The position numbers were made by a program, and so were the translations under genes. A DNA stretch of 64,000 nucleotides from contig JANYCD010000073.1 in the NCBI GenBank assembly GCA_025360425.1, positions 1 through 64,000 of the forward strand, read 5' to 3'. A model generated the notes under the pieces. The model was not told the DNA's origin. It saw nothing but the letters and a program-made list of their open reading frames with translations, and searched no databases. This stretch comes from Sterolibacteriaceae bacterium (GTDB taxonomy: Bacteria > Pseudomonadota > Gammaproteobacteria > Burkholderiales > Rhodocyclaceae). Below are positions 1 through 64,000 of this stretch, one piece after another (positions within the stretch are counted from its first letter, which is position 1; each line of letters begins with the position of its first letter).

Positions 1-16
1 GTCGCAAATAACCAGA

Positions 17-910
17 TCAAAGCATTGCTTTGAGCAGCTTCCCCATCTCAGAAGGATTACGCGTCACTGTAAAACCGCACTCTTCCATGATGGCAAGCTT
101 TGCGTCGGCAGTATCGGCGCCGCCCGAGATCAACGCACCGGCATGCCCCATGCGCTTGCCTGGAGGTGCGGTAACGCCGGCGATGAACCCGACGATCGGC
201 TTCTTCATGTTTGCCTTGCACCAGCGCGCTGCGTCGGCTTCGTCAGGACCGCCGATCTCGCCAATCATGATGACGGCATCGGTTTCCGGATCGTCGTTGA
301 ACATTTTCATGACTTCGATGTGCTTGAGCCCGTTAATCGGGTCGCCACCGATACCAACCGCGGAGGACTGACCCAGCCCGATCTCGGTCAATTGACCTAC
401 AGCTTCATAGGTCAGGGTTCCGGAACGGGAAACCACGCCGATGCGACCTTTTCTGTGAATGTGGCCAGGCATGATGCCGATCTTGATTTCATCCGGAGTA
501 ATCAAACCGGGGCAATTGGGCCCCAACAGCAAAGTCTTCTTGCCACCAGCAGCTTCCTTGGCCCTCATTTTGTTGCGGACCATCAGCATGTCCCGCACGG
601 GGATTCCCTCGGTGATGCAGATTGCCAGATCCAGATCGGCTTCCACTGCTTCCCAGATGGCATCAGCGGCACCCGCAGGTGGCACATAGATGACGGATAC
701 GGTGGCGCCGGTTGCCTTCACGGCTTCCTTGACGGAGCCATAGATCGGAATATTGAAAATGCTCTCGCCGGCCTTCTTCGGGTTTACGCCGGCAACGAAG
801 CAATTCTTGCCGTTGGCGTACTCCTGACATTTCTCGGTGTGAAACTGGCCGGTCTTGCCGGTGATGCCCTGGGTAATGACCCGGGTGTTCTTGTTGATCA
901 GAATCGACAT
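17..910 (-). CDS. sucD: Succinate--CoA ligase (ADP-forming) subunit alpha
   Basis: Full-length 297 aa; MSILINKNTRVITQGITGKTGQFHTEKC and GHAGALISGG motifs; adjacent to sucC. Confidence 0.97.
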   Translation of the reverse strand: MSILINKNTRVITQGITGKTGQFHTEKCQEYANGKNCFVAGVNPKKAGESIFNIPIYGSVKEAVKATGATVSVIYVPPAGAADAIWEAVEADLDLAICITEGIPVRDMLMVRNKMRAKEAAGGKKTLLLGPNCPGLITPDEIKIGIMPGHIHRKGRIGVVSRSGTLTYEAVGQLTEIGLGQSSAVGIGGDPINGLKHIEVMKMFNDDPETDAVIMIGEIGGPDEADAARWCKANMKKPIVGFIAGVTAPPGKRMGHAGALISGGADTADAKLAIMEECGFTVTRNPSEMGKLLKAML

Positions 911-921
911 TCAGTTGCTCC

Positions 922-2082
922 TTACTTGACCGCAGCGACAATCTTCTCGGCCGCTTCGGCCATGCTATTGGCGGAAATGATGGGCAGGCCGGAATCCTTG
1001 AGAATCTGTTTGCCGACATCCTCATTGGTGCCCTTCATGCGTACCACCAGCGGCACGCTCAGATGGACTTCCTTGGCTGCGGCAACCACACCGGCAGCGA
1101 TGGTGTCGCAGCGCATGATGCCGCCGAAAATATTCACCAGGATGCCCTTGACCTTGGGGTTTCTGAGCATGATCTTGAAGGCTTCGGTCACCTTCTCGGC
1201 GGTAGCCCCGCCGCCCACGTCAAGGAAGTTGGCCGGCTCGGCGCCGAACAGCTTGATGGTATCCATCGTCGCCATCGCCAGGCCGGCACCATTCACCAGG
1301 CAACCGATATTGCCGTCCAGCGAGATATAGGCCAGGTCGAATTTCGAGGCCTCGATTTCATCGGCGTTTTCTTCATCCAGATCGCGGTAAGCCACGATTT
1401 CGGGATGCCGAAACAAGGCATTGGAATCAAAGTTGAACTTTGCGTCGAGTGCCTTGATATCGCCGTTGCCTTCAAGGATCAATGGATTTATTTCCGCCAA
1501 CGAAGCATCGGTTTCCATGTAACAGGTATACAGTTTCTTGATCTGGTCGACTGCCCGGGCGATTGACTCCGCAGGCACCCCGATGCCACGCGCCAGATTT
1601 TCGGCCTGCTTGTCGGTCATGCCGACGAGAGGATCAATAAACTCCTTGAGTATTTTTTCCGGCGTACTGTGGGCGACTTCCTCGATGTCCATCCCGCCTT
1701 CACTCGACGCCATAATGGCCACCTTTTGCGTGGCGCGGTCAGTCAATGCGGCGAGGTAATACTCCTTCTTGATATCTGCGCCGTCTTCGACCAGCAGGCG
1801 GCGAACCTTCTGTCCTTCGGGACCAGTTTGATGGGTCACCAATTGCATGCCGAGTATCTGACCGGCGTATTGCTTCACTTCGTCAAGCGATTTGGCGACT
1901 TTCACTCCGCCACCCTTGCCACGACCGCCGGCATGAATCTGAGCCTTGACCACCCATACCTTACCGCCCAGTGTTTGTGCGGCCTTGACGGCATCATCGA
2001 CCGAGAAACAGGGAATGCCGCGCGGGGTGGCAACACCGAACTTCCTCAGGATTTCCTTACCCTGATACTCATGGATTTTCAT
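922..2082 (-). CDS. sucC: Succinate--CoA ligase (ADP-forming) subunit beta
   Basis: 386 aa; [18 protein letters not shown]-terminus, [10 protein letters not shown] motif. Confidence 0.97.
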
Positions 2083-2246
2083 GCATCATCCTTGCGATTG
2101 TTTATTTGGGAGCCTTACCGCCAGCGCAGTGTTGCAGCGCAGGCCTCATTACGGGTAGAGACAGGAATGCGCCACACCTAAGGCGCGCTGCCGCGCATGG
2201 TATCGCACCGTCGGGGCGCCATTTTAAGCGCAATGATTTCAAGCGT

Positions 2247-3920
2247 TTATGGAGCGTCACCGGCAACTTGGCGGCGCGCACCGATAATCTGGAAGCGTCT
2301 GGTCACAAAAGCGCTGTCAATATGGGCGGCACTACCGCAAGGGTTCGCGCCGCTACCGTGCACGTCGGAAAAGCCGCCCTCCTGATTGATCAGCAATCCG
2401 CCTGTCAGGTTCAGTGACAGGGCAACACCGACGCGCAAGGATATTTCGGCGGAGAATTCATGCAAACGGGGGTTGGTGGAATATACCGCGAACGTCAAGG
2501 CACCTTTGTCACGCATCACACGTTCCGCAATGGCCAGGCTTTCCGCGCTGGTTCCGGTTTCAACGACCACGAGAACCGGACCAAAGTGCTCTCTCGCATA
2601 GGTAGCCTCATCGCTGACCGGAACTTTCAGCAACAAAGGGGTATGCACCCGGGCTTCCGGCCAGTGCGGATGTGCAAGAGGAAATGAATCCCGCAGTACC
2701 TCGCCCAAGTCGCGGGCAGCATTGATGTGATCAAGGGTTTCCGGGGAGCGAAGCGCGCCCAATACCTCTACGGCACGTGCCGGGTCTTCCACCAGTTTGC
2801 CAATGGCGAAGGCCATATCCCTGCCAAATTGCTCACTGGAAACCAGTCCGTCCCGAGTTTGCACGCCTTCCCGCGACACCAGCAGTACCCTTGGCGCAGT
2901 ACATATCTGCCCCGAATACAGGCACAGGCTCAACGTTAAATTACGCAACATGCCTTTGTAGTCGTCGGTGGAGTCCACCACTACGCAATTCACGCTCGAC
3001 TTTTGGGTAAACACTGCAGCATGGGTGGCATGCTCCTCAATCCATTCACCGAACCCGGAACTTCCTGTGGAATCGATGATGCGGATTTCTGGTTTGAGCG
3101 CCAGGAGTTTGCCCACTGGCGTCGCCGCATCGTCGATCTGCAGGGTCACAAGGTTCGCGTCAAAGCCTGCCTCCTTCAAGGTCTGGCGCGCCACCGCCAC
3201 GGTAATCGCCAGCGGCAGGATGACCTCAGGATGGGCTTTGATGATCACTGCATTGCCCGTCACAAGATTGGCAAACAGTGCAGGATAACTATTCAATGTC
3301 GGCGCAACGGCAGACGCAATGACCAGAGCGACGCCACGTGGTGTGACAGTGAAAGATTTTTCAATTTTCAGCGGCGGATTCTTTCCCTGCGGCTTCTCCC
3401 AGATTACTGACGCCGGCACCTGCCTCATCTCCCGGTAGGCAACAGCGACCGCTTCGAGGCCGCGACCCTGGGCACTGACCGTCGAGTATTGAAACGCCAC
3501 GGCAAAAGGCTGTCCGGTCGTGTGGATCAAGGCCTGAGCCATCTCCATGCTGTTCTCGTTGAGGCGAGAAAGTATTTCCAGACATACGCCGGCTCTGGTG
3601 TCGGCGCCCGCCTTGGTCCATGCATGCATCGCCATTCGTGCGGCAATGATCAACGCATCCGGATTGCATAACGGATAAGTGACATTGAGCGGCAAGCCAT
3701 ATGGAGAAATCTCTTCGCCGCCGCGCCCAACTACGCCGGGTTGATCCAGATAGAAGGAGGCATCACGATAAGCCTCGAAGGCGATACGACCTTTTTCAAT
3801 CGCGTTATCACCATAACTCGCAGGGCTTTCCGAAAAGGGGCTCCAGAACTCGCGCATTTCGACCGCAACGACGGCCTTGTGCAACAAGGCTGAATGCTTC
3901 TCGAACATGGGATGAGACAT
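2247..3920 (-). CDS. paaN: PaaN-like aldehyde dehydrogenase family protein (phenylacetate-degradation-type)
   Basis: LDQPGVVGRGGEEISPYGLPLNVTYP N-terminal region plus ALDH fold; no other paa genes seen nearby; start chosen at MSHPMFEKH. Confidence 0.7.
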   Translation of the reverse strand: MSHPMFEKHSALLHKAVVAVEMREFWSPFSESPASYGDNAIEKGRIAFEAYRDASFYLDQPGVVGRGGEEISPYGLPLNVTYPLCNPDALIIAARMAMHAWTKAGADTRAGVCLEILSRLNENSMEMAQALIHTTGQPFAVAFQYSTVSAQGRGLEAVAVAYREMRQVPASVIWEKPQGKNPPLKIEKSFTVTPRGVALVIASAVAPTLNSYPALFANLVTGNAVIIKAHPEVILPLAITVAVARQTLKEAGFDANLVTLQIDDAATPVGKLLALKPEIRIIDSTGSSGFGEWIEEHATHAAVFTQKSSVNCVVVDSTDDYKGMLRNLTLSLCLYSGQICTAPRVLLVSREGVQTRDGLVSSEQFGRDMAFAIGKLVEDPARAVEVLGALRSPETLDHINAARDLGEVLRDSFPLAHPHWPEARVHTPLLLKVPVSDEATYAREHFGPVLVVVETGTSAESLAIAERVMRDKGALTFAVYSTNPRLHEFSAEISLRVGVALSLNLTGGLLINQEGGFSDVHGSGANPCGSAAHIDSAFVTRRFQIIGARRQVAGDAP

Positions 3921-4033
3921 GGTTTCCCCCGCGACGCTCCAGACTTGCAACAGCCAAGCCGGATTTGAAAACGATTATAGTTGTTGGCCTTCCATGCGGC
4001 ATATTATCGACAACATACTTTGGAGGATAGACC

Positions 4034-4570
4034 ATGCTCGAATCGGCAACTTTAGGCGGTGGATGTTTCTGGTGCGTGGAAGCAGCGCTGAAACAGCTTG
4101 AAGGCGTCGCGACCGCAGAGTCGGGATATTGCGGTGGCCACGTGACAAACCCCGACTACGGCGCAGTATGCGGCGGAACCACTGGTCATGTGGAGGTGGT
4201 GCGCTTCAGTTTCGATCCGACGAAGATCGATTATCGAACACTGCTGCTGGCATTTTTTGCGGCGCATGACCCAACCACCCACGACAGGCAGGGCAATGAC
4301 GTCGGGCCGCAGTACCGCTCCGCGATATTCACCCACTCGGATGAACAGGCGCGTATCGCCCGGGATTTGATAACAGAACTCGGTGCGGACAAGGTTTGGC
4401 CCGACCCGATTGTGACGGAGGTACTCGTTGCCCCAACGTTCTGGCCGGCCGAGGATTACCATCAGGATTATTTTTTCAACAATCCGAATCAGTCCTATTG
4501 CGCTTATATCGTGGCACCCAAAGTGGCCAAGCTGCGAAAGTCTTTCAGTGACAGGATTAAAAAAAGCTGA
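4034..4570 (+). CDS. msrA: Peptide-methionine (S)-S-oxide reductase MsrA
   Basis: GGGCFWCVEA active-site motif, GYCGGHVTNPDY, EDYHQDYFFNNP. Confidence 0.96.
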   Translation: MLESATLGGGCFWCVEAALKQLEGVATAESGYCGGHVTNPDYGAVCGGTTGHVEVVRFSFDPTKIDYRTLLLAFFAAHDPTTHDRQGNDVGPQYRSAIFTHSDEQARIARDLITELGADKVWPDPIVTEVLVAPTFWPAEDYHQDYFFNNPNQSYCAYIVAPKVAKLRKSFSDRIKKS

Positions 4571-4611
4571 ACGCACGCATGCGTCGGACATTCAATGGTT
4601 GGGGTTTTTCC

Positions 4612-5781
4612 ATGATGCGGATTAGCAGGTCTTCTTTTCCATTTGCCTTATTCATCGCACGACTAGCCGCATTCTCGGCAATCGGGTGCACCACGCAAAG
4701 TCATGCCGAAACCAGCCTGCAAGCTTCCTACAGCATAGGGCCGAAATCCGAAAAAACCGTCGTGGAATCTGCCCCGCATGACTCTTCCGCCATCGAGGTA
4801 CCACTTCGGCTCGAATACGAGTTAACGACACGTGTCGTCCGCATGACTCAGACAACCAAGGAGTTGCGCGCAATCGTCGAGACTATGCCCGGTCCAACTC
4901 TTCCATCAGTCAAAACGCCGCCGCTACCCCCGGTGCGTTATGCCAACCTGCTTGAGGAAACCCTGGCCCGGTTAAACCATGTTGAGCAACTGATTGCCGA
5001 AATCACCCACATCATCCGGGGCATGCCTGATGTGCCTCGAAGCGAGGCGACTGCTGCCACTCCTTCTTTATCGAGCCCTGCGGCACCGCAGGCTGAGGGC
5101 ATAGCAGCGCACACAACCGTTGCGCCAAGGCCATTGTCAAAACCACCTTCCACGCCGGACATCTCAACTCCGGTTCCGATAGTGCGCGCGATCTCCCTGG
5201 CGATTGGCGGACTCATCGCCGCAGTGGTGGCGATATATCTGCGGCGGCAATTCTTGCGCAGCCGGCCGTCAAGAAAAGAACTGGCCGATGCTATCGAAAT
5301 CCCATCGCTTCGGGATGACGCGCTTGAGTTGGCAGATGTCATGACCTCAATGGGGCTCGCAGATGGCGCGGCACAGGGACTGGTCGAGCACATCCGCACC
5401 AACCCGCGCCAGGCGCTGACGCATTGGTTAAGGCTGCTCACGGTTTATCGCCAGACGGGCAAGCGGGTTGAGTTCGAAAAAGCTGCCGAAGAAGTCCACT
5501 CGACCTTCAATATCAAACCCGAGAACTGGAATGAAAACAATAATGGTGGCAATCGCGACGCATCATTGGAAAACTACCCACACATTACTGCGCAGTTGAA
5601 AAAACTCTGGCCGACGCCGGAATGCAGCGAATATCTGCTCAGCCTGCTGGCCGATAATCGCAACGGCACGCGTGAAGGTTTCCCGCCTCCGGTGGTAGAG
5701 GAAATTGTGCTCTTGCTGGCCATGCTGCGCACTGAAGAAAGCGCGGCGTCAACCTATGCCGGATTGTCGATGTCGACATAA
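4612..5781 (+). CDS. FimV/HubP-like membrane protein
   Basis: Signal-like N-terminus, TM at about aa 200, then LELADVMTSMGLADGAAQGLVEHIRTNPRQALTHWLRLLTVYRQTGKRVEFEKAAEEVHSTFNIKPENW, resembling FimV-type domains. Confidence 0.6.
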   Translation: MMRISRSSFPFALFIARLAAFSAIGCTTQSHAETSLQASYSIGPKSEKTVVESAPHDSSAIEVPLRLEYELTTRVVRMTQTTKELRAIVETMPGPTLPSVKTPPLPPVRYANLLEETLARLNHVEQLIAEITHIIRGMPDVPRSEATAATPSLSSPAAPQAEGIAAHTTVAPRPLSKPPSTPDISTPVPIVRAISLAIGGLIAAVVAIYLRRQFLRSRPSRKELADAIEIPSLRDDALELADVMTSMGLADGAAQGLVEHIRTNPRQALTHWLRLLTVYRQTGKRVEFEKAAEEVHSTFNIKPENWNENNNGGNRDASLENYPHITAQLKKLWPTPECSEYLLSLLADNRNGTREGFPPPVVEEIVLLLAMLRTEESAASTYAGLSMST

Positions 5782-6500
5782 TCACAGGCAATGCCGAAGT
5801 GTTGCGCCAAATGTTCGCCAAGCGCCTTTACGCCATAACGTTCGGTGGCGTGATGCCCGGCCGCGATATAAGGCACACCCGATTCCCGTGCCAGATGAAC
5901 CGTCTGTTCGGATATTTCGCCGCTCACGTAGAGATCAGCACTCGCTGCAATCGCCTGCTCAAGATAACCCTGAGCCCCGCCAGTGCACCAGGCCAGCCGA
6001 GATACCATGCGGTCGGAGTTGCCTGCCAATATGACAGCCCGGCCCAATGAATGCTCCAGCGAAGCAGCAACCTGAGACGCGGGAAGCGGCGTTTCGAGTG
6101 TGCCCAGAAACCCAATCTCCTGCTCCGCGAAACGTCCTTCCACGCGCCAACCGAGGCGCCGTGCAAGTTGCGCGTTGTTACCCAGTTCGGCATGCGCATC
6201 GAGCGGCAGATGGTAGGCCAGCAGATTGATGTCGTGACGCAGAAGCGTCGCCAGTCGTGCCTTGCGAATGCCTGAAATCCGTCCATCCTCGCCACGCCAG
6301 AAATAACCGTGATGAACCAGAATCGCATCGGCATCGCAGGCAACCGCGGCATCCAGCAGGGCCTGGCTCGCCGTCACACCACAGACCACCTTGCGAATCT
6401 GCGCCCGCCCTTCCACTTGCAGACCGTTTGGGCAATAATCGCGGAAACGTGCTGCCTCCAGCAGGTTGTCGAGATATACAGCCAGTTCATCACGCAGCAT
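5754..6500 (-). CDS. Nif3-like dinuclear metal-binding protein (YbgI family)
   Basis: FRDYCPNGLQVEGR, VHHGYFWRGED, AAGHHATERYGVKALG motifs. Confidence 0.93.
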   Translation of the reverse strand: MLRDELAVYLDNLLEAARFRDYCPNGLQVEGRAQIRKVVCGVTASQALLDAAVACDADAILVHHGYFWRGEDGRISGIRKARLATLLRHDINLLAYHLPLDAHAELGNNAQLARRLGWRVEGRFAEQEIGFLGTLETPLPASQVAASLEHSLGRAVILAGNSDRMVSRLAWCTGGAQGYLEQAIAASADLYVSGEISEQTVHLARESGVPYIAAGHHATERYGVKALGEHLAQHFGIACDYVDIDNPA

Positions 6501-6580
6501 TGATATTCTCCAATAAGGCTAATCCTGCACGTTAATGGACGGGCTTCAGCCCATCCGCTTCAACAAGTCCAGACAAAATT

Positions 6581-7735
6581 ATGCGCCGCCTCTGGTTGAT
6601 CTTTGCACAGACCGTCACACTTTGCGTTGCAATCCTGTTCGTGGTGCAGACCCTCAAACCGGAATGGCTTGCGCGCAACGTTGTCCAGAACGGCATTGCC
6701 GAGATACGGGAAGCCTCACCCAATTTTGCAACGAGCAAAGCCCTCAGCTCTTACGCTGACGCAGCGCGCAAAGCGGTGCCAGCGGTAGTGCATATCTACA
6801 CCTCCCAGGAAGTCAAGGCGCCGCGCCAGCCGTTCCTCAATGATCCGTTGTTTCGCCATTTTTTTGGCGACGGGAATGACGAACAACCCCAGCGACGTTC
6901 GGGCCTGGGTAGCGGCGTCATCGTCTCCGCCGACGGTTATATCCTGACCAACAACCATGTCGTCGAAGGCGCCGACGAAATAGAGGTCGCCTTGAACGAT
7001 GGCCGAAAATTCAGCGCTCAGGTGGTCGGCACCGATCCCGATTCCGATGTCGCCGTGCTGCGCATCAAGGCCGGCAGCAATCTGCCCGTCATTACCTTCG
7101 GCTCAGCCGAGTCGCTACAGGTTGGCGATGTCGTACTGGCCATCGGCAACCCCTTTGGCGTCGGTCAAACCGTTACCTCGGGGATTGTTTCCGCACTGGG
7201 GCGTTCACATCTCGGCATCAATACCTTCGAAAATTTCATCCAGACCGATGCCGCCATCAACCCCGGCAACTCCGGCGGCGCGCTGGTGGACAGTAACGGC
7301 AACCTGATCGGCATCAATACCGCGATCTATTCCCAGAGCGGCGGTTCCATGGGCATAGGCTTCGCCATCCCGGCTTCCCTTGCGCGCAGTGTCATGGAGC
7401 AGATCATCCGCAGCGGTACCGTAACGCGCGGCTGGGTTGGTGTGGAAGTTCAGGAAATCACACCGGACCTGGCCGAATCATTCCATCTCGCTGATACCAA
7501 AGGCGTGCTAGTCGCCGGAATACAACGCGACAGTCCGGCGGACAAAGCCGGCTTCAAACCCGGTGATGTGCTGCTTGAGGTGAATGGCAAGGCCGTCGGC
7601 GATGTGCAGGCCATGGTGGCATTGATCGCCGCGCTGGAACCTGGCCATACGGGTCGCTTCAAACTGCGTCGCAACGCCCGCGACATTGATCTCGATGTCA
7701 CCATCGGCAAGCGGCCGAGCCGACAGCGCGACTAG
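6581..7735 (+). CDS. S1C family periplasmic serine protease (DegQ/DegS/AlgW-like, trypsin + one PDZ)
   Basis: SGVIVSADGYILTNNHVV, DAAINPGNSGGALVD catalytic motif, single PDZ, N-terminal TM. Confidence 0.93.
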   Translation: MRRLWLIFAQTVTLCVAILFVVQTLKPEWLARNVVQNGIAEIREASPNFATSKALSSYADAARKAVPAVVHIYTSQEVKAPRQPFLNDPLFRHFFGDGNDEQPQRRSGLGSGVIVSADGYILTNNHVVEGADEIEVALNDGRKFSAQVVGTDPDSDVAVLRIKAGSNLPVITFGSAESLQVGDVVLAIGNPFGVGQTVTSGIVSALGRSHLGINTFENFIQTDAAINPGNSGGALVDSNGNLIGINTAIYSQSGGSMGIGFAIPASLARSVMEQIIRSGTVTRGWVGVEVQEITPDLAESFHLADTKGVLVAGIQRDSPADKAGFKPGDVLLEVNGKAVGDVQAMVALIAALEPGHTGRFKLRRNARDIDLDVTIGKRPSRQRD

Positions 7736-7758
7736 TGCCAGCAGTTGAATCTGTAGTG

Positions 7759-8484
7759 CTAGCTTTTCTCGGCCTTGCCGAGCATGCCGGCGACGATGAT
7801 GCCCAACTCGTAGAGCAGGCAGAGCGGAACCGCTAGCAGAAACTGGGACAACACGTCCGGCGGCGTAAATACTGCCCCGACCACGAACGCGCCAACGATC
7901 ACATAAGGACGAATCTCGCGCAACTTGTCCACGCTGACAATGCCTGTCCGCACCAGCACGACAACGATGACCGGCACCTCAAAGGTAATGCCAAAGGCAA
8001 TGAATGTGGACATGACAAAGGACAAGTACTTGTCGATGTCCGTCATCACCGCAACACCTTCGGGTGCGAATTTATTGACGAAGGTAAACACCGTCGGGAA
8101 CACCACGAAAAACGCGAACGCCATGCCGGTGAAGAACAACGTGACGCTGGCAACCACCAGTGGCAGCACCAGCTTCTTCTCATGTGAATAAAGTCCTGGA
8201 GCGACAAAAGCCCAAGCCTGATAGAGCACATAGGGCAAAGCCACCAGAAAGGACGTCATCAAGGTCACTTTCATGGGCACGAAGAAGGCGCCGACCACAT
8301 CGGTCGCGATCATGTGGCCACCATGCGGCATCGAGGCCAGCATCGGCCCCGCGAGCAATGAGTAGATGTCGCGCGCCCAATGGACCAGGCACAGAAACAC
8401 AACAAGAATGGCAATCAGGGCGCGAATCAGGCGCTCACGCAACTCCACCAGATGGGAGATGAAGCTTTCCGGAATCTCGGACAT
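7759..8484 (-). CDS. tatC: Sec-independent protein translocase TatC
   Basis: HLVELRERLIRALIA, six-TM pattern, FVAPGLYSHEKK. Confidence 0.97.
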   Translation of the reverse strand: MSEIPESFISHLVELRERLIRALIAILVVFLCLVHWARDIYSLLAGPMLASMPHGGHMIATDVVGAFFVPMKVTLMTSFLVALPYVLYQAWAFVAPGLYSHEKKLVLPLVVASVTLFFTGMAFAFFVVFPTVFTFVNKFAPEGVAVMTDIDKYLSFVMSTFIAFGITFEVPVIVVVLVRTGIVSVDKLREIRPYVIVGAFVVGAVFTPPDVLSQFLLAVPLCLLYELGIIVAGMLGKAEKS

Positions 8485-8822
8485 CAGGGCTTATGTTCCA
8501 GATCTGGCAGTGGTTCTGGCTTGACCGGAGGAGCAAACGTTGGATCAAGGGTCGGATCGATTGCATGTTCAACCTGTTTCAGCTCATGCGTCATCTGGGT
8601 TTCAAGAGACTGGACGCTCTCTTTCACATCCTGATGCAACCGGTTCATTTCGTCGAGCTGTATTTCGCGATTGACCTCGGCCTTGACGTCGCTGGCATAA
8701 CGCTGCAAGCGTCCCAGCAACGCACCGGCCATGCGCGCCACGCGCGGCAGGCGCTCCGGCCCGATGACGACCAGCGCCACCACGCCAATAACGATCAGTT
8801 CCGAAACATCGACATCAAACAT
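8484..8822 (-). CDS. tatB: Sec-independent protein translocase TatB
   Basis: MFDVDVSELIVIGVVALVVIGPERLPRVAR. Confidence 0.96.
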   Translation of the reverse strand: MFDVDVSELIVIGVVALVVIGPERLPRVARMAGALLGRLQRYASDVKAEVNREIQLDEMNRLHQDVKESVQSLETQMTHELKQVEHAIDPTLDPTFAPPVKPEPLPDLEHKP

Positions 8823-8835
8823 GTTTCATTCCAGC

Positions 8836-8861
8836 AAAAAAAGAGCGGGGCTCGCCCGCTC
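8836..8861 (-). terminator. Intrinsic-terminator-like hairpin between tatA and tatB
   Basis: Minus strand GAGCGGG-CGAGC-CCCGCTC-TTTTTTT: 7-bp perfect stem, 5-nt loop, 7 U. Confidence 0.75.
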
Positions 8862-8888
8862 GCTCCATGAACCCGATCGCGGACCGGC

Positions 8889-9107
8889 TCATCCCTTGGA
8901 CTTCTCCTTGACTTCGCCTTCAACGGTGTGGCCAACGTGCTGCTCGGTCTCGGCAGACTTGTCAGCGGACGCTTCGCGCATGCCGTCCTTGAATCCCTTG
9001 ACGGCGCTACCCAAGTCCCTGCCGACATTGCCCAACTTCTTGGTGCCGAACACCAGCGCCACAATCACCAGCACGATCAACCAGTGCCATATGCTCCAGC
9101 TTCCCAT
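8889..9107 (-). CDS. tatA: Sec-independent protein translocase TatA
   Basis: [42 protein letters not shown]. Confidence 0.96.
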
Positions 9108-9116
9108 AATTTTCTC

Positions 9117-9467
9117 CTACAGTCGTTGCACCATCGGGCCAACTGGCTCCGGGCCACCGAGTACATGAAAGTGCAAATGATACACCTCCTGTCCACCCAC
9201 CCGGCCGGTGTTGGCGATCAGCCGGAAGCCATCATCCAGCCCTTCGCCACGGGCCAGTTCACCGGCCTTTGTGAGGATTTTTCCGAGGGCCGCATGGTGT
9301 CGCACATCGGCATCGTAGAGCGTTGCAATGTGCGCCTTCGGGATGATCATGAAATGCACAGGGCGCTGCGGATTGATGTCGTGGAAGGCGAAGATGTCGT
9401 CGTCCTCATAGATTTTTCGGCTCGGGATTTCTCCCTTTGCAATCTTGCAAAAGATGCAATCGGTCAT
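9117..9467 (-). CDS. hinT: HIT family protein HinT
   Basis: MTDCIFCKIAKGEIPSRKIYEDD and HLHFHVLGG; start set at MTDCIFCK. Confidence 0.93.
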   Translation of the reverse strand: MTDCIFCKIAKGEIPSRKIYEDDDIFAFHDINPQRPVHFMIIPKAHIATLYDADVRHHAALGKILTKAGELARGEGLDDGFRLIANTGRVGGQEVYHLHFHVLGGPEPVGPMVQRL

Positions 9468-9468
9468 T

Positions 9469-9792
9469 TCAGACTCCCCGGCTTTTCTTCTCGTCAATGC
9501 CGGAAACACCTTCACGGCGATGCAGTTCAGCCAATACGTCATCCACCCCAACGCCGAACTGCGCCAGCAGAATCATGCTGTGGAACCAGAGGTCGGCCAC
9601 CTCGCGCACCAAATGGAGACGATCGCCATCCTTGGCGGCCATGATGGTCTCCGCCGCTTCCTCGGCAACTTTTTTGCAGATCGCATCGGCACCTTTGGCG
9701 TAAAGACTGGCGACATACGACGAATCGGGTGCCGCGTCCTTGCGCTCCACCAGGGTCTTTTGCAGCCGGTGCAGGATTTCGACATCGATCAT
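9469..9792 (-). CDS. hisE: Phosphoribosyl-ATP pyrophosphatase
   Basis: SYVASLYAKGADAICKKVAEEAAETIMAAKD. Confidence 0.95.
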   Translation of the reverse strand: MIDVEILHRLQKTLVERKDAAPDSSYVASLYAKGADAICKKVAEEAAETIMAAKDGDRLHLVREVADLWFHSMILLAQFGVGVDDVLAELHRREGVSGIDEKKSRGV

Positions 9793-9802
9793 GTTGAGTA
9801 CC

Positions 9803-10185
9803 TCACTTGTATATTTCCTTGGGGTCTTTCAACACCGGCTCTACATCTTTCCAGCCGCCATTGTCCAGCTTGTTGAAGAAACAACTGCGCCGTCCGGTGT
9901 GACAAGCAATGTCACCAGCCTGCTCGACCTTGAGCAGCACCACATCGCTGTCGCAGTCGGCGCGAATCTCGATGACCTTTTGAATGTGTCCGGATTGTTC
10001 ACCCTTGTGCCACAGCTTGCGCCGCGAACGCGACCAATAGACAACCTCGCCGCGCTGCGCGGTTTGCTCCAGCGCATCGCGGTTCATCCAGGCGAACATC
10101 AGGACTTCTCCGGTGTGAGCGTCCTGCGCAATCACCGGCACCAGACCTTGATCGTCCCATTTCACTTCGTTGAGCCAACTCGTAC

Positions 10186-10189
<4 letters not shown>
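9803..10189 (-). CDS. hisI: Phosphoribosyl-AMP cyclohydrolase
   Basis: [40 protein letters not shown]. Confidence 0.96.
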
Positions 10190-10944
<755 letters not shown>

Positions 10945-10948
10945 GACA

Positions 10949-11030
10949 GTGAGGAGTGAAGAGTGAGGAATGAAGAGCGGAAAATCGTCCGCCCGTTCTT
11001 ACTCCTGACGTCTCACTCCTTACCCCTCAC
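10949..11030. repeat. Long imperfect inverted repeat (purine arm / pyrimidine arm) between hisF and hisA
   Basis: GTGAGGAGTGAAGAGTGAGGAATGAAGAGCGGA ... TCCGCCCGTTCTTACTCCTGACGTCTCACTCCTTACCCCTCAC; central GCGGA-AAATCG-TCCGC perfect. Confidence 0.65.
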
Positions 11031-11768
11031 CGCCGTCAACTTGTCGGCCTCGGCCTGGGCCTTCTTGAAATCCAGCGTGCCTTCGTAAATGGCGCGTCCG
11101 GTAATAGCGCCGATAATGCCTTCGTCTGCAACGGCGCACAGCGCCTTCACGTCTTTCAGCGTGGCAATGCCGCCACTGGCGATCACCGGCATGCGCAACG
11201 CCTGCGCGAGTTTGACGGTGGCCTCGATATTCACGCCGGAAAGCATGCCGTCGCGGCCGATATCGGTATACACCACGCCTTCGACGCCATAGTCCTCAAA
11301 TTTTTTGGCCAAATCGACTACATCATGGCCGGTCATCTTCGACCAGCCATCCACCGCCACCTTGCCATCCCTGGCGTCGAGTCCAACGATAATGTGGCCG
11401 AGGAAAGCGCTACAGGCATCATGCAGGAAGCCCGGATTCTTCACCGCCGCAGTGCCGATGATAACGTAGGTTATGCCGTCATCAAGACAACGGTCGATAG
11501 TATCCAGATCGCGGATACCGCCGCCCAGTTGCACCGGAATCTCGTCGCCGACTTCTTTCAGAATAGCCTTGATGGCAGCCTCATTTTTCGGCTTGCCGGC
11601 GAAGGCACCGTTGAGGTCAACCAAATGCAGGCGTCGCGCGCCCTGGTCGATCCAGTGCCGCGCCATCGCGGCGGGGTCTTCGGAGAACACCGTGGCATCG
11701 TTCATGTCGCCCTGTTTGAGGCGCACGCAATGCCCGTCCTTGAGGTCGATGGCGGGGATCAGCAGCAT
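11013..11768 (-). CDS. hisA: 1-(5-phosphoribosyl)-5-[(5-phosphoribosylamino)methylideneamino]imidazole-4-carboxamide isomerase
   Basis: [22 protein letters not shown]. Confidence 0.97.
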
Positions 11769-11809
11769 ACGGGGAGGATAGACAACACAGGAAGAAGATA
11801 ACGAGGAAG

Positions 11810-12448
11810 CTAAGGATTCCAGTTCATGAAATTGCCCAGCAACTGCAAACCAGCCTGTGCACTTTTCTCAGGATGGAATTGGACAGCGAAGATGTTATCG
11901 CGTGCCACGGCGCTGGTAAAGGGGATGCCGTAACGCGTTGTCCCGGCAATCACGGCGGACACGGCCGGTTCCACGTAATAGCTATGCACAAAATAGAAGC
12001 GTGCATCGTCATCGATATCGCCCCAAAGTGCATGTGGCTTGGCCTGCTGAACCTCGTTCCAGCCCATGTGCGGCACTTTGAGGCGGGTGCCATGGGCGCC
12101 GACCATGGCCTCGTGGGCGAAGCGACGCACATGGCCGGCGAGCAGGCCCAAGCCCGGCGTATCACCCTCTTCGCTTTGTTCGAACAACATTTGCAGGCCG
12201 ATGCAGATACCCAGGAAGGGTTTTTCCGCCGCAGCGTGGATCACTGCCTCGCGCAAACCACGGCTGTTCAGTTCGCGCATGCAATCCGGCATGGCCCCCT
12301 GTCCGGGCACTACTACACGATCAGCGGCGGCCACCGTGGCAGCATCGGCCGCGATGCGAACCTGCGCCGTCGGCGCCACGCGTTCAATCGCCTTGGCGAC
12401 CGAGCGCAAATTGCCCATGCCGTAATCAACAACCGCGACGGTAGTCAT
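11810..12448 (-). CDS. hisH: Imidazole glycerol phosphate synthase subunit HisH
   Basis: [42 protein letters not shown]; start set at [10 protein letters not shown]. Confidence 0.96.
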
Positions 12449-12510
12449 GAAGACTTCCGCCAAAGACTCATCTGGCGAATACCTAAATCGAAGCGAAGGT
12501 TCGGGAATTT

Positions 12511-12571
12511 ACAAGGGGGCGTGTCCCCTTGTTCCCATACAGGGGGATATACAAGGGGAGTCTCCCCTTGT
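12511..12571. repeat. Two tandem G/C-clamped hairpins in the hisB-hisH intergenic region
   Basis: ACAAGGGG-GCGTGT-CCCCTTGT (12511-12532) and ACAAGGGGA-GTC-TCCCCTTGT (12551-12571). Confidence 0.7.
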
Positions 12572-12640
12572 TCGTGCACAAGCCTTTTGTCGGCTATCGA
12601 AGACCCGATCATTTTAATTACGGCAATCCCGGCTTAAAGA

Positions 12641-13225
12641 CTAGAGTGACCCTTTGGTCGATGGAATGCCGCTGCTGCGCGGATCGGATTCGGCGGCCAT
12701 GCGCAGTGCCCGGCCGAAGGCCTTGAACATCGTCTCGCACTGGTGGTGCGCATTGTCGCCACGCAGATTGTCGATGTGCAGGGTGATCGCGGCATGATTG
12801 ACCATGCCCTGGAAAAACTCGCGCATCAGATCCACGTCGAACTCGCCGATCATGGAACGGGTGAAGTTCATGTTATAGGTCAGACCCGGCCGGCCCGACA
12901 GATCCACCACCACGCGGCTCAGTGCCTCGTCGAGCGGGACATAGGCGGGGCCGGAGCGGCGCAGACCCTTCTTGTCGCCGATGGCTTGCGCCAGCGCCTG
13001 ACCGATGCTGATGCCGATGTCTTCCACAGTGTGGTGGCCGTCAATGTGTAGATCGCCCTTGGCCTTCACTTCGAGATCAATCATGCCGTGGCGCGCGATC
13101 TGATCGAGCATGTGATCGAAAAAGCCGATGCCGGTGTCGAGTTTCGATTTACCCGAACCATCCAGATCGAGCCGGACGGTGATCTGGGTTTCCAGAGTAT
13201 TGCGGGAGATTTCGGCTTGCCGCAT
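12641..13225 (-). CDS. hisB: Imidazoleglycerol-phosphate dehydratase
   Basis: [28 protein letters not shown]; start set at [14 protein letters not shown]. Confidence 0.96.
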
Positions 13226-13348
13226 GGCCTGTAGTCGCTGAAGAGTTACTGAAAGAGTCGCAGAAATGCGTAACGGCTGCATGATACCATTTCAATTCGA
13301 TGGCGCACCGCCGCGCCGCTCTCCGCCTGCCATTCACCCCAACACCGC

Positions 13349-14419
13349 ATGAGCCGCTACTGGAGCGATACCGTCCGCCGCCTGACCCCCTACGTGCCGG
13401 GAGAGCAACCCAAACTGCCCGATCTGGTCAAGCTCAACACCAACGAGAATCCCTACGGCCCTTCGCCGCGCGTGCTGTCGGCGATCCAGGCCGAACTTGG
13501 CGACAGCCTGCGGCTCTATCCCGACCCAACTGCCGAGCGACTCAAGCAGACGATCGCGCGCTACCATGACATCACGCCGCGCGAAGTGTTCGTCGGCAAT
13601 GGTTCCGACGAAGTGCTGGCCCACGTGTTTCTGGCATTGCTCAAGCATGAAGCGCCGCTGTTGTTTCCCGACATCACCTACAGCTTCTATCCGGTCTATT
13701 GCGGACTGTTCGGTATCGAGTACATCACCGTGCCGTTGACCGACAGCTTTGAAATTTGTATCGACGACTATGGGCAACCCAACGGCGGGATCATTTTTCC
13801 CAATCCCAATGCCCCAACCGGACGCCTGCTGGACCTGGCCAAAATCGACCGACTGGCGGCGGCCAACCAGGATTCCGTGATGGTGGTTGACGAAGCCTAT
13901 GTGGACTTCGGCGGCAGCACCATCCCCACCGCCATCCCGCTGACGCAGCGCCACCCGAACCTGCTGGTAGTGCAAACCCTGTCCAAGGCGCGTAGCCTGG
14001 CCGGCCTGCGGGTAGGCTTCGCGATTGGCCATCCGGATTTGATCGAAGCACTGGAGCGGGTCAAGGACAGTTTCAACTCCTATCCGCTAGATCGTCTCGC
14101 CATCGTCGGCGCAGTGGCCGCTTTCGAAGATGGGGACCATTTCGAGAAGACGCGCGCGGCTGTCATGTGCAGCCGGGAAAAACTGAACACCGATCTTCAA
14201 GAGTTGGGGTTCGACGTACTACCCTCGGCCGCCAATTTCATCTTCGCCCGTCATCCGAAGCGCGATGCGGCCGAATTATCCAAAGCACTGCGCGAACGCA
14301 GCGTCATCGTGCGTCACTTCAAGTTGCCGCGCATCGACCAGTTCCTGCGCATCACGGTCGGCACCGACGCACAGTGCGCATCGTTGGTCACGGCGCTACG
14401 GGAAACTCTCGCAGGATAG
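13349..14419 (+). CDS. hisC: Histidinol-phosphate aminotransferase
   Basis: [19 protein letters not shown] motif [19 protein letters not shown]; opposite strand to all other his genes here. Confidence 0.95.
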
Positions 14420-14424
14420 GTCGT

Positions 14425-14841
14425 TCATCCGAACTTTTTCACGCCTGCTCTTTTCGCGGCCTTCTGCAAATCTTCGTCAAGCGTGGCCAACGGGATACCT
14501 AATCTCAAGGCAAGCTCAAGGTATGAAGCGTCGTAAACAGATAACTTGTAGCGCCGCGCCAGTTGCAGGGTGCCAGACAGCGCGTGCGCGAATGTCGCGT
14601 CCACCTCGATATCCACGCCTTCCAGCATCTCAAGAAATGCTCCACTGCGTGCTTCCGTCACCAAACCCTTTGCTTCCGCCCTGGCAATAACGTTTGCCAC
14701 CTCAAGACCCCAGGTCACGGGCACGCAGGCGCTTCCCACTTTCATCGCATCAAGCACCTTTCCGGCATAGGCAAGTTCCTGGGGTTTGCCGTCGCCAAAA
14801 AACCAGCGCATGGTCACCGAGTTGTCGAGGACAAAGCTCAC
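14425..14841 (-). CDS. PIN-domain (VapC-like) toxin
   Basis: MSFVLDNSVTMRWFF, YKLSVYDASYLELALRLGIPLATLDEDL; overlaps antitoxin ORF by 4 bp. Confidence 0.85.
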   Translation of the reverse strand: MSFVLDNSVTMRWFFGDGKPQELAYAGKVLDAMKVGSACVPVTWGLEVANVIARAEAKGLVTEARSGAFLEMLEGVDIEVDATFAHALSGTLQLARRYKLSVYDASYLELALRLGIPLATLDEDLQKAAKRAGVKKFG

Positions 14842-15080
14842 GCGCGCCCGTCCTCGATGAGCTGCCTGATATTCACCCCCCGCACCGGATCGGCCCGCAT
14901 GAAGGCCTTGAGCTTTTCCGCCGCCGCGACCTTGTCCTTCGCCCGCGCTCCCACGCTGGGCACCAAATCCGCGATGGCTTCCCCGCGATTGGTGATGGTA
15001 AAGCTCTTCCCGGTCTTGACCTGCCGCAGCAATTCGGGAAGCTTTGTTTTCGCTTCATACGAACCAATTTCAATTTTCAT
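14838..15080 (-). CDS. Phd/YefM-family antitoxin
   Basis: YEAKTKLPELLRQVKTGKSFTITNRGEAIADLVP; upstream of PIN toxin. Confidence 0.88.
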   Translation of the reverse strand: MKIEIGSYEAKTKLPELLRQVKTGKSFTITNRGEAIADLVPSVGARAKDKVAAAEKLKAFMRADPVRGVNIRQLIEDGRA

Positions 15081-15255
15081 GGCGCTCTCCCACGATGTGA
15101 TGATTCAGACCAGTATATAGACTAGTCGACTTGATATCAACGATTTAGACTGGGTTGTGATGGAATTTGGCGCGGCGAAACCCCAGGGCTTTTAGCTCCT
15201 CTGGCGCTACGGGAAATTGTTGGGAAATAATGCCGAGGCTTCTGCTTGCGTAAAC

Positions 15256-15278
15256 ATGTATATGTTAGTAATATACAT
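15256..15278. promoter_or_regulatory. Perfect inverted repeat directly 5' of brnT (candidate autoregulatory operator)
   Basis: ATGTATAT-GTTAGTA-ATATACAT, 2 nt before the ATG at 15281. Confidence 0.5.
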
Positions 15279-15280
15279 AA

Positions 15281-15580
15281 ATGATTGATCCGGACAGTGT
15301 CGAAGGCTTCGACTGGGACAACGGCAATGCCCGCAAGAACGACAAGCACGGGGTCAGCCAAACCGAGATCGAGGAAGTTTTTTTCAATCAGCCGTTATTG
15401 GTGCTAGCAGATGCTCAACACAGTGCGCATGAGTTGCGTTTTCATGCGCTGGGTAAAACCAATGCGGGACGTGGGTTGCACATCACATTCACGCTCCGCG
15501 CCGGGGGCACGCTGGTTCGTGTGATCTCCGCCCGGGATATGCATCGGAAGGAAAGGATTATTTATGACCAAACAAGCTAA
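15281..15580 (+). CDS. BrnT-family (DUF497) toxin
   Basis: FDWDNGNARKNDKHGVSQTEIEEVF ... RVISARDMHRKERIIYD. Confidence 0.88.
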   Translation: MIDPDSVEGFDWDNGNARKNDKHGVSQTEIEEVFFNQPLLVLADAQHSAHELRFHALGKTNAGRGLHITFTLRAGGTLVRVISARDMHRKERIIYDQTS

Positions 15581-15839
15581 AGCGACACTGCCGAAATTCA
15601 AGAACGAAGCAGCGGAGAGCGCCTTTTGGGAAGCCAAGGGCAGAGACTCGACGGAATATCTGGACTGGAGCAAAGCCCAGCGTACCGTGCTGCCAAACCT
15701 GAAACCCTCGACCAGGACGATTTCACTCAGGTTGCCGCAACATCTGCTTGACGCCCTCAAAGCCGCCGCCAATTCCCGCGACGTTCCCTATCAATCCTTG
15801 ATCAAGGTTTGGCTGCAAGAGAAGTTGCACACCCGTTGA
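15564..15839 (+). CDS. BrnA/CopG-like antitoxin
   Basis: Follows and overlaps BrnT; RTISLRLPQHLLDALKAAANSRDVPYQSLIKVWLQEKL. Confidence 0.85.
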   Translation: MTKQAKATLPKFKNEAAESAFWEAKGRDSTEYLDWSKAQRTVLPNLKPSTRTISLRLPQHLLDALKAAANSRDVPYQSLIKVWLQEKLHTR

Positions 15840-15992
15840 GGCATTCAGGATTTGCGGCAACGGATCGATTATGGGATCGCCTACAACAACGGTCGGGTTG
15901 AAATTTAATTCGAACCTGGAACCTTAAATCCGTGCTTGCTCATCCAAGTTTGCGGGGAATCGTGGTCTATCCCCAATTGTTCAAGGGAAAAT

Positions 15993-16580
15993 ATGAAAAA
16001 GCTTTGGATATGGTTGATAACTTTTGTGGCTTACCCTTCGTGGGCGGGAATGTCGATGTTCGGCGTTGATCTTGGCCACCCACTTCCAAATTTTCCGGCA
16101 TGTAAATACAGTGGTTCAACGCTGACGAGTACTGGATTGTGCACATTCGAAAAGTCCAAATACGCCGATGGTTCGTTCAGGTACTCAGTTCGGATGAGCA
16201 ATCCTCCATCCTACATAGTGGGCGAGAACGGGCAGTTCGCAGTTGAAACGACGAAAGACGGCTCGGTCGGAATGATAATTTTTCACACTTTGGGAAAGCT
16301 TAAGCACAAAGAGGTTCTGGCGACACTAAAAGAGAAATTTGGCCAACCCACTAGGTCACAGCAGCTTCCAAGCTATAGCGATCGAATGGACTCAAGTTTG
16401 AGAATGGCTTGGAATATGAAGGATGTCGTAGTTGATTATGGAATTGTTGATGTCGATGTTGGATCGGTTCGAGTTGATACTGCAAAGTACCGAAAAGAGG
16501 CATCTGAAAGTGAAGCCCAAAATCAAAAAGATAAGGCAAAAAAGGCGGCACAAGCTCGCGCTTCCGAGGTGAAAATGTAG
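15993..16580 (+). CDS. Hypothetical secreted protein
   Basis: Signal peptide-like MKKLWIWLITFVAYPSWA; visibly more AT-rich than neighbours; lysine/alanine-rich C-terminus. Confidence 0.6.
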   Translation: MKKLWIWLITFVAYPSWAGMSMFGVDLGHPLPNFPACKYSGSTLTSTGLCTFEKSKYADGSFRYSVRMSNPPSYIVGENGQFAVETTKDGSVGMIIFHTLGKLKHKEVLATLKEKFGQPTRSQQLPSYSDRMDSSLRMAWNMKDVVVDYGIVDVDVGSVRVDTAKYRKEASESEAQNQKDKAKKAAQARASEVKM

Positions 16581-16773
16581 AATCAAATCACCTCAGGCCG
16601 TCGGCTACCTACCTCAGGCTCACCCACTTACACGAACTCATCTGCCAGAAGATCACATGACGAAGAAAACCACCGAGACAGTATTTGCTTCCGCCCAATG
16701 CTAAAGGGGCCGCGCTCGAAATATTTTTTTATGAGTGCCGCAATCCATAAAATCCACGACATTTTCTAATTCG

Positions 16774-18084
16774 TCAAGGCTTGTAACGCAACTCCGCAGC
16801 CTTTGCATGGGCCGTTAACCCTTCGCCGTGGGCCAGGGTCGAAGCAACAGGCCCCAGCGCCCAAGCACCCGCTGCCGAGACTTCGATCAGGCTGCTGCGT
16901 TTCTGGAAATCATAAACCCCGAGCGGGCTGGAGAAGCGCGCGCTGCGCGAGGTGGGCAGCACGTGGTCGGGGCCGGCGCAGTAGTCGCCAACGGCCTCCG
17001 ACGAATAGGGACCGATGAAAATGGCGCCGGCGTGGCGAATTTTTTCCACCAGCAGGCGCGCATCGTGCACTGACAGTTCCAGATGTTCGGGGGCAATGCG
17101 ATTGGCCACAGTGCAGGCCTCTTCGAGATCAACGACGTGGATCAGCGCGCCGCGCCGGCTCAGCGAAGCGGCGATCACGTCCTTGCGCGACATCTGCGGC
17201 AGCAGTTTTTCGATGCTGGCGGCGACTCTTTCGATATAGGCCGCACCGGGACAAAGCAGGATGGACTGGGCCATTTCGTCGTGCTCGGCCTGGGCGAATA
17301 AATCCATCGCCACCCAATCCGGATCGGTGCTGCCGTCGGCGATGATCAGCACTTCCGACGGGCCGGCCACCATGTCAATGCCAACCGTGCCGAATACACG
17401 GCGCTTGGCGGCGGCGACATAGGCATTGCCGGGGCCGACGATCTTGTCCACTTGCGGAATGGTCGCGGTGCCGTAGGCCAGCGCAGCCACAGCCTGGGCG
17501 CCGCCGATGGTGAACACACGGTCGACGCCGGCGATGTGAGCGGCGGCCAGCACCAGCGCATTCTTTTCGCCGCGCGGAGTGGGCACCACCATGATGAGTT
17601 CGCCAACACCGGCCACCTTGGCGGGAATGGCGTTCATCAATACCGACGAGGGATAGGATGCCTTGCCACCGGGCACATAGAGGCCGACACGATCCAGCGG
17701 CGTGACCTTCTGGCCGAGGCGCGTGCCGTCGGCTTCGCTGTACTCCCAGGACTCGGCCTTCTGCCGCTCGTGATAGGCGCGGATGCGCTGCGCGGCGGTT
17801 TGTAGCGCGTCCTTCTGTATTTGGGGTAGTCCTTCAAAAGCCGCTGCCAATGCGGCTTTGGGCAGTTCGAGCGCGGCTACGCTGGTGGCATCAAGCTGGT
17901 CAAAACGACGCGTGCAATCCAGCACCGCAGCGTCACCAGTTTTGCGGACGCTGGCGAGTATCTCGACGACCGCACGTTCGATGGCTTCATCGGTGGAGTC
18001 ATCGAAGGCCAGCAGCGCATCGAGTTGCGCATAAAAGTCTGCGGTCTTCGTCGACAGGCGGCGAATGGGCAGCGGCGCAGTCAT
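16774..18084 (-). CDS. hisD: Histidinol dehydrogenase
   Basis: [41 protein letters not shown]. Confidence 0.97.
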
Positions 18085-18722
18085 TTCACCGCTTTGCCAA
18101 AGGCATCGATCAGTGGTTGCAGCAACTCGCGTTTTACTTTCAGCGCCGCCTGATTGACGATGAGGCGCGACGAGATCGCCATGATGTCTTCGACCTCGAC
18201 CAGGTTGTTGGCCTTGAGCGTGCTGCCGCTGGAGACCAGGTCGACGATGGCATCGGCCAGGCCGACCAATGGTGCCAGCTCCATCGAACCATAGAGTTTG
18301 ATCAGGTCGACATGCACACCTTTGGCGCCAAAATGTTCGCGCGCCGTCTGCAAGTATTTGGTCGCTACCCGCAGGCGCGCGCCGCGCTGCACTGCTGCCT
18401 GATAGTCAAAGCCCTTTGGCACAGCAACGCACATGCGGCATTTGGCAATCTTGAGATCAAGCGGCTGGTACAGCCCCTGACCGCCGTGCTCCAGCAATAC
18501 GTCTTTGCCGGCGATGCCGAGATCGGCGGCGCCGTATTGCACATAGGTCGGCACATCGGAGGCGCGCACGATCACCACCTGCACATCGGGTCGGTTGGTG
18601 CCGATGATCAGCTTGCGTGATTGTTCGGGATTTTCCGACGGGGTGATGCCGGCTGCGGCCAGCAGTGGCAGGGTTTCGTCGAAGATGCGGCCCTTTGACA
18701 GGGCGATGGTGATGCCGTCCAC
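18081..18722 (-). CDS. hisG: ATP phosphoribosyltransferase (short form)
   Basis: [23 protein letters not shown], 213 aa without regulatory domain. Confidence 0.96.
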
Positions 18723-18749
18723 TGGGAATCCGTCGCAAAAGGAAAGATT

Positions 18750-20242
<1,493 letters not shown>

Positions 20243-20245
20243 GGT

Positions 20246-21001
20246 TCAAGCTCTCAATCGGTAACCGCTGTGCAACAGGCGCAGCGTGATGGCGGACAGG
20301 ACGATCTGGCAGCTACAGGCCACTGCCAGGCTTTGCCACGGCGAAACGTCGGACAGTCCGAAGAAGCCATGACGAAAACCGTCGATCAGGTAAAAGATCG
20401 GATTGTAGCGGGACACCTGTTGCCAGAACACCGGCAGCGAGTGAATCGAGTAGAACACACCGGACAGGAAGGTCAGCGGCATGATGAGGAAGTTCTGGAA
20501 AGCGGCGAGGTGGTCGAATTTTTCCGCCCACAGGCCGGCGAGGACACCCAGCGTGCCCATGATGGCGCCGCCCAGTATGGCGAAAGCCATAATCCATAGC
20601 GGTTCCACGAATTCCAGCGACGTGAAGCACAAGGTCACCAGCAGGACACCAAGGCCGACCGCCAGTCCGCGCATCAATGCGGCGATGACGTAGGCGGCGA
20701 AGAAGGCAGTATAGGAAATCGGCGGCAACAGCACGAAGACGATGCTGCCCATGACTTTCGACTGGATCAGCGACGAAGACGAGTTGGCGAAGGCATTCTG
20801 CAACATGGACATCATGATCAGGCCGGGAACGAGGAAGGCGGTGTAGGACACCGTCTCATAAACCTGCACCCTGTTTTCGAGCACGTGCGAAAAAATCAGC
20901 AGATAGAGCATCGCTGTCAGCACCGGCGCCGCCACGGTCTGGAAGCCAACTTTCCAGAAACGCAGCAACTCCTTGTAGAGCAGCGTAGTGAAGCCGGTCA
21001 C
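20246..21001 (-). CDS. ABC-2 type transporter permease
   Basis: MTGFTTLLYKELLRFWKVGFQTVAAPVLTAMLYLLIF; FLSGVFYSIHSLP. Confidence 0.92.
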   Translation of the reverse strand: MTGFTTLLYKELLRFWKVGFQTVAAPVLTAMLYLLIFSHVLENRVQVYETVSYTAFLVPGLIMMSMLQNAFANSSSSLIQSKVMGSIVFVLLPPISYTAFFAAYVIAALMRGLAVGLGVLLVTLCFTSLEFVEPLWIMAFAILGGAIMGTLGVLAGLWAEKFDHLAAFQNFLIMPLTFLSGVFYSIHSLPVFWQQVSRYNPIFYLIDGFRHGFFGLSDVSPWQSLAVACSCQIVLSAITLRLLHSGYRLRA

Positions 21002-21906
21002 GGTTGCCCACCCTGATTCATCACCTTGACGAATACGTCTTCAAGGTCGGGCTTGACGATTTCCAATTCCTCGATAAGGCAGCCCGCGGCCCGCACCCGG
21101 GCCAGTATCGGCTCAAGGTCGTCGTAGCGGTCCAACGGCAACGACCAGTAGCTGCCTTTGCGTTCCACCTGACCGGCCACACCGGCCGGCAATGCGGCGT
21201 CCCCTTGCAACCGCAAGCGCACGGTGTGGGCGGAAAAGCGCCGCAACAGATTGGGTGTGGAATCGAGCGCAACAACGCGACCGGCCTTGAGCATGGCGAT
21301 GCGCGCACAAAAGTTTTCGGCTTCTTCCAGATAATGCGTGGTCAGCACGATGGTGTGTCCATCCTCGTTCAAGCGGCGCACGAAACGCCACAGCGTCTGA
21401 CGCAGTTCAACGTCGACACCTGCGGTGGGTTCATCGAGAATGATGACCGGCGGCCGGTGCACCAGCGCCTGTGCCACCAGCACACGCCGCTTCATGCCGC
21501 CAGACAAGGCGCGCATGCTGGCGTCGGCGCGGTCGGCTAAATCCAGGTTGGACAAAATTTCGTCGATCCATGCATCGTTGTTGCGGATGCCGAAATAACC
21601 CGACTGGATGCGCAACGTCTCCCTGACGGTGAAGAAAGGATCGAACACCAACTCTTGAGGCACCACGCCGAGCTTGCGTCGCGCATTGCGGTAATCGGTG
21701 CGAACATCATGGCCCATGACTTCGAGCGTTCCGCCATCGGCGCGAATCAGACCGGCAAGCGCCGAAATCAATGTAGTTTTACCGGCGCCGTTGGGACCAA
21801 GCAGACCGAAGAATTCGCCTTGGCCGATTTCGAGATCAATGCCGGCCAGCGCTTGCAGACCACTGAAAGACTTGGTGACCTGGCGGACTCGGATCGCCGG
21901 AATCAT
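20998..21906 (-). CDS. ABC transporter ATP-binding protein (ABC-2 exporter)
   Basis: GLLGPNGAGKTTLISAL Walker A, LSGGMKRRVLVAQALVHRPPVIILDEPTAGVD. Confidence 0.94.
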   Translation of the reverse strand: MIPAIRVRQVTKSFSGLQALAGIDLEIGQGEFFGLLGPNGAGKTTLISALAGLIRADGGTLEVMGHDVRTDYRNARRKLGVVPQELVFDPFFTVRETLRIQSGYFGIRNNDAWIDEILSNLDLADRADASMRALSGGMKRRVLVAQALVHRPPVIILDEPTAGVDVELRQTLWRFVRRLNEDGHTIVLTTHYLEEAENFCARIAMLKAGRVVALDSTPNLLRRFSAHTVRLRLQGDAALPAGVAGQVERKGSYWSLPLDRYDDLEPILARVRAAGCLIEELEIVKPDLEDVFVKVMNQGGQP

Positions 21907-21940
21907 TGGGGACGTCTAAATGGCGCAGAACCGCGCCGGG

Positions 21941-22222
21941 TCAAGCCAAAGGCAGCAGGTCGCTAACGCCGTACACGTCCGCGAGACTCAACAAATCTTT
22001 TGGCGGATTACTCACTTTGATTGATTTGCCCTGGCGCTTTGCCTCGCGCACCCAGCCAAACAATACCGCCAGACCGGAGGAATCCACCTCGGCCACGGCG
22101 GCAAGATCAAAGGTATCCGTGGTACGCGAAATCAACGCAACGCCTTCCGCCAGCAAAGCGGTGGCACCCGGCAAGGTCATCGCGCCATCGACCTCGGCAC
22201 GGTTCCCGGTTTCCTTGATCAT
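21941..22222 (-). CDS. mlaB: STAS-domain protein MlaB-like
   Basis: DTFDLAAVAEVDSSGLAVLFGWVREAKRQGKSI; mla cluster context. Confidence 0.85.
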   Translation of the reverse strand: MIKETGNRAEVDGAMTLPGATALLAEGVALISRTTDTFDLAAVAEVDSSGLAVLFGWVREAKRQGKSIKVSNPPKDLLSLADVYGVSDLLPLA

Positions 22223-22836
22223 TTCTTGGCGGCGGATGCGTCGAGCGACGCGTTCTTGGCTTGTAGGGACTTGATCAAACCATCAACGCCATCAGCCGCA
22301 ATCTGCTGCGAAAACTGGTCGCGGTAACTGGTGACCATGCTGATGCCGCCGATGGTGAAATCATAGACCTTCCAGTCCGGCCCATCCTTTTCCAACGCGT
22401 AATCAATGTCGATCGACTTGGCGCCTGGCTGCCTGATGCTGCTGTGGATGGTGACATCGGTGTCGGTCGGCGCCATTTTCAGCGGCTTGAAGTCCACTGT
22501 CTGATTCTTGTAAGCCGTCAGTGCATTGGCATAGGTGCGCACCAACAGAGTTCTGAACTCCTCGGCCAACGCCTTTTGCTGGGCCGCAGTGGCCAGACGC
22601 CAACTTTTACCCACGGCTTGCGCGGTCATGCGCTGAAAATTGAAGTGAGGTATCACCTTGGCCTCGACCAGACCAATAGCCTTGCGCGTGTTGCCGCTCT
22701 GGATGTCCTTGTCTTTTTTAACAATTTCAAGCACCTCGTTGGTCACATTCTTGACCATCACGTCCGGTGCACTATCCTCGGCGATTGCGCTCGCGCAGAT
22801 CACCAAGCCTGCCAAAAAACCCATAACCCATTTCAT
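22219..22836 (-). CDS. mlaC: Phospholipid-binding protein MlaC
   Basis: FNFQRMTAQAVGKSWRLATAAQQKALAEEFRTLLVRTYANAL. Confidence 0.94.
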   Translation of the reverse strand: MKWVMGFLAGLVICASAIAEDSAPDVMVKNVTNEVLEIVKKDKDIQSGNTRKAIGLVEAKVIPHFNFQRMTAQAVGKSWRLATAAQQKALAEEFRTLLVRTYANALTAYKNQTVDFKPLKMAPTDTDVTIHSSIRQPGAKSIDIDYALEKDGPDWKVYDFTIGGISMVTSYRDQFSQQIAADGVDGLIKSLQAKNASLDASAAKK

Positions 22837-22866
22837 GACGATTCCTTTTTGCATATGCTGATAAAA

Positions 22867-23586
22867 CTACTCGTTCGACTCGTCACGACGTGGCGGATTA
22901 CCGTCGTATACGAGACTGCGGCGACGTTGCAGATACCCGTCGCGAATATAGGAGTACTTGTCCAGCGCGGCTTCCTCGATCACCTTGTCAGCCGGCAGCA
23001 ATGCCGCGCGGTCACTGACCAGGCGGGTGACCAGTAATATATTCCGGGCCGGGATATCGTTGATTGCACCAATCGGATCAGCCGCCAGATCAACCACCAG
23101 ACCGGCCGAGTCGCGCACCGTGCGCGGACCGAACAATGGCCAGACGACATAGGTGCCGGGGCCGGCGCCCCAACGTCCGAAGGTTTGACCAAAGTCCTCG
23201 TTATGTTTTTCAACACCCATATCGGAGGCAACATCCATGAAACCAAAGACGCCGAGCGTGGTGTTAACTAGCACTCGACCGAAGTCGTTGATTCCATCCG
23301 GCACTTTGCCTTGCAATACGTTATTCACACCAATAAAGACGTCTTCAATGTTTCCAAAGAAATTCGCTACGCCGTTACGCGCCGGCTGCGGCACCGTCGC
23401 TTCATAGCCTTGGGCGACGGGCTTGATGACCGTCTTGTCCACGCCTTCGTTGAAAGCGAACATGGCGCGGTTGAATCCTTCGATCGGATCTTTGGGATTA
23501 CCCGACGTAGCACACCCGGTTAGCGTACAGGCGAGCATGAAAAGCGCGCTCAGGGGGGCCAGACGTTTGATGAGGGCAAACTTCAC
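22867..23586 (-). CDS. mlaA: Outer-membrane lipoprotein MlaA/VacJ
   Basis: Lipobox LTGCATSG, DPIEGFNRAMFAFNEGVDKTVIKPVAQGYEA; likely GTG start at 23586 preceded by AAAAGGAT. Confidence 0.93.
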   Translation of the reverse strand: MKFALIKRLAPLSALFMLACTLTGCATSGNPKDPIEGFNRAMFAFNEGVDKTVIKPVAQGYEATVPQPARNGVANFFGNIEDVFIGVNNVLQGKVPDGINDFGRVLVNTTLGVFGFMDVASDMGVEKHNEDFGQTFGRWGAGPGTYVVWPLFGPRTVRDSAGLVVDLAADPIGAINDIPARNILLVTRLVSDRAALLPADKVIEEAALDKYSYIRDGYLQRRRSLVYDGNPPRRDESNE

Positions 23587-23627
23587 GATTGCATCCTTTT
23601 CATGGGTTATTCCGAACATTACAGTAC

Positions 23628-24098
23628 TTATTTCTTATCGACGCCTTCTGACGCTTTGTTGAACATGAACTGACTAATCAGCTTTTCCAGTACCACTGCA
23701 GACTGCGTCTTCTTGATCGTATCGCCGGCTTTCAGCATTTCAGTATCGCCACCGACCTCGAATCCGATGTATTGCTCGCCCAGCAGGCCCGAGGTATTGA
23801 TGGTGGCAAATGTATCGCGCGGAAACTTGTAGCGCGCATCAACATCCATCGACACCAGGGCAACATACGCTTCCGGATCAAACCTGATGTCGCTGATGCG
23901 GCCGACAACGACACCAGCACTCTTTACCGGCGCACGCACCTTAAGGCCTCCGATGTTATCAAACTTGGCTTGCAGGTGATAGATATCGCCGGCGCTGGAA
24001 GTGCTCATGTTGCCGACCTTGAGTGAAAGAAACGCCAGGGACACGATACCGATCGCGACAAAAATTCCGACCCAGAGGTCGAGCATGGTTTTATTCAT
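23628..24098 (-). CDS. mlaD: MCE-domain protein MlaD
   Basis: TMLDLWVGIFVAIGIVSLAFLSLKVGN; VKSAGVVVGRISDI. Confidence 0.94.
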   Translation of the reverse strand: MNKTMLDLWVGIFVAIGIVSLAFLSLKVGNMSTSSAGDIYHLQAKFDNIGGLKVRAPVKSAGVVVGRISDIRFDPEAYVALVSMDVDARYKFPRDTFATINTSGLLGEQYIGFEVGGDTEMLKAGDTIKKTQSAVVLEKLISQFMFNKASEGVDKK

Positions 24099-24893
24099 TT
24101 AAGTACCCCGGAACATTAAGGCGGTAAGAATAAAGTCGGCGGCAAGGATCGCCAGCGACGAAGTCACAACTGTGCGTGTTGTTGCCCCCGAAACGCCTTC
24201 CGCCGTGGGCTCGCAGTCATAGCCTTCAAATACGGCGATCCAGCTGACAATAACGCCGAAGACACAACTCTTGATGACACCATTGACAACATCTTCGCGA
24301 AAATCGACGGAAGCCTGCATCTGCGACCAGAACGTGCCTTCGTCGACCCCGATCAACTGCACCCCGATCAAATAGCCACCGAACACGCCCAGCGCCGAAA
24401 ACAGTGCGGCCAGCAAAGGCATGGAAATCACCCCGGCCCAGAAACGCGGCGCAACAACGCGGGCGATGGGGTTGACCGCCATCATTTCCATTGCCGAGAG
24501 CTGTTCAGTAGCTTTCATCAAGCCAATCTCGGCGGTGATCGCCGACCCGGCGCGGCTGGCAAATAACAGCGCGGCCACCACCGGTCCGAGCTCACGCACC
24601 AGGGTCAGCGCCACGAGTGAGCCCAAGGCGGAGGCCGAACCGAAGCGTTGCAAGGTTTCGTAGCCCTGCAACCCCAGCACCATACCGACGAAAAGGCCGG
24701 AGACCGCAATGATGATGAGCGACAGCACACCGGTGAAATAGAGTTCACGGATGGTCAGATTGAAACGCCTCAGAGCGGTCCCGGATTGCAATAACACCGC
24801 GAGGAAAAAGCGGGCGGCGAAACCCAGACGCCAGACACGGTCGGTGACCTGCTTGCCCAGGAAGCGCAAATGTCCTTTCAGCTTCTCAAGCAT
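24099..24893 (-). CDS. mlaE: Phospholipid ABC transporter permease MlaE
   Basis: [48 protein letters not shown]; start set at [13 protein letters not shown]. Confidence 0.94.
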
Positions 24894-25758
24894 GCGCTGC
24901 TTCTCCAAAAATTTCCGTACGATACGGCGACGCCGGATACTGGAATGCAACAGGGCCATCAGCCTCGCCCCAGACGAACTGATGTATATAAGGCGCTGTG
25001 GAGTTTCTGATGTCATCCGCGGTGCCTTCGGCGACGATCTTGCCTTCGGACACGAAATAAACGTAATCGACGATCTTGAGCGACTCTTGTACGTCATGGG
25101 TCACGATGATGGAACTCGCGCCCAGCGCATCGTTCAGGGTGCGGATCAACTGGCCGACGACCGCGAGCGATATCGGATCGAGCCCGGCGAAGGGTTCGTC
25201 ATACATGATCAGCATCGGGTCCAGCGCGATGGCGCGCGCCAGTGCAACGCGGCGCGCCATGCCTCCGGAAAGTTCCGATGGCATCATGTGACTGGCGCCG
25301 CGCAAACCGACCGCGTTGAGCTTCATCATCACCAGATCCTGGATCATGTCTTCCGATAAATCCGTGTGCTCGCGCATCTGAAAGGCCACGTTATCGAACA
25401 CCGTCATGTCGGTGAACAGGGCGCCGAACTGGAACAACATGCCCATGCGGCGACGCATCGAAAAGAGGTCCTGATCGTCAAGTGCACTCACCAGTTGGCC
25501 ATCGACGTGGACTTCGCCCGAAGTGGGTTTCAACTGTCCGCCGATCAAGCGCAATGTGGTTGTCTTGCCGCTACCGCTGATGCCCATGATGGCGACAACC
25601 TTTCCGCGCGGGATCTCCATATTGATCCCGGTAAGGATTGGACGGCTATCGTAGGCGAAGTTGACGTTACTGAGTTTGACCAGAGGGTCGGCGGACACGG
25701 GCTGAAGCTCTCTCTTATATGTGTATTTTTGTGGACGGCGGATTCTAGCAGATGACAT
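24886..25758 (-). CDS. mlaF: Phospholipid ABC transporter ATP-binding protein MlaF
   Basis: [49 protein letters not shown]; start uncertain. Confidence 0.93.
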
Positions 25759-25837
25759 CTGCCTGTCCCACCGCTTGTGGCGGCAAGCAGACAGGTATCA
25801 CGGAATCCTTGCCCGAATCAGGCCTGATGTTTGCGTT

Positions 25838-27307
25838 ATGATGCCCCGCATGCGCCAAACCTCGCTCCCATCCAGCGCCAAACCGGGACTATTGATCGTC
25901 GATGACGATCCGCTGATCGCCGATACTCTGGGCTACGTTCTGGGCGTCGACTTTTCCGTAGTTACTGCGGCCACGCGCACCGAAGGCATCGAAAAGCTGC
26001 GCACGATGATTCCGGCGCCAACATTGGCGCTGATCGATTTGGGCCTGCCGCCGCGACCACACCGCCCCGACGAAGGCTTCGCCCTGATCGGCGAACTACT
26101 GGCGCATTCCCCGGCAATGAAAATCATTGTACTGTCCGGGCAAAACGATGAAAGCAATGCTCGCCACGCACGCACCCTGGGTGCCACCGATTTCGTCGCC
26201 AAACCGGCAGACCCTGCCAAACTAAGGCTTCTGCTACGCAATGCGCTGTCGTTCAGCTCTGCCGAAACCGTCAGCACGGCCAGCACCTCGCACACTTGCC
26301 AGTTGATCGGAGACAGTTTTCCCATTCAGAAGCTGCGCACCCAGATCCGGCAATACGCCGATTCTCCATTTCCGGTGTTGATTGAAGGCGAATCCGGCAG
26401 CGGCAAGGAAATCATCGCGAGTTGCTGCCTGCACCGGATGACCCGTCGGAAAGACAAACCTTATTACGCGCTCAACTGTGCCGCCATCTCTCCCAACCTG
26501 GTCGAACCGACGTTGTTTGGCTACGCGAAAGGTGCTTTCACCGGTGCAACAGGTCAAAAGTCAGGGTATTTCGAAGATGCGTCTGACGGAACCCTGTTTC
26601 TTGATGAAATCGGCGAACTGCCGCTGGAGCTTCAGTCAAAGCTGCTGCGCGTGCTGGAGAACGGCGAATTCCAGCGCGTCGGTGAAACCCAGACGCACAC
26701 CAGTCATGCGCGGGTAATCGCGGCGACCAATCGCGATTTGCGCCGCGAAGTGAGGGAGGGCAGGTTCCGCGCCGACCTCTATCACCGCCTCTCGGTTTTC
26801 ACCATCAGCGTGCCGCCTTTGCGTGAAATGGAGCATGACCGGCTGTTGCTGCTTGAACATTTCAGAGCACAATATTCCGCTCAGTTGGGCGCCGCTCCGT
26901 TCCTCCTCTCGGCGGAGGCAGAGCAACGCTGGCTCAACTACACATTTCCCGGCAATGTCCGGGAATTGAGGAATATCGTGATCCGCCTGACCGCAAAGCA
27001 TCCGGGAGAAACCGTTGATGCCGGGATGCTGGAAGCCGAATTCGACGCTTCGGATTTTGGCGGGGCAGATGCAGATACCTCAACCGGCGGTAACGCCGAT
27101 CTAGCCACAATTGCATTACGCGCGCTTCAGCGCGAACATGCCTTCAACCTTGACGAAACCCTGCGTCGCTGGGAACGGGCCTATATCGACGCGGCACAGC
27201 AACTCTCCAACGGCAACGTCAGCCAGACTGCGAAGCTGCTCGGCGTGAACCGCACCACGCTCTACAATCGCATGGACTCCCTCTCCCGCACCAATACCCA
27301 AGACTGA
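25838..27307 (+). CDS. Sigma-54-dependent response regulator (REC-AAA-Fis)
   Basis: REC LLIVDDDPLIADTLG; GESGSGKE Walker A; GAFTGA loop (GYAKGAFTGATGQKSGYF); C-terminal Fis-like HTH. Confidence 0.95.
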   Translation: MMPRMRQTSLPSSAKPGLLIVDDDPLIADTLGYVLGVDFSVVTAATRTEGIEKLRTMIPAPTLALIDLGLPPRPHRPDEGFALIGELLAHSPAMKIIVLSGQNDESNARHARTLGATDFVAKPADPAKLRLLLRNALSFSSAETVSTASTSHTCQLIGDSFPIQKLRTQIRQYADSPFPVLIEGESGSGKEIIASCCLHRMTRRKDKPYYALNCAAISPNLVEPTLFGYAKGAFTGATGQKSGYFEDASDGTLFLDEIGELPLELQSKLLRVLENGEFQRVGETQTHTSHARVIAATNRDLRREVREGRFRADLYHRLSVFTISVPPLREMEHDRLLLLEHFRAQYSAQLGAAPFLLSAEAEQRWLNYTFPGNVRELRNIVIRLTAKHPGETVDAGMLEAEFDASDFGGADADTSTGGNADLATIALRALQREHAFNLDETLRRWERAYIDAAQQLSNGNVSQTAKLLGVNRTTLYNRMDSLSRTNTQD

Positions 27308-27310
27308 GCC

Positions 27311-28750
27311 ATGTACCTAGAACATTTCGGACTCACCGAACCGCCCTTCCGCATCACGCCGCATACCGACTTCTTTTTCGCCGGTGCGAATCGTGGCGCA
27401 ACGCTTGACGCCCTGATCTACGCAGTCACCCATGACGAAGGCATCGTCAAGATCAGTGGCGAAGTGGGCAGTGGCAAGACCATGTTGTGCCGGGTACTGA
27501 TCGAACGGCTGCCGGCCCAGGTGGCGATCGTCTACCTGTCAAACCCTTCACTGTCTCGCGCCGACATCCTCTATGCCATCGCCGACGAACTCCGCATAGA
27601 ACTACCGGAAAACGCACGCGCCAGTGCCGTGTTGCGCTCGCTACAGGACCACCTCATTCGACTTTACGGCGAAGGGCGGCGGGTCGTGGTGCTGATTGAC
27701 GAAGCCCACGCCATGCCGACCGAAACGCTCGAAGAAATCAGGCTGTTGTCCAATCTGGAGTCCAATCACAGCAAATTGCTGCAGCTTGTGCTGTTCGGCC
27801 AGCCTGAACTGAACGACATCCTGGCCCGCCCCGACATGCGCCAACTGAAAGAGCGCATCACCCACAATTTCCCCCTTGAGCCACTGGTAAGAGACGACAT
27901 TGCCGAATATATGGAGTTTCGCATGCGCGCTGCGGGCTACCGTGGCCCCAATGTCTTCAGCCCGTCTGCAACCAAAATAGTCGCCCAGGCATCGCAAGGT
28001 CTCACCCGGCGTATCAACATGCTGGCCGACAAGGCGCTGCTGGCGGCATTCTCCGAAAATACGCACCTGATCACGGCCAAACATGTCCGCGCCGCTGTCA
28101 AGGATTGCGACTTCAGCAAAGCCACACGCATTGCCAAGCCTTTGCCGTTGCGAATGGCAGCGCTGCTTGCGATTCTTTTCCTTGCGATTGCCTGGTTGGC
28201 GCTCAGTCGCACATGGCTCCCGGGTACGCTGGAAATATCGCCGAACGTCACGGTGGCAGCACCGGTGCCGATTACCACGTCACCCATGGCGCAATCTGTT
28301 CCACCACAGCCCGCATCACCCACCGCGCCGTCTGCTCCAGCCCTACCCACGCCCGTACCAGAAACCATATTGGCTCAGCCCATGCCGGCACCTGCGCCTT
28401 TGCCACCCACGATTGCGGTAGTTGCGCGAACGAAGTCCGGAGTGGAAACTTATCTCGGCGCTGGCAAAGCCTGGCTTGCCAGCGCAGACAACAATCATTG
28501 GTTCCTCCAGCTTGCGACTGAAGCCAACAATGCCGGAACGGTGGAGGCCTACCTACGGATCGTCGAAAAATCTGGGGTCGACATGTCCAATGTCCGCGTC
28601 TATTTGTCCGATTTGAGCGGAACCATGCGCTACGGCATCACTTATGGCGACTATGCGTCTCGCGCATCAGCTACGGCAGCGGCAAGCAGACTACCGGCGA
28701 AAGTGAAGGCGCGCCACCCTTACCCCAGGCAAGTGTCCAGGCTGCGCTAG
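27311..28750 (+). CDS. ExeA/MshM-like AAA ATPase with C-terminal TM and SPOR-like region
   Basis: MYLEHFGLTEPPFRITPHTDFFF, GEVGSGKTMLCRVLIE, VVVLIDEAHAMPTETLEEIRLLSNLE. Confidence 0.9.
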   Translation: MYLEHFGLTEPPFRITPHTDFFFAGANRGATLDALIYAVTHDEGIVKISGEVGSGKTMLCRVLIERLPAQVAIVYLSNPSLSRADILYAIADELRIELPENARASAVLRSLQDHLIRLYGEGRRVVVLIDEAHAMPTETLEEIRLLSNLESNHSKLLQLVLFGQPELNDILARPDMRQLKERITHNFPLEPLVRDDIAEYMEFRMRAAGYRGPNVFSPSATKIVAQASQGLTRRINMLADKALLAAFSENTHLITAKHVRAAVKDCDFSKATRIAKPLPLRMAALLAILFLAIAWLALSRTWLPGTLEISPNVTVAAPVPITTSPMAQSVPPQPASPTAPSAPALPTPVPETILAQPMPAPAPLPPTIAVVARTKSGVETYLGAGKAWLASADNNHWFLQLATEANNAGTVEAYLRIVEKSGVDMSNVRVYLSDLSGTMRYGITYGDYASRASATAAASRLPAKVKARHPYPRQVSRLR

Positions 28751-28819
28751 CCTGTCGCTCACGCCCATCGCTTGAAATAGGGCCGAAATACACAGCTACT
28801 TCCAATAGAAATCATAGGG

Positions 28820-28847
28820 TTGTATTGCAAAATTGATGTGTTATCAT
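28820..28847 (+). promoter_or_regulatory. Weak sigma-70-like promoter candidate upstream of the secretin gene
   Basis: TTGTAT-N16-TATCAT, 16 nt before ATG at 28864. Confidence 0.3.
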
Positions 28848-28863
28848 CAAATTGCCCTTTTTT

Positions 28864-30681
28864 ATGAACGAGGTAATTCACGTGCGCCTGCTCACTCTTG
28901 TTTTCGCAGCCTCGTTTATTGGCGCATGCAGCAATGCGCCCATCACTCCCCCATCGAATGGACATATCCGCGCCGAAAACATTCCGGACGCCGATACGGC
29001 TTCAATCCCCAAGCCGGTGCAGAGCGACATTTCCCTGCCGAGACCCAAACCCGCCGCCAAAGTCGAGACGTATAGCGTTGTTGTCAGCAACGTGAAGGCG
29101 CAAGACCTGCTGTTCGCCCTGGCGCGCGACGCCAAACTCAATATTGATGTCCACCCGGGTATCAACGGCACGGTCTCGCTGAACGCCATTGACCAAACCC
29201 TGCAACAACTGTTGGCCCGTATCGCCAAGCAAGTGGATATGCGCTGGGAACTGGATGGGCCGAATCTGATCGTGATGCCGGATACGCCTTTCCTGCGCAA
29301 CTACAAGATCGATTACGTCAATCTAGCGCGCGATGTGACCAGTTCTGTCGCCATCAATACCCAGATCGCATCCACCAGTGCCGCAGCAACCACTGGTGGC
29401 AGTGGATCATCCGGCGCCGGCAACAATTCTTCCACTACGGTCACCAGTACAGCCAAGAATAATTTCTGGGGTTCCCTGGAAAAGAACCTCAAGGACATTC
29501 TGCGGGAAACCGACAAGATTCTGCCGGAGGGGTCCAGCGATACCGTGATCGAAAAAAATGACCAGCAATCCACCAGCGGTACAGGAGCAACGTCCAATCG
29601 TGGGGGGGGGCAAGGCAATCTCGCGGGAAGTCCAAACCCTGCCTCGATATCGACGGAAGGGACGACGGTAATCAAGCGGACGACTTTTCGTGAAGCCGCG
29701 TCTGTCATCGTCAATTCCGAAGCCGGTGTGGTGGTGGTACGCGCCACTTCACGGCAGCATGAAAAAGTTCAGGAATATCTTGATCTCGTCATGTCAACCG
29801 CCAAGCGGCAGGTCATGATCGAGGCGACCATTGCCGAAGTTACGCTGAGCGACGGCTATCAACAGGGCATTAATTGGCAAAGCCTGCGCAATCTGCGCAA
29901 AGGGCCTCCGACCGCCGGTTTTTCAGAAATTCAGAATCCGTCGGGGCCGACGCTGACCAGTGGTGGCACACCTTTTCTGCTGAACTATGTCGCACCGGGG
30001 CTGGGCATTTCGGCCACCATTTCCCTGCTGGAGTCTTTTGGCAACGTAAAAGTAATTTCCAGTCCGCGGATCAGCGTCCTCAATAACCAGACCGCATTGC
30101 TCAAGGTCGTCAATAACATTGTCTATTTCACCATCAAATCGGATACCACCAACAGTACGACCGGCCCTTCACAAACCACCGTAACGACGACCCCTCAATC
30201 GGTCGCGGTCGGATTGGTGATGAGTGTTACGCCACAAATCAGTGACACCGACGTGATCCTGCTCAATGTCCGACCCACGATTTCCAGCGTCATCGACTTT
30301 ATTAATGATCCGAATCCCAGCATTCCCTCTGGAATTTCCAATAGGGTTCCGGAAATTCAAACGCGTGAAATGGAGTCGGTGCTGCGCCTGACCAACGGGG
30401 AAATTGCGGTGATGGGCGGACTGATGAAAGACGAGCTAAATCAGGCCACCGATGCGGTACCGGGTCTCTCCAAATTGCCTGTGCTGGGAAATATATTTAC
30501 GCAACGTAACGACAAGCGCACAAAAACCGAATTGGTCATATTTCTGCGGCCGACGGTGATTAAAGATATCAGCATCAATGGTGACTTCCGCGCGCTGCGC
30601 GGACAATTGCCGAACAACGACTTTTTTGCCAACAACCCTGGCCCGCAACAGCAACAAATCGGCGGCGGAGGCAGCAAGTAG
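28864..30681 (+). CDS. mshL: Pilus/type II secretin, MshL-like lipoprotein
   Basis: Lipobox SFIGACSN; secretin core VISSPRISVLNNQTALLKVVNNIVYFTI and GEIAVMGGLMKDE; follows MshM-like ATPase. Confidence 0.9.
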   Translation: MNEVIHVRLLTLVFAASFIGACSNAPITPPSNGHIRAENIPDADTASIPKPVQSDISLPRPKPAAKVETYSVVVSNVKAQDLLFALARDAKLNIDVHPGINGTVSLNAIDQTLQQLLARIAKQVDMRWELDGPNLIVMPDTPFLRNYKIDYVNLARDVTSSVAINTQIASTSAAATTGGSGSSGAGNNSSTTVTSTAKNNFWGSLEKNLKDILRETDKILPEGSSDTVIEKNDQQSTSGTGATSNRGGGQGNLAGSPNPASISTEGTTVIKRTTFREAASVIVNSEAGVVVVRATSRQHEKVQEYLDLVMSTAKRQVMIEATIAEVTLSDGYQQGINWQSLRNLRKGPPTAGFSEIQNPSGPTLTSGGTPFLLNYVAPGLGISATISLLESFGNVKVISSPRISVLNNQTALLKVVNNIVYFTIKSDTTNSTTGPSQTTVTTTPQSVAVGLVMSVTPQISDTDVILLNVRPTISSVIDFINDPNPSIPSGISNRVPEIQTREMESVLRLTNGEIAVMGGLMKDELNQATDAVPGLSKLPVLGNIFTQRNDKRTKTELVIFLRPTVIKDISINGDFRALRGQLPNNDFFANNPGPQQQQIGGGGSK

Positions 30682-32000
30682 TGAGTTTGCTGATGGATGC
30701 GTTGAAGAAGGCGGAACTGGCCAAGCGCCAGTCTCCAAAGGATCCATCTGAACCATCAATCTCGCGCGCTTCCCAAGAACCCCTGGCATTGACACCGTTG
30801 GGGGTCAAACCCGAGCCATTTGGCGGTGAGCAATCAATTCCACCGTCTGTCGTGGAGCCAGTCGGCAATCTCCCTGAATTGCCATCGACGCTCGAATTAC
30901 TCGATCAGGAATTCATGGACGCGGCGCTCGTCTTGGCGCAACGCAAACCCGAGAACACGCAAGAGCTCTCTGCAGGTCGGGTAGGCGCTTTTTCTTCGCC
31001 GCCGATTATCCCTGCCCCAGTTATTGACACGAGCGCGCAACAGCGGGCTGCCGCTGAAACCCGGCGCGAACGCGAGTCTGTGCAAAACCTGTTCGAGGCG
31101 AAGCAGGCACCGGCATCTTCACGCAAGACATTCGCCATCGTTGGCGTGCTTTCCATGTTTGTCGTGGCCGCCATCGGCATCTATTTCTGGTTGCAGTTAC
31201 AACCCAAATCAAGCCTGATGCCGTCTGGTGGCGCCGTGTTGCCAATAACGGCGTCTCCCCACCCCATGATTCCCTCTCCGCCGGTGCCGGTGGCCGAACC
31301 CGTAACGAACATCCCGGCCGTGCCGGCCGCCGCATCCCCGAATGAAGCACAAAGTAGCCAACCACAGCCGGCGCCAGCCCGACTAACAGCGCCGCTACCC
31401 GAGATCCCGATCCGCGTGACCACATCGAAGTTGCAAGTCGACCCGACGGTTGACGCCGCTTTCAATGCCCTGCAAAACGGCGATCTGGGTGCCGCCAAAG
31501 CCGCCTACGAGAAATCGCTGAAGAACGACCCGAAAAATGCCGATACGCTGCATGGCCTCGCTGCGATCCAGCTTCGCCTGGGCAAACCGGAACTGGCGCA
31601 AGACTATTATCTGCGCGCGCTGGAGGCAGACCCCAAGGATGCTCTGGCGCAGGCCAGTCTGATCAGCATGAGCAGCCAAATTGATCCCGTGCAATCAGAA
31701 AGCCGGCTCAAGCTGCTGCTCACCACACAGGCTGACTCGCCGTTCCTGCATTTCTATCTCGGCAATCTCTACGCACGCCAGAATCGCTGGTCCGAAGCTC
31801 AACAGGACTATTTCAAAGCCATGGCGGGCGAACCGGACAATCCGGATTACCTGTTCAATCTTGCGGTCAGTCTGGATCAATTGCACCAGGCCAAACTTGC
31901 CGCGCAGTACTATGCCCAGGCACTGTCCGCAGCCGACAAACGATCTGCCGGTTTTGATAAACAACAGGTTTCCGACCGACTGAAAAAGTTGCAGCCGTAA
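30681..32000 (+). CDS. MshN/GspB-like TPR membrane protein
   Basis: SLLMDALKKAELAKRQ N-terminus, single TM, C-terminal TPRs; GTG start overlaps secretin stop. Confidence 0.85.
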   Translation: MSLLMDALKKAELAKRQSPKDPSEPSISRASQEPLALTPLGVKPEPFGGEQSIPPSVVEPVGNLPELPSTLELLDQEFMDAALVLAQRKPENTQELSAGRVGAFSSPPIIPAPVIDTSAQQRAAAETRRERESVQNLFEAKQAPASSRKTFAIVGVLSMFVVAAIGIYFWLQLQPKSSLMPSGGAVLPITASPHPMIPSPPVPVAEPVTNIPAVPAAASPNEAQSSQPQPAPARLTAPLPEIPIRVTTSKLQVDPTVDAAFNALQNGDLGAAKAAYEKSLKNDPKNADTLHGLAAIQLRLGKPELAQDYYLRALEADPKDALAQASLISMSSQIDPVQSESRLKLLLTTQADSPFLHFYLGNLYARQNRWSEAQQDYFKAMAGEPDNPDYLFNLAVSLDQLHQAKLAAQYYAQALSAADKRSAGFDKQQVSDRLKKLQP

Positions 32001-32046
32001 TCTTTCACTTTCCGGCACGTGCGCAATGCTGGATAATCTTCGGCAC

Positions 32047-33753
32047 ATGAACGCCCCAAATATCAAACGTCGGCCCATTGGACAAGTCCTGATCGCGCAA
32101 GGTGTGATCAGCGAAGACCAATTGCGTATCGCGTTGCTGGAACAGATGAAGGTGAACCAGCCGGTCGGCAAACTGCTGGTTAGCCTCGGTTTCGTTTCAG
32201 AAGCCACGCTGCGCGATGCCTTGGGCGAGTCCCTTGGCAGCAAGTCGGTCGACCTGACCCGTGCAGTAATTGATGCCGGCGCATTGAAAATGGTGCCGCG
32301 CGAACTCGCCAAGCGCCATCGTATCTTGCCGCTCGACTACGACACGACCAACCAAAAACTCACCATCGCCGTTTCCGACCCGAACGATATCATCGCGCTC
32401 GACAAGTTGCGCGCGCTGGTTCCCCATGAGCTCAGGATAGAAACACTGCTGGCCGGCGAAACTGAAATTGCGCGCGCCATCGATCAGTACTACGGTCACG
32501 AACTCTCGATCGACGGCATTCTGCACGAAATCGAGACCGGTGAAATCGACTATCGCTCACTGTCCACGAGCATGGATGAATACAGCCAGCCGGTGGTGAG
32601 GCTGGTGGACGCATTGCTGACCGATGCCGTCAAACGCGAATCATCCGACATTCACTTTGAACCCGAAGCCAGCTTCCTGCGCATCCGTTATCGCATCGAC
32701 GGCATCCTGCGTCAGATCAGGTCATTGCACAAATCCTACTGGGCAGCCATGGCAGTGCGACTGAAGGTGGTTGCCGGGATGAACATTGCCGAGACGCGTG
32801 CCCCGCAGGATGGTCGCATCTCCCTGGTCATCAGCGGCCGGCCGGTGGATTTCCGGGTCTCGGCGCAACCGACAATACATGGCGAGAACATCGTCTTGCG
32901 CATCCTTGACCGACAAAAAAGCATCGCCACGCTGGACAAGTTGGGGCTCGATGACTTTCAGCTGGACCTGCTCAAGCTGATGATTGCCCGACCCGAAGGC
33001 ATCATCATGGTGACCGGCCCAACCGGCAGCGGCAAAACAACAACGCTCTATTCGGTACTAAGTCATGTCAATGACGAGGGGATCAACATCATGACCCTCG
33101 AAGACCCGGTCGAATACCCGATGGCAATGATTCGGCAAACCTCGGTGTCTGAGACGGCAAAGCTGGATTTTGCCAGCGGCATCCGCTCCATGATGCGTCA
33201 GGATCCGGACGTGATCCTGGTTGGTGAAATCCGCGACGCGGATACCGCTGAAATGGCGTTCCGTGCCGCGATGACCGGGCATCAGGTTTTCTCGACCCTG
33301 CACACCAACTCGGCAATCGGCGCCATCCCGCGCCTACAGGACATTGGCGTTCTGCCGGACATCATGGCCGGCAATATCATTGGCATCATCGCCCAGCGTC
33401 TGGTTCGCCGCCTGTGCACTCACTGCCGCAAGCCCCACCCGGCTGAGGCCCACGAACGCCACCTGCTCAAGCTGGAGGACCAGCAATCTCCACCCATCCT
33501 CTACCGCGCCACCGGGTGCGACCAATGCGATTTTCAAGGCTACCGTGGCCGGCTTACCATCATGGAACTGCTGCGGCTTGACGGCGACCTCGACGAACTG
33601 ATTGCGCGTCGTGCCACCGCCCGCGAAATTCGCAATGCCGCAATCGCCAAGGGCTTTCGCCCGCTGGCGGAGGATGGTCTGAGGCGAGTGCTCGACGGAT
33701 CGACATCGCTCGAAGAGATCGCCCGGGTCATCGACCTTACGGAGCGGATGTAA
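32047..33753 (+). CDS. mshE: Type IV pilus assembly ATPase, MshE/PilB/GspE family
   Basis: [15 protein letters not shown]; Asp/His boxes; MshEN-like N-terminus RRPIGQVLIAQGVISEDQLRIALLEQ. Confidence 0.93.
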   Translation: MNAPNIKRRPIGQVLIAQGVISEDQLRIALLEQMKVNQPVGKLLVSLGFVSEATLRDALGESLGSKSVDLTRAVIDAGALKMVPRELAKRHRILPLDYDTTNQKLTIAVSDPNDIIALDKLRALVPHELRIETLLAGETEIARAIDQYYGHELSIDGILHEIETGEIDYRSLSTSMDEYSQPVVRLVDALLTDAVKRESSDIHFEPEASFLRIRYRIDGILRQIRSLHKSYWAAMAVRLKVVAGMNIAETRAPQDGRISLVISGRPVDFRVSAQPTIHGENIVLRILDRQKSIATLDKLGLDDFQLDLLKLMIARPEGIIMVTGPTGSGKTTTLYSVLSHVNDEGINIMTLEDPVEYPMAMIRQTSVSETAKLDFASGIRSMMRQDPDVILVGEIRDADTAEMAFRAAMTGHQVFSTLHTNSAIGAIPRLQDIGVLPDIMAGNIIGIIAQRLVRRLCTHCRKPHPAEAHERHLLKLEDQQSPPILYRATGCDQCDFQGYRGRLTIMELLRLDGDLDELIARRATAREIRNAAIAKGFRPLAEDGLRRVLDGSTSLEEIARVIDLTERM

Positions 33754-33765
33754 ACGACTTTATCC

Positions 33766-34968
33766 ATGGCGCTCTATGCATACAAGGCGATCAATCCATC
33801 GGGGCGCACAGTCCTGGGTCGGCTCGACGCCATCAATCTGGTGGACCTCGAAATGCGCCTCAAGCGCATGGAGCTCGACTTTGTCAATGGCAATACCGTC
33901 AAGGAAAGCAACCTGTTCGGTCAGAGCAAGATCCCGCGCCGGGAGATCATCAATTTCTGCTTTCATCTTGAGCAATTAACCCGGGCCGGTGTACCGATCA
34001 TCGAGGGATTAGCCGACCTGCGCGACAGCCTTGAAACGCCGCGCTTTCGCGAAGTGCTGGCGGGCATGGTGGAGAGCATCGAGGGTGGTAAAACCCTGTC
34101 GCAAGCGATGGACGAGTACCCCAGAGTCTTCGATGAAGTCTTTACCAGCCTGATACGCGCAGGCGAAGAGACCGGAAACCTGTCCGGCGTTTTGAAGAAT
34201 CTGAATGAATCGCTCAGGTGGCAGGATGAATTGGCGGCACAAACCAAGAAGCTGATCATGTATCCGGCATTCATGGGCGTGGTGGTGGTTGGCGTGGTGT
34301 TTTTCATGATGATTTACCTGGTTCCAAAGATGGTGAGCTTCATCAAAAACATGGGGCAACAGATCCCGCTACAGACCAAGATACTGATCGCCACTTCCAA
34401 TTTTTTCGTCAACTACTGGTACATCGTTCTACTGCTGCCGATAGTGATCGCCATCGGGATCAACTTCGCGATTCGCACCAATCCCAAGGCGCATCATCGC
34501 TTTGACGGATTCAAGTTACAGATGCCCATGGTTGGCGAAATCCTGCGCAAGATCATTCTTTCCCGCTTCGCCAGCGTATTCGCCATGATGTACGCCTCGG
34601 GAATTTCGATACTTGACTCGATCAAAACCACCGAGAAGGTGGTCGGCAATTCGATCATCCGCGAAGGACTCGAGCAGGCCGGTCAGTTGATCGCCGATGG
34701 TCTCAACGTGACCGCTGCGTTCGAGCGCGTTGGATTGTTTCCGCCACTGGTTATCCGCATGCTGCGCGTCGGAGAGAACACCGGTGGGCTGGATACCGCT
34801 CTAATGAATGTCAGCTATTTCTACAATCGCGACGTAAAGGAATCCATCGAGCGCGTGCAGGCAATGATTGAACCGATGATGACCATCATCGTCGGCATGA
34901 TTTTGGGCTGGGTGATGCTTGCTGTTCTTGGTCCAATTTACGACACCATTTCAAAAATGAAAATTTGA
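33766..34968 (+). CDS. mshG: Pilus inner-membrane platform protein, GspF/MshG/PilC family
   Basis: FCFHLEQLTRAGVPIIEGLADLRDS; duplicated GspF domains with TMs. Confidence 0.93.
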   Translation: MALYAYKAINPSGRTVLGRLDAINLVDLEMRLKRMELDFVNGNTVKESNLFGQSKIPRREIINFCFHLEQLTRAGVPIIEGLADLRDSLETPRFREVLAGMVESIEGGKTLSQAMDEYPRVFDEVFTSLIRAGEETGNLSGVLKNLNESLRWQDELAAQTKKLIMYPAFMGVVVVGVVFFMMIYLVPKMVSFIKNMGQQIPLQTKILIATSNFFVNYWYIVLLLPIVIAIGINFAIRTNPKAHHRFDGFKLQMPMVGEILRKIILSRFASVFAMMYASGISILDSIKTTEKVVGNSIIREGLEQAGQLIADGLNVTAAFERVGLFPPLVIRMLRVGENTGGLDTALMNVSYFYNRDVKESIERVQAMIEPMMTIIVGMILGWVMLAVLGPIYDTISKMKI

Positions 34969-34978
34969 CGCTCCGAAA

Positions 34979-36541
34979 ATGTCAAAACACCGCGCCCTCT
35001 TCCTTGACGCCAACCACATCACTGCCTATTCGTGGCAGGGCGGAAACCTGCGCGAAGAAGGCACCTTCGACGGTGACGCGCCAGGGCTGGAGAACTTCGT
35101 CGCCTATCTGCGTCTCCAGCGCTCCTCGGTCTTCTACCTGCTCGCCGATGTCGCCGAGGAAGGCTTCCAGATCGAAGACATCCCCTATGTATCGGGTAAC
35201 GACCGCAAGGCTTTGCTGGAGCGCCGTCTTGGTCAATATTTCTATGGCACACCGCTCACTGCGGCAATCTCGCTGGGACGCGGAAAAACCGGGCGGCGCG
35301 ACGAAAAAATGCTGTTTACGGCGCTGACCCGACCGCAGTATTTCGAACCTTGGTTTGCCGCAATGCGGCAGGCAGAGACCCAACTGGCCGGTCTTTTTTC
35401 GGCGCCCATGGTGGTCAATTCATTGTTCAAGACACTGAACAAAAAAGACGGGCCAACCCTGGTACTGACATTGTGCAAAGCCGGTTTGCGGCAGTCTTTT
35501 TTCGAAGGCGATCAGTTGCGGTTCTCGCGTTTGACGCCGCTGGTCACCAGCTCCCTGGAAGAATATTCACTCACCTGCGCAGTCGAGGCCGCAAAAATCT
35601 ATCAATACCTCGTCGGCCAACGCCAGATCGAGCGCGGCAAAAAACTGGAAACCTTGATCCTTGCCCATCCGGCGGAAACCGCCAGTTTTCGCCAGAAGTG
35701 TCGCGATACGGACGAACTCCACTTTGATTACATCGATCTGATCGAGCGCGGATCCAAACTCGGTCTCAAATCCCAGAGTTCAGATTCGCACGCCGACACG
35801 CTGTTGCTGCATTTGTTGCTGCAAAAAACACCCCCCTACCAGTTCGCTCCGACCCCGGAGCGAAAACTCTATCGTCTTTGGCAATGGCGCTTCGGGCTCA
35901 ATGCCGCCGCCGCGCTCATTCTCGTTGTTTGCCTGCTGTTCGCCACCAAAAACTTTTTGCAAACCTACACCATGGGGCAGGAAGTGGAATCGGTCAAACT
36001 CGATGCCGCCCTGACCAAGCAACGCTATGAGGCCATGCTCAAAAAACTTCCGGCCATGCCGGTCAGCGCCGACCAGTTGCGTGCCATGGTGGATCGTTTT
36101 AACACTTTGCAAAAAAATTCTCCGCCCATCACGATGACGCTCAACCAATTGAGTCAGGCACTGAGTATTTCGCCACAGGTAGAGCTGGATCGAATCGACT
36201 GGCTCCCCTCCTCAAACCCGGCCGACTCGGTGAACCCCGATACGGGCGCGGGTGCGAAAACCGCTCCCAATGCCACGCTTGCGAGCGGTAGCGCAAGCTA
36301 TTACGCCATCGTCGAGATCCAGGCACATTTGCCCGCAGCCGTGGCCAACGACAATCGCGCCATTCTTGAAATCGTTGACCGCTTTGTCGACACGCTGAAA
36401 AAAAATCAGGGCATGACCGTCACCATCCTGCACATGCCATTCGACCTGGCGTCGGGCAAAACCATCAAGAGTTCGGCGCAGACAGGGGTCACTCTGGTTG
36501 AACTGCCGAAGTTTTCGTTGCGCTTGGTGCAGGGACTCTGA
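34979..36541 (+). CDS. MshI-like protein: actin-like/GspL-type N-terminal half fused to TM + PilN-like half
   Basis: Position after mshG; cytoplasmic half, single TM (about aa 300-325), coiled PilN-like periplasmic part. Confidence 0.65.
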   Translation: MSKHRALFLDANHITAYSWQGGNLREEGTFDGDAPGLENFVAYLRLQRSSVFYLLADVAEEGFQIEDIPYVSGNDRKALLERRLGQYFYGTPLTAAISLGRGKTGRRDEKMLFTALTRPQYFEPWFAAMRQAETQLAGLFSAPMVVNSLFKTLNKKDGPTLVLTLCKAGLRQSFFEGDQLRFSRLTPLVTSSLEEYSLTCAVEAAKIYQYLVGQRQIERGKKLETLILAHPAETASFRQKCRDTDELHFDYIDLIERGSKLGLKSQSSDSHADTLLLHLLLQKTPPYQFAPTPERKLYRLWQWRFGLNAAAALILVVCLLFATKNFLQTYTMGQEVESVKLDAALTKQRYEAMLKKLPAMPVSADQLRAMVDRFNTLQKNSPPITMTLNQLSQALSISPQVELDRIDWLPSSNPADSVNPDTGAGAKTAPNATLASGSASYYAIVEIQAHLPAAVANDNRAILEIVDRFVDTLKKNQGMTVTILHMPFDLASGKTIKSSAQTGVTLVELPKFSLRLVQGL

Positions 36542-36543
36542 TC

Positions 36544-37158
36544 GTGGCGACATCGCAATCCACCGCCCTGAAACGCTTGCAGTGGAATATTGCCCTATTG
36601 CTTTTCCTTTCCCTGGTGGGCGCCGGTGCCGTGCTGGCTTCGCTCAAATTTCGTGACGTCGCCGACAAATCACTAAAACAAGCAACCGCGATTCAACGCG
36701 AAATCAAGGCCAAGCTGGCCCGCGCCAACGATGAAGAGATCGAGTTACGCGAAAAAATACTGCGTTATAACGCGATGGATAAAAAAGGCATTCTCGGCGA
36801 AGAACATCGCCTGGAGTGGATCGAGCAAATCAAAAAAGTGGAAGAGAAGCATAAGTTGCTCGAAATTCAATACGAGTTGGCGCCGCAAAAGCCACTCGAT
36901 GCGAAAGTCTTGCCGTTAACAGGCGGTGACTTTGAGGTATTGTCGAGTCCCATGAGCCTGGACATGCCGCTACTCCATGAGTTGGACCTGTTGAATTTTC
37001 TGGCTGATCTTAGCAACGAGGTCACCGCCTTTCTGCGGCTGAGAAGCTGTTCCATCGAACGCACTTCGCCGCAAGCCGCAACCAAAGGCGCCATCGCCGT
37101 TGCCCAGCTCAGAGCCCGCTGCCAACTCGACTGGATCACCATTCGGGAGAGGAGATGA
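36544..37158 (+). CDS. MshJ/PilO-like protein
   Basis: Single N-terminal TM, coiled-coil, position in operon. Confidence 0.6.
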   Translation: MATSQSTALKRLQWNIALLLFLSLVGAGAVLASLKFRDVADKSLKQATAIQREIKAKLARANDEEIELREKILRYNAMDKKGILGEEHRLEWIEQIKKVEEKHKLLEIQYELAPQKPLDAKVLPLTGGDFEVLSSPMSLDMPLLHELDLLNFLADLSNEVTAFLRLRSCSIERTSPQAATKGAIAVAQLRARCQLDWITIRERR

Positions 37159-37607
37159 AGATCGCGGCATTCAGGTTTTTCATTCTCTTCCTGACCTGCG
37201 CCACCCCCCTGGCATATGCGGAAGAGCCACTTGGGCGGCTATTCTTCAGCCCGGAGAAACGCGCTGTACTCGAACGGCAACGGCAACTCAACGTTCAGGT
37301 TCAGGAAACACAAACACTGGAAGGCGCCACCATGCATCTTGATGGTGTCATTCAGCGCAGTGGTGGCAAAAAAACCGTATGGATCAACGGCCAACCGCAA
37401 AACGACAATGCAACGCCCCTCGGTGTTGCCGCGAAAATAGCGCCGGGCGACCCCGGGCGCGCCTCCCTGAGCGCCGAGGGCGAATCTCCCGTCAATCTGA
37501 AAGTTGGAGAAACCGTCAATCGCGCCACGCGTGAAAAAGACAATGGCATCGATGGCGGAAAAATTGTCGTCGGCAAGCCCGCCGCGCGCGCCCGGGATGC
37601 CCGCTAG
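37155..37607 (+). CDS. MshK/PilP-like secreted protein
   Basis: Signal peptide, GVIQRSGGKKTVWINGQPQND (MshK/GspB-type motif). Confidence 0.6.
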   Translation: MKIAAFRFFILFLTCATPLAYAEEPLGRLFFSPEKRAVLERQRQLNVQVQETQTLEGATMHLDGVIQRSGGKKTVWINGQPQNDNATPLGVAAKIAPGDPGRASLSAEGESPVNLKVGETVNRATREKDNGIDGGKIVVGKPAARARDAR

Positions 37608-40600
37608 CCGCAGTCATCAGCGCGGTTTCGCGCTGATGATCATGATCGTGTTGCTGGTCATGGGTGCGCTTTACGGCGTAGTCAGTCAGCTCAGCCTGAT
37701 AGGCGCGCGTGCCGGGCGGACGCAGGGAACCCAAGCCTCATTGTTGCAAGCCAAGGAAGCCCTGATCGGTTTTGCTACCGCCTATCGCGACAGCCATCTC
37801 GATCAGGTGTTTGGGTACCTGCCCTGCCCCGACACCACAGGAGATGGCGTGAGCGATGCCTGCGATGTCACGGGAACCACGGTGGTTGGCCTGTTGCCTT
37901 ACCGAACACTTGGCTTGCAGGATCTGCGTGACAGCGAGGGCGTCTGCTTGTGGTATGTCGTCTCGGGGAACTTCAAAGACAACCCCAAAGCTACGCCAAT
38001 GAATTGGGATACCCAAGGCAACATCCTGCTTCAGGATGTCAACGGTACTACCGTGTTTGCGCCCGACGACGCCAATGGCGGAGCCGCAGCGGTCATTGTC
38101 GCGACGGGCCTGCCCATTGCCGGACAAAACCGCACGCCTGCCGCTGCCACTGTTTGCGGCACCGTTCCTACCGAAGTCGCTGCCTATCTTGATGGGGGTT
38201 ATGCCTTTCCGAGCGCAGGCACGGTCACCTTGAGAGCAGGCAGTAGCGGCAGCACCACTAACAACGATCTCATGCTGGCCGTGACGCCGCAGGAAATTTT
38301 TAGCCGCATCATCCCGCGCGTCGATTTCAGAAACGCATCGAGCGCTACCCCGCCGGGACAAATCAACGCCCTGTCGGACAACATCAAATTCAGCATCGAG
38401 AAACAGATTCAAAGCAATCTGGTCGCAGGCACAGCACCATCGGGCATTGCCCTGCCGCGTCAAACCGGTTATTCGCAATTCGCCGGCAAATGGGTTGGTG
38501 ATTTGGCGACCGCGTTGGCGCTCACGAGCACCAGTGACATCAATTATCTCGCCAACTGGCGCAACCAATATCGTTATGCGGTATGCAGCAACCTGAGCAC
38601 GCCCTGCCTCAACATTGCCGGCACCAGTTGTCGCGCGGCGCTGCTATTGGGTGGCACGTCGACGACCGGTGGGCCACGCACCACGGTCCAAAATGTATCC
38701 ACCACTGCGGCCCTGGATGATTTTTTCGAAGCTGGCAAGGGGCGCGAACTGCTCAATAGCAGCAGCATGACCTTCAGCGGCAATACCAGCTATCAATCGC
38801 CGACGGCCAGCACGACAGAGGATACGGCGCTCTGCCTCGTCCCCGGCGCTTTCAAGTCATTCGCCCAGGACATCGCCGAGTTTTCGTCCGGTTTGACCCA
38901 ATCCGTCACTGGCGGTAACGCGCTTGCCAACGTCGACACCAGCGCCAAAACGGTGACTTTTGGCAGTAGCGGCGGCACCGCCGGCGTGGCTTGCGTCTGG
39001 AATGCGAATGCGCTGCCGATGAACACCCTGCTGCGGCTTTACTTTCGCCTCAACTTTGCCGCCAAGGGCAACGGCGTTGCCCTTGCCCTGGCGGATGGCG
39101 CGACCAACCTGGCACCCAACATCGGTGGGCGCACCCAGATCATGTGCGGCGCCTCGGGGAGTGACACCTTGGGTTATTCGGGAATACCTCCGGCCGATGC
39201 CAGCGGAACACCACCGGCAGGCACCACGGTCGGAATCAAGAGTCCAAAGCTTGGCATCGAATTCGACACCCGTTACGACAGCAGCCGCAACGACCCGTAT
39301 ACAGATCACACGGCTTTTCTCTACTGGGGTAACGCCGCCGATAACGTGGCTGGTGGAAGTGGCGCCGATGACAACACCCACTATCTGGGCACCGGCGGCG
39401 CAGCGATCACGGCCGCCACCTGGTCAAGCAGTGTGGCCACGGTGACCACAGCGTCCGTCCATGGCTTCGTTGGCAGCATAGCCATTACTGCCGCCACTTG
39501 GGCAGGGAATGTAGGCACGGTGACCACAGCGTCCGTCCATGGCTTCTCGGTCGACGATGTGGTGCATGTATCCGGCATCACACCAAGCGCCTACAACGGT
39601 ACTTATACGATATTGACTTCCAGTAGCACGCAATTCACCTATACCTTGACTGCGCCGAGCAACCCCGGCAGTCTTACCATCCCCGGTTCGGTCGGCGAAG
39701 TGGTAATCGTATCTGGCATCACTCCGAACGCGTACAACGGCACCTATACGGTAGTGTCTTCAACCAGTACTCAATTCACTTATGCTTTGCCCAGCGATCC
39801 CGGCGGCTCCGCTGCCTCCGGAATGGTTAAACCTGGCTCTGCCGGGCCTGCACCACGTAACCCGAGGATCGCGACAGCACTTGGAAGCACCACAGTTGCC
39901 TCGCCTTGTGGTTTCCCCAGTCCCGCATGTCCCGTTTGGTCACCCATCAGCTTTGGTCTAGTGACCATCAATACGGCGAAGGCACATAATCTGTCATCGG
40001 GTCAGAAAGTGTATGTTTCCGGAATTTCTCCCGCCGGATACAACGGTGTCTTCACGGTTCTTGCCAGTGGTCTCACCGCAACGCGATTCCGCTATTTGCT
40101 CTCGACTAATCCCGGGGGTTATGTTTCCGGTGGCAGCATTCCCAACAAGGAAGCCGAAATATCCGCGCTTAGCTGGTCATCCAACACCGCGCATGCAGGA
40201 ACAGCGCCGGACAATCACGGATTCAGCAGCGGTCAAGTGATCACCATTGCCGGCGTTACCCCCGGCGGTTACAACACCAGCGGATCCGCGACCTACCTCT
40301 CTTCGAAATTTTTTGACTATCCACTGGCGACCGATCCTGCCGGCGGTTTTTCGACCGAAACCCCGGGCGGAATGTCAATTCTCAAAAATTCCACTACGCC
40401 ACCGCATAATTATCTGAAGTACACCAGCATCCCCCCGACAACTTCCATCTACGTCCGCCTCGATATTTCCCGCAGCTACGACAGCGTTCACCACATCGCG
40501 ATACTCAATACCAAGGCCTATATCGGCGACACCTTCGGCACGTTGCCCGATACCTGCACCAGTGCTTCCAGCACTTCCGAGTTTCAGGATTTGAGTCAAG

Positions 40601-40986
40601 ACCTGGCCGTTTTGTGTCCGTTCCGGACCGTCACGCTGCAACAGGACTCGATCCCCATCAGCGCCATCGCAACCCTCTCTGCCGCCACCTGGTCGTTGTC
40701 TACCGTCAGTGTCACCACCGCTGCCGCCCACCGTTTGGTCAACGGCGCAAGCATTACCATTTCTGGTGCCAGCCCTGCCGGCTACAACGGCACGTATACT
40801 GTCGCGGTGACTGGTGCCAATACCTTCACGTACAGTCTGCCCGGCAACCCGGGAAGTTATGTATCTGGCGGCGATATTCAACCGTTATCCACCATTTATC
40901 TCGGATTCACGAATGCCCGCAGCAGCACCAACATTATTGAGAATCAATCCGTGACCATTGATCAATTATTGTTGAGAAGCCAATGA
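37597..40986 (+). CDS. Very large prepilin-like protein (1129 aa from the ATG at 37597) with lectin-like C-terminal domain and YNGTYTV-type repeats; putative pilus tip adhesin
   Basis: Prepilin-like QRGFALMIMIVLLVMGALYGVV (no Glu at +5); GNGVALALAD ... LGIEFDTRYDSSRNDPYTDHTAFLYWG; repeats VSGITPSAYNGTYT. Confidence 0.75.
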   Translation: MPASRSHQRGFALMIMIVLLVMGALYGVVSQLSLIGARAGRTQGTQASLLQAKEALIGFATAYRDSHLDQVFGYLPCPDTTGDGVSDACDVTGTTVVGLLPYRTLGLQDLRDSEGVCLWYVVSGNFKDNPKATPMNWDTQGNILLQDVNGTTVFAPDDANGGAAAVIVATGLPIAGQNRTPAAATVCGTVPTEVAAYLDGGYAFPSAGTVTLRAGSSGSTTNNDLMLAVTPQEIFSRIIPRVDFRNASSATPPGQINALSDNIKFSIEKQIQSNLVAGTAPSGIALPRQTGYSQFAGKWVGDLATALALTSTSDINYLANWRNQYRYAVCSNLSTPCLNIAGTSCRAALLLGGTSTTGGPRTTVQNVSTTAALDDFFEAGKGRELLNSSSMTFSGNTSYQSPTASTTEDTALCLVPGAFKSFAQDIAEFSSGLTQSVTGGNALANVDTSAKTVTFGSSGGTAGVACVWNANALPMNTLLRLYFRLNFAAKGNGVALALADGATNLAPNIGGRTQIMCGASGSDTLGYSGIPPADASGTPPAGTTVGIKSPKLGIEFDTRYDSSRNDPYTDHTAFLYWGNAADNVAGGSGADDNTHYLGTGGAAITAATWSSSVATVTTASVHGFVGSIAITAATWAGNVGTVTTASVHGFSVDDVVHVSGITPSAYNGTYTILTSSSTQFTYTLTAPSNPGSLTIPGSVGEVVIVSGITPNAYNGTYTVVSSTSTQFTYALPSDPGGSAASGMVKPGSAGPAPRNPRIATALGSTTVASPCGFPSPACPVWSPISFGLVTINTAKAHNLSSGQKVYVSGISPAGYNGVFTVLASGLTATRFRYLLSTNPGGYVSGGSIPNKEAEISALSWSSNTAHAGTAPDNHGFSSGQVITIAGVTPGGYNTSGSATYLSSKFFDYPLATDPAGGFSTETPGGMSILKNSTTPPHNYLKYTSIPPTTSIYVRLDISRSYDSVHHIAILNTKAYIGDTFGTLPDTCTSASSTSEFQDLSQDLAVLCPFRTVTLQQDSIPISAIATLSAATWSLSTVSVTTAAAHRLVNGASITISGASPAGYNGTYTVAVTGANTFTYSLPGNPGSYVSGGDIQPLSTIYLGFTNARSSTNIIENQSVTIDQLLLRSQ
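39438..39546 (+). repeat. 31-bp exact direct repeat, 78-bp period, inside the tip-pilin ORF
   Basis: CACGGTGACCACAGCGTCCGTCCATGGCTTC at 39438-39468 and 39516-39546. Confidence 0.95.
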
Positions 40987-41738
40987 GACAAAACGCTTTC
41001 GCGCGCGGCTTCACGCTAACCGAACTTGCGATAGTCCTGATCATCGTCGGGCTATTGCTCGGCAGCCTGTTTGTTCCCCTGGCGACGCAAACCGAGATTC
41101 GCTATCGCTCCGATACCGACAAGGCATTGGTGGATATCCGCGAGGCTTTGCTGGGCTTTGCCATTGCCAATGGGCGCTTGCCCTGCCCGGCGCGGGCAAA
41201 CGCCGTCCCCGGTGATGCGGACGCGGGATTGGAACCCACGCCTATCGTTGCAGCAGGCTGCGCCAATCTGGCCGGGGTGCTGCCCTGGGCCACGCTGGGC
41301 GTCCCCGAAGGCGATCCGTGGGGCAATCGCTATACCTACCGGATCAGCCAGGAGTTCACCCGACAGCCGCCGCAAGTCGGATTCAATGGCGGAGCCACTT
41401 GTCCCGCTCAAACCGCAAACGCAGGTTTTGCGCTGTGTTCCCAGGGCGACATGACGGTGCTCAATACCGGGGGTGGTAGCACCGTTTCGAGTACCGTCCC
41501 TGCCGTTGTGCTATCTCACGGCAAAAATGGCAACGGCGCCTACAACACGCAGGGCAACCAAATGGCGGTTGGCGCCGATGCGGACGAACTCGACAACCAA
41601 CTCACGGGCGGCGGAACCAACACGGCCAATCTAGTGTTCATCAGCAAAACGCCCACCCCCACATTCGACGACATCGTGATCTGGATTTCTCCCAATATTC
41701 TGTTCAACCGCATGGTTTCCGCCGGCAAGCTGCCTTGA
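40983..41738 (+). CDS. Type IV prepilin-like protein
   Basis: RGFTLTELAIVLIIVGLLLG prepilin signal with Glu5; overlaps upstream ORF by 4 bp. Confidence 0.9.
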   Translation: MRQNAFARGFTLTELAIVLIIVGLLLGSLFVPLATQTEIRYRSDTDKALVDIREALLGFAIANGRLPCPARANAVPGDADAGLEPTPIVAAGCANLAGVLPWATLGVPEGDPWGNRYTYRISQEFTRQPPQVGFNGGATCPAQTANAGFALCSQGDMTVLNTGGGSTVSSTVPAVVLSHGKNGNGAYNTQGNQMAVGADADELDNQLTGGGTNTANLVFISKTPTPTFDDIVIWISPNILFNRMVSAGKLP

Positions 41739-41810
41739 CCCACCCCGCCTGTTCCTGAGACACTCTCACCCGCAGCCGAAAGGCATGTCACCCTTATCAA
41801 ACCGCACTAC

Positions 41811-43094
41811 ATGAAACGTTCCAACTCCGATACTTCGCGCCCCACGTTTGCCGAACGCCTGAGAACCGCCGGCATCGAGCCGACTGACGACGAACAGTTG
41901 CGACTCAACAAGTCGTTGCTGGTCTTCGCCACAGGCATCGTCAGCGTAACCTCGATGGTCTGGCTCAATATCTATTGGGTGCTCGGTCCGCAGTTGTCAT
42001 CCACCTACCCGTTCGCTTTCAATCTGCTGCTGGTGGGCAATCTGTTAATTTATATCAGGAGCGGAAATTTCGAATTTTTCCGCGTCAGCCAGTTGGGGTT
42101 GCTGCTGTTCATACCATTCGCGATGCAATGGAGCATCGGCACCTTCATCGACGCCAGCGGTGTGGTTCTTTGGGGCTTGCTGGCGCCGGTCGGCGCAATT
42201 CTGATGCTCGGCCCGCGCGGATCGCTGGTATGGTTCCTGATCTGGGTCTTTTTCACCGCGCTGTCGGGGCTGGTCGACTACTATTTGATCGGCCTCGCCA
42301 AACCAACGGTGCCGCTGCGCACCAGCGTTGTTTTTTTCGCGCTCAACTTCATGGCGGTATCGAGCATGATTTACATGCTGTTACGCCACTCGATCCTTGA
42401 GCAGCAAAAAATACGGGGCAAACTGGAAGACGCCTACACGATGCTGACGGTGGAACAGGCAAGGTCGGAGCGTCTGTTGCTCAACATCCTGCCAGGTCCG
42501 GTCGCCGAGCGGCTGAAAAACTCGGACCAGACGATTGCCGATGGATTTGCCGATGTGACCGTGATGTTTGCTGACATCGTGAATTTCACCCAGGTGGCCG
42601 AAGGCATGTCGCCGTCCCAAGTATTCGCCATGCTCAACCGGATTTTCTCGGCCTTCGACGAACTGGCCGAGCAGTTCGGTCTCGACAAAATCAAGACCAT
42701 CGGTGATGCTTACATGGTGGCTGGCGGTATTGGCGGCAGTGCTGAGAACTATAGCGCGGCCATTGCCGACATGGCGGTCGCCATGCGCGACCTTCTACGC
42801 AATGATTTCGCGGTGAATTCGTCGCACCTCGAAGTACGGATCGGCATGGGCACGGGGCCGGTAGTGGCCGGCGTGGTCGGCAAGAAAAAGTTTATCTATG
42901 ACTTATGGGGTGACACGGTCAACATTGCCAGCCGCATCACTTCGGAAGGTATACCCAGCATGATCCAGACCGACGTGACGACATTCAAGCGTTTGAACGG
43001 GGATTTCGAATTTGACGAACCCCAGGTCATTTATCTCAAGGGCAAAGGTGAGATGACGGTATATCGGTTGGTTGGCCGCAAGGCGCTGGGGTAG
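41811..43094 (+). CDS. Membrane-bound class III adenylate cyclase
   Basis: Six-TM-like N-terminus; VMFADIVNFTQVAE, IKTIGDAYMVAGG, YDLWGDTVNIASRI (Lys/Asp adenine-specificity residues). Confidence 0.92.
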   Translation: MKRSNSDTSRPTFAERLRTAGIEPTDDEQLRLNKSLLVFATGIVSVTSMVWLNIYWVLGPQLSSTYPFAFNLLLVGNLLIYIRSGNFEFFRVSQLGLLLFIPFAMQWSIGTFIDASGVVLWGLLAPVGAILMLGPRGSLVWFLIWVFFTALSGLVDYYLIGLAKPTVPLRTSVVFFALNFMAVSSMIYMLLRHSILEQQKIRGKLEDAYTMLTVEQARSERLLLNILPGPVAERLKNSDQTIADGFADVTVMFADIVNFTQVAEGMSPSQVFAMLNRIFSAFDELAEQFGLDKIKTIGDAYMVAGGIGGSAENYSAAIADMAVAMRDLLRNDFAVNSSHLEVRIGMGTGPVVAGVVGKKKFIYDLWGDTVNIASRITSEGIPSMIQTDVTTFKRLNGDFEFDEPQVIYLKGKGEMTVYRLVGRKALG

Positions 43095-43107
43095 ACATAT
43101 CGCGTTT

Positions 43108-44835
43108 TCACGATTCCGGAGCCAGCCCGAAACAGACGTTTCCCGGACGATTCATCACCAGTTCCAATCGATAACCATACAGTTGCGCGTTTCTGGCCAA
43201 CTGATATAGCCCGATTCCCAAGCCGGTTTCCGACGCAACCGGCCGCTTGCCGATATCTGCCGCAAGATCACCCGGAAGCTCTGCCCCGGTGTCACAAACG
43301 CATATCTTGACCGGAGACAGCGCCACGTCCAGCGTGATACGAATCTCGATATCCGCACAGGCGGCGCGTTTGTTCATGGCGTTCTGCAGCAGATTCTCCA
43401 CGGCAGTTGTAAAAAGTTCGGCGGGCAACTTGGCAGATCCTGCTTCTCCGTGTAACTCAAACAGCACACCTTCGACTGCATAGCGCTCTTCCATCTGGCG
43501 CCACCAATCGGGGGCAATTACCATTTCGCCCCGCTCAAGTTCCGGCTGCCCAAGCTTGTCCATGGTCTGCTGCAGGCGTTGCGAGATTTGTGGCAGTTGC
43601 CGATCCAGCAATCGCCGATACTGGGCGCCCCCTTCCCGCTTGTCGATATCGGCGGCAAAAATGAGCATGTTGAGAGATTGCAGCAGGTTCTTCACGTCAT
43701 GGGTCAGCCGCGCACCGGTTTCGTGGATGGCCTGCACATAGGCCATGTCCTTGAGTTGCTGCTGCTGGTTTTTGGCGCGGTGGAGTTCAGCGAGTAGTTG
43801 CGCCACCAGATTGAAATGCCAGACCAATGCTGGCGGCATGGCTTGTTGCGTATAAAGGGTCAGCACAAGTTTGTCCTGGGAAAACGTCGTCTCGACTCCG
43901 TGGCTATCGCCGAATGTTCCTGTCCTGCCTTCGGTACGCCATACGCCGCCAATGATCCACGACAAACGCGCCACCATTTCGCGGCACGATTGATCCAGAA
44001 AATGGATCGGATCCGGTTCACGTTGCGCCAGTGCGGTGATGACGTGCAACCACTGTTCCAGCGGAAGGCCGACGGAAAGCAGGTAACGCGATGCCATTGC
44101 GCCAAGACCGGAGAATCCCGCACTTGGGTTCCACGCCAAACTTAACAGAATCAGCATCGCGGCCCCCGCGAACACCATGATTAACAAAGCCTCGATGTAG
44201 CCCACGCCCTCCAGCAACATCAGTGCAACGCTGCCCAATACCAGAACCGCCAGCAGCAGAATGACGAACAAGCTGTAGGCAAGGTCGATCGCTTCGGTTG
44301 GGGAATCATTTGTACCATCAGACGGAATCAGCGCCATCGTTACAATCAACAATGGAAAACCGTAGCGCGCCAGGGTGATGAACGGGCCGACACTTTCCTG
44401 CGAGCGGGGAATCATTTGTGGCACGGCGAACACCAACAGCACCGCCATCAAATAAATCAAGGCAAGCAGATAAAACACCTTTGCCATCCGGCTGTGAAAG
44501 AAAAATATCCGCCCACCGATGATCCCGGCCAGTAGCATCAGCCAGAGCGTCATCAGCCACCAGGAGAGGAAAGCGACGGTCAACGCCAGCACTGCGATCA
44601 TGCCGCCAAGTTGGCGGGCGGGAACACGCGCTTCGGCCTGAACAAAAGGTTGCCAGAGCAGAAAGACCCCAAAGTGAGCAACCAGAAAAGTGCGGCCCGT
44701 GAAACCCGTAATTTTCTGCATCAACGTAATGTGGAGCAAGGCCAGCATCACCACCAATAGCACGCGGCGATGATGCTCCATCCAATCCAGCACAACCGAC
44801 TGCTTGGCATTGTCAGACTTGGCTTCAGTATTCAT
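43108..44835 (-). CDS. Membrane sensor histidine kinase
   Basis: Multiple N-terminal TMs; H-box HETGARLTHDVKNLLQSLN; N-box ENLLQNAMNKR; G-box TGLGIGLYQLARNAQLYG. Confidence 0.88.
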   Translation of the reverse strand: MNTEAKSDNAKQSVVLDWMEHHRRVLLVVMLALLHITLMQKITGFTGRTFLVAHFGVFLLWQPFVQAEARVPARQLGGMIAVLALTVAFLSWWLMTLWLMLLAGIIGGRIFFFHSRMAKVFYLLALIYLMAVLLVFAVPQMIPRSQESVGPFITLARYGFPLLIVTMALIPSDGTNDSPTEAIDLAYSLFVILLLAVLVLGSVALMLLEGVGYIEALLIMVFAGAAMLILLSLAWNPSAGFSGLGAMASRYLLSVGLPLEQWLHVITALAQREPDPIHFLDQSCREMVARLSWIIGGVWRTEGRTGTFGDSHGVETTFSQDKLVLTLYTQQAMPPALVWHFNLVAQLLAELHRAKNQQQQLKDMAYVQAIHETGARLTHDVKNLLQSLNMLIFAADIDKREGGAQYRRLLDRQLPQISQRLQQTMDKLGQPELERGEMVIAPDWWRQMEERYAVEGVLFELHGEAGSAKLPAELFTTAVENLLQNAMNKRAACADIEIRITLDVALSPVKICVCDTGAELPGDLAADIGKRPVASETGLGIGLYQLARNAQLYGYRLELVMNRPGNVCFGLAPES

Positions 44836-44973
44836 GTCAGGATTCTACGGCCTGCTCTTGTCAAAAGGCCTCGAAACGTGGACCGGTGTCGACTTTCATG
44901 GCACCTCTGACGAAAACTCGACAGATTGATGCGTAAAATGTCGCAAACCCGCCCGCCATGGCCCCAAATAGTC

Positions 44974-44990
44974 TTGGCATGGAATCTGCT
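44974..44990 (+). promoter_or_regulatory. Sigma-54 (-24/-12) promoter candidate for the orphan prepilin gene
   Basis: TTGGCATGGAATCTGCT with exact GG-N10-GC spacing (GG 44976-44977, GC 44988-44989), 36 nt from the ATG. Confidence 0.7.
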
Positions 44991-45025
44991 CTATAGTTCT
45001 CAGGCTAATCCAAAGGAGAGACAAA

Positions 45026-45733
45026 ATGCCTCGTAAACAAGCTGGTTTTACCCTTGTCGAAATCGCCATCGTGCTGGTCATCATCGGCCTGCTGCTCGGT
45101 GGTGTGCTCAAGGGTCAGGAGTTGATCAATAGCGCGAAAATCAAAAACATGATCAATGACATTCGTTCAACATCAACCTTCGTTGCAGGTTACCAGGATC
45201 GCTTTCGTGCTTTTCCCGGTGATCAAAACGCCGCGCAACTCGTCACCAACTTTGGTGCAACGCCGGTGACGCCATTTGGCGGCGGCGCAGCTGTCGCAGC
45301 ATCTGCCGGTGCAGGCGCCAATGGCAACGGCCACCTCGATGGCAACTGGAATGATCTACTGGCAACACCGTCGGAGTCTTTTGTATTTTGGCAGCATGTC
45401 CGGCTGGCAAATCTGGCAGCCGGCGCCACCGACATCAATGATCCTAACTATCTGCCCAGAAATGCCGATGGCGGCCAAATTGGCATTGAAAGCGGCATCA
45501 ACGGCGCCGGAGCTGCCGCCCCTTTCATCCTAGGCATGCGTGGTTCTTACTATGTCTGCATGGACGGCGTACTGGGTCGTTACGCCAAGCAGATCGACAC
45601 CACCATGGATGACGGCAACACCGCAGGGGGTTCCGTTCAGGTTGTCCCAACGGGTTCGGTCAGGGGAGCTGCAGCCTCGGGGACAGCGGCCGTAGTTGAT
45701 GGCTCACAGTACATCGTCTGTGCGGGCTTCTGA
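45026..45733 (+). CDS. Type IV prepilin (candidate major pilin)
   Basis: KQAGFTLVEIAIVLVIIGLLLGGVLKGQELI; monocistronic with own promoter, RBS AAAGGAGAG and terminator. Confidence 0.9.
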   Translation: MPRKQAGFTLVEIAIVLVIIGLLLGGVLKGQELINSAKIKNMINDIRSTSTFVAGYQDRFRAFPGDQNAAQLVTNFGATPVTPFGGGAAVAASAGAGANGNGHLDGNWNDLLATPSESFVFWQHVRLANLAAGATDINDPNYLPRNADGGQIGIESGINGAGAAAPFILGMRGSYYVCMDGVLGRYAKQIDTTMDDGNTAGGSVQVVPTGSVRGAAASGTAAVVDGSQYIVCAGF

Positions 45734-45760
45734 GCAAGAAAAATCTTTTTTGCAAAAATA

Positions 45761-45785
45761 AAAAACCCGCTTCGGCGGGTTTTTT
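45761..45785. terminator. Bidirectional intrinsic terminator between convergent prepilin and kef genes
   Basis: AAAAACCCGC-TTCG-GCGGGTTTTT. Confidence 0.93.
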
Positions 45786-47754
45786 ATTTTCCGCGCAATA
45801 AACGCTGCTCTCCTGCGATAAGTGATTGCGGCGTTCCCAACAGCACTACCACATCACCTTCCGCCAAAACGTCCTCCAGGCTACCGCTTATGCGCGCGGC
45901 ACCTTTGCGGCGCACAGTGGAAACTTCTGCTCCACAGGCATCGAGCTGGAGGTCGGCCAGGCGTTTGCCGATGGCATAAGCACCCTCACCCAGCGTCACA
46001 GCAAGCAGCCTGCGCTGGTCAGCGTCTGCCAGATGGTCGTTCGCATCCGTCGCGCCGTGAAAAAAACCACGCAGCAACACGTAATGTTGCTCACGCATTT
46101 CGCGCAGGCGGCGTATCACCCTCGACATCGGAATGCCAAGCAGTGCCAGCGCATGGGTCGCCAACATCACACTCGACTCCAGCGCTTCGGGCACCACCTC
46201 GGTCGCGCCGGCTGCGAGCAGACGATCTACATCAGCATCTTCGGCAGCCCGTACCACCACGGGTAAATCAGGCCGCAACTGACGGGTATGGTGGAGCACG
46301 CGCAAGGCTGCCTGACTATCGGAGAAGGTGATGATCAACACATCGGCGCGCGCAATACCCGCAGCGACAAGCGTCTCGCGTCGCGCGCAGTCGCCATACG
46401 TGACTGGTTCGCCGGCGGCGGCAGCGTCGTGCACCCTGTCCGGGTCGGGATCGAGCGCCAGAAAAGAGATGCCTTCCTGTTCCAGAAAACGCGCCAAATG
46501 TTGGCCGGTACGACCATAGCCGCAGAGAATTGCATGTTTCTCGGTTCCCATCGAACGTACTGCGATCTCGGTCAGCTGCATGGAGCGGGTTAGCCATTCG
46601 GACGCGACGAAACGCATTACGATGCGATCTGAAAATTGCACGATTAACGGTGCCAGCAACAGCGACAGGACGAGTGCCGCCAGCACGACTTGCAGCACCT
46701 GATCACCCGCCAGGCTTTCCTGTCGAATCTGTGCGAGTAACACGAAGCCGAACTCGCCTCCCGCACACAGCCACAAACCGGTACGCAGGGCAGTACTTGG
46801 GGTCGCGCCAAACATGCGCGACAAACCGGCGGCCACCATCAGCTTGATTCCCATCAGCAATATCAGTACCAGCACCACCCATGGCAGATTTGTGGCCACT
46901 GCTGACAGATTGAGCATCATGCCGATGGTGATGAAAAACAGCCCCAGCAGCACGTCGCGGAAGGGCTTGATGTCCTCTTCGACCTGATAGCGATACTCGG
47001 TTTCGGAGATCAACATGCCAGCGACAAATGCGCCGAGGGCAAGAGACAGGCCAGCCAGTTCAGTCACCCAAGCCAAGCCCAGTGTGATCAACAGCACGTT
47101 GAGCACGAACAGTTCCGCCGATTTGCGTCGCGCCACAATGAAGAACCAGGCGCGCATCAGGCGCTGGCCGAAAAAAATCACCCCCGTCAGCACCAGCACG
47201 GCTTTCAATCCCGCCAGCGCCAGGGTCTGCGCCATTTCCGCCGGTTGCGCCAGAGCCGGCACCAGAATCAGCAGCGGGACGACCGCCAGATCCTGAAACA
47301 GGAGTACACCGAGTACTTCGCGACCGTGTTTGGAATCGAGCTCCAGCCGCTCGCTCAGCAGGCGTGAAAGCACCGCTGTTGACGACATCGCAGTCACACC
47401 ACCCAGGGCAAAACCTGCCGGCCAGCCAAGGCCAAACCCTTTTGCCAGCAACATCGCAATCAACAAGGTCACGAATACCTGCGCCGCGCCGAGGCCAAAA
47501 ACGATGCGCTTCATGCTGTACAGACGCGGCAGGGAAAACTCCAAACCAATGGAGAACATCAGAAACACGACACCAAACTCGGCCAGGTGGCCGGCGCTGG
47601 CGGTATCGGGCAGCAGGTTGAGCGCGTGGGGACCGATCGCTACACCAACCATCAGGTAACCCATGATCGGCGGCAGACTGAAGGAACGAAACACCACCAC
47701 CACCAGCACAGCCATGGCGAGCAATAGCACAACCAGTTCCAGAGGCGTAATCAT
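45784..47754 (-). CDS. CPA2-family monovalent cation:proton antiporter (Kef-type) with TrkA-N and TrkA-C domains
   Basis: SLPPIMGYLMVGVAIGPHALNLL, HAILCGYGRTGQHLARFLEQEG. Confidence 0.93.
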   Translation of the reverse strand: MITPLELVVLLLAMAVLVVVVFRSFSLPPIMGYLMVGVAIGPHALNLLPDTASAGHLAEFGVVFLMFSIGLEFSLPRLYSMKRIVFGLGAAQVFVTLLIAMLLAKGFGLGWPAGFALGGVTAMSSTAVLSRLLSERLELDSKHGREVLGVLLFQDLAVVPLLILVPALAQPAEMAQTLALAGLKAVLVLTGVIFFGQRLMRAWFFIVARRKSAELFVLNVLLITLGLAWVTELAGLSLALGAFVAGMLISETEYRYQVEEDIKPFRDVLLGLFFITIGMMLNLSAVATNLPWVVLVLILLMGIKLMVAAGLSRMFGATPSTALRTGLWLCAGGEFGFVLLAQIRQESLAGDQVLQVVLAALVLSLLLAPLIVQFSDRIVMRFVASEWLTRSMQLTEIAVRSMGTEKHAILCGYGRTGQHLARFLEQEGISFLALDPDPDRVHDAAAAGEPVTYGDCARRETLVAAGIARADVLIITFSDSQAALRVLHHTRQLRPDLPVVVRAAEDADVDRLLAAGATEVVPEALESSVMLATHALALLGIPMSRVIRRLREMREQHYVLLRGFFHGATDANDHLADADQRRLLAVTLGEGAYAIGKRLADLQLDACGAEVSTVRRKGAARISGSLEDVLAEGDVVVLLGTPQSLIAGEQRLLRGK

Positions 47755-47815
47755 TGGTCGATGGAGTCGCGATTGACACTTGTATAATCGTTGTCATGAT
47801 AACCGTCCGCCGTCC

Positions 47816-48799
47816 ATGACCCAAACATTTACCCATGATCGCGCACTGGCGATGGCGCGGCGTGTGCTGCACATCGAAGCCGAAGCGGTGGCGGCACTGG
47901 CGGAGAAGCTTGACGGTCAGTTCACCCGCGCGATTGAATTGATCTTGTCTTGCCATGGCCGTGTCATTGTCAGTGGCGTCGGCAAGTCGGGGCACATCGC
48001 GCGCAAGATCGCTGCCACTCTGGCAAGCACCGGCACGCCAGCCTATTTCGTTCATGCTGCCGAGGCGGTGCACGGTGATCTGGGAATGATCACGCGCGAG
48101 GACGTGGTGATAGCGATTTCCAATTCAGGCGAGAGCGACGAACTGCTGACCATCGTGCCTTTGATCAAACGGCAGGGCGGACGACTGATTGCGATTACCG
48201 GTAACAACGACTCTTCATTGGCCAGAGAGGCCGATGTGCATCTGGACGCAGGCGTAAAAGAAGAGGCCTGTCCGCTCAACCTGGCGCCGACAGCCAGTAC
48301 TACTGCGGCGCTGGCGCTGGGTGACGCGCTGGCTGTGACGCTACTCGATGCACGTGGTTTTGGTGCCGAGGATTTTGCCCGCTCCCATCCAGGCGGCACC
48401 TTGGGCAGACGGTTGTTGACGCATGTGCGCGATGTCATGCGCGGCGCTGCTGAAATTCCCGCAGTTGCAGAATCAACGCTGCTGCCTGACACCTTGCGCG
48501 CCATGTCGCAAGGTGGGTTGGGCATGGCGGTGGTCAGCAGCGCCGAGGGGCGGTTGTTGGGGATATTTACCGATGGCGATTTGCGCCGCGCCATGGAAAA
48601 ACAGGGTGACCTGCGCATCATGACCGTCGGCCAGGTGATGACGCGCAACCCGCGTACCATCGGCGCCAAACGGCTTGCCGTGGAAGCCGTGGAAATGATG
48701 GAGCAGCACAAGATCAGCCAGTTGCTGGTGATTGACGAAGACGGGAAGCTCATCGGTGCGCTCAACATGCACGACCTGTTTCGCGCCAAGGTGATCTGA
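47816..48799 (+). CDS. kdsD: Arabinose-5-phosphate isomerase
   Basis: VIVSGVGKSGHIARKIAATLASTGTPAYFVHAAEAVHGDLGMI + CBS pair. Confidence 0.95.
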   Translation: MTQTFTHDRALAMARRVLHIEAEAVAALAEKLDGQFTRAIELILSCHGRVIVSGVGKSGHIARKIAATLASTGTPAYFVHAAEAVHGDLGMITREDVVIAISNSGESDELLTIVPLIKRQGGRLIAITGNNDSSLAREADVHLDAGVKEEACPLNLAPTASTTAALALGDALAVTLLDARGFGAEDFARSHPGGTLGRRLLTHVRDVMRGAAEIPAVAESTLLPDTLRAMSQGGLGMAVVSSAEGRLLGIFTDGDLRRAMEKQGDLRIMTVGQVMTRNPRTIGAKRLAVEAVEMMEQHKISQLLVIDEDGKLIGALNMHDLFRAKVI

Positions 48800-49323
48800 T
48801 GGATGCCGCAAAGAGCAAAGCGGCCGGTCTCATGCTGATGGGCTTCGATGTCGACGGTGTGCTCACCGACGGCAGTCTCTACTACAGCAGCCAGGGTGAT
48901 GAATTGAAGGCTTTCTCCAGCCTTGATGGCCACGGTCTGAAAATGCTGGCGAACGCGGGAGTAAAGTTGGCGATCATCACTGGGCGCACGTCACGGGCGG
49001 TGGAATTGAGAACGCAAAACCTTGGGATTACATTGTTGCTGCAAGGCGTCGAAGACAAACGATCTGCCATGGCGAAACTGCTGGAGAGCCTTGGTCTTGG
49101 CTTCAAGCAGGCCGGTTACATGGGCGACGATGTTGTGGACCTGCCGCTGATGCGCGCCTGCGGATTTTCTGCGACGGTAGCCGATGGTCATTCGCTGCTG
49201 CATCAGCATGCCGATTATGCAGCCCGAAAAAATGGGGGTCATGGCGCAGTGCGAGAGGTCTGTGAATTCATCCTTGGTGCCCAAGGCAAGCTGGACGCGG
49301 CCATGGAAACTTACCTGACATGA
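48799..49323 (+). CDS. kdsC: 3-deoxy-D-manno-octulosonate 8-phosphate phosphatase
   Basis: LMGFDVDGVLTDGSLYYSSQGDELKAFSSLDGHGLKML. Confidence 0.95.
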   Translation: MDAAKSKAAGLMLMGFDVDGVLTDGSLYYSSQGDELKAFSSLDGHGLKMLANAGVKLAIITGRTSRAVELRTQNLGITLLLQGVEDKRSAMAKLLESLGLGFKQAGYMGDDVVDLPLMRACGFSATVADGHSLLHQHADYAARKNGGHGAVREVCEFILGAQGKLDAAMETYLT

Positions 49324-49889
49324 AAAACCTGGGAACAACCTTGTTTCCCCTGTTCCTGTTGGGGCTGCTGGCCGCGCTCACCTTCTGGCTGCAACGTGCC
49401 GCGAATTTCGACGATCCCATGAACCGGGCAAAGGCGAGGCATGATCCTGACTCCATCATTGAACATTTCACCATTCAGCGCTTCGACGTCGCCGGGGACT
49501 TGAAGAACTTTCTCACTGCCGAGAAACTCGTCCACTTCCCCGACGATGACAGTACCGAGGTGGCCAATCCGGCACTGACGGTTTTCCAGGGACAGTCACC
49601 AACGCGTATCACTGCTAAGCGCGCCTGGTTGAACCACGACGGGAAGGAAGTTCATCTGATGGATCAGGTACGTCTCGTGCACAAGAGCGCGACCAGTGCC
49701 CCCGATACCATACTCGAAACTGCCAGGATGACCGCGTACCCCGATGAGCAAACGGCGCACAGCGACGACCCCGTCACGATCAGCCAGGGTCAAAGCGTTG
49801 TCGTCGGCAGCGGAATGGATTACAACGGCAAGACAAGCGTGTCGGTGCTCAGGGGCCGAACGCATGGAATTTTCTATAGGACCCATTGA
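49320..49889 (+). CDS. lptC: LPS export protein LptC
   Basis: Single TM, LPS-binding fold-type repeats, operon position. Confidence 0.9.
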   Translation: MKNLGTTLFPLFLLGLLAALTFWLQRAANFDDPMNRAKARHDPDSIIEHFTIQRFDVAGDLKNFLTAEKLVHFPDDDSTEVANPALTVFQGQSPTRITAKRAWLNHDGKEVHLMDQVRLVHKSATSAPDTILETARMTAYPDEQTAHSDDPVTISQGQSVVVGSGMDYNGKTSVSVLRGRTHGIFYRTH

Positions 49890-49891
49890 TC

Positions 49892-50524
49892 ATGTTCAAC
49901 AAGCAAACCCGGTTGCTGGCAATGTTGGCCAGTATGTTGTGCGTCTCTTTGCCATCCATGGCGGAAAAAGCGGATCGCGACAAGCCGGTCAATCTCGAAG
50001 CAGACCGCATCACCGTGGATGATGTGAAGAAGATCCATGTATTCGAAGGCAACGTGCAACTCACTCAGGGGACTCTGGTAATACGTGCCGACAAAATGGT
50101 CGTTACGCAAGATGCCAGCGGTTATCAAACAGGGGTTGCGAGTGGCGGCGCCGACGGACTTGCGCGTTTCCGTCAAAAGCGCGAAGGCAAGGACGAATAC
50201 ATCGAAGGAGAGGCCGAACGGATTGAGCACGACGGCGCGGTGGACACAACGCAGTTATTCACACGCGCCTGGGTTAAAAGCGGGCTTGATGAGGTTCGTG
50301 GGCAGTACATCTCGTTTGATGCGAAGTCCGAAACTTATCTGGTCTCCAACGGCCCGAACGGCACGACCGTTTCTTCAGCGAAACACGAACGTGTGAGAGC
50401 CATCATCCAGCCGCGCAACAAAGGCCCTGCGGCCCCGTCAACACCCAGCCGCGTGGTCAATCCAACGCTCAAGGCAGCACCTGAATTATCTGCTCCGGAA
50501 AACAAGGCGCCCGATCCCCAGTAA
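49892..50524 (+). CDS. lptA: LPS transport periplasmic protein LptA
   Basis: Signal peptide; DKPVNLEADRITVDDVKKIHVFEGNVQLTQGTLVIRADKMVV. Confidence 0.94.
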   Translation: MFNKQTRLLAMLASMLCVSLPSMAEKADRDKPVNLEADRITVDDVKKIHVFEGNVQLTQGTLVIRADKMVVTQDASGYQTGVASGGADGLARFRQKREGKDEYIEGEAERIEHDGAVDTTQLFTRAWVKSGLDEVRGQYISFDAKSETYLVSNGPNGTTVSSAKHERVRAIIQPRNKGPAAPSTPSRVVNPTLKAAPELSAPENKAPDPQ

Positions 50525-50545
50525 GCAGCCTCGCCCCGCAAAAAG

Positions 50546-50568
50546 CGGCCTCAGTCAGGCCGTTTTTT
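50546..50568 (+). terminator. Intrinsic terminator after lptA
   Basis: CGGCCT-CAGTC-AGGCCG followed by TTTTTTT. Confidence 0.85.
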
Positions 50569-50660
50569 TATTGCGCCACCACATCAGGTATATTCCTCTT
50601 GTGCCAAAAATAACTTTAACTTATTGAAATATTGTTATTTATTATAAATTCAATTTATAT

Positions 50661-50732
50661 GGTGCATTGCATCAAAAAATACTTGACATCGGGTTTTTCC
50701 TCTTTATAATTTGGCTCATGATGCAGTGCAAC
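50661..50732 (+). promoter_or_regulatory. Phasin promoter region: near-consensus sigma-70 promoter flanked by an inverted TGCA-rich motif pair
   Basis: TTGACA (50683-50688)-N16-TATAAT (50705-50710); GGTGCATTGCATC (50661-50673) and GATGCAGTGCAAC (50720-50732). Confidence 0.75.
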
Positions 50733-50827
50733 ATCGCGACTCCCTGAAATCACCGGGTGTGGCGAGATTCAAGATGTGAAGCAAACCACTACTCAAAGTT
50801 TTTTAAACCGATATCAAGGAGAAACCC

Positions 50828-51391
50828 ATGTCCTACGCAATCCCCGAGCAATTCGCCGCCAGCAACAAAGCCTACGTTGAATCACTGCTGACCATCGCCA
50901 ATACCGCGTTTGCCAGTGCCGAACGTTTTGCCGCACTCAACCTGAATACCGCCCGTTCGGTTCTTGAAGACTCCGTCACCAGCGCCAAGAGCCTGCTGGC
51001 GATCAAGGATGTACAAGAACTGCTGAGCACCCAAACTACCCTGGCGAAGCCGACCGTGGAAAAATTCGTTGCCTACTCGCGCAGCGTTTATGAAATCGGT
51101 TCGCAAACCCAGGAAGAACTGACCAAAGTATTTGAAGCCCAGTACGGCGAGCTGAACAAGACCATCGGCACCGCCCTGGACAAGGCTGCCAAGAGCGCCC
51201 CAGCCGGTTCCGATGTCGCTGTGGCCGCCGTCAAATCAGCCATTGCCGCCGCGAACTCTGCTTACGACAGCATCAACAAGGCTGCCAAGCAAGTTGCCGA
51301 AATCGCCGAAGCCAACGTAACGGCCGCTACCAACGCTACGGTCAAGGCAGTCGGTTCGACCGCCACGCCGAAGGTCAAGAAGGTTGCCTAA
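50828..51391 (+). CDS. phaP: Phasin family protein
   Basis: PEQFAASNKAYVESLLTIANTAFASAERFAALNLNTARSVLEDS; Ala-rich helical C-terminus. Confidence 0.93.
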   Translation: MSYAIPEQFAASNKAYVESLLTIANTAFASAERFAALNLNTARSVLEDSVTSAKSLLAIKDVQELLSTQTTLAKPTVEKFVAYSRSVYEIGSQTQEELTKVFEAQYGELNKTIGTALDKAAKSAPAGSDVAVAAVKSAIAAANSAYDSINKAAKQVAEIAEANVTAATNATVKAVGSTATPKVKKVA

Positions 51392-51448
51392 GTAAAGCTC
51401 CAGCAAACTATTTGTCTCCTCCTCCGGCCCGCAAAGGGCTGGTTTTGT

Positions 51449-51480
51449 AGCCCCGGTACTTGGTACCGGGGCTCTTTTTT
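51449..51480 (+). terminator. Strong intrinsic terminator downstream of phasin gene
   Basis: AGCCCCGGTAC-TTG-GTACCGGGGCT-CTTTTTT. Confidence 0.93.
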
Positions 51481-51495
51481 TGTGCTCGCCCAACT

Positions 51496-52242
51496 TCAAC
51501 GTTCCTCAAATTCCAGCGCCAGCGCCGCCACTGCGGCACGAATCTCCGTCATGGCCGGCCCCACCTGCGCGGGGTCGCCGCGCACACCGAGCTCCAGATG
51601 ACGGCGTATCTTGTCGTCGCCAAATGAAGGCAGGCTGAAAACCTTGATGCCTGAATAATCAATTTCGATGCGCTGCATCAGATCAATCAATACACCCTCG
51701 TTGCCTTCCCACACCACAATGGATGTTTCGGCCTCGATCGAGCGATTGAAGCGATCACGATAGTAATGGTCAAGCACCCACTCGACCATGGGCCATGCCA
51801 TTTGCGGAAAACCCGGAACAAAGTGATGGTCGGCAAATGAAAAACCGGGCACCCGGTTAACCGGATTGGGAATGATGCGACTTCCCGTTGGAAACTCGGC
51901 AAGCTTCAGCCGATTGAGATTTATCTGCTCGCCATATTTGGCGCGTATCTCGGCCGCAGCTTCCGGATGCAATCCCAATTCGACGCCGGCCGCCATACCC
52001 GCCGCTTGACGCGTGTGGTCGTCCGGCGTGGCGCCGATGCCGCCGAAGCTGAATACGATATCGCTTGACGCCAAAGTCCGGCGCAAAGTTTCCGCCAAAA
52101 ACTCGCGCTTGTCGCCGACGTAGGTTACCCAGTCAAGCGTCAAACCCCGCGCGGCGAGCAGTTCAATCAACTTGGCAAAGTGTTTGTCCTGCCGCTTGCC
52201 GCGGATGATTTCATCGCCGATGATCAGTGCGCCAAAGCCCAT
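51496..52242 (-). CDS. CinA-like molybdopterin-binding domain protein
   Basis: GALIIGDEIIRGKRQDKH, FSFGGIGATPDDHTRQAAG. Confidence 0.88.
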   Translation of the reverse strand: MGFGALIIGDEIIRGKRQDKHFAKLIELLAARGLTLDWVTYVGDKREFLAETLRRTLASSDIVFSFGGIGATPDDHTRQAAGMAAGVELGLHPEAAAEIRAKYGEQINLNRLKLAEFPTGSRIIPNPVNRVPGFSFADHHFVPGFPQMAWPMVEWVLDHYYRDRFNRSIEAETSIVVWEGNEGVLIDLMQRIEIDYSGIKVFSLPSFGDDKIRRHLELGVRGDPAQVGPAMTEIRAAVAALALEFEER

Positions 52243-52291
52243 TGTGTTGTTCCTTGTTTGCCGCTTGTGTGCTGTTGTTCGAATTTCCGCC

Positions 52292-55200
52292 TTATCGCGG
52301 ACGCGCATCCCACATTTTCTGCAATCGTTTCACCGATACAGGACTCGGAGTTCTGAGTTCCTGTGCGAACAACGCCACGCGCAACTCCTCGGTCAACCAG
52401 CGGAACTCTTCCAGAAACGGATCGACAACGCCGCTTCGAGACTGATTCAAATATTCCCGCTCAAACGGTCGGGTCAAACCCTGCCATTCGGCCAATAGCC
52501 GCTCGTCGCGCGCCGGATCCGCTCTCACCTTTTCCAGTCGCAGCCCTGCCGCTTTCAGATAGCGCGGAAAGTGAGCCAGACGCTCGAACGGTGTATTCAG
52601 AATAAATCCTTTCGGCATCAACGCAGCCACTTGAGCCGAAATATCGGCACACGCTTTGCTGAACGCCTTGTGGTTGGCCACAAGCTTCTTTTGCACCTGC
52701 GCATGCTCGGTCAGAATAGCCCCCAGCAGCCGCGCGATTTCCTGCGCAACAAGCACGAACTTGGTCTTGGCAGTTTCGACACGCGCAAGGAATTCTGCCT
52801 CGCTCACGGGCCAGGGACTGGGCATGCAGGTTCGCTCCAACGTTGCGGCCACCAGTTGTTCTCTCAATTCCTGCTCAGTGCCCAGGGGCATGAACAGCAA
52901 GGCCAGGTCGCGCAGTCCGGGCAGGCTTTTTTCGATATATTTCACTTGCTCTCGCAATGCCAGCGCGAACAGACGCCGCAAGCCGATGCGATGGACCAAT
53001 CTGGACATTTCCTCGGTATCGAAGGCGCACAAGGAAACACTCTCGCCTTCATCCACCAGCGCCGGAAAACCGGCTACGGTGCGCCCTCCCACCGTCACCT
53101 CGATCAGTTCGGGTAGATCGCCGAAGGACCAGCTCTTCAGTCTGCTCAATTCACCCTCGTCCAGTTCAGTTTTGAATTCCGCCTGTACAAAACTCTGCGT
53201 CACGCGATCGCCGTATTGCGCACGCAACTCCGCCAACACGCGCGACATCGCGAGCGTGCCGCCATGCTCGTCAAGCAGACGAAAGTTCATCGATAGATGT
53301 GGCTTCAATTCGCCGGGACGAAAAGCGTCCAGCGGAAGTTTCATGGCAATCGCCTCTTCCACGCTGCGTATCAACACACGTACCAGAGGCTCTTCGGAAT
53401 CGTGGATCTCTTCGCAAAATTCGGTGCCGAACGCATCCAGCGGCTGAACGCGATGGCGATATTTTTGCGGCAGCGTCTTCAACAATGCGACGACTTTTTC
53501 CTTCAACAAGCCCGCGACCAGCCAGTCACAGCGGTTGGCGGAAATGCGGTTCAACGCCGCCAGCGGCAATGCGAGCGTGACCCCGTCATCGGCTGCGCCG
53601 GGATCGTGCTTGTAGGAAAGCTTCAACTGTTCCCCGCGCAAATCCAGATGATGCGGGAATGCGTCGGTGGTAATGCCCGCCGCTTCGTGGCGCATCAACT
53701 GCTCGCGTTCAAGGAACAGCAGTTTCGGCTCCTGCTGCTCCGCCTCGCGCCGCCAGTGATCGAACGCCGCGAGTGTCACGATGCCCTCGGGAATCTTCGC
53801 GTCATAGAACGCATGAATGAGTTCCTCATCCACCAGCACGTCGGGGCGGCGCGATTTGTGTTCAAGCGCTTCGATGTCGTCCATCAGCTTCTGGTTGTGC
53901 TGGAAGAAGCGCCATTTTTTCACCCAGTCTTCGCCGACGTCGCCATTCACCAGTGCAGAGCGGATCAGGATTTCGCGCGACAACTTAGGATCCATCGGGC
54001 CATAATGAACACGGCGCCGAGCTTGAAGCACCAAGCCATGCAGGGTCAGGCGTTCCCAGGCCGCGACCTGCCCTGGCCCCTTCTCCCAATGCGGGTCGAA
54101 GACATGGCGCTTGACGAGGTGGGCACCGATGCTTTCCAGCCACTCGGGTTCTATCTTCGCCACGCAGCGTGCAAACAGGCGTGAAGTTTCCACCAACTCG
54201 GCCGCAGCGATCCAGCGCCCGGCCTTCTTGACCAGGGCCGAACCGGGATGGATAAGAAACTTGATGCCGCGGGCGCCGAGGTAGTAATTTTCTTCTTCGC
54301 TCTTCAGGCCGATGTGGCCGAGCAACCCGGTCAGCAAGGCGCGGTGGATGGCGTCGTAGTTTGCCGGCTTGTCGTTTTCCTTCCAACCGTGCTCGGCACA
54401 CAAGGCGTGGAGCTGGCCATGGACGTCGCGCCACTCGCGCAAACGCATCCATGAGACGAAATTCTGCCTGCACCAATTCCGCTGCTTGCTGCTGGTCTCA
54501 TGCCTCCAGACTTCATCTGCGGCAGCCCATAGTTTCAGCCACGACAGGAACTCCGATTTTTCATCCTTCCATTTTGCGTGCGCCTGATCCGCGCTGCCGG
54601 CATGCTCCTGTGGGCGTTCGCGCGGGTCCTGCACCGATAGTGCCGACGCAATCACCAGCACTTCCCGGAGACAACTCTCGTTACGCGCGGCGATGATCAT
54701 GCGTCCGACCTTGGGGTCGAGCGGAAGCTTTGCCAGCTCGCTGCCCACTGCGGTGAGTTGCTTGTCCTCATCCATCGCGCCGAGCTCGATGAGCAACTGA
54801 TAGCCATCGGCAATCATCCGCGGCAGCGGCGCTTCGAGAAAGGGAAACTCCTCCACGTCACCGAGGCTGAGCGATTTCATGCGCAGGATCACGCCGGCCA
54901 GCGAGGAGCGCAGAATTTCCGGTTCGGTATACAGCGGACGCTTGTTGAAGTCTGCTTCATCGTAGAGGCGGAAACAGATACCGGCCGACACACGCCCGCA
55001 ACGGCCGGCTCGCTGCCGCGCCGCAGATTGAGCAATCGGCTCCACCTGCAATTGCTCCACCTTGTTGCGATGGGAATAGCGTTTGACCCGCGCCAGCCCG
55101 GTATCGATGACGTAGCGAATACCGGGCACGGTCAACGAGGTTTCCGCCACATTGGTAGCGAGGATCACCCGTCTGCTCTGATGCGGCTGAAACACGCGCA

Positions 55201-56092
55201 TCTGTTCCTGGGCGGTCTGGCGCGCAAACAGCGGGAGAACTTCGAGACCGGGCGGATGATGTTTACGCAGCGCTTCCGCTGCTTCGCGTATTTCACGCTC
55301 GCCGGAAAGAAATACCAGAACATCACCCGGGCCTTCGCGATGGGCCTCGCTCAACGCATCGACGATGGCATCGTTGATATCGCGTTCCCGATCCTTGTCG
55401 TCGCGTTGCACCGGGCGATAACGCGTTTCGATGGGATGCAGCCGCCCTGAAACCTCGATCACTGGAGCAACTTTTCCATTGATGGTGAAGTGTTTTGAAA
55501 AGCGCTCTGCATCCAGCGTTGCAGAGGTAACAATTATTTTGAGGTCAGGACGCTGCGGCAGCAGTTGCTTCAGATAACCGAGCAGGAAATCGATGTTGAG
55601 GCTGCGCTCATGCGCTTCGTCGATGATCAGCGTGTCGTACTGTTTCAGCAGCGCGCTCTTGCCATCCCGCCCTTGGGTTTCGGCGAGCAGGATGCCATCG
55701 GTCATCAGCTTGATATAGGTGTCGTTCGACACATTGTCGGTAAACCGGATCTTGTAGCCCACATAACGACCCAGTTCGCTTTTCAATTCCTGGGCGATGC
55801 GCGTTGCGGTGGCGCGGGCGGCGATGCGCCGTGGTTGCGTGTGGCCGATCAGGCCGGCGCAGCCGCGACCCATTTCAAGGCATATCTTGGGGATTTGCGT
55901 GGTCTTGCCGGAGCCGGTCTCGCCGCAAATCACCACCACCTGATGATCGTTTATGGCCTTGGCGATCTCGACGCGTTTGGCGTTGACCGGCAGGGCTTCG
56001 TCATAGCTGATGACGGGTCGCGCGGAAAGACGCGCCGCGATGCGCGCCTCAAAACGTGCGGCGGCGGCAATACTTTCCTCGCGTGAACTCAT
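52292..56092 (-). CDS. hrpA: ATP-dependent RNA helicase HrpA
   Basis: VVICGETGSGKTTQIPKICLE, DEAHERSLNIDFLLGYLK, QRAGRCGR; 1266 aa. Confidence 0.95.
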   Translation of the reverse strand: MSSREESIAAAARFEARIAARLSARPVISYDEALPVNAKRVEIAKAINDHQVVVICGETGSGKTTQIPKICLEMGRGCAGLIGHTQPRRIAARATATRIAQELKSELGRYVGYKIRFTDNVSNDTYIKLMTDGILLAETQGRDGKSALLKQYDTLIIDEAHERSLNIDFLLGYLKQLLPQRPDLKIIVTSATLDAERFSKHFTINGKVAPVIEVSGRLHPIETRYRPVQRDDKDRERDINDAIVDALSEAHREGPGDVLVFLSGEREIREAAEALRKHHPPGLEVLPLFARQTAQEQMRVFQPHQSRRVILATNVAETSLTVPGIRYVIDTGLARVKRYSHRNKVEQLQVEPIAQSAARQRAGRCGRVSAGICFRLYDEADFNKRPLYTEPEILRSSLAGVILRMKSLSLGDVEEFPFLEAPLPRMIADGYQLLIELGAMDEDKQLTAVGSELAKLPLDPKVGRMIIAARNESCLREVLVIASALSVQDPRERPQEHAGSADQAHAKWKDEKSEFLSWLKLWAAADEVWRHETSSKQRNWCRQNFVSWMRLREWRDVHGQLHALCAEHGWKENDKPANYDAIHRALLTGLLGHIGLKSEEENYYLGARGIKFLIHPGSALVKKAGRWIAAAELVETSRLFARCVAKIEPEWLESIGAHLVKRHVFDPHWEKGPGQVAAWERLTLHGLVLQARRRVHYGPMDPKLSREILIRSALVNGDVGEDWVKKWRFFQHNQKLMDDIEALEHKSRRPDVLVDEELIHAFYDAKIPEGIVTLAAFDHWRREAEQQEPKLLFLEREQLMRHEAAGITTDAFPHHLDLRGEQLKLSYKHDPGAADDGVTLALPLAALNRISANRCDWLVAGLLKEKVVALLKTLPQKYRHRVQPLDAFGTEFCEEIHDSEEPLVRVLIRSVEEAIAMKLPLDAFRPGELKPHLSMNFRLLDEHGGTLAMSRVLAELRAQYGDRVTQSFVQAEFKTELDEGELSRLKSWSFGDLPELIEVTVGGRTVAGFPALVDEGESVSLCAFDTEEMSRLVHRIGLRRLFALALREQVKYIEKSLPGLRDLALLFMPLGTEQELREQLVAATLERTCMPSPWPVSEAEFLARVETAKTKFVLVAQEIARLLGAILTEHAQVQKKLVANHKAFSKACADISAQVAALMPKGFILNTPFERLAHFPRYLKAAGLRLEKVRADPARDERLLAEWQGLTRPFEREYLNQSRSGVVDPFLEEFRWLTEELRVALFAQELRTPSPVSVKRLQKMWDARPR

Positions 56093-56472
56093 CCGCTAAT
56101 GCGGTTGATGGTCCAGATGCCCAGCCCGGTCATCAGCAGCGAACCGAGAAGATGGGCACTCACCGCAAGCCCGGCCCAACCGTACTGCTCGGTGCGGATC
56201 AGCCCAACCACCTCGGCGGAGAAAGTGGAAAAGGTGGTGAGTGCACCGAGAAATCCGGTGATGAAAAACAGCCGTGCTTCCAATGGCAACTCGACGTTGA
56301 TATGGAACACGGTCACTGCGGCACCAACCAGATAGCCACCAAGCAGATTGGCGGCCAGGGTACCCAGCGGCAGCGTCGGCAGAAAATGATTGAGCCCAAC
56401 CCCGAGCCCCCAGCGTAGCCATGCACCGAGGACGGAGCCGATGGCGATGGCAAGTGCGGCGATCCAGTTCAT
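56089..56472 (-). CDS. crcB: Fluoride efflux transporter CrcB
   Basis: GSVLGAWLRWGLG, GTLAANLLGGYLVG, GFLGALTTFSTFSAE; start set at MNWIAAL. Confidence 0.93.
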   Translation of the reverse strand: MNWIAALAIAIGSVLGAWLRWGLGVGLNHFLPTLPLGTLAANLLGGYLVGAAVTVFHINVELPLEARLFFITGFLGALTTFSTFSAEVVGLIRTEQYGWAGLAVSAHLLGSLLMTGLGIWTINRISG

Positions 56473-56560
56473 GGACAAGATTCTACCTATGAACGCCGGT
56501 AGAATTGATGCCTCGCACAAATCCAAACCACGCAACCCCACGCAACCATAGGGCGCCGTC

Positions 56561-58312
56561 ATGGCCGAACCGGAAGTCAAAGCCGCCAATTTCATTCGCC
56601 ATATCGTTGAAGCCGACCTCGCCGCCGACAAATATGCATCCCGCCGCTGGTCTGGACAACCCGGCTCAGGCCCGCAGCAGCTTGCCGGCCCGCCAGACCC
56701 GGCGAAAATCCGCACTCGCTTCCCGCCTGAGCCCAACGGCTACCTGCATTTCGGACATGCCAAGAGCATCCTGCTGAACTTCGGCCTGGCGCAGGATTTC
56801 GGTGGCAATTGCCACCTGCGCTTCGACGATACCAATCCGGAAAGGGAAGATCAGGAATACGTTGACGCCATCATCAGTGCAGTGAAATGGCTGGGCTGCG
56901 ACTGGAATGAAAACCTTTATCACGCGTCGGACTATTTCGACTTCATGTATGAAGCGGCGGAATCCCTGATCCAGTCCGGCAATGCCTATGTCGACAGCCA
57001 GAGCGCAGAAGAAATGCGCGCCAACCGCGGTACGTTGACCGAGCGAGGCAAGAACAGCCCATTCCGCAAACGCAGTGTCACGGAGAACCTCGATCTGTTC
57101 CGCCGCATGCGGGCCGCCGAATTTTCCGATGGCACGCACATCCTGCGCGCGAAAATCGACATGGCCGCGCCCAACATCAACCTGCGCGACCCGGCAATCT
57201 ATCGCATCCGGCACGCCGAGCATCACCGCACCGGCAACAAGTGGTGCATCTACCCGATGTACACCTACGCCCATCCGATCGAAGATGCGCTGGAAAACAT
57301 CACCCACTCCATCTGCACGCTGGAGTTCGAAGACCAGCGACCGTTCTATGACTGGCTGATAGAGCGCCTCGCCGAGGGTGGTCTGCTGGCGCAACCTGTA
57401 CCGCGACAATATGAGTTCTCGCGACTCAATCTTTCCTACGTCGTGCTCAGCAAGCGCAAGCTGATCCAGCTCGTCGAAGAAAAACACGTCACCGGTTGGG
57501 ACGACCCGCGCATGCCTACCCTGGTGGGGGCGCGGCGGCGCGGCTTCACGGCCGAAGGCTTTCGACTGTTCGCCGAACGCATCGGCGTCTCCAAATCCGA
57601 CTCATGGATCGACATGAGCGTACTCGAAGAATGCATGCGCGAACATCTCAACGAGACGGCGCTGCGTCGCATCGCGGTACTCGATCCGCTGAAACTGATC
57701 ATCGACAACTGCCCTGAAAATCACGAAGAACTTTGCGAAGCGCCCAACCACCCACAGTATCCTCAACTGGGCAAACGTCCGATTCCGTTTTCACGCGAGT
57801 TGTGGATCGAGCGCGAAGATTTCATGGAGACACCAGCCAAAGGTTATTTCCGCCTCTTCCCGGGCAACACGGTGCGGTTGCGCTACGGATTCGTCGTGAC
57901 ATGCATCGGTGCCGACAAGGACGCAAACGGCAACATCGTCGCGGTGCACTGTGAGTACATGCCGGACTCAAAATCCGGCACCCCCGGCGCAGATACCTAC
58001 AAGGTCAAGGGTAACCTTCACTGGGTCAGCGCCCGACACGCCTATCCATGCGAAGTGAGGCTCTATGACCGGTTGTTCTCGGTTGCCAATCCCGGTGCCG
58101 GCGAACGCGACTTTCTGCTGGACCTGAACCCGGATTCAATGCGGGTCATTGCCGCGCAATTGGAGCCATCACTGAAGGATGCAAAACCTGAAGATCGGTT
58201 TCAGTTTGAACGCCACGGTTACTTTGTGGCCGACCTGCGCGACAGCGCACCCGGCAAACCGGTATTCAATCGTGCCGTGACGATGAAGGATTCGTGGACC
58301 AAGCCTCGATAG
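56561..58312 (+). CDS. glnS: Glutaminyl-tRNA synthetase
   Basis: TRFPPEPNGYLHFGHAKSILLNFGLA; VVLSKRKLI (KMSKS-like). Confidence 0.97.
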   Translation: MAEPEVKAANFIRHIVEADLAADKYASRRWSGQPGSGPQQLAGPPDPAKIRTRFPPEPNGYLHFGHAKSILLNFGLAQDFGGNCHLRFDDTNPEREDQEYVDAIISAVKWLGCDWNENLYHASDYFDFMYEAAESLIQSGNAYVDSQSAEEMRANRGTLTERGKNSPFRKRSVTENLDLFRRMRAAEFSDGTHILRAKIDMAAPNINLRDPAIYRIRHAEHHRTGNKWCIYPMYTYAHPIEDALENITHSICTLEFEDQRPFYDWLIERLAEGGLLAQPVPRQYEFSRLNLSYVVLSKRKLIQLVEEKHVTGWDDPRMPTLVGARRRGFTAEGFRLFAERIGVSKSDSWIDMSVLEECMREHLNETALRRIAVLDPLKLIIDNCPENHEELCEAPNHPQYPQLGKRPIPFSRELWIEREDFMETPAKGYFRLFPGNTVRLRYGFVVTCIGADKDANGNIVAVHCEYMPDSKSGTPGADTYKVKGNLHWVSARHAYPCEVRLYDRLFSVANPGAGERDFLLDLNPDSMRVIAAQLEPSLKDAKPEDRFQFERHGYFVADLRDSAPGKPVFNRAVTMKDSWTKPR

Positions 58313-58344
58313 ACCTGGGGATGCACAGGCGGTCTATCTTCGCT

Positions 58345-58620
58345 TCAGGCACCGCCACTCATTGCCCACAAGGCCACTATCAACGCGGGGAGCAGCCAGA
58401 CCCATAGCTCGAAGGCCACGCGCCAGCCACGCGGTGCGCCCTTCAATTCCATGAAGTAAAGGATCACCGCGCGGCCTTTCAGCGCCGCGACGAACATGAC
58501 CGCGACCGCAGTCCAGCGGCCGGCGAATCCGTGATGTTCACCCAGCCACCCGCTGCACAGTGTGGCAGCCACGAGAAACAACCAGACGCGAATCGCTTGG
58601 GCAGGTGAAGTGTGGTTCAT
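58345..58620 (-). CDS. Small membrane protein, cytochrome c oxidase subunit IV / NorF-like
   Basis: Translation from MNHTSPAQAIRVWLFLVAATLCSGW; AALKGRAVILYFMELKGAPRGWR motif; start inferred within the longer ORF. Confidence 0.75.
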   Translation of the reverse strand: MNHTSPAQAIRVWLFLVAATLCSGWLGEHHGFAGRWTAVAVMFVAALKGRAVILYFMELKGAPRGWRVAFELWVWLLPALIVALWAMSGGA

Positions 58621-59210
58621 CGCGACCCCAGCAGATAGAGCATGGGGAAAATGACAATCCAGAGGAGATCCACCATGTGCCAATACAAGGCGCCGGATTC
58701 GATCCAACCGAACAACGGACCATCGACTGCTTCGCCGCGCGTTCTGAACCACAGCAACGCCAGCACGACCATGCCAGCCAGAAAATGCACAAAGTGCACG
58801 CCTGTCAGTACGAAATAAAACATGAAGAAATCGTTCGTGAGCAAGTTGATGCCATGCGCAAACTTGTCGCCATATTCGATCAGTTTGTTGATGCCAAAGC
58901 CCGCGCCCACCACGAACGAGGCCAGCAACCACTGCCGGGTTACGCTCGCCCTGCCCTGACCCGCGGCAAGGACGGCCAGCACCACGAATAGACCGCTGGT
59001 CATGAGGACCAGCGTGTTGAGCAGACCCAGCCGGACATCGAGGGAAGAAGAAGACTGGTTGAAAAGCGGCACCTGATGCGATCGCTCGACCATAAAGGCC
59101 ACAAACAGCACCCCGAAGATGGTGACGTCGGCAATGATGAACGTCAGGATGCCGGGCGCAGAAACGCTTGGGGCACCCTGTGCGGGTGCCCCTTGAGAAC
59201 CATCAGTCAT
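58617..59210 (-). CDS. Heme-copper oxidase subunit III-like (NorE-like)
   Basis: GILTFIIADVTIFGVLFVAFMVER; HFVHFLAGMVVLALL; HMVDLLWIVIFPMLYLLG. Confidence 0.82.
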   Translation of the reverse strand: MTDGSQGAPAQGAPSVSAPGILTFIIADVTIFGVLFVAFMVERSHQVPLFNQSSSSLDVRLGLLNTLVLMTSGLFVVLAVLAAGQGRASVTRQWLLASFVVGAGFGINKLIEYGDKFAHGINLLTNDFFMFYFVLTGVHFVHFLAGMVVLALLWFRTRGEAVDGPLFGWIESGALYWHMVDLLWIVIFPMLYLLGSR

Positions 59211-59233
59211 GCGTGGGTGGCGCTTTTGCCTTG

Positions 59234-60043
59234 TCAGGCGTTGGCCAGACGACCTTCAGGGTTTCCCTGAAGCGGCTTTGCGCCGAGCTTGCCGGTCTGT
59301 TCAACCAGGCTCAGCTCAGCGGCACGTTCCTGTTCCAGACGGGGGATGGCCTTGAAGACGTAGTAGGTCGTCAGCAGGATGTAGGCGAACCACACAATGA
59401 ACTCGACCCAGAAGTTCAGCCAGCCCTGGCGCGCGAACATGCCGCTCTTGAAGAATGGCATCAGCAACTCGAACAGGAAGCTCAGGCCGGCCCAGATGGT
59501 GTACCAGCACATCCAGCGCGGGAACAGCGCCTTTTCGCGTTTGTCGGCAAGACCACACACGCCCAAGGCCACCATCGCTACCGTGGTGATCGCGTAGAAC
59601 ATGTCGATGAGCAGCCAGCCCATGTCATAGAGTAATTGCAGAATGACGGGATCGAGTGCCTCGGGCCGATATGAACCAGCAAGCCAGAAGACGGACGACG
59701 TCACCAAAGGCACAACAGTCACGCCGCCACCCCACATCTGGAGGATGGACATGATGTGGTTGCCGTCGGTTTCGATCTTTTCCATGACCTTGGTGATGGA
59801 CAGTGTCCAGGGCAGATAAAGTATGCCGAAGAGCATGGCGCCGGCCATGCCTGCGCGTACTTCGTTGGCATGGGTACGGAAATGCTGTGCCATCTGCTCG
59901 GCGGTGAAATCGGCCGGGATGGGTGGAATGTTGTAGCCCAGTACACCCCAACAAAGGATGAAGGCGGCGAGGAATATCGGCCCCATGGCCGCACAGGCGC
60001 GCCAGTACTTGAAGTAACTGGTGTTGCTAACCGCTGCATTCAT
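59234..60043 (-). CDS. Conserved polytopic membrane protein of unknown function
   Basis: 269 aa, about 6-7 predicted TMs by eye; heads the operon with NorE/NorF-like genes. Confidence 0.75.
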   Translation of the reverse strand: MNAAVSNTSYFKYWRACAAMGPIFLAAFILCWGVLGYNIPPIPADFTAEQMAQHFRTHANEVRAGMAGAMLFGILYLPWTLSITKVMEKIETDGNHIMSILQMWGGGVTVVPLVTSSVFWLAGSYRPEALDPVILQLLYDMGWLLIDMFYAITTVAMVALGVCGLADKREKALFPRWMCWYTIWAGLSFLFELLMPFFKSGMFARQGWLNFWVEFIVWFAYILLTTYYVFKAIPRLEQERAAELSLVEQTGKLGAKPLQGNPEGRLANA

Positions 60044-60189
60044 GCTTGTCTCCTTCTTTCGTTATTAGATTGTCGATCACAAGAACGGAATTTGGACCCT
60101 TGCAATCCACCACTGCGACTCGTTACCGCTTTCGTCACGACCTGGTCGACCCCAAAGACGCCGCCGTACAAGAAGCACCCGGGTGAAAT

Positions 60190-60225
60190 CGGATATCGTA
60201 CGATCTCAGGATCGTACGATATCCG
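60190..60225. promoter_or_regulatory. Perfect inverted repeat (candidate operator) upstream of the NorEF-like operon
   Basis: CGGATATCGTACGATC-TCAG-GATCGTACGATATCCG; two ATCGTACGAT palindromes 16 bp apart. Confidence 0.75.
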
Positions 60226-60307
60226 AACAGTTTACCCCAAAAAAGTAAATATCGTTTAACCGCTGATCCGTCACTACACGGGCAACTACGGACAGCCCTT
60301 TCCGCCC

Positions 60308-60868
60308 TCAGGACCGGTCAGCGAGCCGTCCCGTCGGTGCCTTGAGTGGCGGACTCGTGCGCTTACCCTGGTCGTCAGTTTCGGGAGGACGAAACGCCAA
60401 ACCGAGAAACTTGATGCCCCAGCGCATTTCCTCGTCGCTCACATGCTCGAACTGGGTGGAAAAATACTCAAGTCCGGCATTGATCATGGTTTGAAAAAAC
60501 GCCTTGCCTTCTGTGGTCAAGGCAACCACCTTCTCGCGTCCGGACGCCGGGTTTTCCATTTGTATGACAAGAGAAAGTGGTGGCCGCGCCAGCTCTCTCA
60601 GCAATTGGGAAACATGCGAGTTACTGGTTTCGAACCAATCGCCCAGCATTTGTTCCACCACTCTGCGCCGAACCCAGCCGTCGCCACCCACCTCGGACTC
60701 AATCAACCAGATGATCGCGGCCTGCTGGCGTGAAACACGCCCCTGGCACATGCGTGTTTCCAACTCCATGCCCACCCGGTAGTGGATCGGGTAGAAAAAT
60801 CCCAGCAAATCGGCATGCAGCGGATTGAACCGCTTGGGAGTAGGAGCTACCTTCGAGTTTTTCGGCAT
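60308..60868 (-). CDS. MarR-family transcriptional regulator
   Basis: Winged-HTH pattern SRQQAAIIWLIESEVGGDGWVRRRVVEQMLGDWFETSNSHVSQLLRELARPPLSLVIQMENPASGREKVVALTTEG. Confidence 0.8.
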   Translation of the reverse strand: MPKNSKVAPTPKRFNPLHADLLGFFYPIHYRVGMELETRMCQGRVSRQQAAIIWLIESEVGGDGWVRRRVVEQMLGDWFETSNSHVSQLLRELARPPLSLVIQMENPASGREKVVALTTEGKAFFQTMINAGLEYFSTQFEHVSDEEMRWGIKFLGLAFRPPETDDQGKRTSPPLKAPTGRLADRS

Positions 60869-60976
60869 GTGTGCGATTGATACGTGACGTCAGGCAACTG
60901 CCGACTCTTATCCGTTATCAGGATTCAGGTAGTAAGTAACAAGCAGATTATTTTAATCCGAACCTGCCAATATATT

Positions 60977-62218
60977 CTATGTAGATCGGCTGGTTAGCGG
61001 CTGAACACTGCGCGACAAACCATCCGCCAATCGCAACGTCAGCAGCACCGTGAACATCATCGGTATCCAATGAAGGCGGCCGACGCGCTCAAATAATGGC
61101 GCACCAACGTACAAATAAAGCAGCCATCCCGCCAGCAGCACGGCACTGATAAGCGCAGCACGCACGACTTTGACAGACCATTCCAGACTGCACAGCGCCT
61201 GCGCTATGAGCGCAAGCGGGAAAGCGACTACCAGATCAACCAGATAATGTTCACCGCGGCCGAGCGTCGCAACCACCGTTGCCAAAACGACCAGACCAAA
61301 ACCCGCTCGAAGTGGCAGGGGAAAATTTCTTGCGTTGAACCATAGCACCAGAGCCCACGCCATATGTAATGAAGGCATGGCATTGCGATACCCAACTGGC
61401 AACAAAGTTGGTTTCAGAGGAACAGTTTCCAGAATTGGCAGATGATCTGGAAACAAATTGCCCAACAAGAACCGGGGGCCTGCCGCCGGATACAGAAAAT
61501 AGAGCGCATAACCCATCACTGCCACAATCAGAAAAACCTTCAGCACGTTCGCTGAAGAATCGTCGCGGCGGACTTGCAATCCATAAAGAAGCGCGGCAAA
61601 AAGCGGTAGTGCAACGTATGCAAAATGTCCTGCAAGCATCATGAACGCGGATCTGTCCAAAATCTGGCTTGCAACAGCGCTGGCCTGAAATCCCAGCGCC
61701 GCTTCGAAATGGTAAAGCGTCGTGTCGAATGTGACAGGTCGAAGAACGGAAGAGGCCACAAGGTAAAACCAGGAAATATTCACAAACAGCGGCAGCAGCA
61801 CGGCAGTCTGGAGTATGTTGGCAAAGGACTGTCCTTGCGTTGTTCCTCGATGGCGCCAGCATAGCCATCCCAGCATCAGGCAACTTCCTATGCCCAGGTA
61901 ATAGCAGGTTGTGCTCACCGCCAGCAGCCAGTGCCGGTAAATCCCGAAAAACAATGCCGCATGCAAGGTCGCCAAAATCATCCCGATGACAAACGCTGTG
62001 AACACATGCGCCTGCCGCCCATAGATGATGACGTGGATCACGAATACGCCCGCCACTGCATAGGCGAAAAACGGACTGTAGCTATTGGGATCCAGCGTGA
62101 GAAATCGGTGGGGCGCCGGAGCGATGCCCGTCAAAGCCAGAAGTTCGGTGAATAACAGAAACGCCACGCCGGCTCGGAAGACTAGTCGCACCTGCGCATC
62201 CGTCTTGCGTTCTCCCAT
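60977..62218 (-). CDS. PAP2-superfamily membrane protein
   Basis: YRNAMPSLHMAWALVLWF ... LGRGEHYLVDLVVAFPLA (PAP2 catalytic motifs), many TMs. Confidence 0.85.
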   Translation of the reverse strand: MGERKTDAQVRLVFRAGVAFLLFTELLALTGIAPAPHRFLTLDPNSYSPFFAYAVAGVFVIHVIIYGRQAHVFTAFVIGMILATLHAALFFGIYRHWLLAVSTTCYYLGIGSCLMLGWLCWRHRGTTQGQSFANILQTAVLLPLFVNISWFYLVASSVLRPVTFDTTLYHFEAALGFQASAVASQILDRSAFMMLAGHFAYVALPLFAALLYGLQVRRDDSSANVLKVFLIVAVMGYALYFLYPAAGPRFLLGNLFPDHLPILETVPLKPTLLPVGYRNAMPSLHMAWALVLWFNARNFPLPLRAGFGLVVLATVVATLGRGEHYLVDLVVAFPLALIAQALCSLEWSVKVVRAALISAVLLAGWLLYLYVGAPLFERVGRLHWIPMMFTVLLTLRLADGLSRSVQPLTSRST

Positions 62219-62227
62219 GCAGACGAC

Positions 62228-64000
62228 TCAGTCCGGCTTCTTTTTAAACGGTTTCTTGTCGAACGAAGGCGGCTTGCCGCTCTTGAATGTTGGCGGAGTG
62301 CGGGCAACGCGCGGCGGCTTGTCGCCGGCATCCCATCGCTTTTTTGCGTAACTCTTTGGCGCCGAATCATCGGTAAATAGCGTGATTTCCATTGGCCTGC
62401 CGCGCAGTCGCGTCCGCTTGAGCAATTGCAAAATCGCATCGGGAATATCGTCAGGCAGCTCAACGGTACTGTAGTCGTCGAACAGATCGATCTGTCCGAT
62501 GAAACGGCTTTCGATGCCCGCTTCGTTGGCGATGGCGCCGACGATATCCTTGGGCGTGACGCCGTGGTCACGCCCCGCATCCAGCCGGTAACGTTGCTTG
62601 CCGAAACGCGATCCGGTACGGACGGGGGCCGCCTTGTCGTCGCGCTGTTCCCGCTGCTTGATCTCGCGTTTTTCTTCGCGCATTTCCTGCCACTTGTCGT
62701 CGGCTGCTTTTGTGGCGCGCGGCGGTTTGCCGGATCCTGTGTCATCCGGCGCTCGTGCAACCGGGGCGTCCGCGACACGCGTTGTGCTTTTTGCGCCCGG
62801 TTTTTCCACCACTTGCAAAGGCCGCTCACGTTGCGCCATCCAGGCCAGCGCTGCTGCTATCTGACGCGCCTCGATATTTTTTTCGTTCTCGATCTGGCCG
62901 ACCACATCTTCAAAAAAGGCCAGTTCCTGCGCCTCGATGACATCCACAATTTCCTGCTTGAACTGGGTCACGCGACGATTGGCGACGGCTTCCATGCTCG
63001 GCAATTGCATGGCCTCGATGGGCTGCCGGGTCGCACCTTCGATCATGCGCAGCATGCGTTTTTCGCGCGGCGCGACGAACAGGATCGCATTGCCGGTGCG
63101 GCCGGCACGACCGGTGCGGCCGATGCGATGCACGTAGGCCTCGGTATCGTAGGGGATGTCGTAGTTGATGACGTGGCTGATGCGCGGTACATCCAGTCCG
63201 CGTGCCGCCACGTCAGTGGCGATAACGATGTCGAGGTTCTTGTTTTTCAACTGTTCGATGGTGCGTTCACGCAGCGCCTGCACCATGTCGCCGTTCAGCG
63301 CCGCTGCGTTGTAGCCGCGCGCCTGAAGCTTTTCCGCCAGTTCCACGGTGGACGTCTTGGTGCGGACAAAAACAAGGGCGGCGTCCAGATCGTCTTCGGT
63401 TTCGAGTATCCGTGTCAACGCATCCAGTTTGTGCAACCCAGTGACCTGCCAGTAGCGTTGGCGCGTAGTGACCAGCGTGGACGTGGCCGACTTGACCTTG
63501 ATCTCCTGCGGATCGCGCAGATGCTTGTGCGCGACGCGGCGAATCACCGCCGGCATGGTGGCCGAGAACAGCGCGGTCTGCCGCTCCGGCGGCGTGTGTT
63601 CGAGGATCCATTCGACATCGTCAATGAAGCCCATGCGCAGCATTTCGTCGGCCTCGTCCAGCACCAGAGACTGCAGGCTGGCCAGCGACAGGCTCTTGCG
63701 TTCAAGGTGATCCATCACCCGACCCGGCGTTCCGACCACAACATGAGCACCGCGCTGCAACTGGCGCAGCTGTACCACCATGCTCTGCCCGCCGTAGATC
63801 GGCATTACCTGGAAACCGGGCAGATTGCGGGCATAGCTTTGAAACGCCTCTGCGACTTGAATCGCGAGTTCGCGCGTCGGAGTCAGCACCAGCACTTGCG
63901 GGCGCTTGTCGGCCAGATCGAGCCGCTGCAACAAAGGTAGGGCAAAGGCCGCAGTCTTGCCGGTGCCGGTCTGGGCTTCACCCAGCAGATCGCGCCCTTC
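62228..64000 (-). CDS. DEAD-box ATP-dependent RNA helicase (DeaD/CsdA-like with DbpA-type RNA-binding domain), N-terminus truncated by window end
   Basis: VLTPTRELAIQVAEAF, VLDEADEMLRMGF, HRIGRTGRAGRTG; C-terminal GVTPKDIVGAIANEAGIESRFIGQIDLFDDYSTVELP; reading frame stays open through 64000 (EGRDLLGEAQTGTGKTAAFALP). Confidence 0.94.
   Translation of the reverse strand, partial: EGRDLLGEAQTGTGKTAAFALPLLQRLDLADKRPQVLVLTPTRELAIQVAEAFQSYARNLPGFQVMPIYGGQSMVVQLRQLQRGAHVVVGTPGRVMDHLERKSLSLASLQSLVLDEADEMLRMGFIDDVEWILEHTPPERQTALFSATMPAVIRRVAHKHLRDPQEIKVKSATSTLVTTRQRYWQVTGLHKLDALTRILETEDDLDAALVFVRTKTSTVELAEKLQARGYNAAALNGDMVQALRERTIEQLKNKNLDIVIATDVAARGLDVPRISHVINYDIPYDTEAYVHRIGRTGRAGRTGNAILFVAPREKRMLRMIEGATRQPIEAMQLPSMEAVANRRVTQFKQEIVDVIEAQELAFFEDVVGQIENEKNIEARQIAAALAWMAQRERPLQVVEKPGAKSTTRVADAPVARAPDDTGSGKPPRATKAADDKWQEMREEKREIKQREQRDDKAAPVRTGSRFGKQRYRLDAGRDHGVTPKDIVGAIANEAGIESRFIGQIDLFDDYSTVELPDDIPDAILQLLKRTRLRGRPMEITLFTDDSAPKSYAKKRWDAGDKPPRVARTPPTFKSGKPPSFDKKPFKKKPD

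Follow-up and report, generated by a model that had tools for sequence, protein, structure and literature searches.

The gene at positions 37597(ATG)-40986 (+) of the window, the whole 64,000-nucleotide stretch of DNA analyzed here, encodes a protein of 1129 aa, uninterrupted by internal stops, in which a pilin core without Glu5 is joined to a predicted L-type lectin head. This lectin pilin is a fresh variant of the "modular pilin" kind, in which a module is grafted onto a pilin; the function of the lectin module is a predicted one. We consider it probable, by analogy with other filaments, that this minor pilin caps or initiates an MSHA-type pilus and would present its metal-dependent head at the distal end.

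The MSHA operon and the N-terminus of the lectin pilin

The lectin pilin gene is flanked by mshK and the gene of a canonical prepilin (GFTLTE) and belongs to an operon of the order mshM-L-N-E-G-I-J-K, in which Msh names other than MshL and MshE were assigned by position and synteny (Table 1). Its start overlaps mshK (37597-37607) and its stop overlaps the start of the next prepilin (ATGA, 40983-40986), so that the gene looks translationally coupled within the operon. The same operon encodes an MshL secretin (TIGR02519 of NCBIfam, 271.5 versus a cut-off of 250.2 bits) and an MshE ATPase with an MshEN/c-di-GMP domain (MshE-type c-di-GMP motif NF053729, 56.1 versus 38 bits; PF05157, 58.3 versus 23.1 bits), and its gene order was conserved in nearly all loci fetched. 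These results agree with the MSHA-like system proposed by a sequence-only reading of this DNA. The MshL model also matches other secretins, and its co-occurrence in relatives was uninformative. The partner prepilin adjoins the lectin pilin in nearly all loci, and Glu5 was present in 72 of 73 of these partner genes (pilin2), the one exception looking like a regex offset.

The N-terminus of the lectin pilin (MPASRSHQRG/FALMIMIVLLVMGALYGVV, the slash marking the predicted cut) has Phe at +1 and Ile at +5. As in the pilin superfamily, a class III leader with a small residue at -1 is followed by a hydrophobic helix (QRG/FALMIMIVLLVMG, helix 6-66), and Gly10 is near-invariant (at least 90% conserved in 43 orthologues). 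The Glu that is usual at +5 in this superfamily is absent, an exception common to K-type cap subunits. A prepilin-like start, Ile at +5 and a length above 1100 aa had been noted in the sequence-only reading and are all present (QRG/FALMI, Ile5, 1129 aa). The loss of Glu5 proved to be general and not a one-off, since neither Glu nor Asp occurred in the first 8 mature residues of any of the 70 orthologues with a readable N-terminus.

The core behind this helix is the conserved part of the family, with G98, P101, L105, D112, W119, Y120, N136, W137, D138, R179, C187 and D224 invariant or near-invariant. The pilin-core profile also matched the neighboring pilin2 genes; judged by sequence comparison, the core is paralogous to the pilin encoded directly downstream. 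Of 121 relatives, 82 had an orthologue, as did 85 of the 381 near-complete genomes that covered the class, and the gene nearly always occupied the same operon slot. The family is conserved in dozens of genera, and its carriers include the cultured species Azospira oryzae and Sulfurisoma sediminicola. A plasmid search with the pilin core gave no match. Headless, core-only orthologues of 360-460 aa also occupy this slot, and because many family members are without any lectin, lectin-based adhesion is not a universal role of the family.

Table 1. Features of the lectin pilin gene and its MSHA neighborhood, in window coordinates
Feature	Position	Strand	Basis
MSHA machinery	27311..37607	+	MshM 27311, MshL 28852, MshN 30681, MshE 32026, MshG 33766, MshI 34979, MshJ 36544, MshK 37155
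Class III prepilin leader MPASRSHQRG	37597..37626	+	Prepilin-peptidase cut predicted after Gly10; sequence
Mature N-terminal helix, residues 11-66, Ile for Glu at +5	37627..37794	+	AF2 helix 6-66
Globular pilin core, residues ~67-415	37795..38841	+	pLDDT mostly 85-97
L-type lectin head (predicted), first part, residues ~420-600	38854..39396	+	Foldseek to legume lectins; profile matches 2fmd, 1dbn, 1gnz, 9c4i
Metal-binding loop (predicted) EFDTRYDSSRNDPYTDH, residues 555-571	39259..39309	+	Sequence; alignment to 2fmd
Insertion 1 in lectin loop, residues ~601-940	39397..40416	+	Repeat HMM; lectin HMM split at model 127/133; PHROG virion families; Foldseek to E1 FCCH of 6dc6
Lectin head, middle strands, residues ~941-1022	40417..40662	+	Lectin HMM second half 939-1125; AF2 strands 950-977, 1015-1022
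Insertion 2 in second lectin loop, residues ~1023-1095	40663..40881	+	One full E1_FCCH-like repeat 1027-1092, repeat HMM 88 bits
Last lectin strands YLGFTNARSS...QSVTIDQLLL, residues ~1096-1129	40882..40983	+	AF2 strands 1099-1108, 1117-1128
Partner prepilin GFTLTELAIVLII, canonical Glu5	40983..41738	+	TIGR02532 over cut-off; ATGA overlap with lectin pilin stop
Likely major pilin, MshA-like GFTLVEIAIVLVI	45026..45733	+	PF07963 over cut-off; syntenic in many loci

The lectin head and its inserted repeats

The query itself gave no match to Pfam Lectin_legB, and searching the PDB with the full-length query sequence gave meaningless matches only. Because the whole-query search was uninformative, the head profile was built from repeat-free orthologues. 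The PDB profile search with orthologue heads found legume lectins only (best E 0.02), and one orthologue, L076, cleared Lectin_legB (32.6 versus a cut-off of 26.3 bits). The legume-lectin beta sandwich was present in the predicted structures of both the query and a compact orthologue. In Foldseek, the query model matched two legume lectins, 3ipv with prob 0.94 and 7elv with prob 1.00 and rmsd 3.1, and the top 50 matches of the AlphaFold model of the repeat-free Azospira oryzae orthologue were all L-type lectins (E down to 5.2e-11, prob 1.00). As modeled, the C-terminal head is a genuine L-type (legume) lectin fold. The sequence-only reading had drawn an L-type-lectin/ConA-like resemblance from GNGVALALAD, LGYSGIP, LGIEFDTRYDSSRNDPYTDHTAFLYWG and the C-terminal STIYLGFTNARSSTNIIENQSVTIDQLLL, all of which were located in the protein; the structure prediction that it had proposed bore out the resemblance, a ConA-like sandwich being found rather than lacking.

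In the metal-binding loop, E, D, D, D and H stand at offsets 0, 2, 6, 11 and 16, the same spacing as E, D, N, D and H in 2fmd. The predicted Mn/Ca ligands, corresponding to those of legume lectins, are E555, D557, D561 (replacing N), D566 and H571. Four of these residues (E555, D557, D566 and H571) were invariant in the orthologue alignment, as were G1103, T1105 and Q1117 in the final lectin strands, and the ExD..D..H motif was kept in 33/33 heads. Legume lectins coordinate the sugar through an Asp in loop A. The query has Asn at this position, and among the heads of its own type (A) only 4/21 have Asp; in type B, with one head unread, the count is 0/12. With the sugar-binding Asp replaced by Asn and variable across the family, glycan binding is putative. 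The type-B head (A7) gave mostly spurious thioredoxin matches in the PDB, arising from a Cys-rich loop, and one weak match to 7elv, so that type-B assignment rests on the shared alignment and the metal motif.

The great size of the protein is due to repeat modules in the lectin loops and not to the lectin itself, the inserted repeat region comprising ~400 of 1129 residues. Insertion 1 holds E1_FCCH-like repeats at 604-628 (partial), 630-697, 698-742 (partial), 779-846 and 855-921. At the site of insertion 2, the repeat is absent in orthologues L031-L034 and present in L071. Insertion 2 matched Pfam PF16190 with E=2.7e-5 and 24.6 bits, below the cut-off of 29.5 that L071 exceeded with 57.9 bits, and homology to E1_FCCH was also found by Foldseek of the repeats to 6dc6 (prob 1.00). 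The stretches 596-625, 666-710, 748-785 and 915-941 in the repeats were modeled with low pLDDT (<50). The sequence-only reading made no mention of these insertions.

The repeats of the query matched phrog_9998, a phage virion family of PHROGs (E 1e-25), those of L067 matched phrog_2647, head decoration (E 3e-67), and repeat matches also fell in phage structural regions. Sister clades carry other repeats, of the phage head-decoration type, and gammaproteobacterial relatives carry a third type that is sited in the pilin core and had no match in Pfam or PHROGs. The three repeat types underwent at least 5, 3 and 3 changes on the tree. Simple repeat amplification was unsupported by the nearest-neighbor analysis, in which only 5/29 repeats had their best match within the same gene. 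Repeat insertion has lengthened these proteins in at least three styles, which suggests a strong diversifying pressure on the tip, and the lectin pilin is likely to be a fast-changing surface-binding tip.

A candidate pilus cap and alternative explanations

Glu5-less K subunits cap the filament tips of T4F (PMC9934059, PMC10191384), and analogy with them places the lectin pilin probably at the tip. After cleavage of the leader behind Gly10 by prepilin peptidase, the N-terminus of an overlying subunit could not be neutralized by Ile5, so that the lectin pilin would serve only as the topmost subunit, with the Glu5 partner next below and then the major pilin. MshE-driven extension, gated by c-di-GMP, would carry the head to the distal end, where it may bind a glycan or other surface polymer in a metal-dependent manner. 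Retraction would then pull on the bond between head and substrate, and the inserted repeats would enlarge and diversify the exposed face. The size of the head argues against this mechanism, since passage through the secretin would be needed, which is unusual for a pilin.

An assembly-priming minor pilin, essential for nucleation and bearing a head that is passive or a metal-stabilized sandwich that does not bind sugar, so that specific adhesion would play no part, would account for the headless orthologues in the same slot and for the unconserved loop-A Asp, and minor-pilin tip complexes that include a Glu5-less subunit do start filaments in other T4F (PMC10191384). We nevertheless hold this to be rather unlikely: metal ligands kept in every head would be unexpected for a leftover, and the existence of two lectin subtypes and the repeated acquisition of repeats suggest that the surface is exposed and under selection. 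That surface could have been shaped by phages, with virion-type repeats diversified mainly to escape pilus-specific ones and less for the binding of new substrates, as the matches to virion families and phage structural regions and the repeated changes of repeat type would suggest. However, bacterial proteins too contain such small beta modules, which leaves a phage origin of the insertions putative, and we judge this explanation improbable. We give still less credence to the view that the protein is a lectin, secreted or anchored in the inner membrane by its N-terminus, whose gene lies in the operon by chance; loss of Glu5 and great size are indeed unusual for a pilin, but the conserved Gly at -1, the homology of the core to the adjacent canonical pilin, and the strict synteny and coupling all speak for a pilus subunit.

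With the lectin pilin as cap, a wider proposal can be made, tentatively and as possible rather than probable: the MSHA pilus of beta- and gammaproteobacteria may have as its cap and tip adhesin a single modular pilin without Glu5, and the exposed loops of this pilin may evolve by repeated capture of virion-shared beta-repeat modules, bacterial pilus tip and phage surface drawing on one module pool.

Comparison with known systems

The MSHA pilus is among the least characterized bacterial type 4 filaments, and a review omitted it from its component table as too poorly characterized (PMC10191384). Our literature searches, made mainly in openly available papers, found no paper on this betaproteobacterial MSHA subunit. 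With a candidate cap and tip adhesin and a partner pilin named, the question of the MSHA tip becomes directly testable.

The GspK/PilK (PilX) class resembles the lectin pilin in being without Glu5 and caps the tip complex (PMC9934059, PMC10191384), whereas the lectin pilin has a core related to the adjacent pilin and carries a lectin. Membership of the GspK family, which the comparison made in the sequence-only reading had suggested, was rejected, as no Pfam or NCBIfam GspK (T2SSK) match was found at E up to 1. Identity with MshQ was also rejected, because DUF6701, which we take to be the MshQ domain, was not found in the query and a separate DUF6701 protein is encoded on another contig of the same genome (G000:C75). 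MshQ is, like the lectin pilin, a large MSHA-associated protein of obscure function (PMC9815625). PilY1/PilC of T4aP is a large modular tip protein that presents adhesive domains (PMC10191384), but it is not a pilin, whereas a prepilin helix is present in the query and Pfam PilY1 gave no match to it, so this identity was rejected as well. L-type lectins (2fmd, 3zvx, 7elv, YwfG and SraP) share the fold and metal-ligand spacing of the head; unlike them, the lectin pilin lacks the conserved loop-A Asp, has loops broken by repeats and is joined to a pilin.

The modular pilin PilC of S. sanguinis has a glycan-binding ConA-like module that binds sialylated and sulfated glycans (PMC9934059). PilC was not among the top 50 Foldseek matches of the Azospira oryzae orthologue. 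Like the lectin pilin, PilC is a minor pilin of large size whose C-terminal part is a ConA-like lectin; its gene lies beside those of other minor pilins, and the protein has been proposed to lie at the tip (PMC9934059). PilC, part of the type 4 pilus of a monoderm, differs in its Glu5, in the shortness of its pilin moiety and in the presence of an Ig-like module. In contrast, the lectin pilin belongs to an MSHA system, is nearest to legume lectins, carries repeats in its loops, and unites in one polypeptide the loss of Glu5 and a lectin module, which are known elsewhere from separate subunits.

The lectin pilin, its operon and its family

Sequence inspection confirmed the open frame of the sequence-only reading, which has 1129 residues, an ATG start and a class III prepilin signal (MPASRSHQRG/FALMIMIVLL) with Ile at +5; the precursor is presumably processed. 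It shares its first 11 bases with the end of mshK, and its stop overlaps, in an ATGA at 40983, the start of the partner prepilin, pilin2. In family-model searches, MshL passed the TIGR02519 cut-off and MshE showed the c-di-GMP motif NF053729. A motif scan of the window picked up no prepilins beyond those in the table. Homologues of the nucleotidyl-cyclase-like and histidine-kinase-like genes adjoin many other MSHA loci too, and the pair is a possible surface-sensing output of the pilus. Because a PilT-family retraction ATPase is encoded at another locus of the genome, pilus retraction is possible. The same genome carries a second MshL-like secretin (C32:121302) near a PilB/GspE-like ATPase.

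Features of the lectin pilin locus
Feature	Position	Strand	Remarks
MshM, L, N, E, G, I, J, K homologues	upstream of lectin pilin		MshL and MshE named by family models, the others by order and synteny
Lectin pilin	37597-40986	+	
DDNxH-like motif	39367-39381	+	lectin pilin residues 591-595
pilin2	40983-41738	+	downstream; canonical prepilin, GFTLTE
Nucleotidyl-cyclase-like gene	41811-43094		downstream, beside pilins
Histidine-kinase-like gene	43108-44835	opposite to lectin pilin	downstream, beside pilins
Second canonical pilin	45026		downstream; probably the major pilin

Homologues of the lectin pilin turned up in 82 of 121 related genomes; for near-complete genomes sampled class-wide, the count was 85 of 381. 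In loci fetched with their flanks, the gene order M-L-N-E-G-I-J-K-lectin pilin-pilin2 was nearly constant. Hosts include Azospira oryzae, Sulfurisoma sediminicola, Sterolibacterium, Rhodocyclus, Gallionella and one Desulfobulbaceae MAG (UBA11700), where a lectin pilin of type B, one of two head subtypes (ours is type A), occupies the same operon slot through either horizontal transfer or mis-binning. One mshG homologue (L052) and one mshI homologue (L092) each look split into two open frames, possibly as pseudogenes or assembly errors.

The orthologue alignment revealed nearly invariant residues in the pilin core, and the core profile also matched the neighbouring pilin2 genes, indicating that the two pilins are paralogues. 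All 70 orthologues with a readable N-terminus lacked Glu or Asp within the first eight mature residues, and Glu5 was found in 72 of 73 pilin2 proteins, the lone exception resembling a regex offset. That a Glu5-less pilin is paired with a Glu5 pilin is therefore a conserved trait and no oddity of a single genome.

Fold and ligand sites of the lectin head

An AlphaFold2 model of the lectin pilin (43-row alignment; pLDDT 76.7, pTM 0.69) was searched against the PDB with Foldseek. Legume lectins led the hits, among them 3ipv (prob 0.94) and 7elv, a legume-lectin domain from Methanocaldococcus (rmsd 3.1, prob 1.00). A separate match was to the human E1 FCCH domain (6dc6, prob 1.00). The E-values were modest because the fold is interrupted. 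For the 707-residue Azospira orthologue, which has no repeats and was modelled at pLDDT 83.0, every one of the 50 best Foldseek rows was an L-type lectin, with prob 1.00 and E-values as low as 5.2e-11. Independently of the models, a sequence profile from six repeat-free heads matched four PDB sequences, all legume lectins, and one orthologue (L076) scored above the Pfam Lectin_legB cut-off. These results bear out the L-type-lectin-like head proposed earlier, whose quoted strands were all found in the protein. Homologues of the head outside the pilin family (G190:C203, G140:C16, G380:C7, G417:C1) include 283-aa open frames and one of 4593 aa, suggesting that the lectin module may move between proteins.

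In legume lectins, metal ligands hold Mn and Ca, and an Asp in loop A contacts the sugar. The metal-ligand motif ExD..D..H was found in 33 of 33 heads, and in the profile alignment the lectin pilin (E555, D557, D561, D566, H571) and lectin 2fmd space it identically. The loop-A Asp before Gly is Asn in our protein, is retained in just 4 of 21 type-A heads, and is absent from all readable type-B heads. This is one feature that counts against a standard sugar site. The DDNxH-like motif, which follows the YWG strand and is conserved in close type-A heads, might be an additional metal site.

Inserted repeats and protein size

Inserts make up about 400 residues of the lectin pilin, and the lectin profile aligned to both of their flanks. 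The repeat model gave six matches, four of them full length. The repeats are E1_FCCH-like: PF16190 was matched at 2.7e-5, under its cut-off, and above the cut-off in the orthologue L071 (57.9 bits). Repeats occupy different lectin loops in different orthologues, lying near lectin-model position 60 (L031, L034), about 130 (the lectin pilin, L031-L034, L071, L072), about 160 (L054, L060, L061, L067) or about 185-215 (the lectin pilin, L071, L065, L068). The position-160 group carries another repeat, which matched PHROG head-decoration and tail-fibre families (E down to 4e-68). Repeats of our protein matched PHROG virion families with an E-value of 1e-25 at best, and the phage genes that match them are located among the structural genes of Klebsiella and Pantoea phages. 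Members from gammaproteobacteria lack the lectin, and their expansion, a third repeat type within the pilin core, sits at a different site from that of the betaproteobacterial heads. This repeat (..DFTDWGVAAGDVVRDLTDGSIGTVT..GDTYQI), seen in loci L127-L132 and L135-L137, whose orthologues are about 890-1256 aa long, had no match in Pfam or PHROG.

On the pilin-core tree, the minimum number of changes is 5, 3 and 3 for the three repeat types. The well-supported sister pairs L063/L065 and L071/L080 differ in repeat presence, indicating that large size has recurred and has several origins. The lectin pilin owes its size to the inserted repeats, modules related to virion proteins of phages; the repeats have a putative role in the pilus.

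Proposed assembly and comparison with known systems

The simplest reading is that the lectin pilin is a tip subunit. It would be assembled first and stand uppermost, because nothing can stack above its Ile5 helix; the Glu5 partner, pilin2, would follow below, then the major pilin, and the metal-dependent head would be presented at the distal end, where binding is presumed. The earlier interpretation as a candidate tip adhesin is largely strengthened and needs correcting on two points: the missing loop-A Asp makes glycan binding uncertain, and the giant size comes from inserted repeats.

Homology to GspK or PilY1 was rejected on Pfam and NCBIfam searches. MshQ was likewise rejected by family searches and by a separate 1042-aa open frame, away from the operon on contig C75, with DUF6701, which we take to be the MshQ-type domain. 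Elsewhere among type 4 filaments, the tip complex is capped by the K subunit, which lacks Glu5 (PMC9934059, PMC10191384). In function, the closest precedent is the modular pilin PilC of Streptococcus sanguinis, whose ConA-like module binds glycans (PMC9934059); PilC keeps Glu5, whereas the lectin pilin lacks it, and we class the latter as a modular pilin of a new form.

What the first reader, a model, noticed from the sequence alone, without database searches (positions are those of the whole stretch)
39400..40885. Lectin-like domain apparently split by two insertions of YNGTYTV-type repeats
Five units of the type xHGFSxGDxVxxSGITPxxYNGTYTVxxxxxTxFTYxLxxxPGxxxSGG (cores near 39591, 39731, 40038, 40269 and 40781) interrupt what reads as a single lectin-like domain. 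One block (about 39400-40376) lies between ...HTAFLYWGN...HYLG and GGMSILKNS...YVRLDISRSYD. A second unit (about 40660-40885) lies between FRTVTLQQDSIPI and STIYLGFTNARSS. Similar repeats are familiar from phage tail proteins (family recognition by eye). Repeats grafted into lectin loops would be a diversifiable binding surface.
Basis: partly seen in the sequence, partly recalled or inferred. Interest (0 to 1): 0.8.

Follow-up and report, generated by a model that had tools for sequence, protein, structure and literature searches.

The report
Pilus-tip lectin with phage-type loop inserts
A sugar-binding protein that probably sits at the tip of a bacterial pilus has small domains, of a kind found in phage tail proteins, spliced into the loops of its lectin domain, and its relatives carry such inserts in at least five different loops.

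Summary
The 37597-40986 gene is a large minor type IV pilin (MSHA-like operon, Rhodocyclaceae MAG). Its C-terminal legume-type (ConA-like) lectin is interrupted by five FCCH-like units. A profile built only from insert-free relatives matches the window protein in three abutting pieces (model 6-214, 214-295, 295-320), so one domain is split twice. The natural empty-site homolog L057 folds as a lectin (pTM 0.85; best PDB hit peanut lectin, E 3e-10). The first block is really two insertions around an ancestral loop motif, and one unit is nested inside another: relative L051 has the outer unit uninterrupted, and the nested unit is a copy of its host. Relatives carry FCCH units in other loops, or an unrelated phage tail-fibre repeat in a fifth loop. 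Elsewhere in related genomes FCCH units occurred only in this gene, PilY1-type tip adhesins and prophage tail proteins. Units evolve only slightly faster than the core, so diversification looks like gain, loss and swapping of cassettes, not hypermutation. Most likely function: a tip adhesin with extra binding or spacer modules. Sugar binding and the role of the repeats are untested. A direct model of the window protein was too weak to show reassembly.

The parts
37597..40986 (+). Gene for the large minor pilin with lectin domain (probable ATG start at 37597; open frame from 37504)
   Evidence: ORF; homologs in 54 of 81 related genomes; start chosen by leader peptide MPASRSHQRG
37597..37689 (+). 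Prepilin-type leader and hydrophobic segment, MPASRSHQRG|FALMIMIVLLVMGALYGVVSQ; position 5 is Ile, not Glu
   Evidence: no recognisable pilin N-terminus among the homologs has Glu5
37690..38808 (+). Pilin moiety, conserved region with motifs GYLPCPD, CLWY, NWDT
   Evidence: alignment; tree
38809..39393 (+). Lectin segment 1, with ADG, LGYSG, IEFD, NDP and H motifs (putative metal and sugar site)
   Evidence: model 6-214; invariant residues
39394..39828 (+). Insertion B1: FCCH-like unit (39394-39468 + 39688-39828) containing a nested second unit (39469-39687)
   Evidence: L051 has the uninterrupted outer unit
39829..39924 (+). Ancestral loop-B stretch containing PRNP, kept between the two insertions
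   Evidence: alignment (PxNP in insert-free homologs)
39925..40368 (+). Insertion B2: two FCCH-like units (39928-40128 and 40159-40353)
40369..40656 (+). Lectin segment 2 (IYVRLDISRSYD ... QQDSIP)
   Evidence: model 214-295; strands
40657..40887 (+). Insertion D: one FCCH-like unit (40675-40866), closest outside this family to units of Klebsiella and Yersinia phages
40888..40983 (+). Lectin segment 3 (STIYLGFTNARSS...)
   Evidence: model 295-320, weak
28852..37607 (+). Upstream MSHA-like pilus machinery genes (MshL, TPR, GspE/MshE, GspF/MshG, MshI/J/K-like positions)
   Evidence: MshL above NCBIfam cut-off; order conserved in relatives
40983..41738 (+). Next pilin gene, with prepilin motif and Glu5
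   Evidence: conserved neighbour

Best explanation
This is a modular minor pilin of an MSHA-like type IV pilus. Prepilin processing and assembly place it most likely at the pilus tip, where it displays a legume-type lectin. Small FCCH-like beta domains have been inserted into loops of that lectin, at three points in this protein and once inside another unit, without disrupting its core or its metal-site residues. The lectin probably binds glycans with bound Ca/Mn. The inserted units most likely add contact surface or reach to the tip adhesin. Across the family the lectin and its repeat cargo are gained, lost and exchanged as cassettes. Shown by sequence: gene context, fold family, insertion points, nesting, empty sites and cassette exchange. 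Inferred: tip location, glycan binding, and the role of the units.
For: Lectin: Pfam Lectin_legB above cut-off in the insert-free homolog L057; AF2 pLDDT 81.5 and pTM 0.85; Foldseek best hit peanut lectin 2pel, E 3.3e-10, then other legume and L-type lectins. Split: insert-free HMM matches in abutting pieces at the same points (214, 295, and 132 in relatives with a site-A insert) in independent genomes. Units: Pfam E1_FCCH 3e-5 in the window protein (below cut-off) and 1.7e-21 in relative L054; Foldseek Uba1/Uba6 probability 1.00 over about 90 residues; phage virion PHROGs and phage genomes, phage fibres and baseplates. Pilus: MshL secretin above cut-off, conserved operon; hydrophobic or small residue at position 5 throughout, which PMC5207764 proposes as a signature of first (tip) subunits. 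Precedent for lectin-bearing modular pilins at the tip: PMC9934059 and PMC8179133.
Against: AF2 of the window's own lectin with inserts was weak (pLDDT 65, pTM 0.56), and its match to legume lectins across the insert had rmsd of about 24 A, so that model does not show the two lectin halves packed together. The final lectin segment matches the insert-free HMM only weakly (E 0.007). E1_FCCH is below Pfam's cut-off in the window protein. The genome is an 84% complete MAG. No binding data exist.
Confidence: 0.72

Rival explanations
1. The units are passive spacers or tolerated cargo: the loops far from the sugar site simply accept small autonomous domains, with no binding role.
For: Units evolve at almost the same rate as the core. 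Unrelated repeat families and Cys-rich stretches sit in the loops of relatives. By strand order, sites A, B and D appear to lie at the pole opposite the metal loop (inference).
Against: The same units recur specifically in another class of pilus-tip adhesin (PilY1) and in phage tail proteins, which is not expected of random cargo. Units are kept at the same loop and position between the window protein and L051.
Confidence: 0.35
2. The repeats lie between two independent domains, and there is no single interrupted lectin.
For: The direct AF2 model does not pack the halves together.
Against: Insert-free homologs have the contiguous domain, and the HMM pieces abut at the insertion points in seven proteins. 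L057 folds as one sandwich.
Confidence: 0.05
3. The locus is a hypervariable diversification cassette, for example a diversity-generating retroelement target or a phase-variable repeat array.
For: Unit number and insertion sites differ between genera. One unit is a recent nested copy.
Against: The only reverse transcriptase match is at the edge of another contig. Units are not hypervariable, and the two-unit arrays are constant across the L092/L098 group.
Confidence: 0.06
4. The inserts are an anti-phage or phage-derived adaptation: tip decoration that masks the pilus from pilus-binding phages, or capture of phage receptor-binding parts.
For: Unit families are shared with phage tail and virion proteins, and the site-D unit clusters with Klebsiella and Yersinia phage units (95/86).
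Against: Short units give a poorly resolved tree. The direction of transfer is not shown, and no phage of these hosts was examined.
Confidence: 0.12

Closest known systems
PilC of Streptococcus sanguinis (modular pilin with ConA-like lectin; PMC9934059, PDB 7oa8)
   Same: Type IV pilin N-terminus fused to a ConA-like lectin, predicted at the pilus tip; 7oa8 is among the Foldseek hits (E 3e-3)
   Different: PilC is about 53 kDa, has Glu5 and an Ig module; loop inserts are not described for it in the passages read. The lectin here is closer to legume lectins, and its loops carry inserted domains.
GspK / XcpX family minor pseudopilins
   Same: Large, hydrophobic residue 5 instead of Glu, expected at the filament tip (PMC5207764)
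   Different: No Pfam or NCBIfam GspK match; the extra domain is a C-terminal lectin, not a helical insert in the pilin fold
MshQ, putative MSHA pilus adhesin of Vibrio
   Same: Putative adhesin encoded in an MSHA-type pilus locus (PMC7096442)
   Different: Homology not tested here. The protein here carries its own pilin N-terminus.
E1_FCCH (PF16190) domain, in Uba1/Uba6 and phage virion proteins
   Same: Sequence profile, and Foldseek probability 1.00 to the Uba1/Uba6 chain over about 90 residues
   Different: Here it is a repeated module inside a presumably extracellular lectin; the window protein scores below Pfam's cut-off
PilY1/PilC tip adhesins with FCCH-like units (L144-L148, L173, L175-L177, L179)
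   Same: Pilus-tip adhesins carrying the same unit, in L147 near the start of the PilY1 propeller match region
   Different: Carrier is a vWA / beta-propeller protein, not a pilin-lectin

Membership tests
Modular type IV pilin | Prepilin-type leader ending in Gly followed by about 21 hydrophobic residues | tested here: met
   MPASRSHQRG|FALMIMIVLLVMGALYGVVSQ, conserved across homologs; no Pfam N_methyl hit in this protein
Modular type IV pilin | Glu5 | tested here: not met
   Ile5; hydrophobic or small residue throughout the family. Also absent in the GspK family (PMC5207764), so not required of tip subunits.
Modular type IV pilin | Extra functional domain and pilus-assembly operon | tested here: met
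   Lectin; MshL, MshE and MshG neighbours, conserved order
L-type (legume) lectin | Fold and sequence family | tested here: met
   L057 Pfam PF00139 above cut-off; Foldseek 2pel E 3e-10; window protein tied to it by HMM
L-type (legume) lectin | Metal and sugar-site residues (Asp of ADG, Gly-rich turn, Glu and Asp of VEFD, NDP, His) | tested here: met
   Invariant in A2 and A3, present in the window protein; assignment of roles rests on knowledge of legume lectins
L-type (legume) lectin | Binds glycans | not testable with these tools
   Needs purified protein
E1_FCCH domain (PF16190) | Pfam gathering score 29.5 bits | tested here: not met
   Window protein 24.4 bits; homologous units in L054 reach 76.4
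E1_FCCH domain (PF16190) | FCCH-like fold | tested here: inconclusive
   Foldseek hits to Uba1/Uba6 at probability 1.00 but E from about 0.008 upward, from a model with parts of low confidence
GspK family | Large, no Glu5 | tested here: met
GspK family | GspK sequence family | tested here: not met
   No Pfam or NCBIfam match
Diversity-generating retroelement target | Adjacent reverse transcriptase and hypervariable residues | tested here: not met
   Only RVT match is on another contig's edge; units not hypervariable

The most novel reading that the evidence does not exclude
Type IV pilus tips draw on a pool of small domains shared with phage tails. At least two unrelated phage-virion repeat families have been inserted repeatedly into at least five loops of a pilus-tip lectin, and one of them also into PilY1 adhesins. 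The loaded lectins then move as cassettes between pilin scaffolds, so that adhesive tips diversify by loop grafting and module swapping.
Probability: 0.4. Interest if true: 0.8.

Novelty: new variant of a known kind. Interest (0 to 1): 0.62.

Why it matters
Modular pilins are known to carry a domain at the end of the pilin. Here a further level is seen: small domains grafted into the loops of that domain, even into each other, with natural insert-free relatives as controls. No paper on such inserts was found in the library searched. The recurrence of one unit family in lectin pilins, PilY1 adhesins and phage tail proteins links pilus tips and phage tails through a shared module, and gives a testable system for how surface adhesins change their reach or specificity without losing the core fold.

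Tried and rejected
AF2 of the window lectin with inserts was too weak to show packing. Pfam E1_FCCH was too insensitive as a genome search query, so an alignment of the units was used instead. PDB sequence searches gave nothing. L051/L061, sisters in the pilin tree with and without inserts, was set aside as a clean gain/loss pair because their lectins are far apart (38% against 57% for the pilin moiety), which suggests replacement of the lectin. A foreign-composition argument was not usable: G+C of the inserts is close to that of the gene.

Full report
Observation. The ORF 37504-40986 (+), probable start ATG 37597, holds the repeats at the stated coordinates. A unit HMM finds five units. The gene sits in an MSHA-like pilus operon: secretin MshL (above NCBIfam cut-off), TPR protein, GspE/MshE ATPase with a c-di-GMP-binding motif, GspF/MshG, three further genes in MshI/J/K positions, this gene, then another pilin. 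The same order is found around most homologs with enough flank. The host is a MAG-like assembly (89 contigs, 84% complete) whose relatives are mainly Rhodocyclaceae and related betaproteobacteria.

One domain, split. Relatives provide natural empty sites. Insert-free homologs (L056, L057, L059, L061, L062) align across the window protein's lectin with long gaps only at the repeats. An HMM built from six insert-free homologs alone (these and L060) matches the window protein in three abutting pieces: model 6-214, 214-295 and 295-320, the last weak at E 0.007. It matches relatives L051-L055 and L058 in pieces broken at the same points, with a further break near 132 where L054 and L055 carry an insert. 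The insert-free L057 lectin scores above Pfam's cut-off for Lectin_legB, is predicted with pLDDT 81.5 and pTM 0.85, and matches peanut lectin best (E 3.3e-10), followed by other legume and L-type lectins; S. sanguinis PilC is further down. The Glu/Asp, NDP and His positions typical of the legume-lectin metal site are invariant or nearly so and intact in the window protein. The direct model of the window lectin with inserts was weak and does not show the halves packed; this gap is stated, not filled.

Anatomy of the inserts. Block one is two insertions, B1 (39394-39828) and B2 (39925-40368), on either side of the ancestral PRNP loop motif. In B1 a complete 73-aa unit (39469-39687) sits inside another unit. 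The two flanking halves join to a normal unit; L051 carries that outer unit uninterrupted; the inner unit is 83% identical at DNA level to the outer one over the first 75 nt and groups with it at 99/97. It is therefore probably a copy of its host made after the split from L051. The other units of the window protein pair with L051 units of the same position: B2-1 96/85, B2-2 98/91, D 97/71. The D unit is in block two (40657-40887), and with its L051 counterpart groups with phage units (95/86); the unit tree has few columns and many deeper forks are unresolved.

What the units are. They match Pfam E1_FCCH (3e-5 in the window protein, below cut-off; 1.7e-21 in L054). Foldseek gives Uba1/Uba6 at probability 1.00, with E-values only from about 0.008, and phage fibres, baseplate and virion proteins. 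PHROGs and phage genomes agree.

Other loops, other repeats. Among about 43 distinct homologs: FCCH units in loop A in two (L054, L055); in loop B in seven (window protein included); in loop D in two (window, L051); after the following strand in the L114/L092/L098 group, always two units. In L043, L045, L072, L078, L094, L108, L097, L119 and L122 a different repeat (DGVxL...GDRVLV...NGVY) lies between the VRVE and VW strands; it matches phage tail-fibre and head-decoration families (E 7e-45 and 5e-52 for L072) and phage genomes. By strand order in the L057 model, sites A, B and D should lie at the pole away from the metal loop; this is inference, as no coordinates were available.

Rate and mode. 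Between related proteins, units are slightly less identical than the lectin core (window/L051 55.5 against 59.6%; other pairs 1-9 points lower). There is no sign of hypermutation, and the one reverse transcriptase match is on another contig. Cassette exchange is visible: L047 and L092 share 52% in the pilin moiety but 88-94% in the lectin, and L122 is closest to L090 in the pilin but to L119 in the lectin.

Wider pattern. Searching about 60 relatives and 250 genomes of the order with a unit alignment, the genes found were this pilin-lectin, PilY1-type tip adhesins, and two prophage tail proteins. PilY1 identity is by Pfam in L147, L148 and L176, weakly by NCBIfam in L144 and L175, and by similarity to these in the rest. 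In L147 the unit sits next to the propeller match, between blade-like stretches (by eye).

Mechanism. Most likely the protein is processed as a prepilin and placed at the tip. No homolog with a recognisable pilin N-terminus has Glu5, a feature proposed to mark first subunits (PMC5207764), and lectin-bearing modular pilins are known and are modelled at the tip (PMC9934059, PMC8179133). The lectin presumably binds glycans; the units add surface or reach. The steps after gene structure and fold are inference.

Verdict. A real and unusual architecture: a new variant of the modular pilin, not a new kind of system.

Noticed in passing
L144, L145, L146, L147, L148, L173, L175, L176, L177, L179: PilY1/PilC-type pilus-tip adhesins of related genomes carry the same FCCH-like units, in L147 beside the propeller match and in L148, L176 and L179 in the N-terminal part
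   Followed up: partly
L047 (G037), L092, L122, L090, L119: Lectin and pilin moieties have different closest relatives, with a step in identity at their junction: cassette exchange
   Followed up: partly
L072:9290-10330, L119:9260-9940 and relatives: A second, unrelated phage tail-fibre/head-decoration repeat inserted in another loop of the same lectin
   Followed up: partly
L115, L072 and other relatives, loop before the final GFT strand: Cys-rich CxxGQxCGxDNxCY stretches, sometimes repeated, resembling EB modules (Pfam E 0.9 only)
   Followed up: no
L174, L178: FCCH-like units in prophage tail proteins (a tail tube protein and a tail-assembly-like protein)
   Followed up: partly
window 41811-43094: Gene for a probable class III nucleotide cyclase just downstream of the pilus genes (identified by eye), conserved next to the operon in several relatives
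   Followed up: no
window 25721-28750: Sigma-54-type response regulator and an ATPase resembling the PEP-CTERM/XrtA-associated ATPase (below cut-off) upstream of the secretin gene
   Followed up: no
G000:C54:37-507 (L133): Reverse transcriptase fragment at a contig edge, elsewhere in the genome
   Followed up: no
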